DNA of 64,000 nucleotides from IMG/VR virus record IMGVR_UViG_3300032893_000036, positions 1 to 64,000 of that record. One strand, given 5' to 3'. Numbering within the stretch: the first letter of the stretch is position 1; each line of letters begins with the position of its first letter. Positions 1-64,000 of this stretch are shown here, piece by piece. Below the pieces are notes generated by a model. That model was not told the DNA's origin, searched no databases, and was given only the letters and a program-made list of their open reading frames with translations. Both the position numbers and the translations under genes were made by a program. The DNA is from a virus.

Positions 1-216
1 GTAGTTACGGTAGAAAACGCGATTTTGTAAACCCCCTACGTGCGCGCGCGTGTGCGCGTGTGCGCGTGTGCGCGTGTGCGCGTGTGCGCGTGTGCGCGTG
101 TGTATATATATAAATAATACTGTAACTGTTGTAACTACCGTAACTATCTCAAATATGTCAATGAGTTGCGTAGGTTACGGTATTCTCACGGTTACAACAC
201 TGAACCGTAACTGGAG
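1..216. other. Candidate replication origin: GTTACGGT iteron cluster, AT-rich stretch and Z-DNA-prone tract
   Basis: Non-coding stretch just beyond the 3' end of the primase-polymerase gene. The octamer GTTACGGT occurs at 4-11 and 174-181 and its complement ACCGTAAC at 137-144 and 204-211. The 11-bp AGTTACGGTAG at 3-13 is an exact inverted copy of 135-145. The core GTTAC/GTAAC appears seven times in about 210 bp. Between the sites lie an alternating purine-pyrimidine tract and an AT-rich segment (about 101-120). Iterons next to an unwinding element and a primase/helicase gene are the usual layout of phage and plasmid origins. The origin role is inference; a regulatory or packaging role is possible. 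Confidence 0.45.
37..112. repeat. 76-bp alternating pyrimidine-purine tract with six TGTGCGCG tandem units
   Basis: Every dinucleotide step from 37 to 112 is pyrimidine-purine without interruption. The core is six perfect copies of TGTGCGCG (51-98), preceded by a CG run and followed by TGTG and a TA run. Such tracts are the classical substrate for left-handed Z-DNA under negative supercoiling, and the TA end melts easily. It sits inside the iteron cluster. Confidence 0.85.
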
Positions 217-2403
217 TTAAGATCGAGGTTTTTCCCAGATGCGCAGCGATACTCCATTGCGCTTGGCGACGACGTTGATCCATCCGGCGTCGCGGAGAAT
301 AGCGGTGACGCGGCGCTTTTCGACTTGCGTGGCGTCTTTGAGATTCAGCTCGATGGCGTACATGAGCACTTCGGCGGCTGTGGTTTCTTGGAGCCGTTCG
401 ATGTAGCTCAATACGCGCTCGCGCCATGGGTCTTCGTCGCGCCGGTCCGTTTGTTCTTTGATCGTGTCGGCTTCGGGCACGCTGTGCCAAGTGGCGGCGT
501 TACGGAATTCGGATACTGCTTCGGCGAACAATTGGTCGCGGGTGCGAGCAAAGGCGTCCAGGTCAAGCGATCTCGTGCGCAGCGGCCAGAATCGACGGAT
601 GCCGCGGCTATCGGATAGGTAATCGTCATTTTCGCTGGTAGCTGCGAATACGCACGTGCGCTGATGATCGATTACGTGGCGGCCGTACGGCGGCCTGAAT
701 CGATCGGTGCGGATCGTGATGGTCGCGATGATGTGGCCGTGCTCGCGGCGGTTGAAGTTGGCGAGATCGGGCATCTCCATGAGCCAGCACCCGATAATCT
801 GCTGAAGGAACTCGCGGCTGCCGAAAGACTCAGTTGCGGCCGAATACCATTGACCGCCCAGTAACTCAAGGAAGCTTGTCTTGCCCTTACCCATGGAGCC
901 TTCGAGCACCGGCATGTGATCGACCTTGCATCCTGGGATGTAAGCGCGGGCAACCATGCTGATGAGCCAGTTGCGGGCGATCGCCATGGAGTAGGGCGTC
1001 TTGTCGACGCCCAAGTAATCGCTGAGCCAATCGTCCAGTCGCGGAGTCTGATCCCACTCAAGCGCGTTCAGGTAGTCCTGCACGGAGTTGCGACTGCGAC
1101 TGGCTGCGTGCGCAATGACCGACTGGGCGACGGTCTGGACGGGCATTTTGCTCAAGCCGACCTGTTGCTGCATCCAGATGGTGAGCGCTAGGTCATCTTG
1201 GTCGGACCACTCTCGCTCGGCGCCTTTGAGCGTGTGGTAGATGCGCTGTCGGAATGAGTCAAACCAGATTTTACCCGCCAAATCGGGGTGATTTTTCAGA
1301 ACTTGCGAGGCGTTTGCGATATTGGCGTGGGGCTCACCGTTGGGCTTTTTTTCGAGTGCGAGCGCCTCGTAAATGACGGATAACGAGGCGCCCGGTTGAA
1401 TGAGATTCGTCTGGGCATCGATGATGACGGTGCCTTCAGCTGGGTGCTGCGGTTCGGCTTGCGTGATTCGCCTCGTCCCACGTGGAACACCGTCGCGGCG
1501 AGGGAACCGCCACCCATTCTCCTTGGCCAACATGAATACCGTGCCGGCGCCGGCCTTGGGGTCTTTGACGCCGCGCCAGACCTTCTCCGCCATGTGGTCC
1601 TGGTGCTTGGATGACTTCGCCGACCAGCGCATCCAATCGGCGTGTCCGGCGTCGCCGATCGCGCCCTTGATCGCATAAGCCATGAGCACCCAAGCATCAT
1701 AATCCGCGTTGTTCGGTACGGACTCGAGTGCCGAGCGGAATACGGTTATATCGGCAGCGGCCTGCGGGCCCTTGGGACTATGAGTATGCGGCTCTAGAAT
1801 CGCGCGAGTCTGCGCGCTGATCGGGTGGCCAACCGCGGCCAGCGTCGATTCCGCCCATTGCACGTATTCGACGAGCTGCTCGCGCGTGACCTCGGAGAGC
1901 TGCGCCGCGGGGGTCCCGATCAGATCGCCGTGGCCATTCCATGTATACGGTTTCCTGGTCTTCTGGTGGATGTTCCAGCCGACGAACTGCTGGCCCTTGG
2001 CGAGGACTTCGACTTTATGGGCATCATCGTCCGGCTGGTCAGTCGGGAGTCGGTACGAGGCCGTCTGTAGCTTCGTGAAGGGCTCACCGAGAACTTGGTA
2101 GACCAGCAGCACTTTGGGCGCTTGACCGATACGTGCGGGCGCCAAGCCGAGGGTCGACTCCGCGTGGGCGCGCATCAGCTCGGCGAGCTCAGGCACGCGC
2201 ACGTCAATATCGAGGCCAACAATCGACCCGCAGAGAATACCGGTGCCCCAAGCGTCGTAGCCGTGCTCAGTATCCTGGTAGATGAACTCGGGCCAGCGAT
2301 CAATGCTAGGGGATTTTTTGCCGATCGGGATAGGTAGCGGCCGATAGCCATTGGCCACCAATTGACCGGCGATCTCGCCGAAGCGCGGGAATTTGGCGAC
2401 CAC
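217..2403 (-). CDS. Primase-polymerase / VapE-type helicase replication protein
   Basis: Multidomain replication initiator of 728 aa, GTG start. The N-terminal half (about 1-200) is a bifunctional primase-polymerase (Prim-Pol) domain with the metal-binding GLDID motif (residues 63-67). About 218-300 resembles a PriCT-2 primase C-terminal domain. The C-terminal half is a virulence-associated-E (VapE) superfamily 3-like helicase with Walker A GSMGKGKTS (502-510), an acidic LMEMPD segment, and ATSENDDYLSDSRGIRRFW (near 595), typical of the sensor/arginine-finger region. It should make primers and unwind DNA at the fork. It is the last gene of the leftward operon and abuts the iteron cluster at 1-216, its probable target. 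Start uncertain by a few codons because no clear SD is visible. Confidence 0.9.
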   Translation of the reverse strand: MVAKFPRFGEIAGQLVANGYRPLPIPIGKKSPSIDRWPEFIYQDTEHGYDAWGTGILCGSIVGLDIDVRVPELAELMRAHAESTLGLAPARIGQAPKVLLVYQVLGEPFTKLQTASYRLPTDQPDDDAHKVEVLAKGQQFVGWNIHQKTRKPYTWNGHGDLIGTPAAQLSEVTREQLVEYVQWAESTLAAVGHPISAQTRAILEPHTHSPKGPQAAADITVFRSALESVPNNADYDAWVLMAYAIKGAIGDAGHADWMRWSAKSSKHQDHMAEKVWRGVKDPKAGAGTVFMLAKENGWRFPRRDGVPRGTRRITQAEPQHPAEGTVIIDAQTNLIQPGASLSVIYEALALEKKPNGEPHANIANASQVLKNHPDLAGKIWFDSFRQRIYHTLKGAEREWSDQDDLALTIWMQQQVGLSKMPVQTVAQSVIAHAASRSRNSVQDYLNALEWDQTPRLDDWLSDYLGVDKTPYSMAIARNWLISMVARAYIPGCKVDHMPVLEGSMGKGKTSFLELLGGQWYSAATESFGSREFLQQIIGCWLMEMPDLANFNRREHGHIIATITIRTDRFRPPYGRHVIDHQRTCVFAATSENDDYLSDSRGIRRFWPLRTRSLDLDAFARTRDQLFAEAVSEFRNAATWHSVPEADTIKEQTDRRDEDPWRERVLSYIERLQETTAAEVLMYAIELNLKDATQVEKRRVTAILRDAGWINVVAKRNGVSLRIWEKPRS

Positions 2404-2406
2404 GGG

Positions 2407-2631
2407 CTAGCCCGCAGCGCGTGATTCGACGATCTCTCGTCCGCGGCCGTGCTCAATCTCAAGCTCAAGCAGACGCAGCATATTCTCAGGGACAGGCTGA
2501 ATGCCGGCGCTATAACGGCGCACATAGGATGGGTTGCGACCAATGAGTTGGCCTACATGCTGTGAGGTGAGTCTGTGGGTCGCCATCAATTGATTGAGGC
2601 GAGCGCGGCGAGCACGAGCGTTGTTGCCCAT
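2407..2631 (-). CDS. Small HTH DNA-binding protein
   Basis: 74 aa. LTSQHVGQLIGRNPSYVRRY reads as a helix-turn-helix of the XRE/Cro-like type, followed by a Leu/Glu-rich helix that may dimerise. It lies 3 bp upstream of the primase-polymerase start, so it is co-transcribed. A role in controlling the replication operon is inferred from position only. Confidence 0.65.
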   Translation of the reverse strand: MGNNARARRARLNQLMATHRLTSQHVGQLIGRNPSYVRRYSAGIQPVPENMLRLLELEIEHGRGREIVESRAAG

Positions 2632-2671
2632 ACTTCGGACCCCATCGTTACATTTTGGGAAAGTGCTAAGC

Positions 2672-2941
2672 CTAAGTCTGCTGAACTGTTAAGGCAATGC
2701 TTTGTGTCAGATTATTTTCAGTGATGAGGGGCGCGCTGCTCCATTTGCGGAAGACATCTGGAATGCCGTAGCGACCGATGCTGCGGTATCCATATCCAAG
2801 TCGTGGTGTGGTCAGCGCTGTACGCAAGTCTATTCCCTGTCGAATGCGTTCGCGGACCGTAGTAACCGACATGTTGTATTCGCGGGCCCAGTGTCTAAGG
2901 GATAACGTTCGGCCGTCGAGGGTGTAGCGTGTGGACCGCAT
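2672..2941 (-). CDS. Small HTH-like phage protein
   Basis: 89 aa starting at MRSTRYTLDG. The segment LSLRHWAREYNMSVTTVRER is a plausible helix-turn-helix followed by a basic stretch, a layout often seen in short phage proteins that decode a W-A-x-x-x-x-S-x-x-T-V pattern. The start is placed 1 nt after the stop of the 38-aa gene (TAACATG). A longer reading from 2983 would overlap that gene. Function unknown. Confidence 0.6.
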   Translation of the reverse strand: MRSTRYTLDGRTLSLRHWAREYNMSVTTVRERIRQGIDLRTALTTPRLGYGYRSIGRYGIPDVFRKWSSAPLITENNLTQSIALTVQQT

Positions 2942-2942
2942 G

Positions 2943-3059
2943 TTATCGAAATAACTCGCGAGGGCCGAAATCGAGCACGGCATCCCAAGAGCGACGGAGT
3001 TCGTCTGCTATGCCGACTGCGGCTGCGAAGATCAGGGCGGTGAAGTAAAGTGTCATCAT
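2943..3059 (-). CDS. 38-aa small membrane-type protein
   Basis: Starts MMTLYFTALIFAAAVGIADE; its ATG overlaps the VRR-NUC stop by one base (TAATG) and it ends one base before the next ATG. One N-terminal hydrophobic helix is followed by a charged tail. The precise fit between two genes supports translation. Function unknown. Confidence 0.55.
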   Translation of the reverse strand: MMTLYFTALIFAAAVGIADELRRSWDAVLDFGPRELFR

Positions 3060-3445
3060 TAGATATTCCCGCCCTCGATAATCCGCCGCGCATCCTCAAC
3101 CGAGCGCGCGACGCCTGCACGGCCGCCCATGGCATGGATCATGTTGATGAACTGCTGTTGCTCAGGACTGACGCGCCCTTTGCCGAATTTGCCTTCAATT
3201 CCAGTGTAAATAAACGCGGGGCGACCGATCATATACTCAGTGACGATCACTTGGACTCCGCCGCCGAGGTCGCTAGTTCCTTCAGGTGCTAGTTTGATTG
3301 CTCGGTAGGGGCTGAGAACAAGTCGACTATGGTCCTGCGAGACAATCTTGCCTTGCCACGCCATGCCGGAATTCTGGCGCCATAACCTGACACTACCGCG
3401 CGAGCAGTTCAGCAGGATGTCGGCTAGGAGTTGGGATTCGCTCAT
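3059..3445 (-). CDS. VRR-NUC domain nuclease
   Basis: 128 aa, matching stand-alone phage VRR-NUC proteins in size and layout: GTSDLGGG (central acidic motif of the PD-(D/E)XK fold) and GIEGKFGKGRVSPEQQQF, the usual E-x-K then (R/L)SPEQ signature, then a helical C-terminus. Stand-alone VRR-NUC enzymes act as structure-specific nucleases or Holliday-junction resolvase-like enzymes. The catalytic Glu/Lys pair appears present. It overlaps its neighbours by 4 and 1 nt, so it belongs to the replication operon. Confidence 0.85.
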   Translation of the reverse strand: MSESQLLADILLNCSRGSVRLWRQNSGMAWQGKIVSQDHSRLVLSPYRAIKLAPEGTSDLGGGVQVIVTEYMIGRPAFIYTGIEGKFGKGRVSPEQQQFINMIHAMGGRAGVARSVEDARRIIEGGNI

Positions 3446-3624
3446 AGGCGACGGCGTAACGCTGACTCAATAGCCCGTTGCCGATCCATATTCCGCGACC
3501 ACGAGAGCAGGATGATGATGCCGCCAGCTGGCCAGCCATACACGCAGACCGCGATGATGACCGCCGTCCAGTCCAGTGCGCAGCTGACGAGAAATTCGAG
3601 CATGGTGCAATCGCGGTTGATCAT
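3442..3624 (-). CDS. 60-aa single-pass membrane protein
   Basis: Starts MINRDCTMLEFL with ATGA overlap to the upstream 37-aa gene and ends in an ATGA overlap with the VRR-NUC gene. One strong hydrophobic segment (WTAVIIAVCVYGWPAGGIII) precedes a basic tail, giving an N-out/C-in single-pass topology. An internal ATG (MLEFLVSC) could be used instead. Function unknown. Confidence 0.55.
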   Translation of the reverse strand: MINRDCTMLEFLVSCALDWTAVIIAVCVYGWPAGGIIILLSWSRNMDRQRAIESALRRRL

Positions 3625-3734
3625 TCCGCAGCACTCAACGTTGGAATCCGCCGCCAGTGGAACAGACAGAATCGCGGTCGGTTGCGCGGCATGTCGGCGG
3701 CGAAGCGGCAGTGTTCGATTTTGCAGACCTTCAT
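3621..3734 (-). CDS. 37-aa Cys/His-containing microprotein
   Basis: Begins MKVCKIEHCRFAADMPRNRP. The pattern C-x4-C followed 13 residues later by CLFH could bind one zinc ion. It overlaps both neighbours by 4 nt (ATGA), so the reading frame is well constrained by context although it is very short. Function unknown. Confidence 0.5.
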   Translation of the reverse strand: MKVCKIEHCRFAADMPRNRPRFCLFHWRRIPTLSAAE

Positions 3735-3823
3735 GAGATCGGCCTCGTCGGACTGAGCAGCGAGTCAATGGCCTCGCGGACTTGGGGCGTCGATGTGCAC
3801 GATAGGCGCACGGATTTCACCAT
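3731..3823 (-). CDS. Possible 30-aa leader/microprotein
   Basis: ATG reading starting MVKSVRLSCTSTPQVREAID and ending in an ATGA overlap with the 37-aa gene. The only support is the overlap and a weak upstream GGTGGG. It may be a translational-coupling leader rather than a functional protein. Confidence 0.3.
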   Translation of the reverse strand: MVKSVRLSCTSTPQVREAIDSLLSPTRPIS

Positions 3824-3917
3824 ATGTAATCCCACCAATTGCGCTCATATTCACGATTGTCCCGAATGAGCGAGGTCTTCAAAAGTCGCGCTATTCTAAG
3901 AATCCAATTGCGATGTT

Positions 3918-4151
3918 TCACTGCAGCGTCTCCGGTGCTTCAAACACGCGATGCATCAGGGGGGTCTGGATCATCGCCCTGTTGAACATCTCGCAGTCGT
4001 CGATGAATTGCTCGTGGAGGATGGGCTGCGGAGGGGGAAACTTCGGGCGCGTAAAATGACGTATCCAGTGATCCATCGTGCCGGTGCGCCACTCAATTAT
4101 CATGCCAGTAATTATGCAAATTGGCATCGCGAGAAATAACAGAGCGATCAT
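3918..4151 (-). CDS. 77-aa membrane-anchored hypothetical protein
   Basis: Begins MIALLFLAMPICIITGMIIE, one N-terminal membrane segment, then a soluble, Pro/His-containing tail. GAGGAG lies about 6 nt before the ATG, and the start overlaps the stop of the 43-aa gene (ATGA). About 95 bp downstream carries nothing clear before the next microprotein. Function unknown. Confidence 0.6.
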   Translation of the reverse strand: MIALLFLAMPICIITGMIIEWRTGTMDHWIRHFTRPKFPPPQPILHEQFIDDCEMFNRAMIQTPLMHRVFEAPETLQ

Positions 4152-4279
4152 ATATTACTCCTCAATTCCAGCAGATAGCGATGGGCCTTTCCGAGTCGGC
4201 GTTTGCTCTTCAGTTTCTGCAATCGTCGCCGCTCAATATTGCGTCGATAATATTCGCGGTGATATTTCGTTCGACTCAT
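4148..4279 (-). CDS. 43-aa highly basic protein
   Basis: Starts MSRTKYHREYYRRNIERRRL; about 40% Lys/Arg with an amphipathic helical look. Both ends overlap neighbours by four bases (ATGA). The charge suggests nucleic-acid binding, but no fold can be assigned. Confidence 0.6.
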   Translation of the reverse strand: MSRTKYHREYYRRNIERRRLQKLKSKRRLGKAHRYLLELRSNI

Positions 4280-4515
4280 TTCACGCTCCGGCTCACGAAG
4301 CCTGTGCGTTCGCACGCCTCAGCCAGCCTCATGGCAACCGCTGCGACTTGCAATGCCTCCGTCTGTATGCGGTCCATGCGGTTGCCATGGATGGCTTCGA
4401 TCAGCTCCTGATACTCTTCGGTCAGCACGCCGAGTGCCTCATGCGTCGACGCGAAGTCGCCATAACGGACTCGCGCGCGGTTCATTTCGTCGCTCAACTC
4501 TTCAGTCAGTATCAT
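4276..4515 (-). CDS. MazG-like / all-helical NTP pyrophosphohydrolase-like protein
   Basis: 79 aa. The segment VLTEEYQELIEAIHGNRMDR followed by EALQVAAVAMRLAEA resembles the ExxE and later acidic/His helix of MazG-type enzymes, which hydrolyse NTPs. The second metal motif (usually ExxD) is only partial, so activity is doubtful. It overlaps the SNF2-methyltransferase gene by 4 nt. Confidence 0.5.
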   Translation of the reverse strand: MILTEELSDEMNRARVRYGDFASTHEALGVLTEEYQELIEAIHGNRMDRIQTEALQVAAVAMRLAEACERTGFVSRSVK

Positions 4516-6713
4516 GGCGTGGTCACCTCCTCGAACAGTCCGCCCATGCTAGTACGCGCGAGTCGTAGATTCGCGCATGCCTGTTTGTAGTAGGACTCCT
4601 TCAGTTCCATACCGATGAACTTTCGGCCGTGCTGCAGAGCTACGTATCCAGTCGAGCCAATGCCGCTGAATGGATCTAGCACGGTGTCACCCGGATTAGT
4701 CCACAACTCAATGCCGCGCTCGATCACCTGCAGCTGCAGGGGACAGATGTGTCGCTCATCGGCCTGCTCGCGAGCGCTCCTGAACTGCAGCGTGTCTGAT
4801 GGATTGATATCGTGCCAAACAGGCGATGCGTATCGTTGCCACAATCCAACAGGGAACTCCTCCTCCGTCTTCGTCACACGCTCAGGGTTTTCACCTGGCT
4901 TGCGCATGGTCACGAGATAATCAGGAATTCCCTGCCGCGACATCGCAGAATCTTTTTTTAGCTGCTTGTACAGCAATCCGAGTGCCTTGGTGCGTTGCAT
5001 AGCCGTCACTGGGTCTTTCCATATGACGACCTCGCTGTGATAGATGAATCCGGCAGCTTCGAACAGTCGGATCAGATCGCCGCGGAAGTCTCGGATGCCA
5101 ATGTATCCGTTATTGACTTTGCTGGTAGGTAAATTCATGCAGTGGAACGACAGCAGTCGACCGGGAACCAAAACTCGATACAACTCGCGCACGAGAAACT
5201 CAAAATGTGCCGTAAATTCCTCGATATTCTTGCAGTTCCCCATGTCGCGATCCGATGCGCTATACGTGTATAGCGATGCAAATGGCGGACTAAAGCACGA
5301 ATAGTGCACAGACTCATCCATCAAGTTCCTAATCAACTCCACAGAGTCACCGAGTTTCATGGTCCAGTTCTCACCCGACTGCTCGTCCTGCTTGTAATCG
5401 TTCATAACTCGGTGAGTCCCTCGTATGTTGGCATTCATTTGGTCTCGCATGTGGATAACGATGTTGTCTGCCATGACTGTAGCTGCGGCTTCCTTGTCTT
5501 TAATGTTTTTGAGCACTGCGCCTTCAGTGGCGGCCACGATCAGGTGCACGTCGACGGGTTTAATTTGGCCAAATCGCCATGTACGTCTAACAGCCTGATA
5601 GAATTGCTCCCAGCTGTCGGAGAGCCCAACGAACGCCTCGTTGTGGCAGTGTTGCCAGTTTAGGCCATACCCACAAATTGAACTTTTACTCACTAGCACG
5701 CGAGCTGATCCATCCGTGAAGGCGCTGAGTGCTTTCTCCTTCTTTTGGACAGAATCCGATCCAGTCACTTCGATGGCGCCTGGGATAGCTTTAGCAAGCG
5801 CCTGCGACTCGGCATTGAGGTTGCACCATACGACCCACGGCTCACCACTCGCATTCACTAGTTCAGCGCACTGCGCCACACGCTCGTCAATGGTGTCGCG
5901 CCGCGCGGCAATGCGCTCCTGAAGCGTGGATGCCTCAAGGGCGAACAAATGACCGGGCGTCGGCCGATCGACGCGCAGCACATGCTCATGCATGCGCAGC
6001 GGCGGCAGTTTGAAATCTCCGTCGTCATAGCCCAAGTCGGACGGCTTGCGCAGCACGACGGCCCACGAAGCGAGCCATCGCCAGAAGTCCTGCTCGGCGT
6101 GCCCCTTTAGCCGCCACGATTGAGTCTCGCCGCCGTCGTGCACAAAAAACATTGAGAGCATCTCGACGCGAGTCATGACGCCTAGGAATTCAGCATGGTT
6201 GCCGAGTTCCATGTAATCGTTGGGCGCAGGGGTCGCCGTGCATGCCAGCTTGAAGCGGGTATTCTTGAAGTCTTGAATGATCCGCGTGCGCGTCTTGCCG
6301 TCGTAAGACTTTAAGATGCTGGACTCGTCCAACACGACGCCTTCGAAGGTGCTTGGCTCAAAGTGCACGAGCATTTCGTAGTTGGTGATGTTGATTCCGG
6401 GCTGTGTATCCGCTTGTGTGCGGCACAGAGTAACTGGAATTCCGAAGCGTGCGCCTTCCTTCACCGTCTGCGCGGCCACTGCAAGTGGTGCCAAGATCAG
6501 CACGTCTCCAGGGATGTGACGTGCCCATTCTAGCTGTTGAAACGTCTTGCCGAGCCCACAGTCCTCGAACAGTGCCGCACATCCTCGCTTGAGCGCCCAC
6601 CGAACGATGTCACGCTGGAATGGAAATAAATCCGCATGGAGCTCTGGAATATCAAATAGCCCCGTTGGCTTGGCAACGACAGACTTGCGCTGCAGGAAGT
6701 CTTGATAGCTCAT
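4512..6713 (-). CDS. SNF2-type helicase fused to a beta-class DNA methyltransferase
   Basis: 733 aa. Residues about 25-430 form an SF2/SNF2-like ATPase: DCGLGKT (51-57, Walker A), LDESS (DExx, 128-132), TATP (159-162) and QAVRRTWRFGQ (motif VI, 373-383). Residues about 450-730 are a DNA methyltransferase with catalytic SPPF (475-478) before the SAM motif DPFSGIGS (near 680), the order of beta-class N6-adenine or N4-cytosine enzymes. A single chain that translocates and methylates recalls Type I/III or ISP restriction enzymes, but no nuclease domain is present. It could protect phage DNA from host restriction. The ATG at 6713 is chosen for its GAGGGT SD; a TTG at 6749 overlaps the upstream stop. 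Confidence 0.88.
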   Translation of the reverse strand: MSYQDFLQRKSVVAKPTGLFDIPELHADLFPFQRDIVRWALKRGCAALFEDCGLGKTFQQLEWARHIPGDVLILAPLAVAAQTVKEGARFGIPVTLCRTQADTQPGINITNYEMLVHFEPSTFEGVVLDESSILKSYDGKTRTRIIQDFKNTRFKLACTATPAPNDYMELGNHAEFLGVMTRVEMLSMFFVHDGGETQSWRLKGHAEQDFWRWLASWAVVLRKPSDLGYDDGDFKLPPLRMHEHVLRVDRPTPGHLFALEASTLQERIAARRDTIDERVAQCAELVNASGEPWVVWCNLNAESQALAKAIPGAIEVTGSDSVQKKEKALSAFTDGSARVLVSKSSICGYGLNWQHCHNEAFVGLSDSWEQFYQAVRRTWRFGQIKPVDVHLIVAATEGAVLKNIKDKEAAATVMADNIVIHMRDQMNANIRGTHRVMNDYKQDEQSGENWTMKLGDSVELIRNLMDESVHYSCFSPPFASLYTYSASDRDMGNCKNIEEFTAHFEFLVRELYRVLVPGRLLSFHCMNLPTSKVNNGYIGIRDFRGDLIRLFEAAGFIYHSEVVIWKDPVTAMQRTKALGLLYKQLKKDSAMSRQGIPDYLVTMRKPGENPERVTKTEEEFPVGLWQRYASPVWHDINPSDTLQFRSAREQADERHICPLQLQVIERGIELWTNPGDTVLDPFSGIGSTGYVALQHGRKFIGMELKESYYKQACANLRLARTSMGGLFEEVTTP

Positions 6714-6745
6714 GTGCGCACCCTCGCACACCAGCAGCGCGAGAG

Positions 6746-8143
6746 TCAAGCGGATTTTTTTGCGGCCCGCGCGGCAAGCACATGCCGAGCTCTGCCGAGA
6801 AGGTCCCCCTTGTATCCACGGTGCCGAAATATCTCGGCCAGTTGCTCCGGCGTCGTCGCCTTTGACTGCTCGAACGCGAGCCGCCGCTTCTCCTGCCGCC
6901 GTGCCACTTCCTCCGGAGTAATTTCAGCGAGCTTGCCCTCCCGCTGCTCTACCTCGCGCGGCTTCGGCACAAATAGATATCCACACTCCGGACACTTGCG
7001 CGCAGCGGACTGCATCGCGGCCCAACAATTGGGGCAGACTTTGACGGAGGTGGCTTTTTTCTTTTTCGGCTGGTCCTCACCGTTGAGAGTCCACGGCGTC
7101 GCGCGGTCCCAGTGTGGCAAACCAAAGCGCTCCCAGTTACGACAGTGATCGAAGATCCAAGCGCGCTCTTTGCCAATCTCGGGCCGCAAAATACGTCCGC
7201 ACTGCTGGCGGTAGATCACTTCGGACTGCGTGGGGCGCAGCATGATTCCAACGTGCACGCCGGGGCAGTCGAAGCCTTCGCTGAACAGATCGCAGCTCGC
7301 GAGTAGCGTGATCTTTCGGTCGCGGAAATCCTTCACGACGCCCCGGCGAATCTCGCGATCCGTGCCGCCGTCCAGCGCCATGGCCGAATATCCCGCGTCG
7401 CGGAATTGTTTCGCGACATCGTGCGCATGCTGCACTGACACGCAGAACGCGAGCGCCGGCAGTCCATCGGTCTTGCTGCGGTACATCTCGAGCGCGCTGC
7501 CTGTGATGGCGGGTGTGTTGACCAGTTCCTCGGATTCGCTGGTGACGAACTCGCCGGCTCGCGTGTGTAGTCCGCTGGTATCGACGGTCTCAGGCCCGAA
7601 GACAATCGGCGGCGCGAGCCATCCGCCTGCGATGAGCTCAGCCGGCGAAGGACCTACGATCAGCTTGTCGAATATGGTGCCGAGTCCCTCACCTGATGGG
7701 CGCATGGGCGTCGCGGTCACTCCAAGTAGCTTCGCATTCGGCCAGTGTCGAATGACCGACTCCCAGGTCGCGGCGCGCGCGTGATGGGCCTCGTCGATAA
7801 TGATCAAGTCGGGCGCAGGCGTTTCGCCGAGGCGGCGGACGAGGGTCTGGATGTTGGCGACATAGGTTAGTGCTGATCGCTTGGTATAGCCTGCAGCGAT
7901 ATAGCCATGATCGACACCCGCGTTGGCGAGTGAACCAGATATCTGGTCAACGAGCTCAATGCGGTGCGTGAGAATGAGTACGCGGTTGCCTTTGGCCTGG
8001 GCACCGTACGCGATGTGGCTGAAGATGACGGTCTTGCCGCCGCCAGTTGGGAGCACGTACAGCGGGGCGCGGCAGCGATCAGGGCCGAACGCTTGGCGTA
8101 TGCGCGCGATGCCGTCGAGCTGGTAGGGGCGGAGGGTGATCAC
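6746..8143 (-). CDS. DEAD/DEAH-box SF2 helicase with C-terminal zinc ribbon
   Basis: 465 aa, GTG start. Motifs in order: PYQLDGI (Q-like), PTGGGKT (32-38), DEAH (117-120), TATP (143-146), and QQCGRILRP (motif VI). Near the C-terminus VCPNC and KCPEC form a four-Cys zinc ribbon. It resembles the helicase part of type III restriction enzymes and phage-encoded UvsW/RecG-like proteins used in replication restart or recombination. No nuclease motif is visible. The intergenic palindrome at 8217-8232 lies just upstream. Confidence 0.88.
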   Translation of the reverse strand: MITLRPYQLDGIARIRQAFGPDRCRAPLYVLPTGGGKTVIFSHIAYGAQAKGNRVLILTHRIELVDQISGSLANAGVDHGYIAAGYTKRSALTYVANIQTLVRRLGETPAPDLIIIDEAHHARAATWESVIRHWPNAKLLGVTATPMRPSGEGLGTIFDKLIVGPSPAELIAGGWLAPPIVFGPETVDTSGLHTRAGEFVTSESEELVNTPAITGSALEMYRSKTDGLPALAFCVSVQHAHDVAKQFRDAGYSAMALDGGTDREIRRGVVKDFRDRKITLLASCDLFSEGFDCPGVHVGIMLRPTQSEVIYRQQCGRILRPEIGKERAWIFDHCRNWERFGLPHWDRATPWTLNGEDQPKKKKATSVKVCPNCWAAMQSAARKCPECGYLFVPKPREVEQREGKLAEITPEEVARRQEKRRLAFEQSKATTPEQLAEIFRHRGYKGDLLGRARHVLAARAAKKSA

Positions 8144-8216
8144 AAATGCGGGGGAAGCGATGCAGCGTCCGGCCGGTGTCCGAGCATCCTCGCTCAGGTC
8201 GGACCTACAAATATGA

Positions 8217-8232
8217 CCCTGTGGCCACAGGG
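8217..8232. promoter_or_regulatory. 16-bp perfect palindrome, candidate operator
   Basis: CCCTGTGGCCACAGGG is a perfect palindrome in the 129-bp gap before the helicase start. A second smaller dyad, AGGTC-G-GACCT, lies at 8196-8206. The only sizeable gap in the leftward operon carrying a 16-bp palindrome suggests a repressor site. The HTH protein encoded just upstream is a candidate ligand (inference). Confidence 0.45.
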
Positions 8233-8272
8233 ACTGTCGCGGTCACTGCATCGCTCCGTGCTTACAACACGG

Positions 8273-8491
8273 TTATCCCCTTTCGGGTGTATTCGGTGAT
8301 GATGGCGGAAACTTGCACCGCGCGCAAACGGTGTAGCCGTGGGCGCAGGTTGACACTAACGTCAGTGCCATGACGAATGGTTGACCGTCCGCCTCGCACC
8401 GCGCAAAGAGATAGTCGTATACGTCTGGTAACTCTGCTCCGAGTTTTCTCCAATGAAGACTCAGCAGATCGTTCGCCGTAGGCTTACCCAT
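8273..8491 (-). CDS. 72-aa hypothetical protein with a Cys cluster
   Basis: Starts MGKPTANDLLSLHWRKLGAE; an ATG two codons earlier (8497) is closer to the GGAAGG SD than is usual. The C-terminal STCAHGYTVCARC could bind a metal. It overlaps the HTH gene by 8 nt. Function unknown. Confidence 0.5.
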   Translation of the reverse strand: MGKPTANDLLSLHWRKLGAELPDVYDYLFARCEADGQPFVMALTLVSTCAHGYTVCARCKFPPSSPNTPERG

Positions 8492-8747
8492 TGCCATTCA
8501 CCTTCCGGTCCCGCTGCGCAAAATTGTGCAACTCCTGCACGGTGTAGACATCTTGCGGCTCGTACTCGCCAGCGATATACCGGCCGATTGTTTCGCGCGT
8601 GAGCCCCACCTGTTCAGCGATCTCGATCTGCCGGCCGCCCGAATGCTCGCGCAGATATTGCAGCGCCTCCGCGCGCATGCTCGTGAAAAGATTGACCAAA
8701 GGGCCATTCGGGCGCTTGCGCTTTCCCCAGGACTTGTCGTTTCTCAT
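8484..8747 (-). CDS. XRE-like HTH regulator
   Basis: 87 aa from MRNDKSWGKRKR. GGRQIEIAEQVGLTRETIGR is a standard helix-turn-helix and the N-terminus is basic. As the first gene of the leftward operon it faces the divergent region 8748-8830 with a dyad at 8811-8830, the usual place for a phage transcriptional switch protein. A longer reading to 8861 would cover the divergent region and is less likely. Confidence 0.7.
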   Translation of the reverse strand: MRNDKSWGKRKRPNGPLVNLFTSMRAEALQYLREHSGGRQIEIAEQVGLTRETIGRYIAGEYEPQDVYTVQELHNFAQRDRKVNGNG

Positions 8748-8810
8748 GGTAGCGAAAGCTAGCATACGTGATAGGCCGCACACAAAAAAGATTTGCAAAC
8801 GACTTAAGAC

Positions 8811-8830
8811 TGTGCGAGGGTTCTCACACA
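8811..8830. promoter_or_regulatory. Inverted repeat in the divergent early region, possible operator
   Basis: TGTGCGAG-GGTT-CTCACACA, eight-base arms with one mismatch, immediately before the ATG of the first rightward gene and 63 bp from the HTH gene start. TTGCAA at 8793-8798 could serve as a -35 for either direction, but no convincing -10 was found. Operator role is inferred from position. Confidence 0.35.
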
Positions 8831-8950
8831 ATGTACCCGACAGACAAAGAACTGCACACACGACTGACAGTGGCCGCTATCTGCACGGTCGCTGGATTGC
8901 TGGTCGGCATTATTATCGGCTGTTCATTCGCACTATATTTACTGAACTAG
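8831..8950 (+). CDS. 39-aa single-pass membrane protein
   Basis: MYPTDKELHTRLTVAAICTV followed by LLVGIIIGCSFALYLL gives a short charged head and one membrane helix ending at the C-terminus. First gene of the rightward operon. Function unknown; small early membrane proteins can be exclusion or lysis-timing factors, but nothing in the sequence shows this. Confidence 0.55.
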   Translation: MYPTDKELHTRLTVAAICTVAGLLVGIIIGCSFALYLLN

Positions 8951-8958
8951 GGGGCGTT

Positions 8959-9093
8959 ATGTACTACATCATTGGTGGCATTGGCGTCGGACTGATTCTG
9001 TGGGCGATCTATCGTCCCGCGCCGCGAGGCCGCACGTTCAAGACGTATGAGGAATGGCGGCAATTTGAGGAAGGGTGGGGAGGTGAGGATTGA
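8959..9093 (+). CDS. 44-aa membrane microprotein
   Basis: MYYIIGGIGVGLILWAIYRP is one N-terminal membrane helix, followed by a basic patch and an aromatic/acidic tail (YEEWRQFEEGW). GGGGGC precedes the ATG and the next gene starts inside its stop (TTGA). Function unknown. Confidence 0.55.
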   Translation: MYYIIGGIGVGLILWAIYRPAPRGRTFKTYEEWRQFEEGWGGED

Positions 9094-9293
9094 ATAAACA
9101 AGATCCCCGACGCCGCGCAGCCTTGTTGGAAGAAGCCCGCGCGTGCGGCCGGATGGGCTCACGGAGGCTGAGCGATACGGTGCTGTTCGGCGATGGGACG
9201 GACCCGACGCAGACGTTAATTCTGGCTGCGCTAGATGCCTTCGAAGATGGCCGGCAAGAGAGACTTGACAACAACCGAGGCAACAATGGCTAA
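9090..9293 (+). CDS. 67-aa hypothetical protein, TTG start
   Basis: The TTG overlaps the previous TGA and is preceded by a strong GGGGAGGTGAGGA SD, which decides the start; no in-frame ATG lies nearby. The protein is Arg-rich (NKQDPRRRAALLEEARACGR) and helical. Function unknown. Confidence 0.55.
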   Translation: MNKQDPRRRAALLEEARACGRMGSRRLSDTVLFGDGTDPTQTLILAALDAFEDGRQERLDNNRGNNG

Positions 9294-9498
9294 GACAATT
9301 TCAACCCGGCACTATATCGTCCGTTCGAAAGAAACCGGCGACCCGATAGCGCTGATCGATGCAGTATCTGTGGCTGCGGCGCGGTCGCACTTTGTCAGCC
9401 GCCCGTACACGGTCGCTTACGCTGAACAAGGCGACGTCGTGGCTGCGATCAAAGCCGGCATTGAGCCAGAAAAGGCTGGCGAGGTTGCGGAGGAATGA
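9286..9498 (+). CDS. 70-aa hypothetical protein
   Basis: Starts MAKTISTRHYIVRSKETGDP and overlaps the previous gene by 8 nt. It has the compact alpha/beta look of small phage proteins with SVAAARSHFVSRPYTVAYA in the middle. Function unknown. Confidence 0.6.
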   Translation: MAKTISTRHYIVRSKETGDPIALIDAVSVAAARSHFVSRPYTVAYAEQGDVVAAIKAGIEPEKAGEVAEE

Positions 9499-9704
9499 CT
9501 ACTGAGGCCGACACTCTCCTGCGACTGCTCCGCGAGCGCGCCATCGCTCGCCGGAATGCGCGCGCCGAGATGCGCGAGAATCGGCTCGCGGACAAGGATG
9601 TCCCGATGGAGTGCCTCAAGAGCTGGCCCCCGCTCGCGCACGCCGACGAAGCGGTCGCCGAGGCGATGCGGGAGTATGAGATTTCGGAAGGGGTGTATGA
9701 ATGA
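9495..9704 (+). CDS. 69-aa charged helical hypothetical protein
   Basis: ATGA overlap at both ends. Sequence is rich in Arg/Glu (LLRLLRERAIARRNARAEMR), predicted helical and probably a coiled coil. Function unknown. Confidence 0.6.
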   Translation: MTTEADTLLRLLRERAIARRNARAEMRENRLADKDVPMECLKSWPPLAHADEAVAEAMREYEISEGVYE

Positions 9705-9919
9705 GTATCGAACTGAGCGCTCGCCAGCGCCAAGTCCTAACCGGCATCTGCGAGGGCTACACCAATCGCGAGATTGCCGCAAATTTGCAGCTATCCGAAA
9801 AGACCGTTAAAGGATACGTCACGTCGATATTCAAGGTGTTAAACGTGAAGAATCGCACGACGGCTGCAATAGTTGGTAGGCAATCGCACTGCGCGACGTG
9901 CACCTGTCACGCTAAATAA
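9701..9919 (+). CDS. Stand-alone LuxR/GerE-type HTH protein
   Basis: 72 aa consisting almost only of a GerE helix-turn-helix: LSARQRQVLTGICEGYTNRE then IAANLQLSEKTVKGYVTSIF. There is no sensor or receiver domain, so it may act constitutively or with a partner. The C-terminus has CATCTCH, possibly metal-binding. It lies 27 bp upstream of csrA, so the two regulators are probably co-expressed. Confidence 0.85.
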   Translation: MSIELSARQRQVLTGICEGYTNREIAANLQLSEKTVKGYVTSIFKVLNVKNRTTAAIVGRQSHCATCTCHAK

Positions 9920-9945
9920 TTTCCCCAGTAAAAGGAGTTCCGACC

Positions 9946-10143
9946 ATGTTGATTATCTCAATCAAAGACGGCGAGTCCTTCGAGATCGGTAACCACGTCA
10001 AGGTCAAAATCCTTGGCTCGCGCGGCAACCAGACTCGCGTCGGAATCGACGCCCCTCGCGACATTCCCGTCCACCGTACCAAGATCGCGGACCGTATCCG
10101 CGCTGAGAACGGCGGCACGATTCCAGGCAAGGAGGCCGAGTAA
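9946..10143 (+). CDS. csrA: CsrA-family RNA-binding translational regulator
   Basis: 65 aa, the normal CsrA length. It reads along the whole family: MLIISIKDGESFEIG, VKVKILG, GNQTRVGIDAPRDIPVHRTK. The VHR arginine matches the RNA-binding Arg44 of E. coli CsrA. CsrA dimers bind GGA in hairpin loops over SD sequences. The gene has a perfect AAAGGAG SD. A phage copy could reprogramme host carbon metabolism or control the many short phage leaders that carry GGA. The host copy should be distinct because the sequence diverges in the first strand. Confidence 0.93.
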   Translation: MLIISIKDGESFEIGNHVKVKILGSRGNQTRVGIDAPRDIPVHRTKIADRIRAENGGTIPGKEAE

Positions 10144-10144
10144 A

Positions 10145-10315
10145 ATGGCTACCGACACAGCCGAACTGAATAAATCCTTCGATGCATGGCTGAAAGAACG
10201 GCGGGACAATCTGACATTGCGCCAGCAGTTTTGGCTGGCATGGAAGGCGGGAGCAGAGTGGGCGCTTGACGAAGTGCGGCGCACGTCGGGATTACCGCCG
10301 AGGGATCCGGAATGA
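10145..10315 (+). CDS. 56-aa hypothetical protein
   Basis: Starts MATDTAELNKSFDAWLKERR and overlaps the nuclease gene by 4 nt. Helical and charged with aromatic QQFWLAWKAGAEWALDE. Position directly before the recombination pair suggests it is co-expressed with it; function unknown. Confidence 0.55.
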   Translation: MATDTAELNKSFDAWLKERRDNLTLRQQFWLAWKAGAEWALDEVRRTSGLPPRDPE

Positions 10316-11160
10316 CCGCCCGCCTGCTCAACATAACAGACGCCGAGTACTTCGCGGACCCGTGTCGCACTCCCTCATTGAGCCAGTCCATCGCCAATAT
10401 TTTGATCAGCCAAAGCCCTTTGCATGCCTGGGCAGCGCATCCGAAGTTGGGCGGCATTCCGCGCACGCCGACTGACGCGACGGACGAAGGGACTCTCCTG
10501 CATGCGCTGCTACTTGGCAAGGGCATGGAGAAAATCGTCGTTCTCGATTACGACAAGTACAGTACGAAAAAGTCGCAGGAGGATCGCGACGCTGTACTGG
10601 AACAAGGGCTCATCCCCATCAAGCGCAAAGAGTTCGACGGCATCCAGGAAGCGTTGGACCAGATCCACGCCAACATCAAGGCTGCGGGTGTCTCTCTCGC
10701 GGGGCACAACGAAGTCGCCTTTGAATGGGATGAGCCAGGATGGAATGGCCCCATCATCTGCCGCGGCAAGATGGATGTCGTGCGCCCCGACCTCGGCGAG
10801 ATTCTCGAAGTGAAGAAGACGCGCAACGCAAATCCCGAAAACCTGAGACGGCATTTCACGGACTACGGCTACCATGTCCAGTGGGCAGCTTACGTGAGCT
10901 GTCTTGAGAAACTCGTCCCGGAACTCGCCGGGCGAGTGACCTTCCAGTTCGTGTTCATCGAGATCGATCCGCCGTATGCCGTGTCCGTCGCGGAGCCGTC
11001 AGGCGCAATGCGCGAACTGGGGCAGCGTCAGTGGGTGCGCGCAGTGCAGACATGGGAGCGGTGTCTGGAGACGAACGTGTGGCCTGGATACGGCGGCCAA
11101 GTCGCGCGGCTGGAGCCGATGCCGTGGTTGATGAGTGAGACACTGATGGAGGCCCAATGA
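10312..11160 (+). CDS. RecE/YqaJ-like PD-(D/E)XK exonuclease (DUF3799-type)
   Basis: 282 aa. Catalytic core: GKMDVV (Asp), ILEVKK (E-x-K), then YHVQWAAYV (the Y-x-x-Q helix of RecE/YqaJ-type exonucleases). The N-terminal LSQSIANILISQSPLHAW is the substrate-gating helix usual in DUF3799 proteins. It should resect double-stranded DNA to give 3' overhangs for the partner annealase. The next gene (Sak4-like ATPase) overlaps by 4 nt, the standard exonuclease/recombinase pairing in phages. Confidence 0.87.
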   Translation: MTARLLNITDAEYFADPCRTPSLSQSIANILISQSPLHAWAAHPKLGGIPRTPTDATDEGTLLHALLLGKGMEKIVVLDYDKYSTKKSQEDRDAVLEQGLIPIKRKEFDGIQEALDQIHANIKAAGVSLAGHNEVAFEWDEPGWNGPIICRGKMDVVRPDLGEILEVKKTRNANPENLRRHFTDYGYHVQWAAYVSCLEKLVPELAGRVTFQFVFIEIDPPYAVSVAEPSGAMRELGQRQWVRAVQTWERCLETNVWPGYGGQVARLEPMPWLMSETLMEAQ

Positions 11161-12119
11161 CACGCACGTTCGATGACACGCCCGCGATACGTCAAATGGT
11201 GCCTTTGCTGGTTGGACTGGTAGGCAGTTCTGGTAGCGGGAAAACGAAATCAGCCCTACGACTCGCTGAAGGGATGCAGAGAGTGACTGGCGGGGAGATA
11301 TTCGGAATCGATACCGAAGCCAAGCGCATGCTCCACTATGCAGATGCGCACCAGTTCAGACACGTACCGTTTGGCGCTCCATTTGACGCCATGTCGTATC
11401 TCGACGCAGTCGAACATTGCGCGAAGAAAGGAGCCAAGATAATCATTATCGACAGCGCCTCACATCTCCATGAAGGCCCTGGCGGGACGCTGGAAATGCA
11501 TGAGGCCGAGTGCGAGCGGTTGATGACGGCTTGGCGTACTACGCGCGATAAGGTACAGATGTCGGCATGGCAAAAGCCCAAGTCGGAATTGCGTCGGTTT
11601 CTCAACACAGTACTGCAGATGCAAGTCAATACCATTTGGTGCTTCCGCGCCAAAGAGAAATTGAAGATCATTCCGGGTAAGCCCCCCCAGCCGATGGGGT
11701 TCATGCCGATCGCAGGCGATGAGATGATCTACGAAATGACGCTGAATTGTCTGCTGTATCCAAATAGCGGCGGCATTCCATCGTGGCATCCCGAGGAGAT
11801 GGGCGAGCGTGCGATCATTAAGTTGCCCGAACAGTTCCGCTCCTTGTTCGAAAAGCCGAAGCCACTTGATGAGGATACCGGCCAGAAGTTGGCCGAATGG
11901 GCAGCCGGCGGTAAACCGAAGCAGCCTTCGCCCGCAGACATCGACCCCGACTCCCTAACCCGCGCCTACGCCGACTGCGAGTCTGCTGACGCGTTCGCGC
12001 AGTTGGAGACCCAGCGGGCCAGCCTGTGGGCCAAAATCCCGCCAGGCGACGCGAAAAACGCGCTGAAGGCCGCTAGCGACGCGGCTAAAAAGAGAGTTGC
12101 GGCGCCCGGCAACGTGTGA
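11157..12119 (+). CDS. Sak4-like RecA-fold ATPase (AAA_24), single-strand annealing/recombination
   Basis: 320 aa. Walker A GSSGSGKTKS near residue 22, Walker B KIIIIDSASH near 100, and the family's SELRRFLNTVLQM segment. Sak4 proteins are minimal RecA-like recombinases lacking the DNA-pairing extensions and usually neighbour an exonuclease and SSB. The last ~60 residues (from KPKQPSPADIDP) form a separate helical tail that may contact the partner. No recognisable SSB follows at once; the 168-aa gene at 13292 is a weak candidate for this slot. Confidence 0.87.
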   Translation: MTRTFDDTPAIRQMVPLLVGLVGSSGSGKTKSALRLAEGMQRVTGGEIFGIDTEAKRMLHYADAHQFRHVPFGAPFDAMSYLDAVEHCAKKGAKIIIIDSASHLHEGPGGTLEMHEAECERLMTAWRTTRDKVQMSAWQKPKSELRRFLNTVLQMQVNTIWCFRAKEKLKIIPGKPPQPMGFMPIAGDEMIYEMTLNCLLYPNSGGIPSWHPEEMGERAIIKLPEQFRSLFEKPKPLDEDTGQKLAEWAAGGKPKQPSPADIDPDSLTRAYADCESADAFAQLETQRASLWAKIPPGDAKNALKAASDAAKKRVAAPGNV

Positions 12120-12153
12120 TAGGCTGCGCACATCAAGTAAGGAGACGGCCCCC

Positions 12154-12528
12154 ATGAAAATGTATCCGCGCAGCGAGTTCCCGGTCGTAAAGCTTCCGCC
12201 CATCATTCGCGCAAACGGTTCAATTTCCCGCGCCGCGATCGCCACCAGATTCAGCGCTGTTGGATGTCCACATGGGAAGGTCGATGTGACCGTTGCCGCG
12301 ATCAAGGCCGGTATCGACATTAACGTGGCTTTCCAGCTCGGCATGCTGGCGTATTACGCCAATGACTTGTCCATTGATGCCCTTGAGCGCACGCAGAGAG
12401 CCATGTTGCATAGCGCCGAAAAGCGGCATGCAGAGAAGTTCCCGCACGGCAAATGCGCAGAGGACTTGGCGGCGCTGCGCGAAGGACGTCCGTCCAGATG
12501 GGGCACTCCTGAGTTTCATCGCCAGTAA
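12154..12528 (+). CDS. 124-aa hypothetical protein
   Basis: AAGGAGACGG precedes the ATG; a second ATG two codons on is possible. The segment VGCPHGKVDVTVAAIKAGID and AYYANDLSIDALERTQRAML suggest a small helical protein. It has no recognised domain; it lies 34 bp after the Sak4-like gene. Confidence 0.55.
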   Translation: MKMYPRSEFPVVKLPPIIRANGSISRAAIATRFSAVGCPHGKVDVTVAAIKAGIDINVAFQLGMLAYYANDLSIDALERTQRAMLHSAEKRHAEKFPHGKCAEDLAALREGRPSRWGTPEFHRQ

Positions 12529-12555
12529 TGGCACATACTGAAAACGGAGATTCGT

Positions 12556-12771
12556 ATGACGGAAAAACTACCAGAATTTAGCCTGTGCCTGCCCACAGCC
12601 GAGGACACCGCAATTTTTTTGAAATTGCGTGCTCGCAATCTCTGGCCTATCGACAGAGATTTTTGTGATTTCGCGATGCTGCGGGTGTATTGGGCGGATG
12701 GTGGAGCTGCGCGGGATGGCGCCAACATTTTTGACTGGAACCAACAATTCATGGAATCGTTGCAGCCATGA
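12556..12771 (+). CDS. 71-aa hypothetical protein
   Basis: Starts MTEKLPEFSLCLPTAEDTAI with an upstream AACGGAGA. Aromatic-rich C-terminal half (YWADGGAARDGANIFDWNQQ). Overlaps the next gene by 4 nt. Function unknown. Confidence 0.55.
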   Translation: MTEKLPEFSLCLPTAEDTAIFLKLRARNLWPIDRDFCDFAMLRVYWADGGAARDGANIFDWNQQFMESLQP

Positions 12772-12941
12772 TTCCTATCTGTTCTCTCTGCCGCCAACTA
12801 CTCGACGTGACCGCTCCTCACGCTATCGTCAACCACGATTACGCGCATCTGGATTGCGCGGACGAATTCGATTCGCGTGATCTGGGCAGCATCGACTTGC
12901 CGGATGATCGGGAGCCGATCGAAGAGGAGGACGCGCGATGA
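12768..12941 (+). CDS. 57-aa Cys/His zinc-binding type protein
   Basis: Starts MIPICSLCRQLLDVTAPHAI; the C-x2-C and a later HLDC could bind one zinc ion, and the tail is strongly acidic (DDREPIEEEDA). ATGA overlaps at both ends. Function unknown. Confidence 0.5.
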   Translation: MIPICSLCRQLLDVTAPHAIVNHDYAHLDCADEFDSRDLGSIDLPDDREPIEEEDAR

Positions 12942-13135
12942 TTCATTGGTGGATCCACCTCTCTTTCTCCGCTGCAATGCTGTGGCTAATCGTAATTGTC
13001 GGCATCATCTCTCTGACAGCAATGCTGTGTTGTATCGGTCGTCAGTCTGAAGTGCTGCCGCCGCCTCACTGGGCAACCAAGCGTAGGACTGCGGAGGCGC
13101 CCGGTAAAGTGCGTCATCCGTGGGAGCAATCATGA
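12938..13135 (+). CDS. 65-aa single-pass membrane protein
   Basis: MIHWWIHLSFSAAMLWLIVI continues as a membrane helix to about residue 32, then a basic, proline-containing tail. It overlaps both neighbours by 4 nt and precedes a second membrane microprotein. Confidence 0.6.
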   Translation: MIHWWIHLSFSAAMLWLIVIVGIISLTAMLCCIGRQSEVLPPPHWATKRRTAEAPGKVRHPWEQS

Positions 13136-13242
13136 ATTGGGACATCATGCCGTTATGGAACTGGGTCGCGCTCTTTTTTCTTGTTGTCTCTGGCGTGAGT
13201 CTGCTTATCTGGGGATTTTGGAGTTCTCGAGAAAGGAAGTGA
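13132..13242 (+). CDS. 36-aa membrane microprotein
   Basis: MNWDIMPLWNWVALFFLVVS runs into SGVSLLIWGFW and a basic end (SSRERK). Overlaps the previous gene by ATGA. The tandem of two tiny membrane proteins resembles phage exclusion or lysis-control pairs, but there is no direct evidence. Confidence 0.55.
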   Translation: MNWDIMPLWNWVALFFLVVSGVSLLIWGFWSSRERK

Positions 13243-13291
13243 GCAGCTCCGGACGAATGAGCTTAACGCACTGTAACTAAAGGTAAAAACA

Positions 13292-13798
13292 ATGAACGAA
13301 GAAGTCACAATCATCGAGCCCGAGCCGCTGGAGCACCTACCGGCTAAAACCCTCCTGCGCTTGGTGGAGCAGCAGCAGAAGGCTGCCAAGAACGGCAAGA
13401 TGTTCAAGGCCACAGTGACCGCATTCCCCGAGCTGTTCCGCAGTTTCGAGGAGATGGACATAGATCCGACCTTCGATGTCGGCAATGCGTGGATCAACCT
13501 ATCGTTCGCGGGCGATGGGGATCGCCTCAAGGCCGTCTGGGGGCTTTTACGCCGCGCCGGGTTCAATACCACCTCACGCCCGAAGAAAGGCGATACAGCG
13601 TTTAACGCCTTTTGGAGCCAGGATGGCTATGGAGACATCTTCATGATGTTCTCCAGCACTCTGTGCCGGCGCGTTCAGGTCGGTACAGAGATGAAGGAAG
13701 TCCCGATCTATGAGACTCAATGCGGCGAGCTGCCCGAGATCGAGGCGCCTAACACTCAGGTGGTTGTCGCAGAGGAAACCAATGACATCCCCTTCTGA
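13292..13798 (+). CDS. 168-aa conserved-looking phage protein of unknown function
   Basis: AAAGG SD before the ATG. Central region FDVGNAWINLSFAGDGDRLK and LLRRAGFNTTSRPKKGDTAF look alpha/beta; the tail is acidic and ends NDIPF. Acidic tails ending in -IPF are characteristic of SSB proteins, where they recruit partners. With the recombinases upstream and a clamp downstream, an SSB-like role is possible, but no OB-fold motif is evident. Confidence 0.55.
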   Translation: MNEEVTIIEPEPLEHLPAKTLLRLVEQQQKAAKNGKMFKATVTAFPELFRSFEEMDIDPTFDVGNAWINLSFAGDGDRLKAVWGLLRRAGFNTTSRPKKGDTAFNAFWSQDGYGDIFMMFSSTLCRRVQVGTEMKEVPIYETQCGELPEIEAPNTQVVVAEETNDIPF

Positions 13799-13840
13799 CC
13801 ACATCCTGGCCGATCTTGGAGTCTTAACACAGGTGAAACA

Positions 13841-14488
13841 ATGAGCGATCCTATAGTCAGAGTTCCTGCAATCGATCTGGCGGCCGTCGTCCCGTTTCGA
13901 GCGCATCAAGACGTCCGCTATTACCTTGATGGCGTGTTTGTCGAGCCGGTGCCGGAAGGCGGTTGCATGATCGTTGCTACCGAGGGGCATATGCTGGCTG
14001 CGATCCATAGCCCTGCGGCCCGAGCGGATCAGCCTCGAATACTCAGAGTCGAGGAAGGGCTGGAGAATGCGCTGCGGGACAACCCGGAAGGCAATCACGA
14101 TCGCGAAATTGTCGTATCGGACGATAAAGGCCGGGTCACGCTGCATGAGCATGGCGCCGAGACCTTTGTTCAGGTGGGTCCACCATTCATCGACGGCCGC
14201 TACCCTGAATGGCGCAAACCAATCCCTCCAATCGAGCACCTGAAGCCCGGAGCGCCTGCAGCTCTGCAAGCCCTCTACCTCGCTCGCCTCTGGAAGACCT
14301 GCCGAGATAGGCGGCATACGGGCGTTTTCTTCTCACACGATGACCGTAATCCTGACAACGGCGTCAGTATCGTGCAGGTTGTGAATCGGCCTGGGCTGAT
14401 CATCTGCATCATGGCCATGAAGTTTGATCGGGCGGAATGGCCAACATGGATGCCGCGTGAGCCGGCTAAGGCGGAGGTAGCAGCATGA
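13841..14488 (+). CDS. Beta-clamp-like protein (DNA polymerase III beta central-domain homologue)
   Basis: 215 aa. Residues about 25-130 follow the middle domain of bacterial DnaN: HQDVRYYLDGVFVE, MIVATEGHMLAAI and FVQVGPPFIDGRYPEWRKPI, matching the QDVRYYLNG, VATDGHRLA and VDGRFPDYRRV landmarks of E. coli DnaN. Full bacterial clamps have three such domains (~366 aa); this is little more than one plus a C-terminal part. It may form a multimeric clamp or decoy that binds clamp-interacting partners. No DNA polymerase gene is in the window. Confidence 0.8.
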   Translation: MSDPIVRVPAIDLAAVVPFRAHQDVRYYLDGVFVEPVPEGGCMIVATEGHMLAAIHSPAARADQPRILRVEEGLENALRDNPEGNHDREIVVSDDKGRVTLHEHGAETFVQVGPPFIDGRYPEWRKPIPPIEHLKPGAPAALQALYLARLWKTCRDRRHTGVFFSHDDRNPDNGVSIVQVVNRPGLIICIMAMKFDRAEWPTWMPREPAKAEVAA

Positions 14489-14529
14489 CTACATCCCAAC
14501 AGGACTCCATTCCCACTGAGGATGTGTGA
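14485..14529 (+). CDS. Possible 14-codon coupling leader of the cytosine methyltransferase
   Basis: ATG overlaps the clamp-like gene stop (ATGA) and its own stop overlaps the methyltransferase GTG (GTGTGA). It would carry ribosomes from one gene to the next. Too short to claim a functional peptide. Confidence 0.25.
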   Translation: MTTSQQDSIPTEDV

Positions 14530-15227
14530 ATGTCCTCGATCTTTTCAGCGGGATCGGAGGCATGGCCCTCGGATTGGAGCGCGCAGGATTCCGGTCAGTC
14601 GGATTCTGCGAACTCAATCCCTATCGGCGAGCCATCTTGGCCAAGCACTGGCCTGGCGTCCCCTGCGCTACCGACGTCCACGAGCTCCACGCTCAAGATG
14701 TTCCCCGATTCGAGCTCATCGTCGGAGGCCCTCCCTGCCAGCGCACCAGCCTCGCCGCGGCGATCCAGGGCAAAAGGACGGGGGAAACCCTCTGGCCGGA
14801 AATGGCGCGCCTCATCGAGGAAGGACGTCCCGAATACGCCCTCATCGAGCAACCCCCTGGCAATTCCCGGTGGGAAGCTCAAGTTGCGGCAGATCTGGCG
14901 AGCCTTGGCTATCACTCATCCCGATTTCAACGACAGGCTTGCCATAGTGGCGCGCCTCATCAACGCCGGCGCGTGTTCATTGTTGCCCACGCCCTGCTCG
15001 AGCGATGCAACTCGGTGTCCCGGCTCGCCGAATCACGCCAGGCTGAATCGGTCCCGTGGCCTGCACCTCCAAGAGGAGCTTGGCGCGCGGCCAGGGCCGG
15101 AGATCGTGGAGTGGATGCTCGGCTTTCCGCCTGGGTGGAGCGAATTGCCGCTCTCGGAGACACCGTCTTTCCCCCAGATGCCGAGGCCATCGGCCGAGCA
15201 ATCATGAAGGTGCACCATGTCAAGTGA
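14526..15227 (+). CDS. C5-cytosine DNA methyltransferase
   Basis: 233 aa, GTG start. DLFSGIGGMALGLERAGF is motif I (SAM), IVGGPPCQRTS is motif IV with the catalytic Cys, ALIEQPPG takes the place of ENV (motif VI), HQRRRVFIVA is motif VIII and GDTVFPPDAEAIGRA is the motif X helix. The target-recognition part is very short compared with ~320-aa stand-alone enzymes, as in other phage versions. It likely protects phage DNA against restriction. ENV to EQP is a known variant. Another reading frame is open over almost the same span but lacks these motifs. Confidence 0.9.
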   Translation: MNVLDLFSGIGGMALGLERAGFRSVGFCELNPYRRAILAKHWPGVPCATDVHELHAQDVPRFELIVGGPPCQRTSLAAAIQGKRTGETLWPEMARLIEEGRPEYALIEQPPGNSRWEAQVAADLASLGYHSSRFQRQACHSGAPHQRRRVFIVAHALLERCNSVSRLAESRQAESVPWPAPPRGAWRAARAGDRGVDARLSAWVERIAALGDTVFPPDAEAIGRAIMKVHHVK

Positions 15228-15510
15228 GCGAAACATACCCTCAAAGGAGCTGGCGCTGCAGGTAAATTTGCTCATGGCGCGTGTCGGTGGCAGCCTGATC
15301 GACAAGCGCAAAGGGACTGTTCTCCTGAGCCGCGCCGAATGGGAGTTGCTCCGTAAGTACATGGACGAGTTACACGCCAACTGGATGGCAGAGATTCGGA
15401 AGAACAGCACAACGGACGAGACGAGAGTTGTCTATGCCAAATGCCCATGCGGTAGCTACGACGTGGGCGTGCAAGTACCAGCGGAGAAAGCCAGCGATGG
15501 TCAGTCATGA
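15217..15510 (+). CDS. 97-aa hypothetical protein with a C-terminal CxC motif
   Basis: Starts MSSERNIPSKELALQVNLLM; a central charged helix (RAEWELLRKYMDELHANW) is followed by AKCPCGSYDV. Overlaps the methyltransferase by 11 nt and the next gene by 4 nt. Function unknown. Confidence 0.55.
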   Translation: MSSERNIPSKELALQVNLLMARVGGSLIDKRKGTVLLSRAEWELLRKYMDELHANWMAEIRKNSTTDETRVVYAKCPCGSYDVGVQVPAEKASDGQS

Positions 15511-15845
15511 GCAGACGAAATGGTGCGCGATGGGACGGGGTACAGAAGTGCGGCGGCTACAACGACACCGGGAACGTTCACCAGATCCATACCCGGTTCG
15601 GAGACGCCACACTCACCTACGGCAAGTACGAGGGCCACTACCAGACGATGTGGTACGAGGGGCCACTGTGCGCTGTGTTCTGGATTGTCGGCGGAAGACT
15701 CAACGACACATCTACTTGTTACGAGCACACATTCCAGGTGAAGAAGGTGGAAGTGATTGTAAAGCGGCCGGCAACGCCGGGATTCGACAACGAGCACCAG
15801 CATGTCAAGGTCACCTGTCAACACACCTCATACGTGGGCGACTAG
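15507..15845 (+). CDS. 112-aa hypothetical protein
   Basis: Starts MSRRNGARWDGVQKCGGYND; mainly beta with a Tyr/His-rich surface (ATLTYGKYEGHYQTMWYEGP). Function unknown. Confidence 0.55.
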   Translation: MSRRNGARWDGVQKCGGYNDTGNVHQIHTRFGDATLTYGKYEGHYQTMWYEGPLCAVFWIVGGRLNDTSTCYEHTFQVKKVEVIVKRPATPGFDNEHQHVKVTCQHTSYVGD

Positions 15846-15867
15846 CGGTGAACGGGGGATGCGCTCC

Positions 15868-16107
15868 ATGAAAAAGAGATTGGTGTCGAAGGTATTGAAG
15901 CCGCACGTTAAGGACTGTTACTCAGTGAAGAGTGTGCGTAACGGTGCATGGGGAACTCCGTGGGCCTACTTGGGAGAGGTCGAGTACAGAGACTCAATCG
16001 GTAGGTTGAGTCGCCATGGCTTCCGCTGGTGGCGCGTGAGGTGCAACTGTACCTACTGCCCCGCGGTGATCGTGATCAACGAAACATCTATCCTTGAGGC
16101 ACTCTGA
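15868..16107 (+). CDS. 79-aa hypothetical protein with a CNCTYC motif
   Basis: The ATG at 15868 (MKKRLVSKVLKPHVKD) is chosen for a GGGGG SD nine bases upstream; an in-frame ATG at 15859 is also possible. RWWRVRCNCTYCPAVIVINE suggests a small metal-binding beta protein. Function unknown. Confidence 0.5.
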   Translation: MKKRLVSKVLKPHVKDCYSVKSVRNGAWGTPWAYLGEVEYRDSIGRLSRHGFRWWRVRCNCTYCPAVIVINETSILEAL

Positions 16108-16117
16108 GCGAGGAAGT

Positions 16118-16342
16118 ATGACACCCAAGAAAAGAAAACCGCGTAAGGAGCGGCGCAGGCCAACAGACAAGCTGAATTGCCTCTACCGGGCTGTCCAGGA
16201 ATACATCGAGTCGCAGGGCGGGTCCGTGGTTGTTGCTGGCCCAATACAGATCCTGCGATGGCCTGGCGGCCTGCTTAAGTGGAATCTCGTGGTCGCCTGC
16301 GTAGGTCGAGCACCTGCGGGCAAGGGAGATAGTCGTGGATGA
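16118..16342 (+). CDS. 74-aa basic protein
   Basis: GAGGAA SD before MTPKKRKPRKERRRPTDKLN; strongly basic N-terminus, then a mixed alpha/beta part. Nucleic-acid binding is likely from charge alone. Function unknown. Confidence 0.55.
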   Translation: MTPKKRKPRKERRRPTDKLNCLYRAVQEYIESQGGSVVVAGPIQILRWPGGLLKWNLVVACVGRAPAGKGDSRG

Positions 16343-16523
16343 TTGGAAGCGTGGTTTGCCTCCGGGAAAATACTACGAAGGCATGACGGACGATTACGAG
16401 GTGCAATTCACCGTGGGCGGCCTTAAGTGGCACCGGAAGCGTACACCTGAAGAAAAGGCCGCCCATATCGAACTCAAAAGGCGACTCGGTCCACAGCACG
16501 GAGCGGCTCATGGGCGAGAATAG
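16335..16523 (+). CDS. 62-aa hypothetical protein, GTG start
   Basis: Starts at GTG (MDDWKRGLPPGKYYEGMTDD), overlaps the previous gene by 8 nt and the next by 14 nt. Charged; contains KWHRKRTPEEKAAHIELKRR. Function unknown. Confidence 0.5.
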   Translation: MDDWKRGLPPGKYYEGMTDDYEVQFTVGGLKWHRKRTPEEKAAHIELKRRLGPQHGAAHGRE

Positions 16524-17364
16524 TGCCATCGAGTGGACCAACCACACATTCAATCCGTGGGTCGGCTGCACGAAGATCAGTCCCGGCTGCGATCACTGCT
16601 ACGCGGAAGGCTGGGCAAAGCGCAGTGGCATGGTCGAATGGGGTGGATCTCGCGTCCGAACGTCTATCGCCAACTGGAACAAACCTCTTAAGTGGAATCG
16701 TGACGCCGCGGCAACCGGGATTCGTAGGCGCGTGTTCTGCGCTTCCCTTGCGGACGTGTTCGACAACGAGGCTGACTCTCTGTGGCGCGTCGATTTGATG
16801 CGACTGATTGAGCACACGCCCCATCTTGACTGGCTGTTACTCACCAAACGCATTGGGAACGTGGCAGGCATGATGCACAATTGGCACGAGAGCAACTGGC
16901 CGCGCAACGTCTGGCTGGGAATCACTGTCGTCAACCAGGAGGAAGCCGATCGAGACATACCGAAGTTGCTTCGTATCCCCGCTGCGGTCCACTTCCTGTC
17001 GATTGAACCCATGCTCTCGATGATTTCATTGGACGCGGAGCAGTGGCTGGTCCCGGAGTACTTCGGCCACGCGGCAGACTGTCATGACCCACTGTGTGCG
17101 CTCAACGGCGATATGTATTCGTGTGCGGGCGAAGTCATTCAACAGCCTTCGATTGATTGGATTATCTGCGGCGGCGAGAGCGGCAGTCATGCGCGGGAGA
17201 TGAATCCCGATTGGGCGCGTTACCTGCGCGAGCAGTGCAAAGACACTGGTACGGCGTTCTTCATGAAGCAGATGACCGGGAAGGCCGAAATTCCAGCTGA
17301 CTTGCTTGTCCGCGAGTTTCCGACACCTCCTACATCCAACTCTGCTCCATCGGAGAAACCATGA
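16510..17364 (+). CDS. Phage Gp37/Gp68 family protein (DUF5131), radical-SAM-like
   Basis: 284 aa. The N-terminus AIEWTNHTFNPWVGCTKISP with GCDHCYAEGWAKR gives the family's Cys cluster (C-x6-C-x2-C), resembling a radical-SAM iron-sulfur site. Further hallmarks are RVFCASLADVFDNEA, LLLTKRIGN, WLGITVVNQEEADRDIPKLL, LSIEPML and IICGGESGSHAREMNPDWAR. The family is common in phages and prophages; its reaction is not firmly known. Length matches family members (about 250-300 aa). Confidence 0.9.
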   Translation: MGENSAIEWTNHTFNPWVGCTKISPGCDHCYAEGWAKRSGMVEWGGSRVRTSIANWNKPLKWNRDAAATGIRRRVFCASLADVFDNEADSLWRVDLMRLIEHTPHLDWLLLTKRIGNVAGMMHNWHESNWPRNVWLGITVVNQEEADRDIPKLLRIPAAVHFLSIEPMLSMISLDAEQWLVPEYFGHAADCHDPLCALNGDMYSCAGEVIQQPSIDWIICGGESGSHAREMNPDWARYLREQCKDTGTAFFMKQMTGKAEIPADLLVREFPTPPTSNSAPSEKP

Positions 17365-17594
17365 AAGTCTGCATGTGTGTCAGCGGCCCTCCAGCCGGAG
17401 GCGTTTGCAATGCATGCGGGGCCGTGGGGCCGCCTCTCCCGGGCCAATCGCCCGGCGGCCCGACCCCGTGGCCGATCGGGAAAGCGGAATTCTGGCCTAC
17501 TCCGCTTACCGAAGCCGATGTACGTAGGATCATTCGCGAAGAACTGGAACGCGCTAGAGGCCCGTCCAATGGAGGATCTGTCGGTGGAACTTGA
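17361..17594 (+). CDS. 77-aa Cys-rich zinc-ribbon-like protein
   Basis: N-terminal CMCVSGPPAGGVCNACG holds four cysteines with zinc-ribbon spacing, then a Pro/Gly linker and a C-terminal helix (LTEADVRRIIREELERARG). Overlaps DUF5131 by 4 nt. Function unknown. Confidence 0.5.
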   Translation: MKVCMCVSGPPAGGVCNACGAVGPPLPGQSPGGPTPWPIGKAEFWPTPLTEADVRRIIREELERARGPSNGGSVGGT

Positions 17595-17799
17595 TCAAGT
17601 TCGCTCCCATCTGGAGCGCGAAATGCAACTGATGCAGAGCCATCATGCAGACCTGACCTCTGACCAATGGACATTCGAGGCAGTCAGCTTCCGAGCTTCT
17701 GCTGGCGATCACCTGATCATCTCGAAACGTGATTGGGAGGCACTCTGGCGTGCCCTGAAGACCGCGAACGCACACAGCGCATTAGAACCACGTGGCTGA
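17569..17799 (+). CDS. 76-aa coiled-coil hypothetical protein
   Basis: Starts MEDLSVELDQVRSHLEREMQ. A GTG five codons on (17584) has an ideal GGAGGA SD seven bases upstream and could be the true start. N-terminal helix, then EAVSFRASAGDHLIISKRDW. Overlaps the previous gene by 26 nt. Function unknown. Confidence 0.5.
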   Translation: MEDLSVELDQVRSHLEREMQLMQSHHADLTSDQWTFEAVSFRASAGDHLIISKRDWEALWRALKTANAHSALEPRG

Positions 17800-18229
17800 T
17801 TGGTGGCTTACAAAGGACAGCGATCTGGATTGCGTCGAGTTGTATGAACGACACTACTCACGATATCGATACGCAGACGGCCGACAGCGAGCCAAAGACC
17901 AGTTCGTTGGTCCCGGCGAAAAGGTTGTGCTCAGAACCGAGCATGCCGATGCCCTCTTCGTCTGGCGCGTTTTCATCGATGACAGTGGACAAGACGGGAT
18001 CAACTGCGCGGTCTTCCGGAACGAATCGAGCCGCAGCAGCTCGTGCCTCATACGCCAGGCGGATCAAATTGCTGATTGCCTCTGGCCTGATCGCCGGCAT
18101 TACACCTACGTCGATCCGACGAAGATTGCCTCAACGAACCCTGGATTTTGCTTTATCGCCGCAGGCTGGAAACGCTGCGGTCGAACCAAAGGCGGATTAA
18201 TCATTTTGGAGCGCACATGTCAGATCTGA
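17792..18229 (+). CDS. 145-aa phage hypothetical protein (GNAT-like fold possible)
   Basis: GTG start (MADWWLTKDSDLDCVELYER). The middle ALFVWRVFIDDSGQDGINCA followed by VFRNESSRSSSCLI and the end NPGFCFIAAGWKRCGRTKGG recall a recurrent phage family with an acetyltransferase-like layout, in which the C-terminal GW-K-CG-TK segment is conserved. No acetyl-CoA P-loop (Q/RxxGxG/A) is evident, so enzymatic activity is doubtful. Confidence 0.6.
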   Translation: MADWWLTKDSDLDCVELYERHYSRYRYADGRQRAKDQFVGPGEKVVLRTEHADALFVWRVFIDDSGQDGINCAVFRNESSRSSSCLIRQADQIADCLWPDRRHYTYVDPTKIASTNPGFCFIAAGWKRCGRTKGGLIILERTCQI

Positions 18230-18441
18230 TCGAGAAAGACATCACAGTGGAACTCTGGCGGGAGTACGACTTCGGCGGTCGCGTGTATCGCATCGACAAG
18301 CCCCAGAAACTGTTCTTCCGTCAGGGTGGCTCAACGCACCGAGTCGTAACTGAAGATGGTGTAGCGCATTGCGTACCGGCGCCGGGGGTCGATGGCTGCG
18401 TGCTTCGTTGGAAGCAAGTAGACGGCTCGGTGACGTTCTGA
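18217..18441 (+). CDS. 74-aa hypothetical protein
   Basis: GGAG SD before MSDLIEKDITVELWREYDFG; beta-rich with FGGRVYRIDKPQKLFFRQGG. Overlaps the previous gene by 13 nt. Function unknown. Confidence 0.55.
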   Translation: MSDLIEKDITVELWREYDFGGRVYRIDKPQKLFFRQGGSTHRVVTEDGVAHCVPAPGVDGCVLRWKQVDGSVTF

Positions 18442-18465
18442 ACGCTCAAACCGTGAAATGAAGTC

Positions 18466-18849
18466 ATGCTGACGCTCATATCCATCGCGTGCAACAACCC
18501 TGATAATGGCCATTTCACCGGCCACTTCTCGGCGCTGCAATACGGGAACGATCAGGATACCGAGCTACAGCACGTCGATTTCTTTCGGGGCCCGCGCGTA
18601 ACGTATCTCGGAGATGGTCGCGTGCGGTTGTCCAGGCGCATCTTTGCGTTTGAGCGTGAGAAGGAGTGGTACGGCAACTGGTGCTGGAACGCCTTCTGGA
18701 TGCAGCCAGGTGAGGCTAGGCGCCTGTTGCGTTACCTGCGGGAGTCAGGCGGCTGGCACTGCGAGGCCGGCCCGTGTCGGCTTTACGATTGGTTCAATAG
18801 ACCTGCTCCACCACAGTCATCAGCTCATGAGGCAACACCGCAAAAATAA
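18466..18849 (+). CDS. 127-aa hypothetical protein
   Basis: Starts MLTLISIACNNPDNGHFTGH; Trp/Arg-rich middle (FEREKEWYGNWCWNAFWMQP) and a Pro-rich end. SD weak. It is the last gene before the strong promoter at 18864-18892, so transcription from upstream may end or be reinforced here. Function unknown. Confidence 0.5.
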   Translation: MLTLISIACNNPDNGHFTGHFSALQYGNDQDTELQHVDFFRGPRVTYLGDGRVRLSRRIFAFEREKEWYGNWCWNAFWMQPGEARRLLRYLRESGGWHCEAGPCRLYDWFNRPAPPQSSAHEATPQK

Positions 18850-18863
18850 TCCCGTGAATACGC

Positions 18864-18892
18864 TTGACGCGCATACGCGCAGCGCGTATAGT
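18864..18892 (+). promoter_or_regulatory. Sigma70-type promoter with 17-bp palindromic operator in its spacer
   Basis: TTGACG at 18864-18869 and TATAGT at 18887-18892 are separated by exactly 17 bp, the best sigma70 match noticed in the window. The spacer and first -10 bases hold the palindrome ATACGCGC-A-GCGCGTAT (18873-18889). A dimeric repressor bound there would block polymerase. The HTH protein encoded at 19167-19385 is a natural candidate for autoregulation (inference). Confidence 0.75.
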
Positions 18893-18893
18893 C

Positions 18894-18913
18894 TCTCCCA
18901 TCGACACGGGAGA
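18894..18913 (+). promoter_or_regulatory. 5'-leader hairpin that covers the SD of the 83-aa gene
   Basis: TCTCCC (18894-18899) pairs with GGGAGA (18908-18913) across an 8-nt loop, at the expected transcription start. GGGAG is also the SD of the ATG at 18919. The short stem could lower translation or protect the 5' end; GGA motifs in such stems are also CsrA targets (the phage encodes one). Confidence 0.4.
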
Positions 18914-18918
18914 ATCAC

Positions 18919-19170
18919 ATGGCCAAGGTCTACAACTCAAGCGGGTTCATCGATGGGGCTTTCCAGGTCATTGGCCGGCGCGCGGATGGTAAGGCGTATG
19001 TCTTGCAGAACTGCGTTGACCCCGAGGGGGCGGAATACTACGTCGCCTACTACTGCGCCGAGCGATCGACGGGTAGCTTTGAGCATCTGGACTTCGCCTG
19101 CCGGATGCAGGCGTTTGCGACTCAGGATGAGGCCGTCCAGGCCGTGCGCGCCAAGGGGTTCGCGCTGTGA
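18919..19170 (+). CDS. 83-aa hypothetical protein
   Basis: MAKVYNSSGFIDGAFQVIGR with a beta-rich middle and a helix CRMQAFATQDEAVQAVRAKG. First gene of the promoter-driven sub-operon and coupled to the HTH gene by a 4-nt overlap. Function unknown. Confidence 0.6.
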   Translation: MAKVYNSSGFIDGAFQVIGRRADGKAYVLQNCVDPEGAEYYVAYYCAERSTGSFEHLDFACRMQAFATQDEAVQAVRAKGFAL

Positions 19171-19385
19171 GGGCAAAGAAGCCAGACCCGTCTGCGGAGC
19201 TCGCTGCGGCCATCAAGCGGTGGCGTGGAGAGATGCCCGTCAGTCGCGCTGCGCAGCTCCTGGGCATCCCCAAGCGCACCCTAGAGGGCATCGAGCAGGG
19301 GCGCGGGTTTCGATATCCGCAGCTGCTGATTTTGGCACTACAGGCGTTTAGCAATTCGGACAACCAAGAAGTGAGACGGTCATGA
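19167..19385 (+). CDS. XRE-type HTH protein
   Basis: 72 aa, GTG start overlapping the previous stop (GTGA). IKRWRGEMPVSRAAQLLGIP then KRTLEGIEQGRGFRYPQLL is a clear helix-turn-helix with the usual following Trp/Gly-containing wing. Likely DNA-binding; the palindrome at 18873-18889 is a candidate operator. Confidence 0.72.
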   Translation: MRAKKPDPSAELAAAIKRWRGEMPVSRAAQLLGIPKRTLEGIEQGRGFRYPQLLILALQAFSNSDNQEVRRS

Positions 19386-19606
19386 TTCTCATTGGTAAAC
19401 GGGTACGGATTCAGCTCACCAATTCGGACGGCGCTCTGATCCGATTCACGGCGCCCATCGTGCGGGAAACTAACGACACGGTTACGGTCGATATGCCCGC
19501 CAAGGCGCGGAAGGTTCCTTTCCCGCTAGAGGGCGGCGCGCGCTTCGTGAAGTTCCCCCGCACGAAGGCAGTGCGAGCACTGGACCGAGCCGCTCCCCAA
19601 CTATGA
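19382..19606 (+). CDS. 74-aa small beta-barrel-like protein
   Basis: MILIGKRVRIQLTNSDGALI, TAPIVRETNDTVTVDMPAKA suggest a small SH3/OB-like beta barrel. ATGA overlaps at both ends. Function unknown. Confidence 0.5.
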   Translation: MILIGKRVRIQLTNSDGALIRFTAPIVRETNDTVTVDMPAKARKVPFPLEGGARFVKFPRTKAVRALDRAAPQL

Positions 19607-19980
19607 GCGAATCACCTGAACTAGGCCAAGTGTTGTTTGGCCAGCCGACTGGAAGCCATGGCACGCCAGATTGGGTTGATTCCATGATCACCGGGATCAT
19701 GGCCCAGTTGGAGCGTGTCTTCTGGAACATCAACCAGCAGCAGTATTTTCGCGAGGATGCCGATATAGGCACAGTGCACATACGCGCGTACCGCTATGAC
19801 GACGACGTAGACGCTGGCCCTAATTTCTGGGTCGAGGGCGACCCGCAGGAGATCCGCTGGTACAAGTATCCGGGGCGTGGTCAGTCCTGCAAGCTCGAAT
19901 ACACGTGGGAACAGTGGGCTGCGTGGCACGACAAGGTTATTGCCGGATTACGCGCAGCGGATCACGCCGCACGGTCTTAA
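19603..19980 (+). CDS. 125-aa hypothetical protein
   Basis: Starts MSESPELGQVLFGQPTGSHG; central helix then RAYRYDDDVDAGPNFWVEGD and an aromatic WYKYPGRGQSCKLEYTWEQW. Members of this type recur in phage early regions, but no fold is recognised. Confidence 0.55.
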   Translation: MSESPELGQVLFGQPTGSHGTPDWVDSMITGIMAQLERVFWNINQQQYFREDADIGTVHIRAYRYDDDVDAGPNFWVEGDPQEIRWYKYPGRGQSCKLEYTWEQWAAWHDKVIAGLRAADHAARS

Positions 19981-19995
19981 CTCAAGGGGTAGTCT

Positions 19996-20205
19996 GTGAG
20001 TTTTAGGAAGGTCTGGAAGTGCGATATCTGCCACGAGGAAACCCTTGAGGCAAATATTCGCGGGTGCCGATTCTCGGACCTGCGCCAGTTCAAGCTCAGC
20101 ACGCCGCAATCGACCGACGGCACGCATATCTGCATTGCCTGCCTCTCCCAACTCGCAGATCAATTGCCACTGATGGGGCCAAACTTCACGCCGAGGCACT
20201 CATGA
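19996..20205 (+). CDS. 69-aa zinc-finger protein
   Basis: GTG start after AAGGGG. WKCDICHEE and HICIACL form a C-x2-C...C-x2-C zinc site spaced like treble-clef or ribbon fingers. Overlaps the next gene by 4 nt. Function unknown. Confidence 0.55.
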   Translation: MSFRKVWKCDICHEETLEANIRGCRFSDLRQFKLSTPQSTDGTHICIACLSQLADQLPLMGPNFTPRHS

Positions 20206-20468
20206 CAAATTTATGCGACGTCTGCGGGAAACCCGCAACTCAATCGATGCTGAAGGATCCTTTCGGCAAGTCCGATGCATTGCGCTTTGTATGCGGTGAA
20301 CACGGTTTCCGCATTCGGGATCCTGCGGACGTTGCCGAGATCGAACGCCTGCGCGCTGAGAATGCCGCACTAATCCGCGACAATGAGGCACTCTACGATG
20401 CCAACACAAGCCTAGTGAACGAATTGGCAGGCGGCGGACTCGATGCCGAACCGGAGAAGACGCCGTGA
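20202..20468 (+). CDS. 88-aa zinc-finger plus coiled-coil protein
   Basis: MTNLCDVCGKP and FVCGEHGF supply C-x2-C and C-x2-H, followed by a coiled coil (VAEIERLRAENAALIRDNEA). A zinc knuckle with a leucine-zipper-like helix is typical of small dimeric DNA- or protein-binding factors. Function unknown. Confidence 0.6.
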   Translation: MTNLCDVCGKPATQSMLKDPFGKSDALRFVCGEHGFRIRDPADVAEIERLRAENAALIRDNEALYDANTSLVNELAGGGLDAEPEKTP

Positions 20469-21556
20469 CGAAGAAGGAAGTCGAATGCAGACACGACAGA
20501 TTGGAGGCGGAAGAGTCTGGGCAGTATTGGTGCCCTGAATGCGACAGTCGTTTTCAAATAGTGCCTGCTGCCAAATCAGAACAAGCCGTGACAAATCAGA
20601 AATTCAAGGAACTCCCGGAGCTTGAGATTGAGGGACTGAATGCGTGGCTGATTTCGGAAGAGTCTCTTGTTGCGATATTGCAGGAAGGACACGATTTTTA
20701 TATGAGTTTGGACGTTGAGTCTGCTCGGAAAGTACACGCGTGGCTTGGCGAGGCTCTGTCACATCTCGAACCGGAGCAGCGGAACGAGGACTGTCCTGAT
20801 GGCGAGCATGATTGGGGGGCGTATTTCTGTCGCCGTTGCGGACGTTCCGTCGTTTTGAGAGCAGCGGCCGAACCGAGAGCGCCTCAAGCGCCCATTGCGA
20901 AGATCACCGTACGGGAATCTGGCGCTGGGCACTACGCACCGGATGAAGTGTCGGTGAGTTTTTACGCTCCCGGTCTGCCCCCAGGTGACCATGACGTGTA
21001 CTGCGAGCCGATGTCTGTGGCACCCGCTCTGAAAAGTTTCCAGGCTAGGGATTGCGACGATAGCGGTCAGCGGGCTGACGAATCCGCTGCGTGTTCGGGC
21101 ACGTCTAGCCACCCGTTCGATGACGCTCTGCGATGGCGTGCCTTCAAAGAGATGCACGTGAGTAACGTGCTACACATGATAGCTAGCGGTACAGACAATT
21201 ACGATACCGCAGTTGATGCTGTTAGAGTCGCGGCGAAATCCGAACCGGAAGTAATTCTTCCGTCCTTTCGAGAGATGAAGGGTATTTTGGCGGAGAAATC
21301 CTCCCCCGCCGACCTCGTGGGCGCCCTACAGGACCGACTACCGGACCTTGAGCAACGAGCGGTGCGGGCCGGTCGGTCGGTCAAATGGAACTGCGCGTGC
21401 AACGATCTGTCATGCGCTTACTGCGGGCCACGACTCGCACAGAAATCGAACTCAGCTCCATCGACCTTCACCCGAGAATGTGCCCGGTGCGGGAAGCCTG
21501 GGCAGGCAACGAGAACCGATGGAGTATTTTACTGTTCAATCGAGTGCGCGGATTGA
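20465..21556 (+). CDS. 363-aa multi-zinc-ribbon protein
   Basis: GTG start. Four Cys clusters: WCPECDSRF (N-terminus), FCRRCGRSV, CACNDLSCAYCGP and ECARCGKPG/FYCSIEC (C-terminus). In between lie a helical SF-like stretch and a beta part VRESGAGHYAPDEVSVSFYA. The layout suggests a scaffold with several zinc ribbons. It is the largest unassigned early gene. Possible fusion of several short zinc-finger genes like those just upstream (inference). Confidence 0.6.
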   Translation: MTKKEVECRHDRLEAEESGQYWCPECDSRFQIVPAAKSEQAVTNQKFKELPELEIEGLNAWLISEESLVAILQEGHDFYMSLDVESARKVHAWLGEALSHLEPEQRNEDCPDGEHDWGAYFCRRCGRSVVLRAAAEPRAPQAPIAKITVRESGAGHYAPDEVSVSFYAPGLPPGDHDVYCEPMSVAPALKSFQARDCDDSGQRADESAACSGTSSHPFDDALRWRAFKEMHVSNVLHMIASGTDNYDTAVDAVRVAAKSEPEVILPSFREMKGILAEKSSPADLVGALQDRLPDLEQRAVRAGRSVKWNCACNDLSCAYCGPRLAQKSNSAPSTFTRECARCGKPGQATRTDGVFYCSIECAD

Positions 21557-21605
21557 ACGAGCGACTACAAGCGAGAACCTGAGCGAGTCAATTTAGGAGT
21601 TGTAC

Positions 21606-21848
21606 ATGTTTCACGTAAAAGACGGCCTATTCTTCAAACGCAATGACGACGGCAGTGTGACCGTCCTGAAGACGAGCGACGGCAAGGAGCCAACGGACTC
21701 CAACGTGTCATTCACTGAGACCTTGGACGACGGCTCATGGTGTTCCGCCGTACTGAGCATGTCGGCATTCAGCGAGCGGCCGTGGAGACTGGCATGCCTG
21801 GATGCGGCATCCTGGCCGTTACTACGTCGTGGCGCAGCAGGAGAATAG
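21606..21848 (+). CDS. 80-aa hypothetical protein
   Basis: AGGAG SD before ATG at 21606 (MFHVKDGLFFKRNDDGSVTV). Short beta-rich protein. The Trp/Arg-rich end may follow a small frame change relative to relatives; cannot be judged here. Last gene before the 0.64-kb gap. Confidence 0.5.
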   Translation: MFHVKDGLFFKRNDDGSVTVLKTSDGKEPTDSNVSFTETLDDGSWCSAVLSMSAFSERPWRLACLDAASWPLLRRGAAGE

Positions 21849-21868
21849 TCAATGAAGTTAAGTAGATA

Positions 21869-21887
21869 GGCCGCGCCCGGCGCGGCC
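21869..21887. other. GC-rich stem-loop
   Basis: GGCCGCGC-CCG-GCGCGGCC, a perfect 8-bp stem with a 3-nt loop, 20 bp after the last rightward gene of this block. No T-run follows, so it is not a classical intrinsic terminator, though it may stop 3' exonucleases. Confidence 0.5.
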
Positions 21888-21896
21888 ATAAGAGCT

Positions 21897-21943
21897 GGGA
21901 GTGGCAAGAGGCTAGTTTGACGGCCAGTGCTCTTGCCACTCCC
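21897..21943. other. Long perfect inverted repeat, 14-bp stem
   Basis: GGGAGTGGCAAGAG (21897-21910) and CTCTTGCCACTCCC (21930-21943) are perfectly complementary around a 19-nt loop. Could be an RNA stem-loop (transcription end or processing site) or a protein-binding site. No U-run follows on either strand. Confidence 0.6.
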
Positions 21944-21982
21944 CTCACCGGATCACACAGCGAACGCGGCGCGATTGGTGAC

Positions 21983-22132
21983 TCAAGAGTGATTATCTTG
22001 TTTTTCCCTCTTCGCAGCAAGGTCGAGCAGGTTCTCAAAGTCAGCCCTGTGACTTGAAGCAGATTGCGTCTGCTTTACCTTTCTCTGCTTTTTCAGAGGC
22101 TTACCGTGTTCCTGTCGTTTCTGTTTGGGCAT
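21983..22132 (-). CDS. 49-aa basic microprotein
   Basis: ATG reading starting MPKQKRQEHGKPLKKQRKVK and ending RADFENLLDLAAKREKQDNH S. Basic N-terminus plus an amphipathic helix is a common pattern in short bacterial proteins. There is no clear SD and it is the only minus-strand reading in the gap. It overlaps the candidate structured RNA. Confidence 0.35.
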   Translation of the reverse strand: MPKQKRQEHGKPLKKQRKVKQTQSASSHRADFENLLDLAAKREKQDNHS

Positions 22133-22309
22133 GTCGCTTGAGCGGGGTACGCAGGTTGCCGCCTAGGCCTCCTAAACCGTCGGCGCGGGGCTCGACTCCC
22201 CGGTACTCCACTATACGCCAATAGCCGTTATCTAAGAGGCGTCCCAGAACACAAGAAGAAATACGGCTTGCACACGTCGTTCCCCCTCTTAGAGCCGATC
22301 TGCTTCAAG
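22053..22309 (+). ncRNA. Candidate structured RNA closed by a 14-bp helix
   Basis: CTTGAAGCAGAT (22053-22064) is perfectly complementary to ATCTGCTTCAAG (22298-22309) and the helix extends two more pairs. Inside lie the tRNA-like fold (22144-22210) and two crossing helices, AGCCGT/ACGGCT (22223-22228 with 22263-22268) and TCTAAGAGG/CCTCTTAGA (22231-22239 with 22285-22293), which would form a pseudoknot. A competing local hairpin uses 22057-22075. No recognised RNA family; strand taken from the neighbouring rightward genes. Confidence 0.35.
22144..22210 (+). other. tRNA-like element with an abnormal middle
   Basis: GGGGTAC (22144-22150) pairs with GTACTCC (22203-22209) to give a 7-bp acceptor stem with one G-U, followed by discriminator A. 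CGGGG-CTCGACT-CCCCG (22186-22202) is a perfect T-arm with a seven-base loop. The D-arm is short (AGGT/GCCT with a 4-nt loop) and the CTCCTAA anticodon-like loop has only two good stem pairs. At 67 nt it is shorter than functional tRNAs; no CCA is encoded. It may be a decayed tRNA, a tRNA mimic or an attachment-site relic. Confidence 0.4.
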
Positions 22310-22343
22310 GCAGCCAATCCCAAGCCCGCTTGGAATTATCTGA

Positions 22344-22378
22344 CCGCCAAAATTGGCGGGGCCGCAAGTAGCGGCCCC
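22344..22378. other. Two overlapping hairpins
   Basis: CCGCCAA-AA-TTGGCGG (22344-22359) and GGGGCCGC-AAGTA-GCGGCCCC (22358-22378) share two bases, so only shortened forms can coexist. They end the structured part of the gap and may mark the 3' end of an RNA; no U-run follows. Confidence 0.5.
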
Positions 22379-22485
22379 AAGTAAAACCTACCCCTGCCAC
22401 TGTAGACAGGATCAGTCCTACCCAATCATTTTACCGCCGATCACGAGTATGTCAATCGTAGTACAAACGCTGCTAAGATATTGGA

Positions 22486-22650
22486 GTGAAAGAGGAAAAG
22501 TCCGATAACCTGGAAGCGTTCTCATGTCGTTTGGAGCGTGAGCAAATAAGCTTTATCGAAGACCTCACGGCGCGTCGCGTGCTGGGTTCAAACAAGAATG
22601 TAGTGCTGAGAGCATTGATTAGTTTCGATGAGTCCGAAGAATTCGACTGA
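22486..22650 (+). CDS. 54-aa ribbon-helix-helix-like DNA-binding protein, GTG start
   Basis: Reading GTG AAA GAG: KEEKSDNLEAFSCRLEREQI, then SFIEDLTARRVLGSNKNVVL RALI. A beta strand (AFSCRLE) followed by two helices with a GSNKNVVLRALI turn matches the Arc/CopG fold. TAAGAT at 22474-22479 lies 6 bp before the GTG and could be a -10 for a leaderless message, as in some phage repressors. Possible regulator of the block that follows. Confidence 0.55.
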   Translation: MKEEKSDNLEAFSCRLEREQISFIEDLTARRVLGSNKNVVLRALISFDESEEFD

Positions 22651-22679
22651 TAGAGCCGCTCTGCGTCGAGGATGAAGTC

Positions 22680-22877
22680 ATGAGCGAACCAAGCTGCGAG
22701 CACAGTAACCTGCCGGGTGGCATGGGTTGTGTGATGTGCGAGGCCATCTCGTTCCGCGCTCACCAGCAATCACTCACAGGCTGCAGGTGCATCTACGATC
22801 GATGGAACAATCTTCTGAGCCCAGGAGGATGCCCGGTTCATGACCCTCGACTACGTCCTAGCGGAGATCGTCGATGA
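22680..22877 (+). CDS. 65-aa Cys-rich hypothetical protein
   Basis: MSEPSCEHSNLPGGMGCVMC, LTGCRCIYD and GGCPVHD provide six Cys and two His in zinc-binding spacing. ATGA overlap with the next gene. Function unknown. Confidence 0.5.
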   Translation: MSEPSCEHSNLPGGMGCVMCEAISFRAHQQSLTGCRCIYDRWNNLLSPGGCPVHDPRLRPSGDRR

Positions 22878-23056
22878 GCGAGTTTATCTGGAACGCAAAC
22901 AGTTCCTTCGAGCAGATATTGCTAGAACGCTGGCATGATCAGTATCAGCGCGCTCTTAAAACGATCGCGGACGCAGACCCGCTATGTCCACGGGGATTGC
23001 TACAGGAGGTAGCCAGAGAAGCGTTGGAGAAGCTGCGGGACCCGACTACCGGCTAG
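22874..23056 (+). CDS. 60-aa helical hypothetical protein
   Basis: MSEFIWNANSSFEQILLERW, then WHDQYQRALKTIADADPLCP; helical throughout. ATGA overlap with the preceding gene. Function unknown. Confidence 0.5.
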   Translation: MSEFIWNANSSFEQILLERWHDQYQRALKTIADADPLCPRGLLQEVAREALEKLRDPTTG

Positions 23057-23073
23057 CGGAGGATAAAGTCCCT

Positions 23074-23262
23074 ATGGACATTGAAAATGCCAAAAGGATC
23101 GTGGATTACATCACTGACCCCAATGGCGGCCCTCACACGAAGTTGGCTTATCCTTGGGGTGATGAAGGAGGGTGGCGCTTGGACGACACGTTCACGGCTG
23201 ACCAGTTGGAAGCGATCTGCATAGTCATGCGAGCAAGTGCCCGCGGACACTCAGCTCAATAG
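23074..23262 (+). CDS. 62-aa hypothetical protein
   Basis: Starts MDIENAKRIVDYITDPNGGP, with GGATAAAG upstream. Last gene of the rightward block; its last 12 bp overlap the end of the leftward lysis operon (convergent genes), with no terminator between them. Confidence 0.5.
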   Translation: MDIENAKRIVDYITDPNGGPHTKLAYPWGDEGGWRLDDTFTADQLEAICIVMRASARGHSAQ

Positions 23263-23562
23263 CTTGATGGCGTTCTGAGCGCGGGCAAGGTCTCCGGCTA
23301 AAGCAGCCTCGCAATGCCCCTTCTGCAACCCGTTCAGCATACGGTGCAGTAATGCCCAGAAGGCCGGCGGGTTCCCCTTTCGCCAATAAAGCCCGCACTG
23401 GCTTGAGATGGTGATGTCGAAGTCCCGACTCCACAGGACGGAGACGAAGTAGTCGAAGGCGAGCAGGGTTTTGCCCACATAGGTCTTGCCGGCAAGCCTG
23501 TTGATAATTACTAGAATGGCCAACACCATGAGGATGACGAAGATGGCCAGGGCAATGATCAT
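23251..23562 (-). CDS. Membrane-anchored lysis-cassette protein
   Basis: 103 aa starting MIIALAIFVILMVLAILVII (ATGA overlap with the i-spanin stop). One N-terminal membrane helix, then a soluble domain with SRDFDITISSQCGLYWRKGN and a helical end. It is the last gene of the late operon. A lysis-accessory or superinfection role is suggested by context only. A longer reading to 23619 would run into the spanin. Confidence 0.6.
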   Translation of the reverse strand: MIIALAIFVILMVLAILVIINRLAGKTYVGKTLLAFDYFVSVLWSRDFDITISSQCGLYWRKGNPPAFWALLHRMLNGLQKGHCEAALAGDLARAQNAIKLLS

Positions 23563-24062
23563 AGCTGCGGGGTTATTTCGGCGATGAGGGCTTGGAGCCG
23601 GTTGGCGTTTCGCCGACACTCGTCGCGGGCGGCGACAAGAAGTTCTCCAGCGCGGTCAATGCCTGGGTCTCCGGGGGAAGTAACAGTTGCGGGTCTACTA
23701 CCGGTTTTCGGCATTCCACCATTTGCGGCGGTTCGGGCTGCTTCGGCTGCGAGCAGCTGCTCGAGGCGATGCAGACGCACAATAGTAGCGTCGCGGTCGG
23801 CAGCATTTTGGGCGTTTTGGTTAGCAAGGGTCACCATAGCGGCTTGGTTGTTACGGGTCGTCTCCTGCGCCTGCGCCAGCTGCGCTAGGAGCGTCTTTCG
23901 CACTGTTTCCTCTGCTTGGGTGCGGGCCAGTGCATCCGAGGTCTGCAGAGCCTGATAGCGCGCCTGCCAGGGGTTCAGATGGTAGCCGGCCCAACCTCCC
24001 AATCCCAGGAGGACAATCGCGCCGGCGACCCAGGGAGCGAACTTCAATAGCAAAGCGGTCAC
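23559..24062 (-). CDS. Rz: i-spanin (Rz-like)
   Basis: 167 aa: N-terminal membrane helix (LLLKFAPWVAGAIVLLGLGG), then a long helical periplasmic part rich in Gln/Ala (QAEETVRKTLLAQLAQAQET). It carries another gene (o-spanin) embedded in a different frame, the hallmark of Rz/Rz1. i-spanins pair with the outer-membrane lipoprotein to disrupt the outer membrane at the end of infection. Confidence 0.85.
   Translation of the reverse strand: MTALLLKFAPWVAGAIVLLGLGGWAGYHLNPWQARYQALQTSDALARTQAEETVRKTLLAQLAQAQETTRNNQAAMVTLANQNAQNAADRDATIVRLHRLEQLLAAEAARTAANGGMPKTGSRPATVTSPGDPGIDRAGELLVAARDECRRNANRLQALIAEITPQL
23573..23827 (-). CDS. Rz1: o-spanin lipoprotein (Rz1-like), nested in Rz
   Basis: 84 aa in a second frame wholly inside the Rz gene. 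MLTKTPKMLPTATLLLCVCI and IASSSC form a signal peptide with a lipobox-like Cys, then a Pro-rich mature chain (PKQPEPPQ, DPQLLLPPETQ), the standard Rz1 composition. The lipobox is weak (S-S-S-C), so the cleavage site should be tested. An internal ATG at 23806 is also possible. Confidence 0.82.
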   Translation of the reverse strand: MLTKTPKMLPTATLLLCVCIASSSCSQPKQPEPPQMVECRKPVVDPQLLLPPETQALTALENFLSPPATSVGETPTGSKPSSPK

Positions 24063-24292
24063 TTCCCCACCTTGCTGGCGACGTATTGATGTCGCAGCCA
24101 GGATGCGAGAAACAATACTGAAATGGTTCCTAGCACAATTTGATGCCCATATTTAGGAAACAATTCCTCGATGGGCTGTTTGATTGGATCAATGTTGAAC
24201 GTTTCTAGCCCTGACCAAATGAAACCAGTCCCAGCGAAAACACGGCCGCATTTGTTCTTCAGCCACGTCCAAAAAGAACGTAGTGCATTCAT
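24059..24292 (-). CDS. Small membrane protein, candidate holin
   Basis: 77 aa with one clear membrane helix (HQIVLGTISVLFLASWLR) and a basic N-terminus (MNALRSFWTWLKNKCGR). It lies between the lysozyme and Rz and overlaps both by 4 nt. Position and topology fit a class II/III holin, but several other small membrane proteins in the cassette are also candidates. Confidence 0.6.
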   Translation of the reverse strand: MNALRSFWTWLKNKCGRVFAGTGFIWSGLETFNIDPIKQPIEELFPKYGHQIVLGTISVLFLASWLRHQYVASKVGK

Positions 24293-24744
24293 GCGAGAGA
24301 TCCCCCGGACTGTGTGTATGCCGATTGGAGTGATGCCAAGCTGTTCTGGTGTTGACCGTAGTCATTACCCGGCAGGCTGGCCCAGATGCTCGTGCACTTT
24401 GAGACCGCCGACGACAGTCGGCCCGCAATCACGTCATCCAACGCATGACGCTCGCGAATCATCTGAGTAGCGATGGCGTCCTGTGATGCCGGGCTAAAGT
24501 CAGGCAAATGCAGACTGGCCTTGTAGGCATCGTAGAAGCGTTCAAGGATCTGGTATCGACCCGCTGCAGTACTGGTCAGCGTTGGCGAGAGTCGTACTTC
24601 AATACGTGGATGATCCAAATAACTGGTAAACAAATGCGGATGCGCTGGAGTGCTTCCGACGATACAGTTATAGCCGTGATCGCCAATCAACTCAGTGCCC
24701 TCGCTCATTGCTACCATGGTCAAAAAGGCGTTCAGGTTACTCAT
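24289..24744 (-). CDS. Lambda R-like endolysin (lytic transglycosylase/lysozyme)
   Basis: 151 aa starting MSNLNAFLTMVAMSEGTELI. SEGT supplies the catalytic Glu of the lambda R (GH104) family; YNCIVGSTPAHPHLFTSYLDHPR and TSTAAGRYQIL are the family's GY.VIVGG, DHPR and GRYQ landmarks. It cleaves the glycan strands of peptidoglycan. No signal-anchor is present, so a holin must release it. The start is chosen at the ATG after the overlap with the upstream gene. Confidence 0.9.
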   Translation of the reverse strand: MSNLNAFLTMVAMSEGTELIGDHGYNCIVGSTPAHPHLFTSYLDHPRIEVRLSPTLTSTAAGRYQILERFYDAYKASLHLPDFSPASQDAIATQMIRERHALDDVIAGRLSSAVSKCTSIWASLPGNDYGQHQNSLASLQSAYTQSGGSLA

Positions 24745-24985
24745 TTGACGCTCTCCGGGTAACCAACTGCCACACGATATAGATGATCGCGGAAGCCCCG
24801 AGCGCCCAGGCCACTGAGCGCTCGAGATATCGCAGGCGCCGTTCATGGTCACTGGTGATCTTCTCCACCAGTGCTTCTACCCGCGCCAAGTTGCTATCAC
24901 TGCGTTCGATAAGTCCTGCTATGCGCTCGTTGATCACGGATTGCTCAGCGCCGTTGTCAATCAAGCGATGCAGTTCCTTCGTCAC
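24737..24985 (-). CDS. 82-aa tail-anchored membrane protein with coiled coil
   Basis: GTG start two bases after the upstream stop (TGATGTG): TKELHRLIDNGAEQSVINER and a coiled coil (VEALVEKITSDHERRLRYLE), then a C-terminal membrane helix (WALGASAIIYIVWQLV) and a basic end. This arrangement matches phage holin-like proteins (e.g. HP1/XhlA-like). Function probably in lysis. Confidence 0.6.
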   Translation of the reverse strand: MTKELHRLIDNGAEQSVINERIAGLIERSDSNLARVEALVEKITSDHERRLRYLERSVAWALGASAIIYIVWQLVTRRASNE

Positions 24986-24986
24986 A

Positions 24987-25181
24987 TCAGCAGTGCTTGG
25001 CCACGTAGTCAAGCATATGGGCCATATAGCGCACATCACCTTCATCACACGCCGCAGCGCCTTTGGCTTGGATCGCCTGACAGCGTGACTGGTCGCTCGC
25101 ATCCATTGAGTTCATGAAACTTGGATCGGTCACCGCAGTGATCAGCACCTTGGCTCGATTAATGATTATCCCGCCTCCCAT
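24987..25181 (-). CDS. 64-aa hypothetical protein of the lysis cassette
   Basis: GAGGTGATGT SD before MGGGIIINRAKVLITAVTDP. Contains C-x9-C (RCQAIQAKGAAAC) that could be oxidised if exported, but there is no signal sequence. Function unknown. Confidence 0.5.
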   Translation of the reverse strand: MGGGIIINRAKVLITAVTDPSFMNSMDASDQSRCQAIQAKGAAACDEGDVRYMAHMLDYVAKHC

Positions 25182-25184
25182 ACA

Positions 25185-25481
25185 TCACCTCTTACATTGT
25201 TGCTGTAGAAGGGCATGATCCAAGTCAACTTCACGTTGAAGCTGTCTGAATTCGCCCATCTGAAATTGGTTCAGGTCGTAGTCGTGCAGCCACTTGCGAG
25301 TGCCTACATCTCGAATAGTCCATAGACAAAATACGTTGACCATGATGCTGATTGCGAGTATCACGCTCGTCAGCCACCCTTTGACTTTTTCGCCCGTTAT
25401 CGTCGCCTGCGCCACGGCTCCTCCAGAATGCGCCGTGATAGGCTGGTTGGTTGAAAAGTCCTCAATGTGACCGGAGTTCAC
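25185..25481 (-). CDS. 98-aa membrane protein of the lysis region
   Basis: GTG overlaps the preceding stop (GTGA): NSGHIEDFSTNQPITAHSGG, then a membrane helix (WLTSVILAISIMVNVFCLW) and a C-terminal coiled coil (FQMGEFRQLQREVDLDHALL). A longer upstream reading in this frame overlaps another gene and looks non-coding. Function unknown, possibly a holin/antiholin component. Confidence 0.55.
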   Translation of the reverse strand: MNSGHIEDFSTNQPITAHSGGAVAQATITGEKVKGWLTSVILAISIMVNVFCLWTIRDVGTRKWLHDYDLNQFQMGEFRQLQREVDLDHALLQQQCKR

Positions 25482-25849
25482 TGACCTCGGTACCTCGGTT
25501 CTACAATCTTTTCCACATGATCCATCTGATATTGCAGCCCTTCCACTTTCGATTCCAGAGAGGATAGTTTCCCGAACATCGCTACTCCTCCAATGATCGC
25601 TGCAGCCGTCAGACTCGCCAGCACCGTCAGCATCCAGCCCTGCCATGAACTCTTTCCTCCACCACCCTCGTTGTAATCGCCACGGATCTCTACCGTCGCA
25701 CGACGGACTGCGCGTTTGACCACGCGCTCTAAAATCTCCTCTGCTCCCGATAGATCCTCTGGAGCATCCGGACTCGGGCCTCGGTGCCCCATCAGTAAAC
25801 GGTCGAGGAGGCCAATTGTGCATTCATCCTCTTCAAATGTGGCCGCCAT
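25478..25849 (-). CDS. 123-aa membrane protein with a charged N-terminal domain
   Basis: AAGGAA precedes the ATG. Acidic/basic N-terminus (MAATFEEDECTIGLLDRLLM), a membrane helix (WMLTVLASLTAAAIIGGVAM) and a coiled coil (LSSLESKVEGLQYQMDHVEK). First gene of the lysis block after the tail fibre. Function unknown. Confidence 0.6.
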   Translation of the reverse strand: MAATFEEDECTIGLLDRLLMGHRGPSPDAPEDLSGAEEILERVVKRAVRRATVEIRGDYNEGGGGKSSWQGWMLTVLASLTAAAIIGGVAMFGKLSSLESKVEGLQYQMDHVEKIVEPRYRGQ

Positions 25850-25877
25850 CTCACTGTTCCTTATGCCGCCTTTGTTG

Positions 25878-27263
25878 TCATCGTCCGATCGCGAACCAAT
25901 TACTCACGCTACCGGATGGCCCAGAATCTACCGTAATCACACATCCAGTCTGAGTGATACTGCTCGCAAAGTTAGACCCATCCGCCGCCTGTCCGTTGAC
26001 CGCAACACTTCGATTGCTGCACGGAAAGACGCCAAAGCATGCCGTCGGAAATGGCTTGGGGAACGTGATAGGAAAATCAACCGGAACGCCGGCCTGCGGA
26101 GTTGGGACGTTACCCCATTGCAGAATAGTGCCGCCAGGTAACGTTTCGGTGTTAGGCGTTATGCCGCCGCCCCATGAAGTTGGCTGCCCTATGCCATTCG
26201 ATACTTCAACTTGCCCTTTCAGGCCATATCCACCACGGCTGATTGATGGGAAGGCAGCCAGATCGTATAGGAACTTAGAGCCGTCAAAAAACTCGTCGAC
26301 AACGAGCACAGTCCCCGTCCCCGTACCAAACTGGTGACGGATGACCGCAGTTCCCGTCGCCCCCGGCGGAATATTGGCGCTCAGAATCACGCCAATGCCG
26401 CATTTCATTCCGACCACACCGCTCGAGACAACTGCATTGCCCGCCTGCGCGCTCGGATTAGTGCCTGTCGCGTTACCACCTTGGAGCGTGGCATCGCCAG
26501 CAATGGCATTAACCGATGTGCCGCCTTGCGCCTTATAGGCGCCTCCCGGTCCATTCAGTGATGCACCCGCGAAGTCCAGCAAGTCGCCGCCAGCATCAAG
26601 TCCCGGATTCCCAGGTGTACTATCGGCATCTCCCGCCGAACGGATGACCGTGATGCCTTTCTGACCTGTAACCTGAGCATCGGTGATGTGGATCACTTGG
26701 CTTTTGGTAGCACCGCCAGCCAAAACACCCGAGCTCGGAATGCCCGACGCATTCGGCAGCAAAAAGCCCCACTGGAAATCGCCATAGCCAGCCGGATAGC
26801 CGTTTGGGCCTGCCACCTGTACGGATCCTGACTCAAACGTCGGTTCGTAGGTGCCGCCCTGAGTCTGGGAATTGGCCAGCGCCACCGTCGCGCCATCGCT
26901 GACGATGAGCGTTCGTGTTCCAGGTGGCAATACAAGCGAGTTCCCAGCTGCGATTGAAAAAGAGAGAGTAAAGGCACCGGTTGCAGCGTTTGAAATAGTC
27001 CACAATCCACCGACGCCAATCGGTATCTGGTAGGCGATATTCGCGCCAAGCGTTCCGTTGAACTCTATGTTTGGGGGCCGGTACTGAGTTAGGGTGAGCG
27101 TAGTTGTTGGGGTGACAACACCTGTAACGGATATTGAAGTCGTGCCACCTAATGCCGCATCTATTGCTGAGAAATTCGCATTTACAGGGGTCGCCCAAGC
27201 GTTAACGTAGTCGCCTGATGCTGGCTCCTCAAGTCCTTTGTTGACTGAAAATGTACTCGTCAC
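25878..27263 (-). CDS. Tail fibre/adhesin with gp53-like C-terminal domain
   Basis: 461 aa. Beta-rich Thr/Ala/Gly repeats, a disulfide-free central part, and a C-terminal region (PGGTILQWGNV, VPVDFPITFPKPFPTACFGV, GSVSNWFAIG) that matches the gp53-like fibre tip (W.....FP..FP.A....V, ending W.AIG). Such domains bind the host surface. It is the gene closest to lysis and may be the main receptor-binding fibre. The N-terminus MTSTFSVNKGLEEPASGDYV looks like the virion-anchoring segment of many fibres. Confidence 0.82.
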   Translation of the reverse strand: MTSTFSVNKGLEEPASGDYVNAWATPVNANFSAIDAALGGTTSISVTGVVTPTTTLTLTQYRPPNIEFNGTLGANIAYQIPIGVGGLWTISNAATGAFTLSFSIAAGNSLVLPPGTRTLIVSDGATVALANSQTQGGTYEPTFESGSVQVAGPNGYPAGYGDFQWGFLLPNASGIPSSGVLAGGATKSQVIHITDAQVTGQKGITVIRSAGDADSTPGNPGLDAGGDLLDFAGASLNGPGGAYKAQGGTSVNAIAGDATLQGGNATGTNPSAQAGNAVVSSGVVGMKCGIGVILSANIPPGATGTAVIRHQFGTGTGTVLVVDEFFDGSKFLYDLAAFPSISRGGYGLKGQVEVSNGIGQPTSWGGGITPNTETLPGGTILQWGNVPTPQAGVPVDFPITFPKPFPTACFGVFPCSNRSVAVNGQAADGSNFASSITQTGCVITVDSGPSGSVSNWFAIGR

Positions 27264-29338
27264 AGCGTCTGACTCCTACCCGCGATATCTAACGCGCGAA
27301 TGATCGACGCATCGGGCGCCTTGAGCAACGGTTCGGTGCCCTCATCGTTCATCTTCTTGGCCGCCTTATAGCGTTGCATGAGTCGGTTGAGTAGCGCATC
27401 GTGATCGACCTTGCCGCCAGAGGCGCGGGCAATAGGCGGCGGTTCCGGAACCGGTTTGGTCAATCCCGCGCCAGGAGCAAGTGAGCGCTTAGCAAAGCTA
27501 TTTTCTGCAATGTTCTTTAGGACAGGTACTCCCATGCCAAAAGTCTTTGCATTGATAGCGGCCTCACCGAGTTCTCGCGCCGCACCAGTCGCCGCGTTGC
27601 GAATCACTCCCGATTTGCTGTAATTGACGAAGTTTCCTGGTGGTGCGACCTTTGCGTTATGCACTACGCGACCCAATGATTCGAGCGATTCCTGAGTTTC
27701 AGGACTCAGTAACAGGTCCAACTTCGGATCGTACTTGGCCAACGCGCCGTTGTAACCGGATGGCGTAATCTTTCCTGTATTGCCAACGGCCGCCTTGCGT
27801 ACTGCACTCAGTGTATGCGCCGCGACAGCCTGCTGCGCATCAGCATCAAATTTTTCCATGACGCGCTCAACATTTGCGCGCGGCGCCTGCAACACGTACT
27901 TATCTAGGAACTTGTCTGCAAGCGCCGATGGCTTACCGCGCTTGACCCCATTCAACGATACATCGTCAACAGCTGCTTGATATGCAGGATCAGCATCTAG
28001 CGCATCAAATCTAGCCTTCGCGGCCGCACGCGCTTGGTCGAATAACGCTTTCGCCTCAGCGCTTTCCGTTCCAACCGGCTGGACCTTCTGGAGTGCCTCT
28101 TGAACTTTGCCTACGGCGAATGCGGCATTGCCATCGCCAGCCGCGCGGGCCTTGGCGATCTCGTTGCCAAGCTGCGTGCTGTAGGCTTGGAAGTCGTCCA
28201 ATGACATCTTTCCGCCAGCCGATTCCACATCGTCCAATATCCCTTTTGCCGTACTCGGCAGATAGCGGAATTTGCTTTGCGGTTTCAATGCCGCGTTGGC
28301 ATCTTGCACGAATGTAGAGCCATCCATCTGCAAGTCACCCGTGGCGGATGCCTTACGAGCAGCAGCATACTTCGCATCGATGCCTGCTTTAATCGGCTCA
28401 TCGTATGCCTTCAATGCATCGACCGCGATCTGGCCATTCTCAACTGGATCATTCTGCACGTGCGATGGCGCAGCTTCGCGACGGATGTTGTCCAGTGCAT
28501 CGACCATCTGACCTTCTTGGTCATTTATGCGTTTGACGATCGCGCCGTGCGTACTATTCTGCTCGTTTGAAAATTGCACCGGATCTCGCGTTGCTTGACC
28601 TTCGGTCAATTGGATGCCGTGCTTGTCAGCTTCTAAATGATTTTCTAGCGCTGTCTGATTCACTGATCCTTTTCTGGCAGCATCGCGATATGCCTGCTGC
28701 AACGGCGCACTCGCTTCTTCAATATCAGGAGCTGTTCGAGCTGCACCTAGCGATTGGGGTGAATCAAGTGTAGATGCATCGCGTCCTTTTTCCACCAATC
28801 CGCGATATACATCAGCGACCTTCCCAGCCGATCCCGTCACGGCCTGTCGTGCTTCTGATCCGCCCTTGGTCAAAGCCATCGTTGCTAAATCGCCAACCAC
28901 GTCCGCCGTGCGCTCGTTGGTCGCGCCAGCAATCAAATCATGCGCCTTTTTGGTCGCCCAAGTGACCGGTGTCATAACCGTGTTCAGCGCGTTCATGGCG
29001 GTCTTGCCGCCCTCAGTTTGCGCGTGATAATTCAACACTGGGTCGGTCTGGATTTCTTTCTCTAACGCCGCACGCCCCTCTTTTCCAGGCAGGATGTCAT
29101 TGACGGCGTGTGTCACGGCTTTAAGACCACTGGAGCCAACTGCCAAACCTGCATCGCCAAGTCCCTTGATGGCGTTGAACCAAGTGTCGGCCTCGGATTC
29201 GGGAGTGCCTGCGTTTTTTGGCACTGGCAGCGGCTTGTCAGCTGCGAAGAATGCCGTGCGTGCATCTATGGGTGCTGCATCATCGTCAGCTGCACCGGCA
29301 GCGCCCTGTGCGAAAAAATCTGTGCGTGGATCGCTCAT
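27260..29338 (-). CDS. Putative ejection / internal virion protein
   Basis: 692 aa, mostly helical and charged, without enzyme motifs. N-terminus has two RTxFFA repeats (RTDFFA, RTAFFA). A hydrophobic Gly/Ala stretch lies near 60-80. The C-terminus carries ARASGGKVDHDALLNRLMQR, one copy of the basic GG peptide found in several virion-region proteins. Long helical proteins between tail-neck and lysis genes in podophages are often DNA-ejection proteins; assignment is inference. Confidence 0.5.
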   Translation of the reverse strand: MSDPRTDFFAQGAAGAADDDAAPIDARTAFFAADKPLPVPKNAGTPESEADTWFNAIKGLGDAGLAVGSSGLKAVTHAVNDILPGKEGRAALEKEIQTDPVLNYHAQTEGGKTAMNALNTVMTPVTWATKKAHDLIAGATNERTADVVGDLATMALTKGGSEARQAVTGSAGKVADVYRGLVEKGRDASTLDSPQSLGAARTAPDIEEASAPLQQAYRDAARKGSVNQTALENHLEADKHGIQLTEGQATRDPVQFSNEQNSTHGAIVKRINDQEGQMVDALDNIRREAAPSHVQNDPVENGQIAVDALKAYDEPIKAGIDAKYAAARKASATGDLQMDGSTFVQDANAALKPQSKFRYLPSTAKGILDDVESAGGKMSLDDFQAYSTQLGNEIAKARAAGDGNAAFAVGKVQEALQKVQPVGTESAEAKALFDQARAAAKARFDALDADPAYQAAVDDVSLNGVKRGKPSALADKFLDKYVLQAPRANVERVMEKFDADAQQAVAAHTLSAVRKAAVGNTGKITPSGYNGALAKYDPKLDLLLSPETQESLESLGRVVHNAKVAPPGNFVNYSKSGVIRNAATGAARELGEAAINAKTFGMGVPVLKNIAENSFAKRSLAPGAGLTKPVPEPPPIARASGGKVDHDALLNRLMQRYKAAKKMNDEGTEPLLKAPDASIIRALDIAGRSQTL

Positions 29339-32300
29339 GGCGGAATCTGCCCATTCTCAAGCGCGCGCAGATTCGCACTCTTCAGCGCAAGTATCTTCAT
29401 ACCCTTCGGGCCGAGACGTGCGCGAAGCGCGTTCAATTCCGTCGTATCCCCGCGTCTAATCGCATCATCCGCGCGGTACACGTCAGGGTCGAAATTTTTC
29501 GCCCATGCAGATCGGAATGCTTGGTACTTCGCGAGATTCGGCGCCTGACCAGTCCCCACTGCCTTGTCGAGTCCTTCGCGATACGCCATCACGCCGCTGT
29601 TCAGCGCGTCAGCATATTTCACTTTTTCCTGGAGTGCCTGCGGGGTGTACTCAGTGGTGCCCGTGGCAGTCTGCGATGCTGCCAGTCCCGCATTGGTGTG
29701 CGGAACTCCCATTGCCGCTGCTTGTGATGCGGCCTGCCGATCCAGGTAGGCGTTGATTTCCTGATAAGTGGACCCCGAAGGCATGCCAAGTACGGCCGCA
29801 ATCTTTTGCCCTGTCTGTGTCCAAGGGCCAGTTTTGGTTTCTGCCGACAACCGTAGCAACTGCTGATTGATGTTGCGGTTATTGGGCGCCGCATCACCAG
29901 CTTCGCGTATGTGCGCGACCGCTTCCTGATCGAGTGCCTGCTGTCTGGCCGCGACCGGGGATTGAGATGCGCCGATGATCCCGGCGCCCGTGGTAGGCGC
30001 GGGCGGGCTGGGCGGGGGCGTTGCGATTGGAGGTGCAGCGCGCGTCGTGGCCATACCGCCAGATGGAGTAGCCGTTGAATTGACCATAAGGCTTCGCGCA
30101 TACGCGGCTGGGCTGGCGGCACCATGTGCGCGCCATGCCTCCATGTTCGTAACTTGACCGGTGTTTGGATCGCGCACATCCGTAGGCTCACGCGCGAGTC
30201 TCATGAACTCAGATTCTTGAGTAGGTGTAAACCCCTGCTGAGCGATCGTCCCAATCTCTGGTTGTTTCGTGCGAGCATTCTTGACGATGCCGCCTTCGAT
30301 CCCTGTCTCGTCCCCAGTCCACTGTCGCAGCGCGTTATAATGCGCGAGCGCGACCTGCTTCTCCGCGGGCGTTTTCGCTGTATTGTATTGCTGATATCGC
30401 GCATCAGCCATCAACTGAGCCTGATTGCGCGAGTTCTGCAAATCGCGCTCTACACGGGTCTGATAATCGGTATCAGCCTGCTTTTGGAACATGTCGCCGC
30501 CGATGGCCCAATCCTTCTTGATTGCGGCGTCTTTGGCGGCTTGCTCCTCGGGTGTACGGGCTTTGTTGACGAAAAATTGCTTGCGATATTGTGATTCGAG
30601 TCCGCCAGCCGTCTGCGCAGCATCGTCGGTCGTAGCTGTTTGCGGGAGTGACTGTCGCGGCACCGTAGTCGGCGCGAGCGCATCCTTCGCGACCCCGAGT
30701 TTCAACGCCGCAAGCTGATTCGCGATCTCAATCTCTTTCGCTTTCTGTGTAATCTCCTCGGTCCCCGCTTGCGACCGCCGGGTATTCAGGTACGAGTCAG
30801 CCCCAGCACCCAGACCGGCCGCCAGTGCGACTCCGGGATGCACCGTCTTCGCGGTCCCCATCGCCGCAAGTCCCGACAGGATCGGCAGGATGTTCTCGGA
30901 CTTCTGCCACCAGTGCGCGCCATTGGGCGGGGCGACACCAGTATCAGAAGTCGGAGGATCGTTTGGCGTGTCATCTGGGACATCGCCGCCGTCGTCATAC
31001 TTGCGCCGCCCCGCGAGTCCGCCGCGCGCGAGCGCTTGGTTGCTGAAGATCTCTCCAGTATTGGTCATGGCCTGATCAGGCTCGCCGCCCTTCATGAGCG
31101 TCTGCAGCCCCGTAGGCCTCTTAACCAGTGGCCCCGGACTCTGCAGTTTCTCGTTGCTGACCTCTTCATCTGGAATGTCCAACTGCCCATTCGGATCGCT
31201 ATACGGCGAGCCACCTGCGGCTAATCCGATTCGGCCGCCACGTTTGGCCGCTAGCGCAGCTACAGCGACGTCTGCCGCCGCGTATTCGGCCGCCAAGGCT
31301 GCCGCCTCAGTTGCCGCGGCATCGGCTGCAGCGCCCGCAGCTGCGCTCCCAGCTGCCCCCGCCGCAGCTCCGCCGGCTGCGCCAGCGGCAGCTCCGGCCC
31401 CGGCATCCGCTGCTGCGCCCGCGCCCGCTCCAGCAGCCGCGTCTGCAGCTCCCGTTCCCGCTGCGGTATCCGCCGCGCCGAGTCCCGCGTCAAATGTCGT
31501 TGTGGTGCCTGCGTCCGCTGCCGGCTCTCCGAAATACGTTGTCGTCCCGAGACCCGATTGCGAAGGTGCGGCCGTAGCTGTCTCGGGCGTTCCAGCGCCA
31601 TAGCTTACCGCCCCGCTGGGCTGAACTCCGGCAGGCTGCAGTCCGGTCGATGTCGCCGGATGCGCAGCTACCGGTCGGTTAAAGTACTTGTATCCCTGAT
31701 AGGCGTCCTTCCCAAGCCCTTCAATCGTATTCACCTTGCTCGAGCCAGACGGTCCCGGCTGCGGCGTACCCTGTGCGACGGCGAGCTGGTGACTCGTGCC
31801 CTGCGAGGGAATATTGCGCTGCCCCCCATTCTCATGCGGTGCGTACATCCGTTGCTGCGCCGCCAATACCGCATCCAATCCTCCGGTATCTCCGCCATCT
31901 GCGTATCGGCGCCGCGGAAATGGCACCACGCCGCCTTCGTAGAAATGCGCGCGATTCGCTGCCTCCTCGGTCGCTCGGCCGTAGTCGACGTACTTGAATC
32001 CGCCTGCGAGTCCCACCGCCTCGGGATGCTTCTTTTCGACCTGCTGGGCTGACAGTCCGATCTGGTCTCGGCTGTCGCCCCTCATCTTGTATCGATAGAT
32101 CGGTTGCCCGTCGAACGTCTTGCCGATTGGCTCCATGTCCTCCTTCAGCCGCTCGTCGCTGAAGAACCCGCCTGGCTGCGTCGTGGTCGTCGTTGATCCC
32201 GACAGCGCGCCGGTCCCTTCCGCGATGTTCGCCAAGAACTGCGCGACCTGGAACGGATAGGACTGCTGCTGCAAGAATTGCTGGTATTGCGCGGTGTCCT

Positions 32301-33048
32301 GCGCCTGCTGCGTCTGCTGCTGGACGGTGCCGGCGCCAATCTGGGCTTGCGCACCTTGCAATCCAGCAGTCTGCGCTCCGGACCCAAGTGCGGCCATTTC
32401 GGATGCCGTATTGGCGCCCTCACCGTAGGCCGTCGAACCGATGTCGGCGAGCTGCTTCGCGCCCGCAAGCCCGATCTGTTGCTGACCTTGCGCCGTGCTC
32501 AACGCGGACTGATAGCCCTGATTCGCGATTCCGGAGTAAATGTTGGCGTTCGCGAGATTCTGTTGCTGTTCGAGATTCGCTGCAGCGATGCCCGTCCTGT
32601 CGCCGCCAAAAGCGCCTGACGTGATGGCATTGCCCAACTGGCCGGCTTGCTGCTGCTGATTGTTCTGATTTATCAGAGCGCCTGTGCTGCCCAGCACAGT
32701 CTGTAGATACGGCGACAAATACTGATCGATCTGTTGTCCAGTCAATGGCGCCGAACTGACTTGCGTTCCCGATTCGGCTGCCGCGTTGATAGGATTGGTT
32801 GCCGCTTGCGCGGCTCCCAGTCCACTTCTCGCAGTAGCGTAATATGGCTGCGCTTCGTTTGCGGCTGCGTTGGTGCCAACAATTCCTGAATATTGTTCCG
32901 TGTTGACTGGTGCTACAAACTCTCCGCCATAGGTTTGGAAAGGAGTTTGAGCAACTTGGTTCGCTCTTGCGTTGACGGCAGAGTACTGTGCAAGTACCTG
33001 TGGAGGCACCTGCACTTGTTGTGTCGATGTTGCAGTCTTGCCTCCCAA
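29335..33048 (-). CDS. 1237-aa virion protein with internal S74-like domain and Ala-rich linker
   Basis: Residues 1-290 are Gln/Ala-rich (NQNNQQQQAGQLGN). About 293-360 reads as a peptidase S74 (intramolecular chaperone)-like domain: GGFFSDERLKEDMEPIGK, YRYKMRGDSRDQIGLSAQQV. Unlike typical fibres, the domain is internal, with some 875 residues following it. These include basic/Gly motifs (RRRYADGGDTGG, KRGGRIGLAAGG, RRKYDDGG), an Ala-rich low-complexity block (about 520-615), and helical and disordered parts to the end (TEYTPQALQEKVKYADALNS). Likely an ejection or tail-associated protein. If S74 is active, self-cleavage would split the chain near residue 297. Confidence 0.62.
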   Translation of the reverse strand: MGGKTATSTQQVQVPPQVLAQYSAVNARANQVAQTPFQTYGGEFVAPVNTEQYSGIVGTNAAANEAQPYYATARSGLGAAQAATNPINAAAESGTQVSSAPLTGQQIDQYLSPYLQTVLGSTGALINQNNQQQQAGQLGNAITSGAFGGDRTGIAAANLEQQQNLANANIYSGIANQGYQSALSTAQGQQQIGLAGAKQLADIGSTAYGEGANTASEMAALGSGAQTAGLQGAQAQIGAGTVQQQTQQAQDTAQYQQFLQQQSYPFQVAQFLANIAEGTGALSGSTTTTTQPGGFFSDERLKEDMEPIGKTFDGQPIYRYKMRGDSRDQIGLSAQQVEKKHPEAVGLAGGFKYVDYGRATEEAANRAHFYEGGVVPFPRRRYADGGDTGGLDAVLAAQQRMYAPHENGGQRNIPSQGTSHQLAVAQGTPQPGPSGSSKVNTIEGLGKDAYQGYKYFNRPVAAHPATSTGLQPAGVQPSGAVSYGAGTPETATAAPSQSGLGTTTYFGEPAADAGTTTTFDAGLGAADTAAGTGAADAAAGAGAGAAADAGAGAAAGAAGGAAAGAAGSAAAGAAADAAATEAAALAAEYAAADVAVAALAAKRGGRIGLAAGGSPYSDPNGQLDIPDEEVSNEKLQSPGPLVKRPTGLQTLMKGGEPDQAMTNTGEIFSNQALARGGLAGRRKYDDGGDVPDDTPNDPPTSDTGVAPPNGAHWWQKSENILPILSGLAAMGTAKTVHPGVALAAGLGAGADSYLNTRRSQAGTEEITQKAKEIEIANQLAALKLGVAKDALAPTTVPRQSLPQTATTDDAAQTAGGLESQYRKQFFVNKARTPEEQAAKDAAIKKDWAIGGDMFQKQADTDYQTRVERDLQNSRNQAQLMADARYQQYNTAKTPAEKQVALAHYNALRQWTGDETGIEGGIVKNARTKQPEIGTIAQQGFTPTQESEFMRLAREPTDVRDPNTGQVTNMEAWRAHGAASPAAYARSLMVNSTATPSGGMATTRAAPPIATPPPSPPAPTTGAGIIGASQSPVAARQQALDQEAVAHIREAGDAAPNNRNINQQLLRLSAETKTGPWTQTGQKIAAVLGMPSGSTYQEINAYLDRQAASQAAAMGVPHTNAGLAASQTATGTTEYTPQALQEKVKYADALNSGVMAYREGLDKAVGTGQAPNLAKYQAFRSAWAKNFDPDVYRADDAIRRGDTTELNALRARLGPKGMKILALKSANLRALENGQIPP

Positions 33049-33049
33049 G

Positions 33050-33574
33050 TTAGTTACTTCCTTCGTTGGTTACATTCCCCGGAAAGCAACCTGTCTTTCT
33101 GCCGTGAATCCAGTATTTGCCAGATGCTGGACCCAAAACGCGCTCGTACAATTTACATTTGGCATCGGTCTGAATTGAGGACAGGACTCCGATCAGCAAC
33201 GGGAGTCCTAGCTTCTCAGCAGATGATTTGCTGAACTCGATCAATTTGTGGGCGCGCCCACCGCGTGCGTTGCGATAGTCTGGATGGACGAATAATACGA
33301 GTTCTTCCAAGCATGTCTCGTCCGAATAGAACAGCTTGCCGATCTGCAGGACTACGATGCCCTCGATCTTGCCGCCGCGTGGGCCGATGCAGCCGATGAG
33401 TCCGGTTTGAAGATTGAGCTTCGGCCAGATGGTGCGCACAAGCAATTCTGTCTCGAACTTGAGCAACCCGTTTTCCGTCGCTGCCATCATGGCGAGCTGC
33501 ATGATCTCGTCCATGTCCGCCGTGGTGCCGAGGCGGATTTTTAGGTCGTCGTAGATGGAGAGGGTTAGGCTCAT
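33050..33574 (-). CDS. GNAT-family N-acetyltransferase
   Basis: 174 aa from MSLTLSIYDDLKIRLGTTAD. FYSDETCLEELVLFVHPDYR and NARGGRAHKLIEFSKSSAEK give the beta4-P-loop-alpha3 of GNATs (RxxGGRA binds acetyl-CoA pyrophosphate), followed by LPLLIGVLSSIQTDAKCKLY. Such enzymes acetylate small molecules or protein amines; substrate unknown. Overlaps the phosphatase-like gene by 4 nt. Sits among virion genes with a NUDIX protein, so it may modify host or virion targets early or in assembly. Confidence 0.83.
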   Translation of the reverse strand: MSLTLSIYDDLKIRLGTTADMDEIMQLAMMAATENGLLKFETELLVRTIWPKLNLQTGLIGCIGPRGGKIEGIVVLQIGKLFYSDETCLEELVLFVHPDYRNARGGRAHKLIEFSKSSAEKLGLPLLIGVLSSIQTDAKCKLYERVLGPASGKYWIHGRKTGCFPGNVTNEGSN

Positions 33575-33879
33575 TGCGTTAGCCAATCAGCGGCTTGGTG
33601 AGCCATCTGCAGCAATTCGGGATGGATATAGATCCCGAATCTGTCTGGGCCAACATCGGTGACCCGAATCTTTGTCTGATATTCGGCAGGAATACTTTCA
33701 GTCATGTGACCTTGCATCAATACGATCTGATCGGCCCAATCGCATAACATCGTTAAGGTCTTTTTGGACACCCTCAGTCGACCCACGGCGATAGACTCAT
33801 GTCCACGAAGATCGTGCAGGACGTAGGCCAGCGCGTGAGATCGCACGTTCCCGCCATCGCAGACGCATAGATATTTCAC
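33571..33879 (-). CDS. Low-molecular-weight protein phosphatase-like protein
   Basis: 102 aa from a GTG start just after the preceding gene. VCDGGNVRSHALAYVLHDLR has the phosphatase P-loop C-x5-R-S (Cys7, Arg13) near the N-terminus, as in LMW tyrosine phosphatases (LFVCxGNxxRS). TDVGPDRFGIYIHPELLQ supplies a D-P-type acidic loop. It is shorter than true LMW-PTPs (~150 aa), so activity is uncertain. Longer frame upstream overlaps the NUDIX gene. Confidence 0.65.
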   Translation of the reverse strand: MKYLCVCDGGNVRSHALAYVLHDLRGHESIAVGRLRVSKKTLTMLCDWADQIVLMQGHMTESIPAEYQTKIRVTDVGPDRFGIYIHPELLQMAHQAADWLTQ

Positions 33880-33883
33880 TGCG

Positions 33884-34843
33884 TCAGTCCTTCCTCGGCG
33901 GCGCAAGCTTCTCCAACTTCCCAATGTGCTCCTTGCGGATCTTGAGCACGAAGGAGTCCAGCACGCGGTGGCCTCGATCCATGTCGCCCGCGCCAATTTG
34001 TTCAACGTGTCTAGGACTTATCACCCACTCACCTCCCGCGGCGACAATCGGCACACCCGAGGCCTCACCACCGTGCGCTTTTCGAGCGCGTAGTTTTTCG
34101 AGCGCCTTACGGACTCCCGGATGCAAGGGGAGTTTTTCCGCTTCAGATGGCTTGATCCAGACCGCTCCATCGTGCTCCTCGTTCAAGGTGGGCTTAAACT
34201 TGTCGGTAGAATGAGCTACGAAGGTTGTGAAATCAACGCCTTGACCTTTGCTGTGCATGAACGGGGATAGACCCCCCTCGTGCGAGTAGCCGGCTTCCTC
34301 TTCGGTCTCGCGCCGGGCCGCCTGCTCAGGCGTCTCGCCCTTTTCGATGCCGCCCGCGGGGAGCGCCCACTCGCCGACGTGGTCCTTCCCCCGGCGACGC
34401 AGCAGCAAGACTTCTTTCTCGGGGGATACGAAAAGGATGCCGGCTGCGTGGTGGACCTTGCCACCGGCCGCGCGGGGCAGTGGCTCGCCATAAGGTCCGC
34501 CCTTCTGACCGTAAGGGCGGTTGCTCGCGCCATACGGCTCACCACCGAACATGCGGCGGAGCACCTTGAACCCCGCCAACGTGTTGTTCTCGCCCAAATG
34601 AGAAACGCAGTCCGCTGGAAGAACGTAGGACCCACTTTCCACTGTAATTGGTAGGTGATCCGTCCGTCCCGCGACCGAACTGTGAATCGGGCCAGAGTGG
34701 AACTTAGTGACGGTCTGGCCGCCCTCGGCGCGTTTGCGGCGGGCGACGTCGAGAGCGATAGCAACGGCTTGCCGATGAGGGTGATTCTCGCTCTCAACCT
34801 CAATGTTGTGACCGATGTTGCGTTTGCCGGGGAGGAGGGGCAC
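33884..34843 (-). CDS. Phage virion-type protein with inserted NUDIX hydrolase domain
   Basis: 319 aa, GTG start. The outer parts (1-125: PLLPGKRNIGHNIEVESENH, HLPITVESGSYVLPADCVSH; 256-319: ASGVPIVAAGGEWVISPRHV, RGHRVLDSFVLKIRKEHIGK) read as one conserved phage protein. A NUDIX hydrolase occupies about 131-250, with a complete NUDIX box GGIEKGETPEQAARRETEEE (164-186, ending AGY). The insert is flanked by RAAGGKVHHAAG and RKAHGGEASG. NUDIX enzymes hydrolyse nucleoside diphosphates linked to another group. Fusion to a structural-type protein suggests the enzyme is carried or assembled with virions (inference). Confidence 0.82.
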   Translation of the reverse strand: MPLLPGKRNIGHNIEVESENHPHRQAVAIALDVARRKRAEGGQTVTKFHSGPIHSSVAGRTDHLPITVESGSYVLPADCVSHLGENNTLAGFKVLRRMFGGEPYGASNRPYGQKGGPYGEPLPRAAGGKVHHAAGILFVSPEKEVLLLRRRGKDHVGEWALPAGGIEKGETPEQAARRETEEEAGYSHEGGLSPFMHSKGQGVDFTTFVAHSTDKFKPTLNEEHDGAVWIKPSEAEKLPLHPGVRKALEKLRARKAHGGEASGVPIVAAGGEWVISPRHVEQIGAGDMDRGHRVLDSFVLKIRKEHIGKLEKLAPPRKD

Positions 34844-34996
34844 TCAGTTTTCCTCCGCTTCCAAGAATTCCTTGACAGCCGCGAGCGCGGCTTCAGCTAC
34901 TCCGCATGCTGCTGCATAATTCGGTGGATCGCTCGCCAAGTATTTCACTTCAGATAGAGCGGAATTTATGTATTTAACTAACTCGTCTTTGGTCAC
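34844..34996 (-). CDS. 50-aa helical hypothetical protein, GTG start
   Basis: GTG overlaps the previous stop with GGGAG upstream: TKDELVKYINSALSEVKYLA, then a helix ending VKEFLEAEEN. It ends exactly where the NUDIX protein's GTG begins (TGAGTG). Function unknown. Confidence 0.55.
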   Translation of the reverse strand: MTKDELVKYINSALSEVKYLASDPPNYAAACGVAEAALAAVKEFLEAEEN

Positions 34997-35361
34997 GAGA
35001 AACTCCCGCTAACAGTCTGCCCGCTCCCCGGCGCAATCGTGATCCCGAACGAGCACGGCAAGTTCACCACATATACCCCCACCGTCTCCGGAATCACATA
35101 CAGCGGCTTGGTCGTGTTGCCCGTCGCCGCCGCGTCATACACCATGCCGGTAGCGGACCCTGCCACAATGACGCTGATTCGTGCGATGCGACCTGCGGAT
35201 GTCTTCACGGTCGTCGCCGCTGTCACCCCTGCGAAGTTTTGCGCGCCTTCGACGTTGAGATACGTCTGCGCAAGCGAGTTGACCGCAGTCGCTAAATTCT
35301 TCGCGACTGTTAGGATGTCGGATAGGGAGGCGCCGCCTTGCTGTTGTGGAGTGGTGACCAT
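34993..35361 (-). CDS. 122-aa small structural-type protein
   Basis: Starts MVTTPQQQGGASLSDILTVA (ATG at 35361 overlaps the previous stop). Helical start, then a beta part (ISVIVAGSATGMVYDAAATG, VIPETVGVYVVNLPCSFGIT) resembling small neck or capsid-decoration proteins. Function not known precisely. Confidence 0.55.
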   Translation of the reverse strand: MVTTPQQQGGASLSDILTVAKNLATAVNSLAQTYLNVEGAQNFAGVTAATTVKTSAGRIARISVIVAGSATGMVYDAAATGNTTKPLYVIPETVGVYVVNLPCSFGITIAPGSGQTVSGSFS

Positions 35362-37460
35362 CAAAATTTGCCATCCGACGCGTATCGATACCTGATGGCT
35401 CCGATTCTCCAAAATGATCCCAGATCGCTGCTAGAAATCCTGATCGATACCAACCGTCCGCGCAGCCGCGTGTTGAAATACTGAGTTGCTTGGGTCACGG
35501 AGTATGGGCCGTAAACTTTGGGCGTATCGCCCGCATAATCGGCTACAAAAAACGTGATGTTCACTGTAGCCGTCTGCGCCTGCGATAATTTACCCCACTT
35601 CATATCCGGCCACACCAAATCGATGAACGTCTTGAGGTCGCCTTCACTCAATGTGAAGTATCCACTCTGAAAATACGGCTGCATCGCCTGCAAGTCCGCG
35701 TCGTTCGAGGTTTCGTGCTGATACAGCAGTCCCGTCACCGGATCAGCACCAATCGGTGGACCCAACACAGACTGATCGACCCAAGCCGTGCGCCCCAACG
35801 TTCCATAGTCCCAGATGTTGAGCGGTGCGGTGTACTTCACGTAGGAGTCCACTTCGCCCGTGCCATTCGCTGACGGGTAGTACCACGTGATCTCACCGAA
35901 GAGAGAATTGACCGCAACTCGGATCTTGTACAGGTTGGCCGTGACCGGATGCAGATTCTGAAACACCTGATCCCACACCGAGCAATACAGCGGCTGCACG
36001 CCGGCCGAGCTCAACGTGAAAAACTGCGAGGGACCCATCCAGTAGCCGATGCCGCCCATAAATGCCGCGGCCTTTCGCGCGATCAATCCGCAGCCCGAGC
36101 CGATCTCGTTGAACGAGTAGACGTACGGAGGTCCGATGTACTGCATCGACCACGCGTCGATGTCAGTCCAGAGAATCGCCTGCTGCGGACCTTGCAGCCC
36201 GCCGACGATCTTGGACCCCTTCGGAATGCGGTATGAGCCCGCCTGGTTGGTCGGGAGCGCGATCCACTGATTGAAATTGTTGACATCACACCAATTCACC
36301 AACAGTGGATCTTGGATGCCGGTCTGAGTACTGCCCCAAGCGACAATTTGCCGCTGCGGCATAGCGACGAACGCACCGTCATTGACCGGCGGCGCGGCCG
36401 TGATGATCGTGGCGCCGGTGACGCTCTCTTCCCACTGGTACAGCGGTTGGAATGGGACCGATCCAGGTGTCAGCGTCTGGTCCGCGCAGGCGATCAGGAT
36501 CTCGCCCCAGTTATCCAGCGTCCAGTCGTTCGCCGGAATGAACGTGCCCGATGCCGGTGAGACCGCGTTGCCGGTGCCGTAGCCGCCCGCACCATAGGCC
36601 CCAGCGCCGTAGCCGATACCGCCCGGAATGGTGCCGTAGCCGAAGGAATAGATGAAGTGGGCGTTACCCCCGTTTAGCGTGCCGGAGGTCGTTTCGTTCG
36701 CGGGATTGCTGCCGATGATCGTGAAGTTGCTGCCATCAACTAGCGACTGCACGACGTAATTGCCGTAGAGCTGGATGCCCCCGACAGTCGTCGCCACCAG
36801 CACGGGGAAAGTCTCGCCCACCTGATAGGTGTAGTTCGGCAACGTGACGGTCACCGTGAGTGACCCGCTGACGGTGTTGAATACCGGCAACACGGGCGAA
36901 CTTGAGTTGCTTGTCGCAGGCAATGGGTTGCCCAGTTTGTCGGTCGCCTGCACCGTGTAGGCCGTGTTGCTCAGCAGTCCGCACTGATAGAGCCCGAACA
37001 GCACCACGCCGCCGATGCTGATTTGCGTCGCGATGTAGACCGAATCGTAGCCGGTGATGCCTTGAGTCGTGGTGTCTGTGATCGTGACGGTGGCGCTGGT
37101 CGAGGTCGTGGACACGACGGGCGCGATGTCTTCGGATGACTGTTGCGGCGTGATGTACTGCAGGATGCCGTTCGTGATCACGCCTAGGAGCGCGTAGCCT
37201 TGGGCTGCGATGGTCTGCGTACCGACAGCCAAGTGAGTGTTGAGATTCAGGTCCTCCCAGGCCCACAGCGCTCGAGCCGTGGCGGGCATAGGTTGGCCAA
37301 AATATCTAGACCATCCTCCGATCTTCTGGACAAGGCCGACGCCGTTGCGATCCGGCATGAATCGAACCAACTGCGACTGCGAAATGCCCGAGTTTTCGTT
37401 GAGTGCAGGAGTCTCTTGCGTGTCAACTCCCGGGACTAATCTGAGGGTGGCGTGCGGCAT
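35361..37460 (-). CDS. Large neck/tail hub protein (P22 gp10-like, DNA-stabilisation)
   Basis: 699 aa. The start LRLVPGVDTQETPALNENSG and the end SIRISSSDLGSFWRIGAIRY match the layout of podophage packaged-DNA stabilisation/nozzle proteins, which form a beta-propeller below the gp4-like ring. Glycine-rich loops (IGYGAGAYGAGGYGTG) lie in the middle. Neighbouring gp4-like and adaptor genes support a neck role. Assigned by composition and context, not by a strong motif. Confidence 0.68.
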   Translation of the reverse strand: MPHATLRLVPGVDTQETPALNENSGISQSQLVRFMPDRNGVGLVQKIGGWSRYFGQPMPATARALWAWEDLNLNTHLAVGTQTIAAQGYALLGVITNGILQYITPQQSSEDIAPVVSTTSTSATVTITDTTTQGITGYDSVYIATQISIGGVVLFGLYQCGLLSNTAYTVQATDKLGNPLPATSNSSSPVLPVFNTVSGSLTVTVTLPNYTYQVGETFPVLVATTVGGIQLYGNYVVQSLVDGSNFTIIGSNPANETTSGTLNGGNAHFIYSFGYGTIPGGIGYGAGAYGAGGYGTGNAVSPASGTFIPANDWTLDNWGEILIACADQTLTPGSVPFQPLYQWEESVTGATIITAAPPVNDGAFVAMPQRQIVAWGSTQTGIQDPLLVNWCDVNNFNQWIALPTNQAGSYRIPKGSKIVGGLQGPQQAILWTDIDAWSMQYIGPPYVYSFNEIGSGCGLIARKAAAFMGGIGYWMGPSQFFTLSSAGVQPLYCSVWDQVFQNLHPVTANLYKIRVAVNSLFGEITWYYPSANGTGEVDSYVKYTAPLNIWDYGTLGRTAWVDQSVLGPPIGADPVTGLLYQHETSNDADLQAMQPYFQSGYFTLSEGDLKTFIDLVWPDMKWGKLSQAQTATVNITFFVADYAGDTPKVYGPYSVTQATQYFNTRLRGRLVSIRISSSDLGSFWRIGAIRYRYASDGKF

Positions 37461-37463
37461 GCG

Positions 37464-38246
37464 TCACCTCGTCGGCGTCGCCGTAGCTGGCGTCGAATAT
37501 CCGCTCCATCCGGAGCCCATTCCCTTCTTTCGATTCTCTTCGGCAATCGCCCCCGCGAGCAGCGTCCGGTACTGCTTCTCGTAGTTCACTGGCATCGCAG
37601 GATCGTCACTATTAGCGCTGAACTGGCGTTGGTAGCCGCTGATGAAGATCATGCTGGCCATCACGAGCAAGTCAGGCAGCCACTGCGAAATATACGTATA
37701 TGACGTGTCGGCCGGTCCCGGCGTTGCATACTGATACAGCGACGGCATGCGGATCACGCCGGTTACGCGCACTGGGTACGCAAAGTTGGGCGGCGGACCG
37801 AGCAGGATATTTACGTTCGTGTTCGCACCGTCGCCGAACGTGTCGCCGTACATCGCGAAGTACTTCGGTGTCCCCGTGCAGAACACACCCGAGTAGCAGT
37901 TCTGGATGAACTCTTTGGACACCGGAATCAGCGGGCAACTGTTGACGACGACGCCGTTACTCACCTGCGTCCATTCCAGCGTTTCGACGACCAGAAAGTC
38001 AGTAACCGGGATCTGCAGTAGGTTGTTGGCTACTGTCAGCGTGTACGTGTTGGATGAGCGGGATTGCAGCGCGTCGATGTCTCTTTGAATTCTACCCTCG
38101 GCGTACGAAAGAATCTGCGGTAACACGTTCTGCAAAGGCGCATCGACAAATCCCCAGACGCCCGACGTGGCCTGAGTTTGTGCCACGGCCATGACGCCGA
38201 TTGCCTGGACCCATGCATTGAACGAGAGTGGGTTGAGTGAACTCAT
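37464..38246 (-). CDS. Neck/head-tail adaptor protein
   Basis: 260 aa from MSSLNPLSFNAWVQAIGVMA; an ATG 54 codons earlier lies inside another gene. Mixed alpha/beta; contains SYAEGRIQRDIDALQSRSSN, FLVVETLEWTQ and YISQWLPDLLVMASMIFISG, which resemble the gp4-like/adaptor set of podophages in gene order. Exact role unknown. Confidence 0.6.
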   Translation of the reverse strand: MSSLNPLSFNAWVQAIGVMAVAQTQATSGVWGFVDAPLQNVLPQILSYAEGRIQRDIDALQSRSSNTYTLTVANNLLQIPVTDFLVVETLEWTQVSNGVVVNSCPLIPVSKEFIQNCYSGVFCTGTPKYFAMYGDTFGDGANTNVNILLGPPPNFAYPVRVTGVIRMPSLYQYATPGPADTSYTYISQWLPDLLVMASMIFISGYQRQFSANSDDPAMPVNYEKQYRTLLAGAIAEENRKKGMGSGWSGYSTPATATPTR

Positions 38247-38887
38247 TCGGTCACCTGCGGAATCTGCGCCGATCCGCGCGGCAGGCCGACCAAGCACGTG
38301 ATCATGCGCGTGGATTCTGTCAGCAAAGATCCCGCAGCAACCGGATTGGCCGTCGTGTAGATGAACGAGATCGGCGTGTACATGACGACGCTGAAAAATC
38401 CGCAAGCATTCACATTCGATAATCCCTGCACCGCAATCTGATTATCGTTCATCAGGTTATGCGGAGCCGAGCAGCTCACATAGATGGTCGTGGTGCCGTT
38501 GGCAATGACCGACAGCACTGAAATCGGCACGCCGAAGGCCTTTTGCACGACTCCGTCGTAGGGCATCACAGCGTTGATGTCGAGACCCGTCGGCACGCCA
38601 ATCGGCTGGTTGGCGTCGATCTCTTCGAAGTTGAAGTTCTCGGGGCGTGGATACGTGATAGGCACCGGATCTGCAGGTAGCAAGATCGCGCGCAATTGCT
38701 CCTGCGGTGTATCCAAGCACGTACGGCATACTAACAATCGGATGTTCTGAAGACTCGTACCTCGCCAGTCGTATTGCCACTGCAAATCAACGTAGTTATA
38801 CCATATGCCGCAACGATCACAGACGGCTTGCGCCTGCGGTTTTTTTGCGGAAACTCTCGCGCGGCCGGCTTTACTGGCGTAACTCAT
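38243..38887 (-). CDS. 214-aa neck-region protein with N-terminal zinc finger
   Basis: CDRCGIWYNYVDLQWQYDWR and LLVCRTCLDTPQEQL form a four-Cys finger at the N-terminus; the rest is beta-rich. The zinc-finger neck protein with D-R-C and C-x2-C recurs in podophage neck clusters. ATGA overlaps at both sides. Confidence 0.6.
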   Translation of the reverse strand: MSYASKAGRARVSAKKPQAQAVCDRCGIWYNYVDLQWQYDWRGTSLQNIRLLVCRTCLDTPQEQLRAILLPADPVPITYPRPENFNFEEIDANQPIGVPTGLDINAVMPYDGVVQKAFGVPISVLSVIANGTTTIYVSCSAPHNLMNDNQIAVQGLSNVNACGFFSVVMYTPISFIYTTANPVAAGSLLTESTRMITCLVGLPRGSAQIPQVTE

Positions 38888-39570
38888 CGGTAGTACCCGT
38901 TGAGCGCCGGAGACACGTATGTGTTGGCGGTTTCAATGTTCTGACGACTCGCGATACCCCACGACTCATCGGCTGCGGCTTTGAGCCCTACCGCTCTATC
39001 TGGCGCCCATATGAGAGCCAACCGCGCGGCCAATCCGAACACATAAGGTTCCAAAAAGTACCACGGAATTTCAACACTGGTTCCATTCGACAAAACAGAA
39101 TCCTGAGTCTGCCTCAATCGATAGTAACTAAACGATGCTTGCTGTCCATTTGGCACCAGCCATAGAGTCAAAGTCGGCGACAACAAACGGTTGAACCAGC
39201 ATACGGTCGGGCTTCCCTGCTGTTGTTTATTTGGATAGTTAGCGTATTCAGTACGGCTAACTGGCGTCACAATCCGGTCAATGTTTTGCTGTCCATTGCT
39301 GATCGTGTAATACATGTCCAACATGACTATGGTGTTGCTCGGAACGTCGTATGTGGCCTTCCCTTGCATCAGGGGAACCGTTTGCAAATCCACTTGCCAG
39401 AGGTTGACGCCGTCCGCGCTCCAGCGACCCATCATCATGTTGGTCGCCATGCGCGCATCTTCCATATGCTGCTGCGTGATCGCTGTTCGCCGCACGCCGC
39501 ACATCCCAAAAGCGTATAGAACCGCCTCCCCCATGGCAGGATCGAAGTCATAGGTGCCGGATGTATTCAC
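38884..39570 (-). CDS. P22 gp4-like tail accessory/head-tail connector protein
   Basis: 228 aa, GTG start (GTGA overlap). VNLWQVDLQTVPLMQGKATY, VTPVSRTEYANYPNKQQQGS, PWYFLEPYVFGLAARLALIW and VGLKAAADESWGIASRQNIE follow the gp4/gp14-type helical connector that mounts the tail on the portal. The size fits (gp4 is 166, others about 200-230 aa). Confidence 0.75.
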   Translation of the reverse strand: MNTSGTYDFDPAMGEAVLYAFGMCGVRRTAITQQHMEDARMATNMMMGRWSADGVNLWQVDLQTVPLMQGKATYDVPSNTIVMLDMYYTISNGQQNIDRIVTPVSRTEYANYPNKQQQGSPTVCWFNRLLSPTLTLWLVPNGQQASFSYYRLRQTQDSVLSNGTSVEIPWYFLEPYVFGLAARLALIWAPDRAVGLKAAADESWGIASRQNIETANTYVSPALNGYYR

Positions 39571-39944
39571 GTTGACACCCCCGGCGACACGTTCACGTTC
39601 CCTTGCGTGAGCCGCGTCACGGTTCCTGCGGCATCCGTCAGCAGCAAGTCATACACCCCGTTCCACCATGTAAACGTCGCGGTTGCAGATGCCGGAATGT
39701 CGATCGTGATAATTCCCGTCGGTCCGCCCAGCGTGATGTTCGAACTGGCGTCATACAGGATCGTTGTCGCGAGCGGGTACGGCAGGATCTGCAAGGTAGG
39801 CGTATATCCGGTCAGATCCACCGGTAGCGTCTGCAACCCACCGTTGACCACCGGTTGCGGCGACAGCCACGTGAACGCCTGCAGGTAGGTCGCCCATTGC
39901 TTGATGCATAAATCAAACCGGAAGGTGCCGCAGCCGCAGTTCAT
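39567..39944 (-). CDS. 125-aa small virion protein
   Basis: Starts MNCGCGTFRFDLCIKQWATY, then beta strands (TGYTPTLQILPYPLATTILY). Three Cys within the first 13 residues. GTGA overlap with the gp4-like gene. Function unknown; probably a baseplate or neck component. Confidence 0.55.
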   Translation of the reverse strand: MNCGCGTFRFDLCIKQWATYLQAFTWLSPQPVVNGGLQTLPVDLTGYTPTLQILPYPLATTILYDASSNITLGGPTGIITIDIPASATATFTWWNGVYDLLLTDAAGTVTRLTQGNVNVSPGVST

Positions 39945-41149
39945 TGGATGACCGTTTTGTTAGGAGGCAAGATGCTCACAACTATGGGGATGTTGCTGAT
40001 TAGAATACTCTCTACAATGGGAGTAGGTGACGGACCGTGCTGCGGACCCAGTGAAATTTCCAAAGTGACCGCTTCGCCAGTGAATACCAGCGTGTCCTTC
40101 GGAATCGACTGATAGACGACCGTCAAGGGAGGAGCGCCGGAATACACATACTGCAAGGTGATAGTCGCCGCAAACAGCGATTCCAATTGCGCAATCGCCA
40201 CATTCTGGAGCTCTCCGACTACCCACGGCATGAATGTGAGGAGTTGTGGAGTAGCGAGAATGGCTGCTCCGCGTGTCCCTAGCTGCGTGCCCCAGAATTC
40301 GGGCGGCCATAGCGATATCGTGAATTGCGGCGGAGATCGAGGCACGGGAGGTGGTATTGGCGCCTGTCCACTCGCGATATCTGGAAAAGTCTGCGCAGGC
40401 CAGTCTTCCTGTGGCCAGATTGAACGGAGTGCGGCAGCGAGCGATCGATTGATGTATGGGAGTGCCGCAGGCACCGTCGAAAACAGCGTGGCTATTCGAG
40501 GCGCTGTCTGTGCGCTCCATTGTTCCTGAGTCCATTGCTGACCCTCAAGGTGCGGCACAGGCCGTGGCGTATAAATGGCCGGCTTCGGATACCAGCCAGC
40601 CGACTTCGGTCCGGTCTGCGCAGGCCAATCCTCTCGAGGCCACGTCGACACCAGCATGAGCAGGGTATCGCCATACCAATTCGGTGTGTAAATCGGCGGC
40701 AACTGGACTTGTGCAAGTCCCGAGGCAATGCCCGATTCCGATTGCGCATACCACTGTTCAGGATCCCAAAGCCCTCGAATGACAGCGAGTGCGGCAGGCC
40801 GTGAAGGGTATGCGATGGGACCAGTGACTACTGATGCGAAGAAATTGGCGATATGAGCGCCGCGCTGCGCATCCCATGATTCGGACGGCCATGACTGGCG
40901 AATCGCCGCCAATACCGCCGGATTGGTAGCCGCAATGGCGACCGGAGGAACAAAGGGAGCGGCAAATTGTGCCGCAATGGTATCGCCACTCTGGGCCGCC
41001 CATGTTTCGGGCGGCCACATTGAGCGAATCGCATCGAACAAAGTTCCGGGCCCAATCGGGTTGGGCGGGATATTCGACCGCGCCGCCGCGTTCGGCGGAA
41101 GATGTACAGCTGCCGGCTGCGGAGGCGGTGGGTTATACCAGTGCCCCAC
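39941..41149 (-). CDS. 402-aa protein with seven WPxExWxAQ repeats
   Basis: No known domain recognised. The motif W-P-x-E-x-W-x-A-Q recurs seven times with first Trp at residues 45, 87, 128, 170, 206, 245 and 281 (period 36-42). Examples are WPPETWAAQ, WPSESWDAQ, WDPEQWYAQ, WPREDWPAQ, WTQEQWSAQ, WPQEDWPAQ and WPPEFWGTQ. Each repeat ends with a short helix (x4-IA) and a Pro-rich linker. Residues 1-36 are Pro/Ala-rich; the last ~100 are beta-rich. It is encoded between neck and fibre genes, so a virion spacer, tail-fibre network or host-binding solenoid is likely (inference). Confidence 0.75.
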   Translation of the reverse strand: MGHWYNPPPPQPAAVHLPPNAAARSNIPPNPIGPGTLFDAIRSMWPPETWAAQSGDTIAAQFAAPFVPPVAIAATNPAVLAAIRQSWPSESWDAQRGAHIANFFASVVTGPIAYPSRPAALAVIRGLWDPEQWYAQSESGIASGLAQVQLPPIYTPNWYGDTLLMLVSTWPREDWPAQTGPKSAGWYPKPAIYTPRPVPHLEGQQWTQEQWSAQTAPRIATLFSTVPAALPYINRSLAAALRSIWPQEDWPAQTFPDIASGQAPIPPPVPRSPPQFTISLWPPEFWGTQLGTRGAAILATPQLLTFMPWVVGELQNVAIAQLESLFAATITLQYVYSGAPPLTVVYQSIPKDTLVFTGEAVTLEISLGPQHGPSPTPIVESILISNIPIVVSILPPNKTVIQ

Positions 41150-41168
41150 CGGCCAGACTCCTTAAGCT

Positions 41169-41657
41169 TTATGCCGTCTCGCGGAAGACCATTCCGGCGT
41201 TCCAATTACCCAAGCTTCCTGGAGCAGCCGGAAAGTGCAGCCCCATACCGGACGCCGCACCTGCGTTCAGCGTGTACGTCTCCGGCGGGGTGGGCACCCA
41301 CAGCCAGCCGTTCACGATCGAAAAGGCATCCGGATACAGGATCGTCTTCGCGCCGGCACCTTCGGCCGAGGCGTTGACGCCCGCTGTGCCGGCTGCACCC
41401 GCAGATCCACCAGTAATCTGCGACGCTGGATCCAATAACCAGTTCTTCGCCGGCGTCTGCGAGGTCAGGGTCGGGAAGGCCGACACCTGCGTATTGATCT
41501 GAACGCGCTGCTGGGCGGTGTTGTTGGAGCTCGACTGCGATGCCCACATGCGCAGGAACTCAAGGGAGGTCGTCGTGCCCACGTTCACGAACACGAGGGA
41601 GACGGCTTGGTTGGCCAAGGTGAGATTAGCACCTGCGACCGTATACGTGCGGGCCAT
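41169..41657 (-). CDS. 162-aa structural protein
   Basis: MARTYTVAGANLTLANQAVS; Ala/Gly/Thr-rich beta protein with SLEFLRMWASQSSSNNTAQQ and SIVNGWLWVPTPPETYTLNA. Such phage proteins are commonly head decoration or tail-tip beta-sandwiches. Function unknown. Confidence 0.6.
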   Translation of the reverse strand: MARTYTVAGANLTLANQAVSLVFVNVGTTTSLEFLRMWASQSSSNNTAQQRVQINTQVSAFPTLTSQTPAKNWLLDPASQITGGSAGAAGTAGVNASAEGAGAKTILYPDAFSIVNGWLWVPTPPETYTLNAGAASGMGLHFPAAPGSLGNWNAGMVFRETA

Positions 41658-41697
41658 AATTCAATTACTCCAGAGCGTTACGCTCAAGTTTAGGGTA

Positions 41698-41982
41698 CTA
41701 CGCAAAGCTACGTCCCGTCCATTGGCGCCAGCCTTGGACGGTAAAAACACGAATCTTGCCGTTGCGGCGCTCTATCCGGGACGCGACGGCGCCCGTTGGC
41801 TGTCCATTGCGGAGCACGCTGAAGGCGTACTCGCCGAATGGACCCGGCTGCATATCGGTCCCAAGACACCAGACCGCGCCCATCTCATCGAAGATCGTGA
41901 GTGCGGGCGGGCTTGAAACGTAATTTTCGGTAATGTGGAACTGCTCCTTTGGCGGGAGCATGTATGGCTGAATTATTGACAT
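41698..41982 (-). CDS. 94-aa hypothetical protein
   Basis: MSIIQPYMLPPKEQFHITEN, then beta strands with EYAFSVLRNGQPTGAVASRI. Overlaps the next adhesin gene by 10 nt. Part of the adhesin cluster. Function unknown. Confidence 0.55.
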   Translation of the reverse strand: MSIIQPYMLPPKEQFHITENYVSSPPALTIFDEMGAVWCLGTDMQPGPFGEYAFSVLRNGQPTGAVASRIERRNGKIRVFTVQGWRQWTGRSFA

Positions 41983-42671
41983 ACCTGAACTACCATCCCT
42001 CCGAGGGCCATTGGCGCATAGGGCACGTAGGCTGCTGCCACCGGCTTATAGACAGCTACCAGCGCTGCCCATTTTGAACTGAACGTGAGTGTTCCCCAGT
42101 TGGCGCCCGCGCCAGCAGTGCTTGTCAATGTTTGATAATTGACATCGGCATTGTCGCTTTTGATTCCGCTGATTTCAGTGTAGGTACCAGTGCCGCCAGT
42201 GGGCGGAAACGTACCGCCGCCGGAATTGAGAGCACCGTGCCAAATTACTGCGAAGGCCAATTCACTGATATTGGCTAGCGATGACGTCGCAGCCACACTC
42301 GGCGTTGCGTTGTTTCCGCCATTGGTAGAAGTCTGATCGACTGCAACTGGTAGTACTTCAAATGCAACTATTGCGCCTTCGCTATTGGATGGAGATCCTG
42401 AACTAGCAGTCGCAGTGATTGTATGACTTCCAGCATTCACCGCCGTCAAGCGAAATAGTGCGGAGGTTGCAGCACCTCCGCTGTTGACGACTAGGTCGGA
42501 TGAGTACGAGCCCTGCCCATCAGAAACTGAGATAGTCGGACTAGATCCGCCAAGGTCCCCATGCGATACCGCCACTACGATGTGATTGTTTGCGGTAACA
42601 CCTGTCAGCGTCACGCTGGTAGATAGCGATCCGTTGAAATGGCCTGGGCTGGATACTTGAACGGGGGTCAC
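41973..42671 (-). CDS. 232-aa beta-sandwich adhesin-type protein (paralogue A)
   Basis: GTG start. Contains VTANNHIVVAVSHGDLGGSS, TISVSDGQGSYSSDLVVNSG and ALVAVYKPVAA; the same plan occurs in the protein at 46361-47089 (NDTILVVCRGS..., TISDTLGNTYQ). Both are Gly/Ser/Thr-rich, as in tail-spike side domains. Likely paralogues. Confidence 0.62.
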   Translation of the reverse strand: MTPVQVSSPGHFNGSLSTSVTLTGVTANNHIVVAVSHGDLGGSSPTISVSDGQGSYSSDLVVNSGGAATSALFRLTAVNAGSHTITATASSGSPSNSEGAIVAFEVLPVAVDQTSTNGGNNATPSVAATSSLANISELAFAVIWHGALNSGGGTFPPTGGTGTYTEISGIKSDNADVNYQTLTSTAGAGANWGTLTFSSKWAALVAVYKPVAAAYVPYAPMALGGMVVQVCQ

Positions 42672-42853
42672 TGCGAATTACCCTGACGAGAGTGATATTC
42701 CTCGGCGTGTGACTTCGCTAGGTTATGTACATGCGTAGTCCGATGATCGTACTCGTGCAATTTAGCCATGAAGATAGGAATCTGGTCTTTTGGCACTCCA
42801 AATCGCTCCAATTCCTCAGCATACTTTTGTATGAACCAACCTACATTGCTCAT
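42668..42853 (-). CDS. 61-aa helical hypothetical protein
   Basis: MSNVGWFIQKYAEELERFGV, then HDRTTHVHNLAKSHAEEYHS-like charged helix. ATGA overlaps on both sides; a TTG five codons earlier is possible. Coiled and small; perhaps a chaperone or adaptor for the adjacent adhesin. Confidence 0.5.
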   Translation of the reverse strand: MSNVGWFIQKYAEELERFGVPKDQIPIFMAKLHEYDHRTTHVHNLAKSHAEEYHSRQGNSQ

Positions 42854-44769
42854 GGTGACGTGTCCCAAAGAGACGGGTTGACCAACGGCGTAACGAAGCC
42901 GCTATTTGCATTGACTAGTGCGGTAATAGATGTTGTATTCAAACAGATACTCGTCTGAAAATTCCATATCATAGATTTCGCACCATATCCGGTATGTGCT
43001 CCATGTGTAGTCAATGATTTCCGGGTCATCGTATCATCGAAGAATGCTTGATTAGATCCACTTGGCGGTGGGCACCCGGAGAAATTGGATCCGGTTCCCA
43101 TACCCTGTCCTTCACAATTATTTGTCGTATTTGCACTATCCCGAATGTCACCCAGAGACCCACTCACGCCCGCAATCAAATTCTGAAACGTGTTCGCCCA
43201 TTGCGTCGAATGAGTGCCATAACACGCGGGATCTGGACCACCATACAGAATGCCTGATGGATAGGCGCTATTCATCGATGTGTAGAAGTCTTGTAATCCA
43301 TCAATCTCTTGTGTGCCACCATCACTTGGGTAGTAAGACATCGGTGCCCATAGAGTGCGCCGAACGGTCCGGCTGCTCATGTTCGCCGCCAAGTTAAGAT
43401 GCAGTGTCTTGAACTGCGAAATGTAATTCGCGGCCGAGCAGATTGGTTTTCCGTTTATATCAACATTTGCGGTCTCTGATTCATCGGCAGTCATTAGCCT
43501 GTCAACGCGGATATCGGTATCCAGACTATCGATAACATCCAACATGCCGGTATACATCTCTTGCAGTCTTGACCAGACTACCGGATTATCATTTGCGAGT
43601 TGACCGCGGCCAGCCGTATTGGGCTGGATGAATACCTGAACCATCGCTGGGCTGGCGCTGATGACCCAAGAAGGCCACATGGCAGTATCATTTACTTTGG
43701 CGGTAGAGAGAACGAATTGACCGTCTGCACCAATTCCGGGAGAACCGTCGAGCGTGATAGTAGTCGATGTTGAAGATAGAACATTGCGAGTATTTCCACC
43801 GCAAGAACAGATCTTGCCTCCAGTACCAACACTGCCGAATCCGGTAGTTAGTGTAATCGTATTCCCGCTTACAGATGTCGCATTTCCGATAAATGTCGAA
43901 TAGAACGCCCCTTGCCAAAATTCGACATCAAGATAGATCTTCTTCGTCGTGCGAGCACGAAGCGTAGTTAGAACGTCAGTTAGATTGGTGCGGAAAATAT
44001 TGAATGTCTGGGCTCCTCCAGTCAGTGTTGGATCGCTGATATTTGCCCATGTGAAAATGATCTTCACGCGATTAAAGAAGTTCGAAGTATTGGCAATGAT
44101 TCCTAGATTGCTATTGAAATCGGCTCTCTGATTGCTCTGAGGGCTGATCGTGTAGAAAGGATTGTTGAACCAGGCGCCGTGTCCTGGATGAAACTTAGGC
44201 AGAGTGCCGGTAGCTGACTGCGTCGTACCGGTTACTGGACCACTTTGTGCACCTTCACCGAATGAATTACTCCCCGATACGTTGTAGGTATAACTGGTGG
44301 ACGCAGTAAGACCGGTATCCGTCGTTGATGTTCCCGCAATGCCGGTCTGTACTTTAGTACCATTGCGATACAGGTTGTACGTGCTTGCGCCCCCGACTGG
44401 CGCAGTCCAACTGAGCGACACCGACGAACTCGTGGTCCCCGTGACCGCGAGTCCCGTCGGCGCATTCGGTACCGCACCCGTGGTGCCTGTCGTCTGATTG
44501 CTTCTTGAGCCCTCGCCGAGTGGCTTCACGCCAGTCACGTAGTACGTATACGAAGTACCCGGCGTGAGGCCCGTATCGGTGGTGGCCGTTGATACAATCC
44601 CGCTCTGTACCTGAACGCCATTTCGGTACAGGTTGTACGTGCTTGCGCCCCCAACGGGCGCAGTCCAACCCAACGACACCGTCGACGTCGTACTGCCGGT
44701 CACCGCCAAACTGAGCGGCGGATTCGGCAGTGGTGAGCCGGTCGATTTCTGTCCTGGGAAACTAGCCAC
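42850..44769 (-). CDS. Adhesin/depolymerase with two fibronectin-III domains and a glycosidase-like region
   Basis: 639 aa. Residues ~15-190 hold two FN3-like domains with near-identical WTAPVGGASTYNLYRNG repeats 86 residues apart (258-bp period in DNA). The remainder (from ~200) resembles a beta/alpha-barrel (FTWANISDPTLTGGAQTFNI, KKIYLDVEFWQGAFYS, RVDRLMTADESETANVDING). Acidic residues at YLDVEFWQ and ADESE are candidate catalytic groups. FN3 modules are common in phage adhesins as spacers. Polysaccharide cleavage is inferred. Confidence 0.68.
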   Translation of the reverse strand: MASFPGQKSTGSPLPNPPLSLAVTGSTTSTVSLGWTAPVGGASTYNLYRNGVQVQSGIVSTATTDTGLTPGTSYTYYVTGVKPLGEGSRSNQTTGTTGAVPNAPTGLAVTGTTSSSVSLSWTAPVGGASTYNLYRNGTKVQTGIAGTSTTDTGLTASTSYTYNVSGSNSFGEGAQSGPVTGTTQSATGTLPKFHPGHGAWFNNPFYTISPQSNQRADFNSNLGIIANTSNFFNRVKIIFTWANISDPTLTGGAQTFNIFRTNLTDVLTTLRARTTKKIYLDVEFWQGAFYSTFIGNATSVSGNTITLTTGFGSVGTGGKICSCGGNTRNVLSSTSTTITLDGSPGIGADGQFVLSTAKVNDTAMWPSWVISASPAMVQVFIQPNTAGRGQLANDNPVVWSRLQEMYTGMLDVIDSLDTDIRVDRLMTADESETANVDINGKPICSAANYISQFKTLHLNLAANMSSRTVRRTLWAPMSYYPSDGGTQEIDGLQDFYTSMNSAYPSGILYGGPDPACYGTHSTQWANTFQNLIAGVSGSLGDIRDSANTTNNCEGQGMGTGSNFSGCPPPSGSNQAFFDDTMTRKSLTTHGAHTGYGAKSMIWNFQTSICLNTTSITALVNANSGFVTPLVNPSLWDTSP

Positions 44770-44772
44770 GTC

Positions 44773-45030
44773 TTACACAGGCGTCAGGGAATCCTTGCGG
44801 ACTTCCTCGCTGCCCAATACAGCGCCTTCGTCGTTGACGTAGTTCACGACGACGTGCTCGGCTTTCAGCTTTTGGTCGTCGCGAGACATCAGAGCCTGTT
44901 GGCCGACATCCAGATGACTATGGTTCAACTTCGGATCAGTGTTTTGGATCAGCGTGTGCGGATTCGCCGGATTCGCGCCTTCCTGGATCACGCAGTGCCG
45001 ACCGTTTGGGGCTTTGTATTTCTGGGTCAT
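44773..45030 (-). CDS. 85-aa hypothetical protein
   Basis: MTQKYKAPNGRHCVIQEGAN, then NHSHLDVGQQALMSRDDQKL. Small beta/alpha; between adhesin and methyltransferase genes. Function unknown. Confidence 0.5.
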   Translation of the reverse strand: MTQKYKAPNGRHCVIQEGANPANPHTLIQNTDPKLNHSHLDVGQQALMSRDDQKLKAEHVVVNYVNDEGAVLGSEEVRKDSLTPV

Positions 45031-45053
45031 GGAATATCACCTCGGGTTGTAAA

Positions 45054-45644
45054 TTATGAACGGCGGACCACAGTCACGATGAGATCCTGCGCCGCTTCCT
45101 TCAAAAACTTGGCTGCGTACATCTGATAGTCGGAATTTCTGACAGCGACCTCGGGATGCCATGAGTAGCCGCCAGAATGATCGAAATCGCATTTGTAGCC
45201 ACCGCTCATCCATTCGGCATCTGTATGCGGGGCATTATTGGTTCGCCATTCCTTGTTGAGGTAGTAGTAACTCATCTCACACACCGGCGGCCATTGGTGC
45301 GTTGGATCGCCATACGCGCGGCCGGAAGCCCACCACGGCGTGACGATGGTCGCCTTGCCATTCGGGATCAGCACGCGGTACATCTCGTTGAAGATGTGCA
45401 TGCGCTGGGGAGCGGTGAAGTGCTCAAGCACATGGGATGCGTGGATGTATTCGACGCTCGAGTCTTCCCACGGCCATGGTTTATATCGTTGGGTATCAAC
45501 GTAAAACTCTGCTAAGTCCAAGACATTATCGACTCCGGGGAAGTTTCGGCTATCGACTCCGATGAAGCCCGGCTGTTTGTTTGGGCCGCATCCCAAGTCC
45601 AGTTTGAGTAGCTCTTTCGGTTTTTCTTCGACGACTGCGTTCAT
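45054..45644 (-). CDS. SAM-dependent class I methyltransferase
   Basis: 196 aa. LLKLDLGCGPNKQPGFIGVD is motif I; HASHVLEHFTAPQRMHIFNE and MYRVLIPNGKATIVTPWW are motifs III-IV of type-11 methyltransferases. Four bp from the glycosyltransferase gene, within the adhesin cluster. Likely modifies a sugar, protein or lipid; a DNA target is less likely because the DPPY/PPCQ motifs are absent. Confidence 0.83.
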   Translation of the reverse strand: MNAVVEEKPKELLKLDLGCGPNKQPGFIGVDSRNFPGVDNVLDLAEFYVDTQRYKPWPWEDSSVEYIHASHVLEHFTAPQRMHIFNEMYRVLIPNGKATIVTPWWASGRAYGDPTHQWPPVCEMSYYYLNKEWRTNNAPHTDAEWMSGGYKCDFDHSGGYSWHPEVAVRNSDYQMYAAKFLKEAAQDLIVTVVRRS

Positions 45645-45647
45645 GGT

Positions 45648-46364
45648 TCACCAGCAAATATCGGTTGAGTGGTCGTAATGGCCTACCTTGATGTCGCACG
45701 CGATGGCGCAGCGATAGCCGTACTTTCTCGCATCGGACCAGAAGTAGAGATCCTGAGTCGAGATCCCGCCTTCCTTCTGGGTTTTGAACCACGGCTTGCG
45801 CAACTGAGGGTCCTTGAACATCGCCAGACGAAACATGGTGAATCCTTGTCCGGTGCCGCAGCACTCAACAAGTCCGCCGTTTGGATCGGGCAACTGCGGC
45901 ATGAAGTTTAGGACTTCTTTGGGGTTGCCCCATATCTGGGCGCACCCGCCTTCGCCCTTCGTGAAATACAATCCGCCAATGGCAGCGAATTCTGGATGTG
46001 CTTCCATCTTCTCAATCAGTTTTAGCACTCCGTCAGGTGGCGGCATGTTGTCATGCTCAATGCACAACAAGTACTCCCACTGACTCAACTCCGGATTCGC
46101 AAGAACCTGCTCGATCGCGTTGCTGTAAGCCTCGCCTACTTCCTGTCCGAGAGCCAACAACCTGACCACGCCGTTGTTAGGTGGAAACGCAAGCGACCAG
46201 TGCGACAAGGCGACCTTCGCGGGGATAAGATCGGCGCTTGGGATAACCACAACGATGCGCTGACGTTTCCACGAGCCACCCTTGAGGAGCCGCGACCGAG
46301 TCGCTTTCAAATCCTTGTTGTGCTCGCCTGCGCCGTCAAACTGGATTAGCTGGGGTTTTATCAT
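45648..46364 (-). CDS. GT-A glycosyltransferase-like protein
   Basis: 238 aa from MIKPQLIQFDGAGEHNKDLK (start chosen for GGAGAG SD and ATGA overlap). Rossmann-like start RQRIVVVIPSADLIPAKVAL, acidic EHDNMPPPDGVLKLIEKMEA (DxD-like metal site) and FAAIGGLYFTKGEGGCAQIW. It probably transfers sugar from a nucleotide-sugar donor. Together with the adjacent methyltransferase it could decorate a fibre protein or the host surface glycan. Confidence 0.72.
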   Translation of the reverse strand: MIKPQLIQFDGAGEHNKDLKATRSRLLKGGSWKRQRIVVVIPSADLIPAKVALSHWSLAFPPNNGVVRLLALGQEVGEAYSNAIEQVLANPELSQWEYLLCIEHDNMPPPDGVLKLIEKMEAHPEFAAIGGLYFTKGEGGCAQIWGNPKEVLNFMPQLPDPNGGLVECCGTGQGFTMFRLAMFKDPQLRKPWFKTQKEGGISTQDLYFWSDARKYGYRCAIACDIKVGHYDHSTDICW

Positions 46365-47089
46365 GCTCTCCACCATGCGACGGTTGCCACCGGTGCACTG
46401 GCCATTTCAGTGTATGCTGCCGTCTCATTCCAAAAGAAGTCACCTTTGTTAGCAGCGGTGAGACTGAAAACAGCTGCTTGCGATCCGGTGCTGCCAAATT
46501 CAGCGTATACGGGTAATGCTACGGCATTCGATCCGCCTGACCCCATGGCTTGCCATGTTGCCCCAAGCCCAGTCCAGCCGGTTCCAGCGACAGGTGGCCC
46601 AGTGGTCGCGCCCTCAGCATTCGTGTCATGCAGGAAGCAAAATACCATGGCCGGAGCAGCAGAGACCGTAACGCTTGATGCCGTGTAATTGTTGGTTCCA
46701 GCAGTGCCACCGCCTTGTATTTCTGCGCCCGTGGCGGTTTGGAATGGCGTGGATGTCAGTCCGCTCACATTCACGGCCCAAATGGCAACTAAGGTATTGC
46801 CGGTGGACGTGGCTGTTATCTGCGAAGTACCTGCGTGAGTCGCGCCCACGCAGTCATAAAGACAGATGCCTTGACCACCTCCACCGTGTCCTGAACCGTC
46901 CCGCAGCTGGTAGGTATTGCCGAGCGTGTCGCTGATAGTTGTTGCCGCTAGACCAGAAATAGATCCGCGGCAGACGACTAAAATAGTATCGTTCAACGAG
47001 ATTGTGAGCGATCCCGTCGTTGTAACTGGATTGGAATTAACGCCGGAGGCATTCGAGAACTGCACCGGGGTACCAAATGATAGGCTCAT
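46361..47089 (-). CDS. 242-aa beta-sandwich adhesin-type protein (paralogue B)
   Basis: MSLSFGTPVQFSNASGVNSN, NDTILVVCRGSISGLAATT, TISDTLGNTYQLRDGSGHGG and QITATSTGNTLVAIWAVNVS. Parallel in layout to the protein at 41973-42671. Gly/Thr-rich, no signal. Likely a tail component. Confidence 0.6.
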   Translation of the reverse strand: MSLSFGTPVQFSNASGVNSNPVTTTGSLTISLNDTILVVCRGSISGLAATTISDTLGNTYQLRDGSGHGGGGQGICLYDCVGATHAGTSQITATSTGNTLVAIWAVNVSGLTSTPFQTATGAEIQGGGTAGTNNYTASSVTVSAAPAMVFCFLHDTNAEGATTGPPVAGTGWTGLGATWQAMGSGGSNAVALPVYAEFGSTGSQAAVFSLTAANKGDFFWNETAAYTEMASAPVATVAWWRA

Positions 47090-49144
47090 TTAAAGCCCCT
47101 GCGCGAAGTTAGCCAATCCTTGCGCTTTGGGCGGCAGTGTCGGCAGTTGAGCCGCCTGCATGGCCGATTCAAACACGCCGTAGCTGTATCCACCGTTACC
47201 CAGGATGTCGATGTCGGAAAAGATCGTGCACCAGCCGACGCTGATTGCCTTGAGCATGTACAAGAACCCTTGATGGGTTCCGTCGATCACCTTGCCGCTG
47301 TCTGAGTAGACATACTTGAACCGGGAGTCCCGATAGCAGGAGTACAACTGCGCCTTCCAGCCTGCGACCGATCCACCCGTGCCGTCCTTGAAGTTGTCCC
47401 CGCCCTCGTAGCAGTTGAACTGCACCGTGTTCCAGGGTTGGCCGGAAATGCCGCTTTGGATGCCCTGGATCTGGCTGATCTGCAGCCCGATGTAACCGCT
47501 GGCATTGATCTGTGTGCAGGTATGGCCGCTCACCACATTGGTATAGGCGAGCTGCATGATGGCGAGATTCGGATCTCCCAGCGCCAGAATGAAGTTGATA
47601 TCCGTCGAGTTGGTGAGCGCGGTGATATCCAGATACGGCGCGACCCACACACAAAATGACCCGTGCAGATGCAGGTAGGCCGCAGTCCCCGTGATGAGCG
47701 TGTTGAGCGAGTCGTTCAGCTGGCTGTAGGCGGAACTGACGGTCTGACAACCGACGCCAAAGACCACGCGCGAGGAATATGCGGATGATCCATAGACTGC
47801 ATAGATCGCATCTGCAGCGGTCCCTGAGGCATATCCGAGTGCCTTCTGGCTGTTCGCGGTGCTGTAAATGCCTTGGCTGAGGTAATTGGCGTACTTCTGC
47901 TGCGGGAACGTCGCATTCCAGACCTCGTTGGAAATCTCACCATATAGCTTCTGCGCACTGTTCAGCCCGGCAGTCCCCACTCCGTCCAAACATCCGGTGC
48001 CGTTGTAGAACATGTTGGCGACATCGGTGTATTCGGTGGACTGCGTGCCCTCGAAATTGAAGTTGTGGTGGATGTCGATCCCAAGCTTGTTTCCAAGCGC
48101 GATGATGACCTCAATCGGCACGCCATCCGGCCCGTTCCAGAGCGCCGAGGTCGGTCGAGCGCGGTTGCTCCAGGGTGCAATGATAGCGTAAACAGACGCA
48201 TTGGTCTGAGTAGCACTCAACGCACTGAACGTGACGGTAGAGCTGTAGGCAGTGCAGTTGATGTTGCGGAAGACACCGTCCGACCACAGCGCGCTATAGG
48301 TGCCGGTAGGCAGCAGCCAGACGTTTCCGGAGATCGTCCCGTCCGAATACTGCCCGTTGATGGTGGCAGACGTGTCGTTGATCTGCGGAGTGGATGAGAA
48401 CTGTACCTGTGGCAAGCGCCAGTTCTGGTTGCGCCAGTCCATGTCACGAAAGATCGAGATCTTTGCTGCCTGCATACAGGCGATGAAGTTCGGATCGAAG
48501 ATCTCGCCCGCGTCGTATGCCGTCGTGTTCCCGGAATACACCAGATCCATCGCTCGAGGGTTATTCGGGGATGCGCCAACGCTCGTGAAAGTCCAGGTGA
48601 TACCGGCCGTCGATGGCGTGTTGCAGTTGAAGGTGATGACCGCCTGACCGTTGCCGGTATTGGTCACCTGATTACCGACCACGGAACAGTTGGGGCTCGT
48701 GCAAGCGACGCTGGTCGGATCACCGCTCAGCGTCATCACGAACTGCCCAGTGATCCGCATGCGCCACTGGCCGGCCGGATAGAGGGTGGTTGCCCCTGGT
48801 GGCGGAATGGAAGCGCCGCCACTAACCGTGTTGATATTGACGAAGACAGCGCCGTGCACCGAGGTGTACACGGTGCTGTCGATGCCGGTCAGCGAGGTGA
48901 GATAGCCAAGCGAGTCCAGCTGCAGGTTTGCCGGATGGTCTGCGCCCGAGGTGTTCCAAGAATTGAGCGAAGATCCGCCTCCTCGGGCGAACTTCAGCAC
49001 GTTCATGAACGGCATCTCAGTGCCGTATACCTGCAATGGGGTCGCGTTCATCCCCACGCGGTTGACGATCGCACCGCCAGCCGCAGCTGCAAATAAACCG
49101 CCCGCGTTACCAATCAATCTTGAGCCCGATCCGACGAGGCTCAC
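47090..49144 (-). CDS. 684-aa tail spike/depolymerase candidate (glycoside-hydrolase-like)
   Basis: N-terminus Gly/Ala-rich (GNAGGLFAAAAGGAIVNRVG). The central part contains VPIEVIIALGNKLGIDIHHN and KLYGEISNEVWNATFPQQKY; N-E in SNEVWN fits the clan-A GH acid/base Glu, and NCYEGGDNF could hold the nucleophile. Cys pairs suggest disulfides (CTSPNC). This is a plausible polysaccharide depolymerase spike. The GH family is not certain. Confidence 0.65.
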   Translation of the reverse strand: MSLVGSGSRLIGNAGGLFAAAAGGAIVNRVGMNATPLQVYGTEMPFMNVLKFARGGGSSLNSWNTSGADHPANLQLDSLGYLTSLTGIDSTVYTSVHGAVFVNINTVSGGASIPPPGATTLYPAGQWRMRITGQFVMTLSGDPTSVACTSPNCSVVGNQVTNTGNGQAVITFNCNTPSTAGITWTFTSVGASPNNPRAMDLVYSGNTTAYDAGEIFDPNFIACMQAAKISIFRDMDWRNQNWRLPQVQFSSTPQINDTSATINGQYSDGTISGNVWLLPTGTYSALWSDGVFRNINCTAYSSTVTFSALSATQTNASVYAIIAPWSNRARPTSALWNGPDGVPIEVIIALGNKLGIDIHHNFNFEGTQSTEYTDVANMFYNGTGCLDGVGTAGLNSAQKLYGEISNEVWNATFPQQKYANYLSQGIYSTANSQKALGYASGTAADAIYAVYGSSAYSSRVVFGVGCQTVSSAYSQLNDSLNTLITGTAAYLHLHGSFCVWVAPYLDITALTNSTDINFILALGDPNLAIMQLAYTNVVSGHTCTQINASGYIGLQISQIQGIQSGISGQPWNTVQFNCYEGGDNFKDGTGGSVAGWKAQLYSCYRDSRFKYVYSDSGKVIDGTHQGFLYMLKAISVGWCTIFSDIDILGNGGYSYGVFESAMQAAQLPTLPPKAQGLANFAQGL

Positions 49145-51388
49145 TTAAGCACTCACATTGTAGAGATTGACGAATGGGGCAATGTTGGCAACCGACCCAG
49201 TGATCTGCGAGAGCCCGATGGATGACGGCATCGCGACCGATGTGGTGCTGAAGTAGCCACCGCCCAAAATAACTTGGTTGCTTGCCGCGCTCGCGGCGCC
49301 CAGCTGGCCACTGTACGTCAGCGCACCTTCCGAGGCCACGACGTTGTTGAACGTGGCGAAATTGAATCCAGACGATGCAGTATTTGACATCAGTCCGAGC
49401 CAGTAATTTCCGGGCGTCATCGATGCAGCCAGCGGCAGCGTCAGTCCGCGGATACCTGCATAACTCGCACTTGACGCGGTGGACGAGTTCGTCATCGCGT
49501 AGCTCTGCGAGCCGGACGTAGCCAGCGACAGCGTCGATCCGTTTCTCGTATATAGCGCGCCGTACACTGAGATCGTGTTGCCGTAGCTAGAGTTCGTGTT
49601 AGAGAAGCTACCGGAGATGAATTCACGCAGCGCGGACACCGACAGATTGGCATCCAGCACGATCTGTTGCAGGACGACGCTACCCGCGCCAAGTGCTGTG
49701 GTGAGCGGTAGTCCGTTCAGAATTCCGTTATCCCAATACGATAGCGTGCCGTAGTTCGGTGCTCCGATGCTGATCGTGCTTCCATTGGTAGAAATTGACA
49801 CCGCACCCGTCGCGCTCAATGAACTGGTCGCAGGCGCCGAGACCTGAATCGACCCGTTGCTGAAGCCCATCGTCATGGCGCCTAGTGCGTTGAACGATTG
49901 CGTGCGCATATCAAGGGTCGTGGACGAGTTCTGCGTGGTGTTCCCCAGCGCATACAGTCCCACGCTAGACACCTGAGTCGCTGAGAAGCTTGCCGTCACC
50001 ACGGAGCTATTACTCATGCCGAAAGTGACGTTGTTCGAGTTACTGAACGCCACCGTTCCGCCATTCGTGCTTTGAGTGCCAGCGCTGATTGCCGCTCCTC
50101 CGCCACCAGCAGCAGCACTTGCCGTAATGACCGAACCATTGAGACCAAAACTCACGCCATTGGAATTGCTGAACGTGACGGCCGACAGGTTATTGCTCGT
50201 CGTGCCGGCACTCACATTGATTGCGGTCAGCGATGTGGCTACCGATCCTGTAATCGTCGACCCGTTAAGGCCAAAACTAACGCCGTTGGAATTTGAAAAG
50301 ACCACCGACCCGAGAGAATTCGAAGTCGTGCCCGCCGACACCGACAGGTTGGCGAAATTGGTCGTGCCAGGAGCCGAGATGACGAGCGTGTTGCCGCTCA
50401 TGCCGACCGAGACCACGCCCGAACCCGACACGTTGAAGGCCGAAAGTGCCATCGTATTGCTTGAGCTCTGCGCTGTCGTGTTGCCGAGCGCCAGAATCGA
50501 GGCCGAGGCACCCGCGCCCGAAGCGCTTGCCGTGATCGTGGACCCATTCAGTCCGAACGACACGCCGTTGCTGTTCGAGAAGACGATGGAGCCGAGGTTG
50601 TTACTGGTCGTGCCGGCGCTGATGTTCGGAGACCCTCCGCCCGCAGCCGCAGCCGATAGCGCCAAGTTTAACCCGGCCGTATTCAGCGTCATGCTGGCCG
50701 AGACATTGGTCCCTGCGAATGTCGTGCCCTGACCAGCCGCCGATGTGCTGTTGTAACTGGCGGTGAGAGTGCTGGCGTTAATGCCAAACGTCACTCCGTT
50801 GGAATTGCTATAGACGAGAGTCGATTGCGAGGCCGTGATCGTCTGGCCGTTCAGACCGAAAGAAACACCATTGGCATTGCTAAAAGAAATGGCGCCAGTA
50901 TTCGCACTTGTCGTGCCAGCTTGGATCGCCTGAATGTTGCTCTGCGTTTGCGCGGTCTGGGCAAATGTGGCTGTTGCGGTGACAGTGGAGACGTTTAATC
51001 CGAAGCTGACGTTGTTACTATTACTGAACACGACTGCGCCGGCCGACACGCTATTCGCACCGGCCGAAATCGCTGAGACGCCTGGATTGGCGCTGGCCGT
51101 GATCTGAGTCGACCCGGACATGCCGAAAGTGACGTTGTTCGAGTTTGCAAAGACCTGCGTGCCAGAAGTCGCGGTCTGAGTGCCGGCGCCGATTGCCGCA
51201 ATGCCAGCTGCAGCTCCCGGCGTGACGGTCGCCGTGATCGTCCCGTTGTTGTAGCCAAATGTAACGCCGTTGCTGTTGCTGAATATGACGGTGCCGCTGC
51301 TGGCACTGCCGCCACCGGCTGATATCGCGACACCCCCACCTCCACCTCCGCCAGGGATGTATGCATTACCGTTCGACGCATTAGCCAT
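49145..51388 (-). CDS. 747-aa repetitive tail fibre
   Basis: About nine copies of a F-S-N-S-N-G-V-S-F-G-L-N-G-S-T-I-T-A-S-like unit (roughly residues 35-460), each joined by AISAGTTSNNLGSIV-type segments; three degenerate copies follow. N-terminal Gly run YIPGGGGGGG. C-terminal ~250 aa non-repetitive (tip). Repeats of ~40-50 aa resemble trimeric beta-solenoid shafts. The DNA is repetitive, so copy number may vary between isolates. Confidence 0.8.
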   Translation of the reverse strand: MANASNGNAYIPGGGGGGGVAISAGGGSASSGTVIFSNSNGVTFGYNNGTITATVTPGAAAGIAAIGAGTQTATSGTQVFANSNNVTFGMSGSTQITASANPGVSAISAGANSVSAGAVVFSNSNNVSFGLNVSTVTATATFAQTAQTQSNIQAIQAGTTSANTGAISFSNANGVSFGLNGQTITASQSTLVYSNSNGVTFGINASTLTASYNSTSAAGQGTTFAGTNVSASMTLNTAGLNLALSAAAAGGGSPNISAGTTSNNLGSIVFSNSNGVSFGLNGSTITASASGAGASASILALGNTTAQSSSNTMALSAFNVSGSGVVSVGMSGNTLVISAPGTTNFANLSVSAGTTSNSLGSVVFSNSNGVSFGLNGSTITGSVATSLTAINVSAGTTSNNLSAVTFSNSNGVSFGLNGSVITASAAAGGGGAAISAGTQSTNGGTVAFSNSNNVTFGMSNSSVVTASFSATQVSSVGLYALGNTTQNSSTTLDMRTQSFNALGAMTMGFSNGSIQVSAPATSSLSATGAVSISTNGSTISIGAPNYGTLSYWDNGILNGLPLTTALGAGSVVLQQIVLDANLSVSALREFISGSFSNTNSSYGNTISVYGALYTRNGSTLSLATSGSQSYAMTNSSTASSASYAGIRGLTLPLAASMTPGNYWLGLMSNTASSGFNFATFNNVVASEGALTYSGQLGAASAASNQVILGGGYFSTTSVAMPSSIGLSQITGSVANIAPFVNLYNVSA

Positions 51389-51392
51389 GGGC

Positions 51393-52034
51393 TTACCGAC
51401 TCGCCACGTTGTACTGAATAACTTTCATGGTCACCGAGCCTGATCCGCTGTTGAGGAGCGCCCGGACGTACGTCGGGGTGAACAGGAAATTGGTCTGCAC
51501 GGCTCCCGTGGCATTTACTCCGTTCGTGTCGTTCGTGTTGATCCATGTCATGGAGGACACGCCCACGGGATCAGTCGGGCTATTCGGGTCATCGTAGGTC
51601 GATTGGATGGTGTAATTCACCGTCCCGCTGACATCGCACTGAATCCCCACTGGAGGGCTGGCCCACTCATCAAGCCGCACCCACGGCGTCGCGCCCGTGC
51701 CGCTGGTCCCGACTGTCACGGCAGCGGAGGCATTGCCGGCGATGGTGATCGATGTCACCTTGGCATAGTCCAATACGGACGTCACGCTCGTGCCGTTGCT
51801 GGTTACCGTCTCAGTGAGCAGCGAGCCCGTCGGCGTCGTTCCAGTGATGGTGAACGGGTGTGTGTTGTCGGTCGTCGTGATCGTGATGCGCTGCGGATTG
51901 GTGATGACAGCAACGCCTCCCGTGACCAATGCCCCATTCAGCGTCAGCGGTCCGGAGGTGGGCGTCTGCGACAGCGCGATGTTGTTCCCCGTCTGCGCAG
52001 TCAGCGGGCCTACGGTCGCGGTGATCGGTCTCAA
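51393..52034 (-). CDS. 213-aa beta-sandwich structural protein
   Basis: MRPITATVGPLTAQTGNNIA, Thr/Ser-rich; ends with QTNFLFTPTYVRALLNSGSG. Resembles small head-decoration or fibre-associated proteins. SD-like AGGAG lies upstream. Function not known. Confidence 0.6.
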   Translation of the reverse strand: MRPITATVGPLTAQTGNNIALSQTPTSGPLTLNGALVTGGVAVITNPQRITITTTDNTHPFTITGTTPTGSLLTETVTSNGTSVTSVLDYAKVTSITIAGNASAAVTVGTSGTGATPWVRLDEWASPPVGIQCDVSGTVNYTIQSTYDDPNSPTDPVGVSSMTWINTNDTNGVNATGAVQTNFLFTPTYVRALLNSGSGSVTMKVIQYNVASR

Positions 52035-52055
52035 GTTTCGCTCTCCTAAAACGAC

Positions 52056-52078
52056 AACGGCAGCGCGAGGCTGCCGTT
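52056..52078 (-). terminator. Stem-loop between genes, weak terminator-like
   Basis: AACGGCAGC and GCTGCCGTT form a perfect 9-bp stem with a 5-nt loop in the 74-bp gap upstream of the 213-aa gene. On the minus strand it is followed by GTCGTTTT, a poor U-run. Partial attenuation of the late operon is possible. Confidence 0.45.
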
Positions 52079-52108
52079 AATCGCGCATCGCCAATGGGGC
52101 GCTCGTCG

Positions 52109-52453
52109 TTACGCTTTCTGGTCCATGCCGCCGATGTCAGGATCCGGGCCCATCGTCTTGTGGCCCGGTGGCTCCTTGCCCTTGTTCGCGCCCGTGAACG
52201 GATTCGCCTCCGATCCCGTGCGGCCGCCGCTCTTGCGCGGTTTCCTGCCCGCATGCATCGGCGCTTTGCCGCCATCAATCTTGCCAACCTCAGTCTTGCC
52301 ACCATGCTTTCGCTTCGCACGGCCGCCCTTCTTCATCTCCTCAGCCTCGTCATCAATCTTCTTCGCGTTCGTGCGCGGTTCGGGTTTGGACTTCAGGTCC
52401 TCCTCATCCTCATTCACGCCGCCCGTCGATCGAGATTTACGTCCGCCTTTCAT
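52109..52453 (-). CDS. Basic GG-motif protein
   Basis: 114 aa, strongly charged and disordered. Contains six basic/Gly-Gly elements: MKGGRKSRS, RSTGGVNEDEE, MKKGGRAKRK, KRKHGGKTEV, KIDGGKAP and RKSGGRTGSE. The same peptide type occurs in four other virion-region proteins of this window. DNA-binding or docking roles are possible; function unknown. Confidence 0.6.
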   Translation of the reverse strand: MKGGRKSRSTGGVNEDEEDLKSKPEPRTNAKKIDDEAEEMKKGGRAKRKHGGKTEVGKIDGGKAPMHAGRKPRKSGGRTGSEANPFTGANKGKEPPGHKTMGPDPDIGGMDQKA

Positions 52454-52469
52454 GTCTCAGTCTCCAGGC

Positions 52470-53054
52470 TTACGAGGCCAGGTTGATACCTTGAGCGTAA
52501 GTGACCGTCAGCGTGCCGACGCCACTTCCCGTGTTGGTGGATAGTACGACGACTTGGATGTCCTGCGTACCGACGTTGTCCCAGTTGCCGATTTGGGTCG
52601 CGCCCGTTCCGGGGACGATGCTCACCTGACCCAAGGCACCCGAGGTCACGACCGCATTCGCCGCCGTCAGTGCGGTTGCGGATGCGCCCGTGCCAAGGCC
52701 CAGAGTCGTCGCGCCACCCGTCCACGCGGTCGTCACCATCAGTTTGATCGAGTGAATCTGGCTCTGCGCCGGAATCACAATCGGGCAGGCGAACTGCCCG
52801 GCGGTACCCGTGTTGGTCGCCTGCGTGATCACGCACGACTGCGACATCACGACATAGCCCTGATTGCAGGTGCCGACCGTGCCGCCCACGCCCGCAAGGT
52901 TGCCAGTGCCATCTGAAGCGAGCACCGAGCCCACAATCAGCGGGCCTTGAAACTCGGTACCAGGAAGCGCCGGGCTACCGTTCGGCTGTGTCAGCGCGCC
53001 CGGCTGTGTATCAGGTAGCGTCTGGCCGCTGGTGGGGGTGATGTACTGGGTCAT
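52470..53054 (-). CDS. 194-aa structural protein
   Basis: MTQYITPTSGQTLPDTQPGA; Thr/Ala/Gly beta protein with two Cys (GTCNQGYVVMSQSC). Next to capsid genes; may be a head-decoration or fibre protein. Overlaps the HNH gene by 4 nt. Confidence 0.6.
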   Translation of the reverse strand: MTQYITPTSGQTLPDTQPGALTQPNGSPALPGTEFQGPLIVGSVLASDGTGNLAGVGGTVGTCNQGYVVMSQSCVITQATNTGTAGQFACPIVIPAQSQIHSIKLMVTTAWTGGATTLGLGTGASATALTAANAVVTSGALGQVSIVPGTGATQIGNWDNVGTQDIQVVVLSTNTGSGVGTLTVTYAQGINLAS

Positions 53055-53782
53055 TTCACTTCCTCGGTCGTGACAATCGTCAGGGCCGGAGTAGTCGGCT
53101 CACGACCGGAATGCTTGTCGAGGTACTTCACGGCGGCGAGCAGGATATCTCGATTATCCTTTGCTTTGCCCAACATCTGATTGCATTCCGAGCAGAGCAA
53201 CGCGCGTACTTTACCCGTTTCATGGTCGTGATCGACTGAAAGTGCTTTCACTTTGCCGCCACGAGTATGGGTCTCTTCGCCGTTGCATATTGCGCATTTT
53301 CCGCTCTGAGCAATCAGCATCTGGCCGTACTCTGCCAGCGAAAGATTGAACTTGCTGCGTAGATGGGCGTCCTTCCAGTCCATACCCTGAGCAGCCTGAT
53401 ATTCGCGATTGTAATCAGCGCGCCCCTCCGGCGTGCTCAGATCATGCGGAGTCGTTATTGAATTAGACTGCCGCAGATTCTGAATCCGCAGATTGAGTGG
53501 ATCGCCGTCCTCGAAATAAATCTTCCCTATAGGCCATTCGCCGTAATGGAGTGCCCAAGCGACTCGTTGAGCTGGCATCGACGCACCAAGCACGCGGACA
53601 TACCTGTATGCGCCCTTGCTGCCATCTGAGAGCGTTCGCGTGGACTTAGTGCAGCCCGCTTCGGAGCCAACACGTACCTTAGATGCGCTCTTGACGCGCC
53701 AGAAAATCTTACCGGTCTCAGGGTCGTAAACGAAAATCTCGGCCAGCTTCTCAACCGGCACTGCGTTTTGATCGAAAGGCAT
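53051..53782 (-). CDS. HNH-type homing endonuclease fused to an endonuclease-VII-like domain
   Basis: 243 aa from MPFDQNAVPVEKLAEIFVYD. First part (about 10-115) is HNH_3-like: ASMPAQRVAWALHYGEW, FEDGDPLNLRIQNLRQSNS. The second part (about 135-225) is endonuclease VII-like (T4 gp49 type): CAICNGEETHTRGG, LSVDHDHETGKVRALLCSEC, with C-x2-C...C-x2-C zinc and H-D-H catalytic core. Two nuclease modules in one chain are unusual. It sits directly downstream of the major capsid gene. See the hairpin/promoter at 53786-53818 for its control. Confidence 0.88.
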   Translation of the reverse strand: MPFDQNAVPVEKLAEIFVYDPETGKIFWRVKSASKVRVGSEAGCTKSTRTLSDGSKGAYRYVRVLGASMPAQRVAWALHYGEWPIGKIYFEDGDPLNLRIQNLRQSNSITTPHDLSTPEGRADYNREYQAAQGMDWKDAHLRSKFNLSLAEYGQMLIAQSGKCAICNGEETHTRGGKVKALSVDHDHETGKVRALLCSECNQMLGKAKDNRDILLAAVKYLDKHSGREPTTPALTIVTTEEVK

Positions 53783-53785
53783 ATA

Positions 53786-53818
53786 AGTCTCCAAGTTGTT
53801 GTTGGAGACTATAGTATA
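53786..53818 (-). promoter_or_regulatory. SD-sequestering hairpin overlapping a -10 promoter element
   Basis: On the minus strand, AGTCTCCAA-CAACAAC-TTGGAGACT is a perfect 9-bp stem (53786-53810). Its 3' arm contains the SD GGAGAC of the ATG at 53782. TATACT (53813-53818) is a good -10; -35 is poor. Transcripts begun from this promoter would start about 53806, inside the 5' arm, and lose half the stem. Read-through transcripts from the capsid gene would fold fully and hide the SD. Confidence 0.6.
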
Positions 53819-53883
53819 TCCTTTAGATAAAACGGCGGAAATCATTTTTTGACAGATAACTTTTGGAGATTTATGAAAGATAA

Positions 53884-54798
53884 TCAGCTAGTTGGGAACG
53901 AGCCGTAGAGCGATCTCCAATTGAAGTACGAAAGGCTATAGCGCTCGTATCCCTTGACTAAAAGGTTATCAGTAACGAAGTCCACCTGCATGTCGCTCTC
54001 GTACGGAATGCGCTCCATGTAGGCGAGTCCGGGGATGTTGGTGAGCCCGAACCACGCGAACTGCGAGGTCAGGAAGTCCATCACCATGTAGCCTTCTGGG
54101 ATGCCGCCAGCCGTCGACAGGATCGCGTTGACGTCGTTGTCGGCGGTGCCAGGCCGCAGTTCGGTCTTGGTCAGTCGAATTGCGACCGGCTCTAACTGCG
54201 GGGGTACGATCAGCTTGCGGAAGCGGGCGAACATCTTCAGTCCCGCCTGATCCTTGAAGTTCGTGCGGACCGACACCTGCGCGTTCAGCAGCGTCGCTTC
54301 GTTCAAGTCCACCTGCGTGGTCGGCGTGTTTGCAATCGTCGCGCCGTCGATCGGGTGGGTCGTCGCGCACAGCGCAACACCGTCACCGTTCACGTTCGCG
54401 TTGTAGGTCGTCGCGGTGTTGAGGACGTTCGCGCCGTAGATCTCTTTCGCTTGGTGGAACGACTCCATCAGCCCCAAGTTGGACGGGTGGAACTGGGTCT
54501 TGTACAGGTTATCGTCGATCGCTTTGCGCGTGATCGCGTAGCCCAAGCCGATCTCGATGTGCTCCTGGTTGTAGACGTATCGCTCGCCGGCATTGTTATC
54601 GAATGCCGTCTGGCCGCCTTCACTCTTCAGCTGCGCGAGAGGCAAGTAGCGCATCTCGGCCGTGCGCTCAAGCGCCAGCTTTGAGGTGTACTTGGTGAAG
54701 ACTTTGTCATATTGAGACGGGATCTGTTCATATTTTCCGGTGACACCCCGGAGCCCCGGCAGCAACAGGTCTTTGATGGCTGAAAGATTAATTGCCAC
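53884..54798 (-). CDS. Major capsid protein (HK97-fold, Mu GpT-like)
   Basis: 304 aa. MAINLSAIKDLLLPGLRGVT, then the E-loop-like segment with Lys/Arg/Glu, HQAKEIYGANVLNTATTYNA (spine helix), TTHPIDGATIANTPTTQVDL and ending ERYSLSYFNWRSLYGSFPT. These match Mu GpT-like/T5-like capsids (~300 aa). No protease domain or scaffold-like delta region is present. Flanked on both sides by HNH genes; scaffold, GroES-like, portal genes follow upstream. Confidence 0.87.
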   Translation of the reverse strand: MAINLSAIKDLLLPGLRGVTGKYEQIPSQYDKVFTKYTSKLALERTAEMRYLPLAQLKSEGGQTAFDNNAGERYVYNQEHIEIGLGYAITRKAIDDNLYKTQFHPSNLGLMESFHQAKEIYGANVLNTATTYNANVNGDGVALCATTHPIDGATIANTPTTQVDLNEATLLNAQVSVRTNFKDQAGLKMFARFRKLIVPPQLEPVAIRLTKTELRPGTADNDVNAILSTAGGIPEGYMVMDFLTSQFAWFGLTNIPGLAYMERIPYESDMQVDFVTDNLLVKGYERYSLSYFNWRSLYGSFPTS

Positions 54799-54804
54799 TT
54801 CTCG

Positions 54805-55560
54805 TTACTCCTGCGCCGCGGCTATGACGCTCTTCCAAATTCGCCCGTTGCGAATCATGGATATGAGCGGAACTCCTACGCCGTATTGGCGCGAGAGTTG
54901 ACTGTGAGGAATGGATGCGTCGGCGCTCTTGATTGCCATGACCTGATTCCGTGTGAGTTTCGCTCTGCCGTCTGCTTTTTCGACGCGCTTTTCCGGCATC
55001 GGGACATGTGTCCACGTCTTGCCGGTGATGATCTGGTGAATGTTCGTTCGATCGATTCCGTACTTCTTGCTGAGATCTTTGAGGCTCTGCGCAGAATTGC
55101 GGATATCGACCACGTCGGCATCAGTAAGTTTGGCTAGGTCATTCAACGTGCCGGGCCTCGGCGCCGGCAGTTTGAATCGGCCTCGCTTGATGCAGTCCGC
55201 CATGTTTTCTTTACGAGTGCCAGCCCGAAGATGATTCGGATTGACGCACGCCGGAGTGTCGCAAGAATGAAGTACGTCGAGGCCATCAGGAATAGGACCA
55301 ATGAACAATTTGTGACTCAATCGGTGAGCGATGTCTCCGCGACCGAGCCCCTTGCGGCCAGCGATCGACTTGAAATAGCCGTAACCGCTGTTGCTTAGAG
55401 TCCCAGTCCAAATCCAACATCCTGTGTCAGATTTACGGCAACGGCTGAAAAATACAGCCAATGTTGCTTCTCGATCTGTGACAACCCGAAATGGAATTCC
55501 TTCGACGGCGTCAAATTCGCGCATGGCTTCTTCAACTGTGTTGAAACAGGAAGAAATCAT
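54805..55560 (-). CDS. HNH homing endonuclease with C-terminal HTH repeats
   Basis: 251 aa from MISSCFNTVEEAMREFDAVE. HNH core: CWIWTGTLSNSGYGYFKSIA, AHRLSHKLFIGPIPDGLDVL, HSCDTPACVNPNHLRAGTRK. C-terminal parts contain two DNA-binding HTH/NUMOD-like stretches (YGIDRTNIHQIITGKTW, YGVGVPLISMIRNGRIW). Free-standing homing nuclease located between the capsid and the next structural gene. A second start, MREFDAVEGI at 55524, has a GAAGAAG SD and a small hairpin TTCAAC-ACA-GTTGAA just before it. Confidence 0.85.
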   Translation of the reverse strand: MISSCFNTVEEAMREFDAVEGIPFRVVTDREATLAVFFSRCRKSDTGCWIWTGTLSNSGYGYFKSIAGRKGLGRGDIAHRLSHKLFIGPIPDGLDVLHSCDTPACVNPNHLRAGTRKENMADCIKRGRFKLPAPRPGTLNDLAKLTDADVVDIRNSAQSLKDLSKKYGIDRTNIHQIITGKTWTHVPMPEKRVEKADGRAKLTRNQVMAIKSADASIPHSQLSRQYGVGVPLISMIRNGRIWKSVIAAAQE

Positions 55561-55561
55561 A

Positions 55562-56182
55562 TCACGTGTTAACCGCGACCGTCTGACGTGTTTCAACATT
55601 GTTGAATGCCACGATCGCGAGGTTGTAGGCCCCCGTCTGGGTACCATTCTGACCCGGCGGGTCAACCACAATCTCCTGGAGAGTCCAGGGGTATGCCGCA
55701 GTGGTCACACCGGTATGCAACAGATAGGCGCCGGAGAGACCGTTCGCGGCCGTGCCGGTGCCGATGTTGAAATCGAAGTTCGCGCCGACATCGGCGATGA
55801 CGACTCCGGTGGAATCGCTCTGCACAATGAACTGGGCGTTGGGGTCGTTGACGATGTAGGCTTCGATGGTCGACTGGTTGCCGCTGGTGACGGGACTGCC
55901 GCCCGGCCAGTAGTTCGACCACTCTGTCTTTTTGCTCACCGTGGAGAGGTACTTGCAGCCGGTGAAGATGCCGGCCATCGTGACCGTGCTACCACCTGCG
56001 GCGCCTGCGGCCTGCTTGATGGTGCCGTCGCCAGAGCCGACTCGGACTACCGGGTCACCGTTGTAAATGACCGTGGCGTTGTAGTCGATGCCGCCGTTTC
56101 GGAGCGCAACCTGTTCGTAACTCGGCGTGCTGCCGCGACCGCGGTACTGCCGAAAGCCGAAAGGTGCATTGGTATTTGCCAT
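55562..56182 (-). CDS. 206-aa structural protein, possible capsid decoration
   Basis: MANTNAPFGFRQYRGRGSTP, then Thr/Gly-rich beta part; ATVIYNGDPVVRVGSGDGTI, GIFTGCKYLSTVSKKTEWSN. Similar proteins sit next to HK97-like capsids in other podophages and are often called head decoration or minor capsid proteins. GGAGAG SD precedes the ATG. Function assigned by place only. Confidence 0.62.
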   Translation of the reverse strand: MANTNAPFGFRQYRGRGSTPSYEQVALRNGGIDYNATVIYNGDPVVRVGSGDGTIKQAAGAAGGSTVTMAGIFTGCKYLSTVSKKTEWSNYWPGGSPVTSGNQSTIEAYIVNDPNAQFIVQSDSTGVVIADVGANFDFNIGTGTAANGLSGAYLLHTGVTTAAYPWTLQEIVVDPPGQNGTQTGAYNLAIVAFNNVETRQTVAVNT

Positions 56183-56209
56183 GCGCGAAACTCTCCAGTC
56201 GGAGGTCGC

Positions 56210-56365
56210 ATGGCTACCGGAGTCATGGGGGACCTGAAACCTAAATCACAAGCTGCGCCGGGCAGCTATCGGACTTATCGCATAACTGAAATGGGAAATC
56301 AACTAAGATGGCGGCGCTATGAAACCAATCCTGCGCTGGTGCTGGCCACATCGCCATCGCCATGA
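56210..56365 (+). CDS. 51-aa hypothetical protein on the opposite strand
   Basis: MATGVMGDLKPKSQAAPGSY with a strong GGAGGT SD 4-9 nt before the ATG, antisense to the late operon's orientation. It overlaps the next possible plus gene by about 47 bp. Length and isolation make it doubtful. Confidence 0.3.
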   Translation: MATGVMGDLKPKSQAAPGSYRTYRITEMGNQLRWRRYETNPALVLATSPSP

Positions 56366-56429
56366 ACACTCATCCGCAAGCGCTGGGCACTTGTGCCTGA
56401 CGCGAATCACCCTCAGAGGAAACAAAGTC

Positions 56430-56732
56430 ATGCCTACGGTTACCGGTACGTATACCTTTCCGACGACTCGAAAGAGCGGCGCTTCGCTGGCGCTCACTGA
56501 CATCAATTTCGCCTCGCTGACGCGCAACGGGACCGAGATCGCGAAACTCGCGCCGAGCACAGCCACCGTCAGCTGGACTGACTCAAGCCCACTCACCGGC
56601 TCGGACGTCTATGAGGCGATCTGCATCACCAACGACGGCTTTCAGGGTGACCCGTCGAACGACGTCTCCATCGTGATCGCGGCGGCCGATCCGGCCAGTG
56701 CCGGAGTGCTGACCGCAACGCTTAATCCATAG
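56430..56732 (+). CDS. 100-aa beta-sandwich protein, isolated plus-strand gene
   Basis: MPTVTGTYTFPTTRKSGASL with GAGGA upstream; an earlier in-frame ATG (56319) would add KPILRWCWPHRHRHEH. Predicted Ig/FN3-like beta sandwich (VSWTDSSPLTGSDVYEAICI). It is the only well-supported gene of this strand between 23.3 and 63.1 kb, so it may be transcribed on its own. Function unknown. Confidence 0.5.
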   Translation: MPTVTGTYTFPTTRKSGASLALTDINFASLTRNGTEIAKLAPSTATVSWTDSSPLTGSDVYEAICITNDGFQGDPSNDVSIVIAAADPASAGVLTATLNP

Positions 56733-56764
56733 GAGCGTCAAATGGGGGGACACGGACGTCCCTT

Positions 56765-56998
56765 TCACTCAATCTCTGCGTAGTAGCCGTGCTCAGGCGG
56801 ACTGGCACCCTTCTGGATCAATGGAACGTACTGCATGGCGTGGCTCGCACCAGTCACATCGAGCACACTTAGATTCAACCGGCCGTCGCTGGTCACGTGC
56901 GCGACGGTAGCCGCGAGCACCGCGCCATGCGGCAGAGTGTGATGAATGACGCCCTTCATGGGATGGAACAGGACTTTCTGACCCACGGTGACTGACAC
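56765..56998 (-). CDS. 77-aa small beta-barrel protein, GTG start
   Basis: SVTVGQKVLFHPMKGVIHHT, TVAHVTSDGRLNLSVLDVTG; compact SH3-like. Between capsid and scaffold genes. Probably a head-completion or connector component, unproven. Confidence 0.55.
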   Translation of the reverse strand: MSVTVGQKVLFHPMKGVIHHTLPHGAVLAATVAHVTSDGRLNLSVLDVTGASHAMQYVPLIQKGASPPEHGYYAEIE

Positions 56999-57003
56999 GG
57001 CTG

Positions 57004-57558
57004 CTATTCCGGTATCGGCACGTGTTCGTAAGTCTTCTTCACGTTAACCAGTGACTTGCCTTTGTTGTCACGCTCCAGCGTCCCTGGGGGCGCGCCACCG
57101 AGTTGCTCTTCCTTGCCACGCACTTGTGCGCGCGCAACGCGCAAATCCCGTTGCTTCGCTTCCTGCGTGATCTCAAGCGGCCGCTCCATCAGAATCATGC
57201 CGTCGCGCTCGATGGTTTCGCCCTGAAATCCGATCGGCATCAACTCGGGATGCCGTGAGCGCGGGACAGCCTCCCAACCCTTGTGTGCCATCGCGACCTG
57301 GTACGAGGGATTCTCCTTGCCGAGAACAGTGTAGGTCTTCCACTCGTAGGACCAGCCGTCGGGGATGGTCTTCGGGTCAATGTAGAACTTGTCGACGCCA
57401 TCGTCATCGGAGGCGGTCTGCTCGCGGAGCTCCATTGCGCGGCGCGCGGCGCGGGTACGGGGGTCTTCTTCGCGGGGCTTGGGTGGTTCAACAATGGGAC
57501 CGGCAGATTTCAAGGCCGTAGACACCGCGCCGGCAACGCCTTTGGAATTCTCGCTCAT
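57004..57558 (-). CDS. 184-aa head-associated protein
   Basis: KFYIDPKTIPDGWSYEWKTY, GKENPSYQVAMAHKGWEAVP, HPELMPIGFQGETIERDGMI, and a charged helical end (QRDLRVARAQVRGKEEQLGG). This combination is common upstream of the scaffold in podophages, but no function is known. Overlaps the scaffold by 4 nt. Confidence 0.6.
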   Translation of the reverse strand: MSENSKGVAGAVSTALKSAGPIVEPPKPREEDPRTRAARRAMELREQTASDDDGVDKFYIDPKTIPDGWSYEWKTYTVLGKENPSYQVAMAHKGWEAVPRSRHPELMPIGFQGETIERDGMILMERPLEITQEAKQRDLRVARAQVRGKEEQLGGAPPGTLERDNKGKSLVNVKKTYEHVPIPE

Positions 57559-58499
57559 GACAATTTTCCTTCTCGCTTCAACGCGACCTTGTTGCGCGCG
57601 TAATCCTCGACGGACATGCCCATGATGCCGGCCATCTCAACCTCCTCAGAGGTCAGTTTCACGACGTTCGGCCGACCACCATGGGCGCCATTGCTGCGAC
57701 TGACCGGCGCCGCCGCAGGAGCCCCACGCCCACCAGTTGGCTGTGCCGCGTCGGCAGAGGCGTCCTCTACGGCAGCTTTCGTGACAGATGGCGTGGCAAC
57801 ATCAAGCGTTTTTTCGACCGACGCAAAATACTCGGGACTATCGGCCTTCAGACCACGGGCCAGAGCGAGCTCGTGGGCAGCCAGCATCTGACGATTCTTA
57901 TGCTGATCGCGTACAAATTCGGGATGAGATCGAACCCAACTAGCTGATGCCGGTGATAGTTGTGCGCAGAATTGCTCAACGGGATCAACTGGCGCGCGTG
58001 GGACAGGTTTCGGCGCGGATTCGAGCGCCTTTTTGCCCGCTTCGAGTTGAATTAGCTTTGCCGAGTTGTTGGCCATTTCGCGCTGCAACTTCGCGGCAGT
58101 TTTGAAGTCCTGCGCAGCTAGCGCTTCGGCGTATTGACCCTCCAAAGTGTCACTGGATTCGGTTAATCGTTCGATTGCGCCCTTCACCAAGTCCAATTGA
58201 CTCGTCTGTACCTCGCCGCGGGCCTTCGCCTCGGCTTGGGATGCCTCGTTGGCTCTCTGTTCGGCTGCTTGGCGTGCCGCGCGCTCATCCTCAAGCTGTT
58301 TTTTCAGCTTTTCTAGGCCCTCATCAGGCGAAAGGGTTGTTTTTTCGACTTTGGCAGGCTCGGCGGAGACCTTTTCAATCTCAACTTCTGGAGTTGAGTC
58401 GGCCGAGGCGCCATTCGCGGCCTTTTTGGCCGCTTCGGAGACCGCTTTGGCGTCTGCGGCCTCTAAATCGACTGCAATTTCTTCTGTTGGTGTTGACAT
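57555..58499 (-). CDS. Scaffolding-like protein
   Basis: 314 aa, acidic, Ala/Glu/Lys/Gln-rich coiled coil (LEDERAARQAAEQRANEASQ) with a disordered N-terminus and a short C-terminal domain (VVKLTSEEVEMAGIMGMSVE). This is a typical scaffolding protein layout and position next to the capsid gene. It should guide procapsid assembly and be removed or ejected. Confidence 0.75.
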   Translation of the reverse strand: MSTPTEEIAVDLEAADAKAVSEAAKKAANGASADSTPEVEIEKVSAEPAKVEKTTLSPDEGLEKLKKQLEDERAARQAAEQRANEASQAEAKARGEVQTSQLDLVKGAIERLTESSDTLEGQYAEALAAQDFKTAAKLQREMANNSAKLIQLEAGKKALESAPKPVPRAPVDPVEQFCAQLSPASASWVRSHPEFVRDQHKNRQMLAAHELALARGLKADSPEYFASVEKTLDVATPSVTKAAVEDASADAAQPTGGRGAPAAAPVSRSNGAHGGRPNVVKLTSEEVEMAGIMGMSVEDYARNKVALKREGKLS

Positions 58500-58512
58500 T
58501 TATTTTACTCGG

Positions 58513-58959
58513 TCACCAGACCACGCCTGGATGTGGAATTTTCGCGCGAATACTCGTGTCTTTCACGAGCCGACAGGGTACGAAGTCCTTGCTGGATAGC
58601 GCATCGGAGCGCATGTTGATGTCAAGCGCCCATGTGTCAGACGGGCGAACAACGACCCAGTCGTGCAGCGAAATCGGAATGCCCGTCTTGATGTTGGTGT
58701 ACGGGTCAACGCGCTCAAAGTCGCAGTGTTCGCCGATTTTCACGACCAATCCCACCTTTCCTTGGTACACATCCTCGTCCAATACACGACGCGACAGAAC
58801 AATGCCGCCCGCAGTCGTCTCGGGACGGCGATAAATCGCGAGTAACACCTCGTTCTGCGCGATTTCGAACTCGGACACGTCGCCGATTTTCGCCAGGATC
58901 TCTTTTTTCAGATCATTGGCGGGGTCGTTTTGCTTGCTTTTCAGGGCGGTTGCTGGCAT
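58513..58959 (-). CDS. GroES-like co-chaperonin
   Basis: 148 aa. FEIAQNEVLLAIYRRPETTA, then GGIVLSRR (mobile loop, GroES: KSAGGIVL), VYQGKVGLVVKIG and HDWVVVRPSDTWALDI; these match the GroES/Cpn10 order. It is longer than GroES (97 aa), mainly by an N-terminal extension and a loop. Phage co-chaperonins such as T4 gp31 let host GroEL fold the capsid protein; location between scaffold and portal fits. Confidence 0.8.
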   Translation of the reverse strand: MPATALKSKQNDPANDLKKEILAKIGDVSEFEIAQNEVLLAIYRRPETTAGGIVLSRRVLDEDVYQGKVGLVVKIGEHCDFERVDPYTNIKTGIPISLHDWVVVRPSDTWALDINMRSDALSSKDFVPCRLVKDTSIRAKIPHPGVVW

Positions 58960-58962
58960 GGG

Positions 58963-59166
58963 TTACCGTTGATTGAGTGTTGTGTTGACTTGTTCACACA
59001 TATCGTCGTGCACCGTGCGCAGCGCATGGAACTGGCCGACGAGCTTCTGATAGTCGGCGTAATCCTTCACGGCCTGACCGCTGCAAAGCATGTCGCCAAT
59101 GTCCGCGATTCGGGCGGCGATGAGTTTTTTCAGCTCGTGTTCGAATTGGGTGTTGAGGGTGGACAT
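58963..59166 (-). CDS. 67-aa helical hypothetical protein
   Basis: MSTLNTQFEHELKKLIAARI and AVKDYADYQKLVGQFHALRT; helical. Four bp from GroES-like gene. Function unknown. Confidence 0.55.
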   Translation of the reverse strand: MSTLNTQFEHELKKLIAARIADIGDMLCSGQAVKDYADYQKLVGQFHALRTVHDDMCEQVNTTLNQR

Positions 59167-59169
59167 GTT

Positions 59170-59364
59170 CTATCCGGGAAGGACCCAGCCGACAGCGCCG
59201 AAGCCCAGACATTCCGGGCATTCGACCTCGCGCATTTTAATCGCGATTGGCTCAACATCGGTTAGCTTCACTTCTCCTGTGAATAGCGGCTTATCAAGCG
59301 AAGGCCGCTCCCAATATTCCTCTGTGATCCTGCCAGTGTTTTTGCAGCGCTTGCAGTTGAACAT
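59170..59364 (-). CDS. 64-aa DnaJ-type zinc-finger protein
   Basis: MFNCKRCKNTGRITEEYWER and VECPECLGFGAVGWVLPG give two C-x2-C-x-G-x-G repeats, one DnaJ-like zinc site. TGATG overlap with the upstream gene. Lies beside a GroES-like gene, so a chaperone partner is possible. Confidence 0.65.
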   Translation of the reverse strand: MFNCKRCKNTGRITEEYWERPSLDKPLFTGEVKLTDVEPIAIKMREVECPECLGFGAVGWVLPG

Positions 59365-60194
59365 CAACCGTACGCCTTAGCCTTCTCCAACCTCCCCAAC
59401 CCACTGCCACTACCCGCATTGAGCGGATAGTTCGTCCGGCCGCCCGACTTGCGCGCCATCATCGGCGCACCGGTAGGCGGTCCCATCGGAGCGGGCGGCG
59501 GCGCGCCTTGGTGCAGCCCGACTGGGCCACTCAGAGGCGGGGGCATCGCGCCCGGTGGCGGCATCGGCGGCGGACCGCCCGCCATCCCTCCCGGCTGCGT
59601 GATGATAATGTTGACGTTGGTCTTGCCTTTGGTCCGGCCGCCGCCCTTGCGGGCCAGCCGACCAGCAACGGGACGAGTCCCACCTTGAGCGACCGATACG
59701 CCGCCTTTGGCGTGACCCACTCGGCCGCCGCCGCACTTCGAGCAGCCGCAACCGGCGACATGGACCTTGCCGCCGTCCTTGCGCTGCATGACGGTCGGGG
59801 GCAACGGTGAGCTGCCCGTGTTCTGGATCAGAGGGCCGCCGGCAAGTTTGCCAGCGCGCCCGCCGCGCTTCATGCCGCCGATGTGCTTGGTACCTTCGCG
59901 CGACTCGTTCGCTTCCTTCACGTCCTCGTTGATGAGTCCACCGTCGACCTTGATCCGGCCGCCTGACGCGCGCGGCTTCCGGTCGGCGCGCATGGCGCTC
60001 TTTAAGCCATCCACTGCGCCACCGCTGCGGAACTGCCGGCGCGACACTGGGCGCGGACCGGTCTGGACCCCTGCATCCAGCGGCCCCTCCGGCGAGTACC
60101 CGCTCGCGTCAACACGCGATCGTGGATCGGATTTCACCAACCGTTCAGCCTTCGATTTCGCGGCAGCTCGAGCAGATTCTGACGTGGAACTCAT
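59364..60194 (-). CDS. 276-aa Gly/Pro/basic GG-motif protein
   Basis: Disordered and basic. GG peptides include RSGGAVDG, RASGGRIKVDGG, MKRGGRAGKLAGG, RKDGGKVHVAGC, HAKGGVSVAQGG, RKGGGRTKG and RKSGGRTNYP. A CGCSKCGGG cluster sits in the middle and a Pro/Met-rich tail follows (PPPMPPPGAMPPPLSGP). Immediately downstream of the portal. Possibly a disordered virion or DNA-binding protein; function unknown. Confidence 0.65.
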   Translation of the reverse strand: MSSTSESARAAAKSKAERLVKSDPRSRVDASGYSPEGPLDAGVQTGPRPVSRRQFRSGGAVDGLKSAMRADRKPRASGGRIKVDGGLINEDVKEANESREGTKHIGGMKRGGRAGKLAGGPLIQNTGSSPLPPTVMQRKDGGKVHVAGCGCSKCGGGRVGHAKGGVSVAQGGTRPVAGRLARKGGGRTKGKTNVNIIITQPGGMAGGPPPMPPPGAMPPPLSGPVGLHQGAPPPAPMGPPTGAPMMARKSGGRTNYPLNAGSGSGLGRLEKAKAYG

Positions 60195-60472
60195 GGGGAA
60201 CCCTCGAATGGTTTGTCGGCGACATTCTCGGCGGGAATGACAAAAAGCGGCTGAAGCGGGTGGCTGTCCGCCTTCTCGCCATCCTTGAATGCGGCTATCT
60301 CTGTTGGCAGCCGCTGCGACATCGACAGTTTCATCGCAAAATCATAGGCGGGATCCGACTCGCCCAGCGAGAAGTCTCGCACGGGTTCCCACTGGCCCGC
60401 GCACCAGCGCTGCACTCGGAGCGATGCACCGGAGCTGACGGGGTCTGTCCAGCGGATGATACGAACTCTCAC
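60191..60472 (-). CDS. 93-aa hypothetical protein, GTG start
   Basis: MRVRIIRWTDPVSSGASLRV; GTGA overlap with the portal stop. Small alpha/beta with PVRDFSLGESDPAYDFAMKL. Function unknown. Confidence 0.55.
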   Translation of the reverse strand: MRVRIIRWTDPVSSGASLRVQRWCAGQWEPVRDFSLGESDPAYDFAMKLSMSQRLPTEIAAFKDGEKADSHPLQPLFVIPAENVADKPFEGSP

Positions 60473-62865
60473 TGCGTAATTCCTCGATCCACATCCTGAA
60501 TGATCTTGTGCGCTTTGTTACCCACGCCGTCAACGTTCGGCTTGTGGGCTTTCCCGTCGGCGCCCGGCGGCTTGTGCGCTTTCACCAAGTCGGCCGCGAG
60601 CGCGATGGCGGCATCACGCTCTTTCGCCTGCCGGTCCTGATCGCGATTCTGATCCTCGATATGCATCTGCTGAATCTGCTGCCGGACCTGCAGTCGCTTG
60701 GTCTGTGCATCGTACAGCTTTGATTGCGCGTTCAATTTGTCGACGGGCGTGTCCACCTGCTGCGAGCCGGCGAGGCCCGCAGCCTGCGGCTTGGGCGCGT
60801 AGTGTCCGACAGCGATCTTATTTTCAGCCTCTTTGTGCGTCGCCATCGCTTCTACGAGATCGGCCTTGGCGCGCATCGAGTCGGCGTCGGCCTTCTTGGT
60901 CTCGTTCGCCATCTCTGTCTGCATCTGGATCAGCTGCGGCGGCGGCGCCGCGCGCGCTTGCTGCGGCACAAAGAACTCCTCGGGATTGGCCCATCCCATC
61001 ACGTTCAGCGCCGCAGTATCGCACTTGATCGGATCATATAGGTTGGGGCTCGCACCCTGCAGTTGCTTCAGGCCCATCACCTTCATGATCCGCTGGCCCT
61101 GCGATGACGTGTTCGGATCCGCCTGCGGGACCAACTCGCAGTTGTTCAGGGCGGCGATGAACTTCGCCTTGTCCCACACAGTCTTGGATTTGCAGCCGCG
61201 CTGCCAGAATGTCTCGGGGTTCTCTTTGAACTCACGTTTGAGCAGTTGGAACTCCTCGGCCTGCGCGGCGTGCATGCGCTTGTGCACGGCGTTCATGACC
61301 TTGATCGCCTGGTCGATCATCGCCATGACCGTCCCGACCGGCACATCCGCCCGCCCCTCACCAACTTGCACCTCGGCCGTGCCGCCGATCCGGCGGCCGG
61401 TCTCGGCCATATTGTCCGTCAGGCTCATGAGCGCCGGCATCTGCTGCGTGCTGTAGGGCAGCGCCATGATTGCGTCGCGCAGCGGCACGCCGTTGGTCTT
61501 GACTGGGGCGCCGCCGCCCGGCGGCACGCGAAAAATGTTGGTGTTCTGGCGGCCCCCGCTGTCTTGCATCAGGAAGCCGGGGAAATTGGCAAACATGCCG
61601 TTGTCCAGCATCTCGCGCCAAGCAGCCGTGATCGCATTCGTCGTATTGCCGAGGATGTGCAGCAGTCCGATCCCGTAGAATCCGAGCCCCGGCACGAACG
61701 GGAACTTTACGAATCGCTGCCTTGCGACCGGCAGCTTCTCCGTCTCCTTGTCGAATCGCCGTACGACTGATAGCGCCTGACGGGATGACACGTCGATAGT
61801 CACCACGTACGGAATCGCGAGCCCGGTCACCTTGCCGTCGATCTTGTGTTCGAAGCCCGCAATATCGAGCTCGCAGCAGCACTCGTACAACTCGCGCTCC
61901 CGGTCGACGGGCCGGCGCATGCCGTTGTCAGATAATCCCTGTTGCGCCTTTTCTTCCTGCTGTAATGCGTCCGACTGCGGGATCACGGCGTCGCCGAGTT
62001 CCACGTCCCGATACACCTTCAGGATCTGCATGCGCTTCAGCGTCGACGGCCGCATCATGACCCGGTGAGTCACCCGCTGCGCGTTCGCCAAGTCCGTCGC
62101 CGATTGGTTCACGATCAAATCATCGGCGTCGATCGACTCTGACACCGGGCGGTTCCTGAGCGGGCACGTGTAGACCTTTTTGAAGCCGTCCCCCCCAAAG
62201 CCCGTCATGAACAGCATCCTGTCCGTGTCGGGGTAGTACTCGGTCGCGACCGCGGTCAGGTAATGATTGAAGTCCTGCTCAAGCGCGGTGGCAAGCTGAT
62301 CCGTCACCAAGTCTGGCGATGTCGAATCATTGCGAATTTTCACTGGGCCGTCGGTCGGCAGGAGTTCGGAGCGGGCATTAGCTTGGAACCGGAGTACTGC
62401 CTCAAGCAATAGGGGATGCCGGACCTTGCTCATTCCTTCCACGGGCGCGCCATCGGCGCCGCCGGCCACGTTCGGGAGCTCGATCTTGAGGCCGAGCAAT
62501 TTCACACCGAGGGCCCTGTCCTCAATCCATTCCTGCCGGGACTGCAAGTCGTCCGCAATGCCCTGCAGCAAGTCATCTGTGATCCGGGCAAGTTCATCCG
62601 CTGGGATGTGCTCAGCCAGATTGCCAAACCATTCTGTCGGCCCTTCATTCGCCGGGTTCACGTTGCCGAGAGGGCGCCCATCCAGCGAGACCGTGATCGC
62701 GCCGTCGGGGTGGCTGATCCGCAGGATATTGCCGGCGTCGTCGATATCTGGTGTGTCGGCTTGGTCGTCGGATACGTCCACGACGACTTTCGCGGCATCG
62801 GGCAGCTCCGGGTCGGGCTGGCCGACGATCCGAAGGTTGTGGATGTTGCCAGCGAGGCCGCTCAC
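60469..62865 (-). CDS. Portal protein (podophage, Bcep22/P22-like)
   Basis: 798 aa from GTG at 62865 (GTGA overlap with the preceding gene); a longer reading upstream is non-coding in style. Middle blocks HYLTAVATEYYPDTDRMLFM, WREMLDNGMFANFPGFLMQD, RVPPGGGAPVKTNGVPLRDA and DRPxGRRIGGTAEVQVGEGR-like segments match large podophage portals (700-800 aa). The C-terminus is a long helix/coiled coil (LNAQSKLYDAQTKRLQVRQQ) and basic tail, the barrel region. It forms the dodecameric ring for packaging. Confidence 0.85.
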   Translation of the reverse strand: MSGLAGNIHNLRIVGQPDPELPDAAKVVVDVSDDQADTPDIDDAGNILRISHPDGAITVSLDGRPLGNVNPANEGPTEWFGNLAEHIPADELARITDDLLQGIADDLQSRQEWIEDRALGVKLLGLKIELPNVAGGADGAPVEGMSKVRHPLLLEAVLRFQANARSELLPTDGPVKIRNDSTSPDLVTDQLATALEQDFNHYLTAVATEYYPDTDRMLFMTGFGGDGFKKVYTCPLRNRPVSESIDADDLIVNQSATDLANAQRVTHRVMMRPSTLKRMQILKVYRDVELGDAVIPQSDALQQEEKAQQGLSDNGMRRPVDRERELYECCCELDIAGFEHKIDGKVTGLAIPYVVTIDVSSRQALSVVRRFDKETEKLPVARQRFVKFPFVPGLGFYGIGLLHILGNTTNAITAAWREMLDNGMFANFPGFLMQDSGGRQNTNIFRVPPGGGAPVKTNGVPLRDAIMALPYSTQQMPALMSLTDNMAETGRRIGGTAEVQVGEGRADVPVGTVMAMIDQAIKVMNAVHKRMHAAQAEEFQLLKREFKENPETFWQRGCKSKTVWDKAKFIAALNNCELVPQADPNTSSQGQRIMKVMGLKQLQGASPNLYDPIKCDTAALNVMGWANPEEFFVPQQARAAPPPQLIQMQTEMANETKKADADSMRAKADLVEAMATHKEAENKIAVGHYAPKPQAAGLAGSQQVDTPVDKLNAQSKLYDAQTKRLQVRQQIQQMHIEDQNRDQDRQAKERDAAIALAADLVKAHKPPGADGKAHKPNVDGVGNKAHKIIQDVDRGITQ

Positions 62866-63116
62866 GCTATCTTCGCCTTCGGCGCCACCGAGCACACCCC
62901 CGGTATCCGCCGTCCGAACTCGGCCACAAACAGCTCCATCCCCTTGATCGCTGCGGAATTGTCCGAGTCCGCCGCAATCGGGTACACCCGCCGGTACCCG
63001 TGCGGGAACTCCCCGACCACCGTCACCTGAAACACATACGGCCGCTGCGCCCGGCTGATCAGCTTCACGGTCGCCTTGCAACGGGGGGTCGCGTTCTCGA
63101 GGGTGAGTATCGTCAC
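62862..63116 (-). CDS. 84-aa hypothetical protein, GTG start
   Basis: MTILTLENATPRCKATVKLI, FQVTVVGEFPHGYRRVYPIA; beta/alpha. First gene of the late leftward operon. TATTCT lies about 13 bp upstream as a possible -10. Function unknown. Confidence 0.5.
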   Translation of the reverse strand: MTILTLENATPRCKATVKLISRAQRPYVFQVTVVGEFPHGYRRVYPIAADSDNSAAIKGMELFVAEFGRRIPGVCSVAPKAKIA

Positions 63117-63140
63117 GGCGCCTAGAATAGCCTAGCTCCC

Positions 63141-63160
63141 GCCAGATGTTACGATCTGGC
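63141..63160. promoter_or_regulatory. Dyad in the terminase-portal divergent region
   Basis: GCCAGAT-GTTACG-ATCTGGC, a perfect 7-bp inverted repeat with a 6-nt loop, lies between the two divergent late genes. A shared operator, or a stem-loop in either leader. Its centre, GTTACG, is the core of the iteron sequence at the left edge (GTTACGGT). Confidence 0.4.
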
Positions 63161-63188
63161 CCCATCATTGCGCAAATCGGCACCCTAA

Positions 63189-64000
63189 ATGATCGAATTG
63201 CCGGCGAACTTCGACCGCGAGGCCCAGCTCCTGGACTTGGATCGGGCCGACTGCGAGGAAAGTCTCTATGTGTTCCTGAAGTCCGCCTGGAAGTACATCG
63301 ACCCCGCACAGTGGAAAGACGCCTGGGCCGTGGATGCGATCTGCGAACACCTGCAGGCCGTCGTCGACGGGGAAATCAAGCGACTGATCATCAACTGCCC
63401 GCCGCGCATCGGCAAAAGCAACACTGTTTCGGTCGCCTTCCCTGCATGGACATGGGCACAACCCCGTTCGACTCCAACATGCGGTCCAGGCGTACCGTTC
63501 CTCTACGCCTCATATGCGGACAAACTTTCCCTACGTGACTCGGTCAAATGCCGCCGGCTCATTGAGTCCAAGTGGTACCAAGCCCGATGGGGCAACCGGT
63601 TCCAACTCACGACGGACCAGAACACCAAGTCCCGTTTCACCAACGACAAGGGCGGCGATCGGCTCATCACCAGCATCGGGGCGGGCGTCACGGGCGAGGG
63701 CGGCAACATCATCTGTATCGATGACCCTAACGCCGCCAACGATGTGGAGAGCGAGGCGACCACGGAATCCACCATCCAGTGGTGGACCACGGCCATGCCC
63801 ACCCGATTGAACGATCCTGAACATGGCGCCTTCATCATCATCCAGCAGCGGCTCGGCGAAGATGACCTGACCGGCCACATACTCGAGCACGAGGCGGATG
63901 GCTGGACGCATCTTTGCCTGCCTGGCCGCTATGAGCCTGAGCGGTCATTCCACACCATCATCGGCTGGAAGGACCCGCGCACCGAGCCTGGCGAGCTGTT
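63189..64000 (+). CDS. terL: Large terminase subunit (partial, runs off the right edge)
   Basis: 270 codons visible, start ATG after an in-frame TAA at 63186. CPPRIGKSNTVSVAFPAWTW is the Walker A-like ATP motif; ICIDDPNAANDV is the Walker B (DDP); MPTRLNDPEHGAFIIIQQRL is the coupling motif (motif III). The nuclease domain lies beyond the window. It packages DNA through the portal. Plus-strand orientation, divergent from the portal operon. Confidence 0.9.
   Translation, partial: MIELPANFDREAQLLDLDRADCEESLYVFLKSAWKYIDPAQWKDAWAVDAICEHLQAVVDGEIKRLIINCPPRIGKSNTVSVAFPAWTWAQPRSTPTCGPGVPFLYASYADKLSLRDSVKCRRLIESKWYQARWGNRFQLTTDQNTKSRFTNDKGGDRLITSIGAGVTGEGGNIICIDDPNAANDVESEATTESTIQWWTTAMPTRLNDPEHGAFIIIQQRLGEDDLTGHILEHEADGWTHLCLPGRYEPERSFHTIIGWKDPRTEPGEL

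What the first reader, a model, noticed from the sequence alone, without database searches (positions are those of the whole stretch)
22053..22309. Possible structured RNA with tRNA-like module and pseudoknot
A 12-bp perfect (14-bp with wobble) long-range helix closes a 257-nt segment. Inside are a tRNA-like acceptor/T-arm and two crossing helices (6 bp and 9 bp) that make an H-type pseudoknot. A 12-bp inverted repeat in a 600-bp gap is unlikely by chance. AAGCAGA can also pair locally with 22069-22075, so two folds compete (switch-like).
Basis: partly seen in the sequence, partly recalled or inferred. Interest (0 to 1): 0.62.

Follow-up and report, generated by a model that had tools for sequence, protein, structure and literature searches.

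The report
Decayed phage tRNA gene remnant
The feature is most likely the worn-down remains of a phage tRNA gene (alanine-type stem and T-arm) in a stretch without clear genes; the larger folded RNA with a pseudoknot proposed around it is not supported, so it looks ordinary.

Summary
The 12-bp closing helix (22053-22064/22298-22309) is exact, but 64-kb shuffles hold 0.9 such pairs on average. Crossing helices like the "pseudoknot" occur in 54 of 317 real 637-nt windows. The 257-nt segment folds no better than about 9-15% of random segments of this phage; without the closing helix it is less stable than its own shuffles on the + strand. No trace of the region was found in 33 related phage records, so covariation cannot be tested. 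The tRNA-like module (22144-22210, + strand) is real. Its acceptor stem, T-arm and discriminator match phage-type tRNA-Ala(UGC) genes at 30-31 of 32 positions, including the G3-U70 pair. The only three pattern matches in the viral and genome collections are all tRNA-Ala genes. Its core is broken: 2-bp anticodon stem, 3-bp D stem, C at position 54, CTA instead of CCA. ARAGORN and the Rfam tRNA model do not call it. Best reading: a relic of a phage tRNA gene. Interest is low.

The parts
22144..22150 (+). acceptor stem, 5' strand (GGGGTAC); pairs with 22203-22209, G-U at position 3-70
   Evidence: same strand in three phage-type tRNA-Ala genes
22153..22164 (+). reduced D-arm-like hairpin (3 bp, 6-nt loop)
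   Evidence: pairs read; the minimum-energy fold pairs this stretch differently
22166..22178 (+). anticodon-arm remnant: loop CTCCTAA (CCU at the anticodon place), stem reduced to 2 of 5 pairs
   Evidence: register fixed by distance to the T-arm; similar loop and 3' stem in phage tRNA-Arg(CCT) genes of L183-L186
22186..22202 (+). T-arm, 5 bp, loop CTCGACT (C in place of T at position 54)
22203..22213 (+). acceptor 3' strand, discriminator A, then CTA where CCA is encoded in L187 and L188
22053..22064 (.). left arm of the 12-bp inverted repeat (also pairs locally with 22069-22075)
   Evidence: chance-level for 64 kb
22298..22309 (.). right arm of the 12-bp inverted repeat
22223..22268 (.). 6-bp helix 22223-22228/22263-22268 of the proposed pseudoknot
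   Evidence: such crossings are common
22231..22293 (.). 9-bp helix 22231-22239/22285-22293 of the proposed pseudoknot
   Evidence: such crossings are common

Best explanation
The real feature is a 67-nt relic of a phage tRNA gene on the + strand (22144-22210), lying between two + strand early genes of a tailed phage. Shown: its acceptor stem, T-arm and discriminator are nearly identical to those of phage-type tRNA-Ala(UGC) genes, with the G3-U70 pair, while the D-arm, anticodon stem, T54 and CCA end are eroded. Inferred: if transcribed with the early genes, the acceptor/T-arm helix would still form and could be cut by RNase P, but the RNA could not decode. The long 12-bp helix and the crossing helices around it are most likely chance pairings in a stretch without clear genes. 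Whether the core eroded by mutation or arose by recombination between tRNA genes of an array is not known.
For: A pattern of 21 fixed bases from T-arm plus acceptor hits 2 viral contigs, and one of 23 fixed bases hits 1 genome contig. All 3 of 3 hits lie in ARAGORN tRNA-Ala(TGC) genes, two of them in large tRNA arrays. 30, 30 and 31 of 32 acceptor/T-arm/discriminator positions are identical, and core lengths are 39, 37, 37 and 35 (window). The module descriptor has 1 hit in the window and 42 hits in 602 shuffles, about 0.07 per window. ARAGORN finds no gene, the Rfam tRNA model no match at E<=10 in the record. Relatives of this phage carry tRNA genes: ARAGORN hits in MW202675, G026, G031, L098, L102 and L125.
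Against: All 12 acceptor and T-arm pairs are intact, which random decay need not give, although that is also how the module was recognised. Phage tRNAs with poor cores exist: L188's tRNA-Ala scores 30.5 bits and L189's is not listed at E<=1, so a low tRNA score does not prove loss of function. Only one copy is known, so selection cannot be tested. Closing helix and crossing helices together are rare in shuffles of this gap, 3 of 4000.
Confidence: 0.66

Rival explanations
1. A functional, highly reduced tRNA or tRNA-like RNA: it keeps the alanine identity (G3-U70, A73) and could be charged by host AlaRS as a minihelix, then act as decoy, processing signal or odd decoder (CCU).
For: 12 of 12 acceptor/T-arm pairs kept and G3-U70 present. 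Nearest tRNA-Ala genes also have short cores. L102, a contig of a relative, holds a 67-nt tRNA-Trp-like gene with encoded CCA that ARAGORN and Rfam miss.
Against: Anticodon stem 2 of 5 pairs, C54, CTA for CCA, U8 absent; below every tRNA model used.
Confidence: 0.16
2. One structured non-coding RNA of about 257 nt or more, a phage ornate RNA enclosing a tRNA-like part.
For: 12-bp helix encloses the tRNA relic; both long-range features together in 3 of 4000 shuffles of the gap. GOLLD RNAs can hold a pseudo-tRNA (PMC6582537, passages) and lie near tRNA islands (PMC12286853, passages).
Against: Stability ordinary, inner part z +1.17 on +; no Rfam match at gathering score and only sub-threshold matches; absent from relatives.
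Confidence: 0.09
3. The transcribed strand is the minus strand: a promoter at 22455-22428 drives a leader of about 290 nt and a 49-aa basic protein (ORF 21983-22132), the helices being leader structure.
For: TTGACA-16-TAAAAT, 11 of 12, the only such site in 20400-23700 and the only 16-nt-spacer match with up to 2 mismatches in the window. Codon score of the ORF lies between coding and spurious sets. Minus-strand fold slightly lower, z -2.15.
Against: Promoter-like sites are at or below chance numbers. No Shine-Dalgarno-like sequence before the ATG (read). No homologue of the protein.
Confidence: 0.06
4. The phage attachment site (attP): a tRNA 3' half matching a host tRNA gene.
For: The 3' half has standard tRNA spacing while the 5' half does not.
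Against: The acceptor 5' strand is present too. No Pfam tyrosine integrase in the record. 0 matches of the anticodon-loop-to-T-arm pattern in genome contigs.
Confidence: 0.03

Closest known systems
Phage-type tRNA-Ala(UGC) genes of tRNA arrays (L187, L188; L189 in Micromonospora sp. CPCC 205371)
   Same: acceptor stem GGGGTAC/GTACTCC with G3-U70, T-stem CGGGG/CCCCG, discriminator A: 30-31 of 32 positions
   Different: window core is 35 nt against 37-39, anticodon arm broken, anticodon not UGC, C54, CTA instead of CCA (L189 too lacks encoded CCA)
mascRNA-menRNA (Rfam RF01684)
   Same: best Rfam match: tRNA-like with small arms and intact acceptor/T-arm, 22.9 bits
   Different: below the gathering score of 42.5; by the family's description from MALAT1/MEN beta transcripts; no sign of relation beyond tRNA shape
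GOLLD / ROOL ornate phage RNAs
   Same: phage non-coding RNA near tRNA genes; GOLLD can enclose a pseudo-tRNA (PMC6582537, PMC12286853, passages read)
   Different: no Rfam match here; sizes and folds not matched

Membership tests
tRNA (functional) | 7-bp acceptor stem and 5-bp T-arm in register | tested here: met
   12 of 12 pairs, one G-U
tRNA (functional) | T-loop TTCRANY with T54 | tested here: not met
   loop is CTCGACT
tRNA (functional) | paired anticodon stem (5 bp) and D-arm | tested here: not met
   2 of 5 anticodon-stem pairs, 3-bp D stem
tRNA (functional) | recognised by tRNA models | tested here: not met
   ARAGORN 0 genes; Rfam RF00005 no match at E<=10; with permissive settings ARAGORN gave only a '???' candidate near here and an intron-split tRNA-Gly
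tRNA (functional) | transcribed, processed, charged | not testable with these tools
   needs infected-cell RNA
tRNA-Ala type | G3-U70 pair in the acceptor stem | tested here: met
   22146-22207 G-T; identity role from PMC6451123 (abstract start in the search listing)
tmRNA | match to tmRNA models | tested here: not met
   ARAGORN 0; permuted-tmRNA model only 8.1 bits, gathering 47
GOLLD / ROOL | Rfam covariance match | tested here: not met
attP site | integrase gene in the phage and identical host tRNA 3' half | tested here: not met
   tyrosine integrase only, host unknown
structured RNA with conserved fold | covariation in relatives | tested here: inconclusive
   no relative examined carries the region

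The most novel reading that the evidence does not exclude
A new phage RNA in which a tRNA-Ala gene was stripped to the part AlaRS and RNase P recognise (acceptor plus T-arm) and built into a larger RNA closed by the 12-bp helix, with a pseudoknot beside it: an alanine-chargeable or processing module inside an ornate non-coding RNA.
Probability: 0.06. Interest if true: 0.6.

Novelty: new member of a known kind. Interest (0 to 1): 0.17.

Why it matters
It shows that a lone tRNA remnant too worn for ARAGORN or the Rfam tRNA model can be recognised by an exact acceptor/T-arm signature and traced to phage tRNA-Ala genes. It also shows how easily long inverted repeats and crossing helices arise when 64 kb are read by eye. 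If the element still worked it would be an unusually reduced, alanine-type tRNA-like RNA.

Tried and rejected
tmRNA, one-piece or permuted: rejected on ARAGORN and Rfam. attP: no tyrosine integrase and no matching host tRNA. Intron-split tRNA: a permissive ARAGORN run on a 277-nt piece gave a tRNA-Gly with intron, not pursued because its span does not match the acceptor found here. First comparison with phage tRNA-Arg(CCT) on the anticodon loop was superseded by the far closer tRNA-Ala acceptor/T-arm match. Homologous region in relatives: 0 of 33 records below E 0.02; the 13 hits at E<=10 (in 6 of 33 records) are 12-21 nt long. I read the sequence at 4 of those 13 places and saw no tRNA-like element there. 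In G024, the nearest relative with local synteny, the interval between shared genes shows no DNA similarity worth naming. A module hit in G024 (44257-44333) does not look like a tRNA and is probably chance. The 49-aa minus-strand ORF has no homologue. Searching for relatives with the 692-aa and 363-aa proteins found none in viral contigs, and the 363-aa one none in phages. Literature: listings only, and passages of two papers; no claim is made that such relics are unreported.

Full report
What was checked. The window belongs to an IMG/VR virus record of 67,220 bases. Its genes are those of a tailed phage: portal, virion proteins, ejection protein, endolysin, Rz-like spanin, helicases. The site lies in a 637-nt gap between two + strand ORFs, 21600-21848 and 22486-22650.

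Is it more than chance? For the long helix, no. Shuffles of the 64-kb window hold 0.90 perfect 12-bp repeats with a 150-350-nt gap on average; 59% of 602 shuffles hold at least one, and the window holds one. Restricted to the 637-nt gap it is less common, 26 of 4000 shuffles, but the gap was picked after reading 64 kb. For the pseudoknot, no: a helix of at least 6 bp crossed by one of at least 9 bp occurs in 54 of 317 real 637-nt windows and 249 of 4000 shuffles of the gap. Both features together are rare, 3 of 4000 shuffles and 3 of 317 real windows, two of those three windows overlapping the site. In 83-nt segments the crossing was seen in 1 of 600. Folding energy does not: z is -1.59 on + and -2.15 on -, and 15% and 9% of 240 random segments are as low. 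Without the closing helix the inner part has z +1.17 (+) and -0.09 (-).

The tRNA-like module. A descriptor (5-bp T-stem, loop NTCRANN, 7-bp acceptor, 30-59 nt between, at most two G-U) finds one hit in the window and 42 in 602 shuffles, about 0.07 per window (0 in 12 shuffles). The decisive evidence is sequence. T-arm plus acceptor as a pattern of 21 fixed bases hits two viral contigs; 23 fixed bases hit one genome contig. By my own arithmetic under 0.01 chance hits are expected for the latter in 257 billion bases. All three hits lie in tRNA-Ala(TGC) genes, two of them in arrays of 25 and 32 ARAGORN-predicted tRNAs. Of the 32 acceptor, T-arm and discriminator positions, 30, 30 and 31 are identical. 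The single wobble pair is G3-U70, the alanine determinant (PMC6451123, abstract start in the listing). The cores differ entirely.

Why a relic. The window copy has a 2-bp anticodon stem, a 3-bp D stem, C54 and CTA after the discriminator, where L187 and L188 encode CCA. ARAGORN and the Rfam tRNA model do not see it; the best Rfam match is mascRNA-menRNA at 22.9 bits, under its gathering score of 42.5. Against this, one of the three tRNA-Ala genes (L189) is also not listed by Rfam at E<=1, another (L188) scores only 30.5 bits, and all 12 acceptor/T-arm pairs are kept. A reduced but working tRNA-like RNA is therefore not excluded, and I give it 0.16.

Relatives. The portal protein finds 50 related loci and the annotated phage MW202675. 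I searched 33 records (the contigs of 32 of those 50 loci, and MW202675) with the 631-nt region: best E-value 0.02, the 13 listed matches 12-21 nt long. The nearest relatives, G003 and G024, share the structural genes; G024 shares genes on both sides of the site, but no similarity worth naming was found within. The region 14.3-23.5 kb is thus an accessory stretch, and covariation cannot be tested. tRNA genes occur in relatives: tRNA-Gln in G026 and G031, tRNA-Met in MW202675 and L098, two tRNA-Gln in L102, tRNA-Leu in L125 (L111 belongs to G026).

Other readings. A minus-strand leader of a 49-aa protein has a good promoter-like site but no Shine-Dalgarno sequence and no homologue, and codon scores are undecided: 8% of 238 spurious ORFs score as high and 16% of real 50-codon chunks as low. 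attP is unlikely. GOLLD RNAs can enclose a pseudo-tRNA (PMC6582537, passages) and lie near tRNA islands in phages (PMC12286853, passages), so an ornate RNA around a tRNA relic has a precedent; no Rfam match supports it here.

Verdict.

Noticed in passing
L102:12932-12998 (minus), near tRNA-Gln genes at 12760-12835 and 12849-12922: A 67-nt tRNA-Trp(CCA)-like gene with a very short D-loop and encoded CCA that neither ARAGORN nor Rfam lists; a tRNA-Ser-like stretch with long variable arm seems to lie just upstream.
   Followed up: partly
L188:13433-13504 and L189:2359-2428: tRNA-Ala(TGC) genes with the same acceptor and T-arm but unusually short or irregular cores; reduced tRNA-Ala cores may recur in phage-type tRNA arrays.
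   Followed up: partly
window 22428-22455 (minus): Near-consensus sigma-70 promoter-like site TTGACA-16-TAAAAT facing into the gap, followed by a small terminator-like hairpin at 22411-22392.
   Followed up: partly
window 21897-21943: Perfect 14-bp inverted repeat with 19-nt loop just after the + strand ORF 21600-21848, next to a 9-bp GC-rich hairpin at 21869-21887; function unknown.
   Followed up: no
window 4512-6749 (minus): ORF matching helicase families in its first part and DNA methyltransferase families in its second, beside a second helicase-like ORF 6746-8143.
   Followed up: no
window 16510-17364 (+): Protein of phrog_2045, annotated in some phages as Gp37Gp68/DUF5131 family or radical SAM, with 156 phage records matching.
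   Followed up: no

What the first reader, a model, noticed from the sequence alone, without database searches (positions are those of the whole stretch)
39941..41149. Seven-fold WPxExWxAQ repeat protein, apparently a new repeat family
The 402-aa protein has seven copies of W-P-x-E-x-W-x-A-Q with first Trp at residues 45, 87, 128, 170, 206, 245 and 281. The period is 36-42 residues and each copy is followed by a short helix (x4-IA) and a Pro-rich linker. I recognise no known repeat family. The conserved Trp/Glu pattern suggests a regular solenoid or a string of peptide-binding units, encoded between neck and fibre genes.
Basis: partly seen in the sequence, partly recalled or inferred. Interest (0 to 1): 0.72.

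Follow-up and report, generated by a model that had tools for sequence, protein, structure and literature searches.

The report
Tryptophan-proline repeat arm of phage appendage
This phage gene encodes a protein with seven copies of an uncatalogued tryptophan-proline repeat ending in a PASTA-like domain; it travels in a small gene cassette between unrelated phages and is probably the stalk of a host-binding appendage on the virus particle, though no experiment has yet placed it there.

Summary
The repeat is real. The 402-aa gene lies on the minus strand (39941-41149, GTG start) and has seven W-x4-W-x2-Q motifs at residues 45-281. The strict WPxExWxAQ form occurs in four, the relaxed form in all seven, against at most two in 20,000 shuffles. 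Nine distinct carriers were found, all metagenomic phage contigs: the window, L033, L076, L075, L085, L091, L114, L161, L162. No relative came up in 50,697 annotated phage records; a motif scan of 84,980 bacterial and archaeal genomes gave no credible hit. No Pfam or PHROG model matches the repeat.

In all nine carriers the gene directly follows a jelly-roll gene and a ~95-aa gene; looser Trp/Pro-rich proteins follow the same jelly-roll gene in about 24 of 55 loci. The cassette sits beside adhesin-like, fibre-adaptor, connector or terminase genes and occurs in unrelated phages.

Best reading: an extended arm of a virion host-recognition appendage with interchangeable ends. A solenoid is not supported (AlphaFold model uninformative). 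Virion location and binding partners are inferred.

The parts
39941..41149 (-). Trp/Pro repeat protein (REP), 402 aa, GTG start
   Evidence: no Pfam or PHROG hit
40256..41041 (-). Seven-repeat region (residues ~37-298), unit I-R-S-x-W-P-x-E-x-W-x-A-Q-x4-I-A-...-PP, period 36-42
   Evidence: motif W/W/Q 21/21 conserved in homologues
40046..40231 (-). C-terminal PASTA-like domain, residues ~307-368
   Evidence: PF03793 above cut-off in homologue L076 (26.9 vs 23.2 bits); 4-sequence profile hits PknB PASTA structure 2kui E=1.5e-5 over profile positions 307-371; the window sequence alone gives no Pfam hit
41169..41657 (-). 162-aa jelly-roll protein, constant upstream partner of REP
   Evidence: present before all nine REP-type genes; AF2 pLDDT 90.4; structural matches at best Z about 8 to plant-virus capsids, haloarchaeal tailed-virus turret, phage cement and C1q/TNF heads
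41698..41982 (-). 94-aa conserved small protein, second constant partner
   Evidence: 76-93% identity in the closest REP loci; homologues in 43 of 55 jelly-roll loci
41973..42671 (-). Adhesin-like protein with variable body and conserved C-terminal tail (GGMVVQVCQ)
   Evidence: weak PHROG tail hit
39567..39944 (-). 125-aa protein just downstream (phrog_1084; weaker match to L-shaped tail fibre assembly families)
   Evidence: retained next to REP in L080
38884..39570 (-). SU10-type head-tail adaptor
   Evidence: PF24175 32.1 bits, cut-off 27

Best explanation
REP is a structural part of a host-recognition appendage attached near the neck/tail of the virion. Its N-terminal head (MGxWYxPPPPQP...) and 7-9 Trp/Pro repeats form a long, weakly charged, extended arm rather than a globular solenoid. 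The C-terminus is an interchangeable end piece: a PASTA-like domain here, a Gp77 fibre-tail-adaptor domain in L075, charged apparently helical tails in L114 and L162, and a short tail followed by a separate Gp77 gene in L085 and L091. Each repeat's W-x4-W-x2-Q probably docks on a copy of a partner, most likely the jelly-roll protein encoded directly upstream, so that the arm carries or anchors several receptor-binding heads. SHOWN: the repeat, its conservation, the constant gene order, the domain swap, occurrence of the cassette in unrelated phages. INFERRED: presence in the virion, extended shape, partner identity, and PASTA binding of cell wall.
For: (1) Constant partners: all nine REP-type genes directly follow the 94-aa and jelly-roll genes. 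(2) L075 fuses the repeats to PF23148 Gp77 'Podophage GP4 fiber-tail adaptor' (30.3 bits, cut-off 27). In L085, L086, L087, L091, L097, L101, L130 and L137 a separate Gp77-like gene directly follows the Trp/Pro protein (local HMM; Pfam confirmed for L087), and in cultured phages Gp77 relatives lie beside large tail-type genes, annotated minor tail protein in Mycobacterium phage LilDestine. (3) Neighbours are connector or adhesin-like genes: SU10 adaptor in the window; head-tail adaptor before, and head closure Hc1 and tail terminator after, in L087. (4) The jelly-roll partner folds confidently and resembles decoration, cement, turret and C1q/TNF-like trimers. (5) Low charge (12%), Pro 14%, Trp 6% in the repeat region, motif conserved while linkers drift, purifying selection. 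(6) The cassette moves: the jelly roll is 87% identical between the window phage and L082, whose portal and MCP are only 24% and 30% identical.
Against: No virion proteomics or structure. The AF2 model of REP is meaningless (pLDDT 27.8), so extended versus folded is undecided. The window itself has no Gp77 homologue, so its attachment point is unknown. About half of the jelly-roll loci lack a Trp/Pro-rich protein, so the jelly roll does not need it. Structural matches of the jelly roll have Z around 7-8, a level that may mean only a common fold.
Confidence: 0.45

Rival explanations
1. Capsid or neck decoration: REP is an extended strap lying on the head or connector surface, each Trp motif docking at a repeated capsid site, with the jelly roll as cement or spike; adsorption is secondary.
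For: In L087 the cassette lies inside the head-tail connector block, between head-tail adaptor and head closure genes; jelly-roll resemblance includes KHP40 cement, cyanophage Pam1 capsid chain and HFTV1 turret; low-charge Pro/Trp-rich chain.
Against: Gp77 fusion and neighbours point to a fibre adaptor; lectin/adhesin-like genes directly precede the cassette; the repeats persist in phages with very different capsid proteins (MCP 30% identical).
Confidence: 0.2
2. The repeats themselves are the receptor-binding units: a flexible multivalent string in which each W-x4-W binds a host surface ligand (glycan or peptide), with PASTA contacting peptidoglycan.
For: Multivalent spacing and strictly conserved aromatics; PASTA-like domain, a family known for cell-wall/muropeptide contacts (established knowledge, not tested here).
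Against: Receptor-binding tips usually diversify, yet the motif is the most conserved part; dN/dS about 0.12; separate lectin/adhesin-like genes sit alongside.
Confidence: 0.2
3. Non-structural assembly factor (fibre or adhesin chaperone), absent from the mature virion.
For: Encoded directly after appendage-type genes, as some fibre assembly factors are; the next gene (39567-39944) weakly matches L-shaped tail fibre assembly families.
Against: PASTA and Gp77 ends and low-charge Pro/Trp composition suit a structural part better.
Confidence: 0.1

Closest known systems
PASTA domain (PF03793), e.g. PknB extracellular region
   Same: REP residues ~307-368 (homologue L076 above the Pfam cut-off; 4-sequence profile hits 2kui at E=1.5e-5)
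   Different: A single divergent copy on a phage Trp/Pro repeat protein; the window sequence alone is below detection
Gp77, podophage GP4 fibre-tail adaptor (PF23148)
   Same: C-terminal domain of the nine-repeat homologue L075; separate gene right after Trp/Pro proteins in eight loci, among them the REP-type L085 and L091
   Different: Absent from the window protein and from the window ORFs; Gp77 relatives looked at in four cultured phages do not sit beside a Trp/Pro repeat protein
Uncharacterised Trp/Pro-rich phage proteins starting FYPPPP..GGxQPYAP (L137, L101, L097, L138, L105 and others)
   Same: Same position after the jelly-roll gene, similar N-terminal start, ~36-50-residue Trp/Pro period, and PASTA in L138 and L092
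   Different: They lack the W-x4-W-x2-Q core; linked to REP only through intermediates L085, L091 and L114 in a small BLAST set with the low-complexity filter off, and not reached by the unit HMM
SU10-like podophages
   Same: Window phage has an SU10-type adaptor (PF24175) beside REP
   Different: Of 70 loci sharing the window's 699-aa stabilisation/nozzle-type protein only one carries REP; many are fragments that do not reach the region

Membership tests
PASTA domain (PF03793) | Profile score above Pfam gathering cut-off | tested here: inconclusive
   Met by homologue L076 (26.9 vs 23.2 bits), not by L073 (15.2 bits) nor by the window sequence alone; same aligned region, 69-73% identical proteins
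PASTA domain (PF03793) | Match to solved PASTA structures by sequence profile | tested here: met
   A1 profile positions 307-371 vs PknB 2kui, E=1.5e-5
PASTA domain (PF03793) | PASTA fold in a confident model | tested here: inconclusive
   AF2 pLDDT 27.8 over the whole protein
Gp77 fibre-tail adaptor (PF23148) | Domain present in the window protein | tested here: not met
   No Pfam hit; local Gp77 HMM finds nothing significant in the window ORFs; present only in homologue L075
Known repeat families catalogued in Pfam | Match of the repeat region to any Pfam or PHROG model | tested here: not met
   0 Pfam families at E<=10 and 0 PHROGs at E<=1 for the window protein; in L073, L076 and L075 Pfam finds only PASTA or Gp77
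Trp/Pro repeat family defined here | W-x4-W-x2-Q units found by the 30-unit HMM | tested here: met
   Window, L033, L076, L075 (source of the units); then L114 3.6e-12, L085 2.8e-8, L091 5e-4; L161 7e-21, L162 5.7e-8 with the iterated HMM
Virion structural / tail appendage protein | Presence in purified virions | not testable with these tools
   Needs mass spectrometry or cryo-EM; all sequences are metagenomic

The most novel reading that the evidence does not exclude
The repeats are a docking ladder: every W-x4-W-x2-Q binds one jelly-roll trimer, so the repeat number (7 or 9) sets how many receptor-binding heads hang on one arm, and swapping the C-terminal module (PASTA, Gp77, helical tail) re-anchors the same ladder on unrelated phages.
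Probability: 0.12. Interest if true: 0.75.

Novelty: new variant of a known kind. Interest (0 to 1): 0.45.

Why it matters
It defines a repeat family missing from Pfam and PHROGs and ties it to a mobile gene cassette (adhesin, 94-aa protein, jelly roll, Trp/Pro repeat arm, often Gp77) shared by otherwise unrelated metagenomic phages. If the arm is the host-recognition scaffold, this cassette would be a unit by which phages exchange host recognition, and a new way to build a multivalent adhesin.

Tried and rejected
AlphaFold2 of REP on four homologues: pLDDT 27.8, unusable. Foldseek against PDB for the jelly roll: nothing at E<=0.001, matches with poor rmsd; BFVD gave mainly uncharacterised phage proteins. 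Genome scan for a double motif: two stretches; one (L078, Magnetococcales) is a low-complexity Trp-rich frame, and the other (L077) has no ORF with two motifs in one frame, so both were rejected. Relaxed motif scan: eleven new contigs; only low-complexity or isolated matches, none reached by the unit HMM at a significant E-value. GP4 record not held. Literature searches on the fibre-tail adaptor, PASTA phage virion proteins and Pro-rich phage repeats found nothing relevant in the held library. L134 follows the jelly roll but has no BLAST link to the family. Weak Pfam matches of looser proteins (QueF_N, Multi_ubiq, SidM) are below cut-off and ignored.

Full report
OBSERVATION. The gene at 39941-41149 is on the minus strand, 402 aa, GTG start with an AAGGAG site upstream and an ATGA overlap with the next gene. 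Seven W-x4-W-x2-Q motifs start at residues 45, 87, 128, 170, 206, 245 and 281 with spacings 42, 41, 42, 36, 39, 36; four match WPxExWxAQ literally. Shuffling the protein 20,000 times never gave more than two. The window lies in a 67,220-base IMG/VR record.

NEIGHBOURHOOD. Reading along the minus strand: fn3 protein 42850-44769, adhesin-like 41973-42671, 94-aa protein 41698-41982, 162-aa protein 41169-41657, REP, 125-aa protein 39567-39944, SU10-type adaptor 38884-39570, and the stabilisation/nozzle-type protein 35361-37460. Portal (60469-63309) and major head protein (53884-54798) lie further upstream.

RELATIVES. A direct protein search found nothing in IMG/VR or in 50,697 phage records. A double-motif DNA pattern found L033/L073, L076 and L075; alignment A1 holds them (69, 73 and 39% identity to the window). 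L079 is the L076 contig and L081 a partial copy on another contig. Using the conserved 162-aa partner gave 58 loci, of which 55 were analysed. A 30-unit repeat HMM then reached L114, L085 and L091, and a last scan added L161 and L162. Nine distinct REP-type proteins result; in each, the 94-aa and 162-aa genes come directly before. Two of these searches started from the 162-aa gene, but the window, L033, L076, L075 (motif scan) and L161, L162 (repeat-protein scan) were found without it, so the linkage is not an artefact of the query.

DOMAINS. Pfam finds PASTA at 308-367 of L076 above cut-off, weakly in L073, and not in the window alone; the alignment profile hits PknB PASTA structures over the same region. 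L075 ends in Gp77 PF23148. L138 and L092, looser Trp/Pro proteins, also carry PASTA (E 1.4e-22 and 4.1e-13). The local Gp77 HMM finds 13 loci; in nine it is fused to or directly after the Trp/Pro protein. The window has none. C-terminal ends of L114 and L162 are charged and look helical by eye.

BROADER SET. About 24 of 55 jelly-roll loci have a Trp/Pro-rich ORF with an FYxPPPP-like start next (classification by eye, some are near-duplicates). A BLAST network links most of them step by step from REP through L085, L091 and L114 to L105/L095 and L137/L101/L097, but the filter was off, the database tiny and the composition biased, so this wider family is a lead, not a demonstrated homology. The repeat HMM does not reach them.

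PARTNER. The 162-aa protein gives a confident model (pLDDT 90.4, 49 sequences). Structural matches (best Z 8.1) are to jelly rolls of plant-virus capsids, HFTV1 turret, KHP40 cement, Pam1 capsid chain and C1q/TNF-like heads; this is a fold, not a function.

MOBILITY AND SELECTION. In L082 the 94-aa and 162-aa proteins are 76 and 87% identical to the window's while portal and MCP are 24 and 30%; DNA similarity to L082 is confined to the 162-aa gene (73.6% over 459 bp), so the transfer is not recent. REP dN/dS is about 0.12-0.21 and the 162-aa protein about 0.04-0.11, with dS near saturation. Of 70 loci sharing the window's 699-aa protein only L033 has REP, though many are short.

MECHANISM. Most likely an extended arm in a virion appendage, with Trp motifs docking partners and a swappable end piece. 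Gene order, fusion and selection are shown; virion presence, shape and partners are inferred. Pfam's naming of Gp77 rests on podophage GP4, whose structure paper (J Mol Biol 2023, cited in PMC11784390) is not in the held library.

VERDICT. A real, uncatalogued repeat in a mobile phage cassette; a new variant of the known kind 'modular phage appendage protein'.

Noticed in passing
41973-42671 (-) and the equivalent ORFs upstream of the 94-aa gene in L085-L138: Adhesin-like proteins end in short conserved tails: APILAQ/GGMNVQVC/GGMGSILVQ types in loci with a Trp/Pro protein, RMIGLV types in many loci without one; possibly matching attachment peptides.
   Followed up: partly
42850-44769 (-): 639-aa protein with two fn3 domains and a long C-terminal part without a family match.
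   Followed up: no
L006, L008, L010, L013, L029 just upstream of the adaptor: A ~350-420-aa protein that reads like a glycosyltransferase with TPR-like repeats occupies part of the same variable slot in related phages.
   Followed up: no
4512-6749 (-) and 6746-8143 (-): Adjacent helicase genes; the first joins helicase and DNA methyltransferase PHROG matches.
   Followed up: no
53051-53845 (-): Protein matching HNH endonuclease at its N-terminal half and endonuclease VII at its C-terminal half.
   Followed up: no
L134:5559-7571: 671-aa protein after the jelly roll with ~55-residue repeats of a different kind (QNPVFG...ILQGLWQAAADA).
   Followed up: no
33884-34843 (-) and 33050-33586 (-): Nudix-type hydrolase and acetyltransferase-type genes between virion protein genes.
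   Followed up: no
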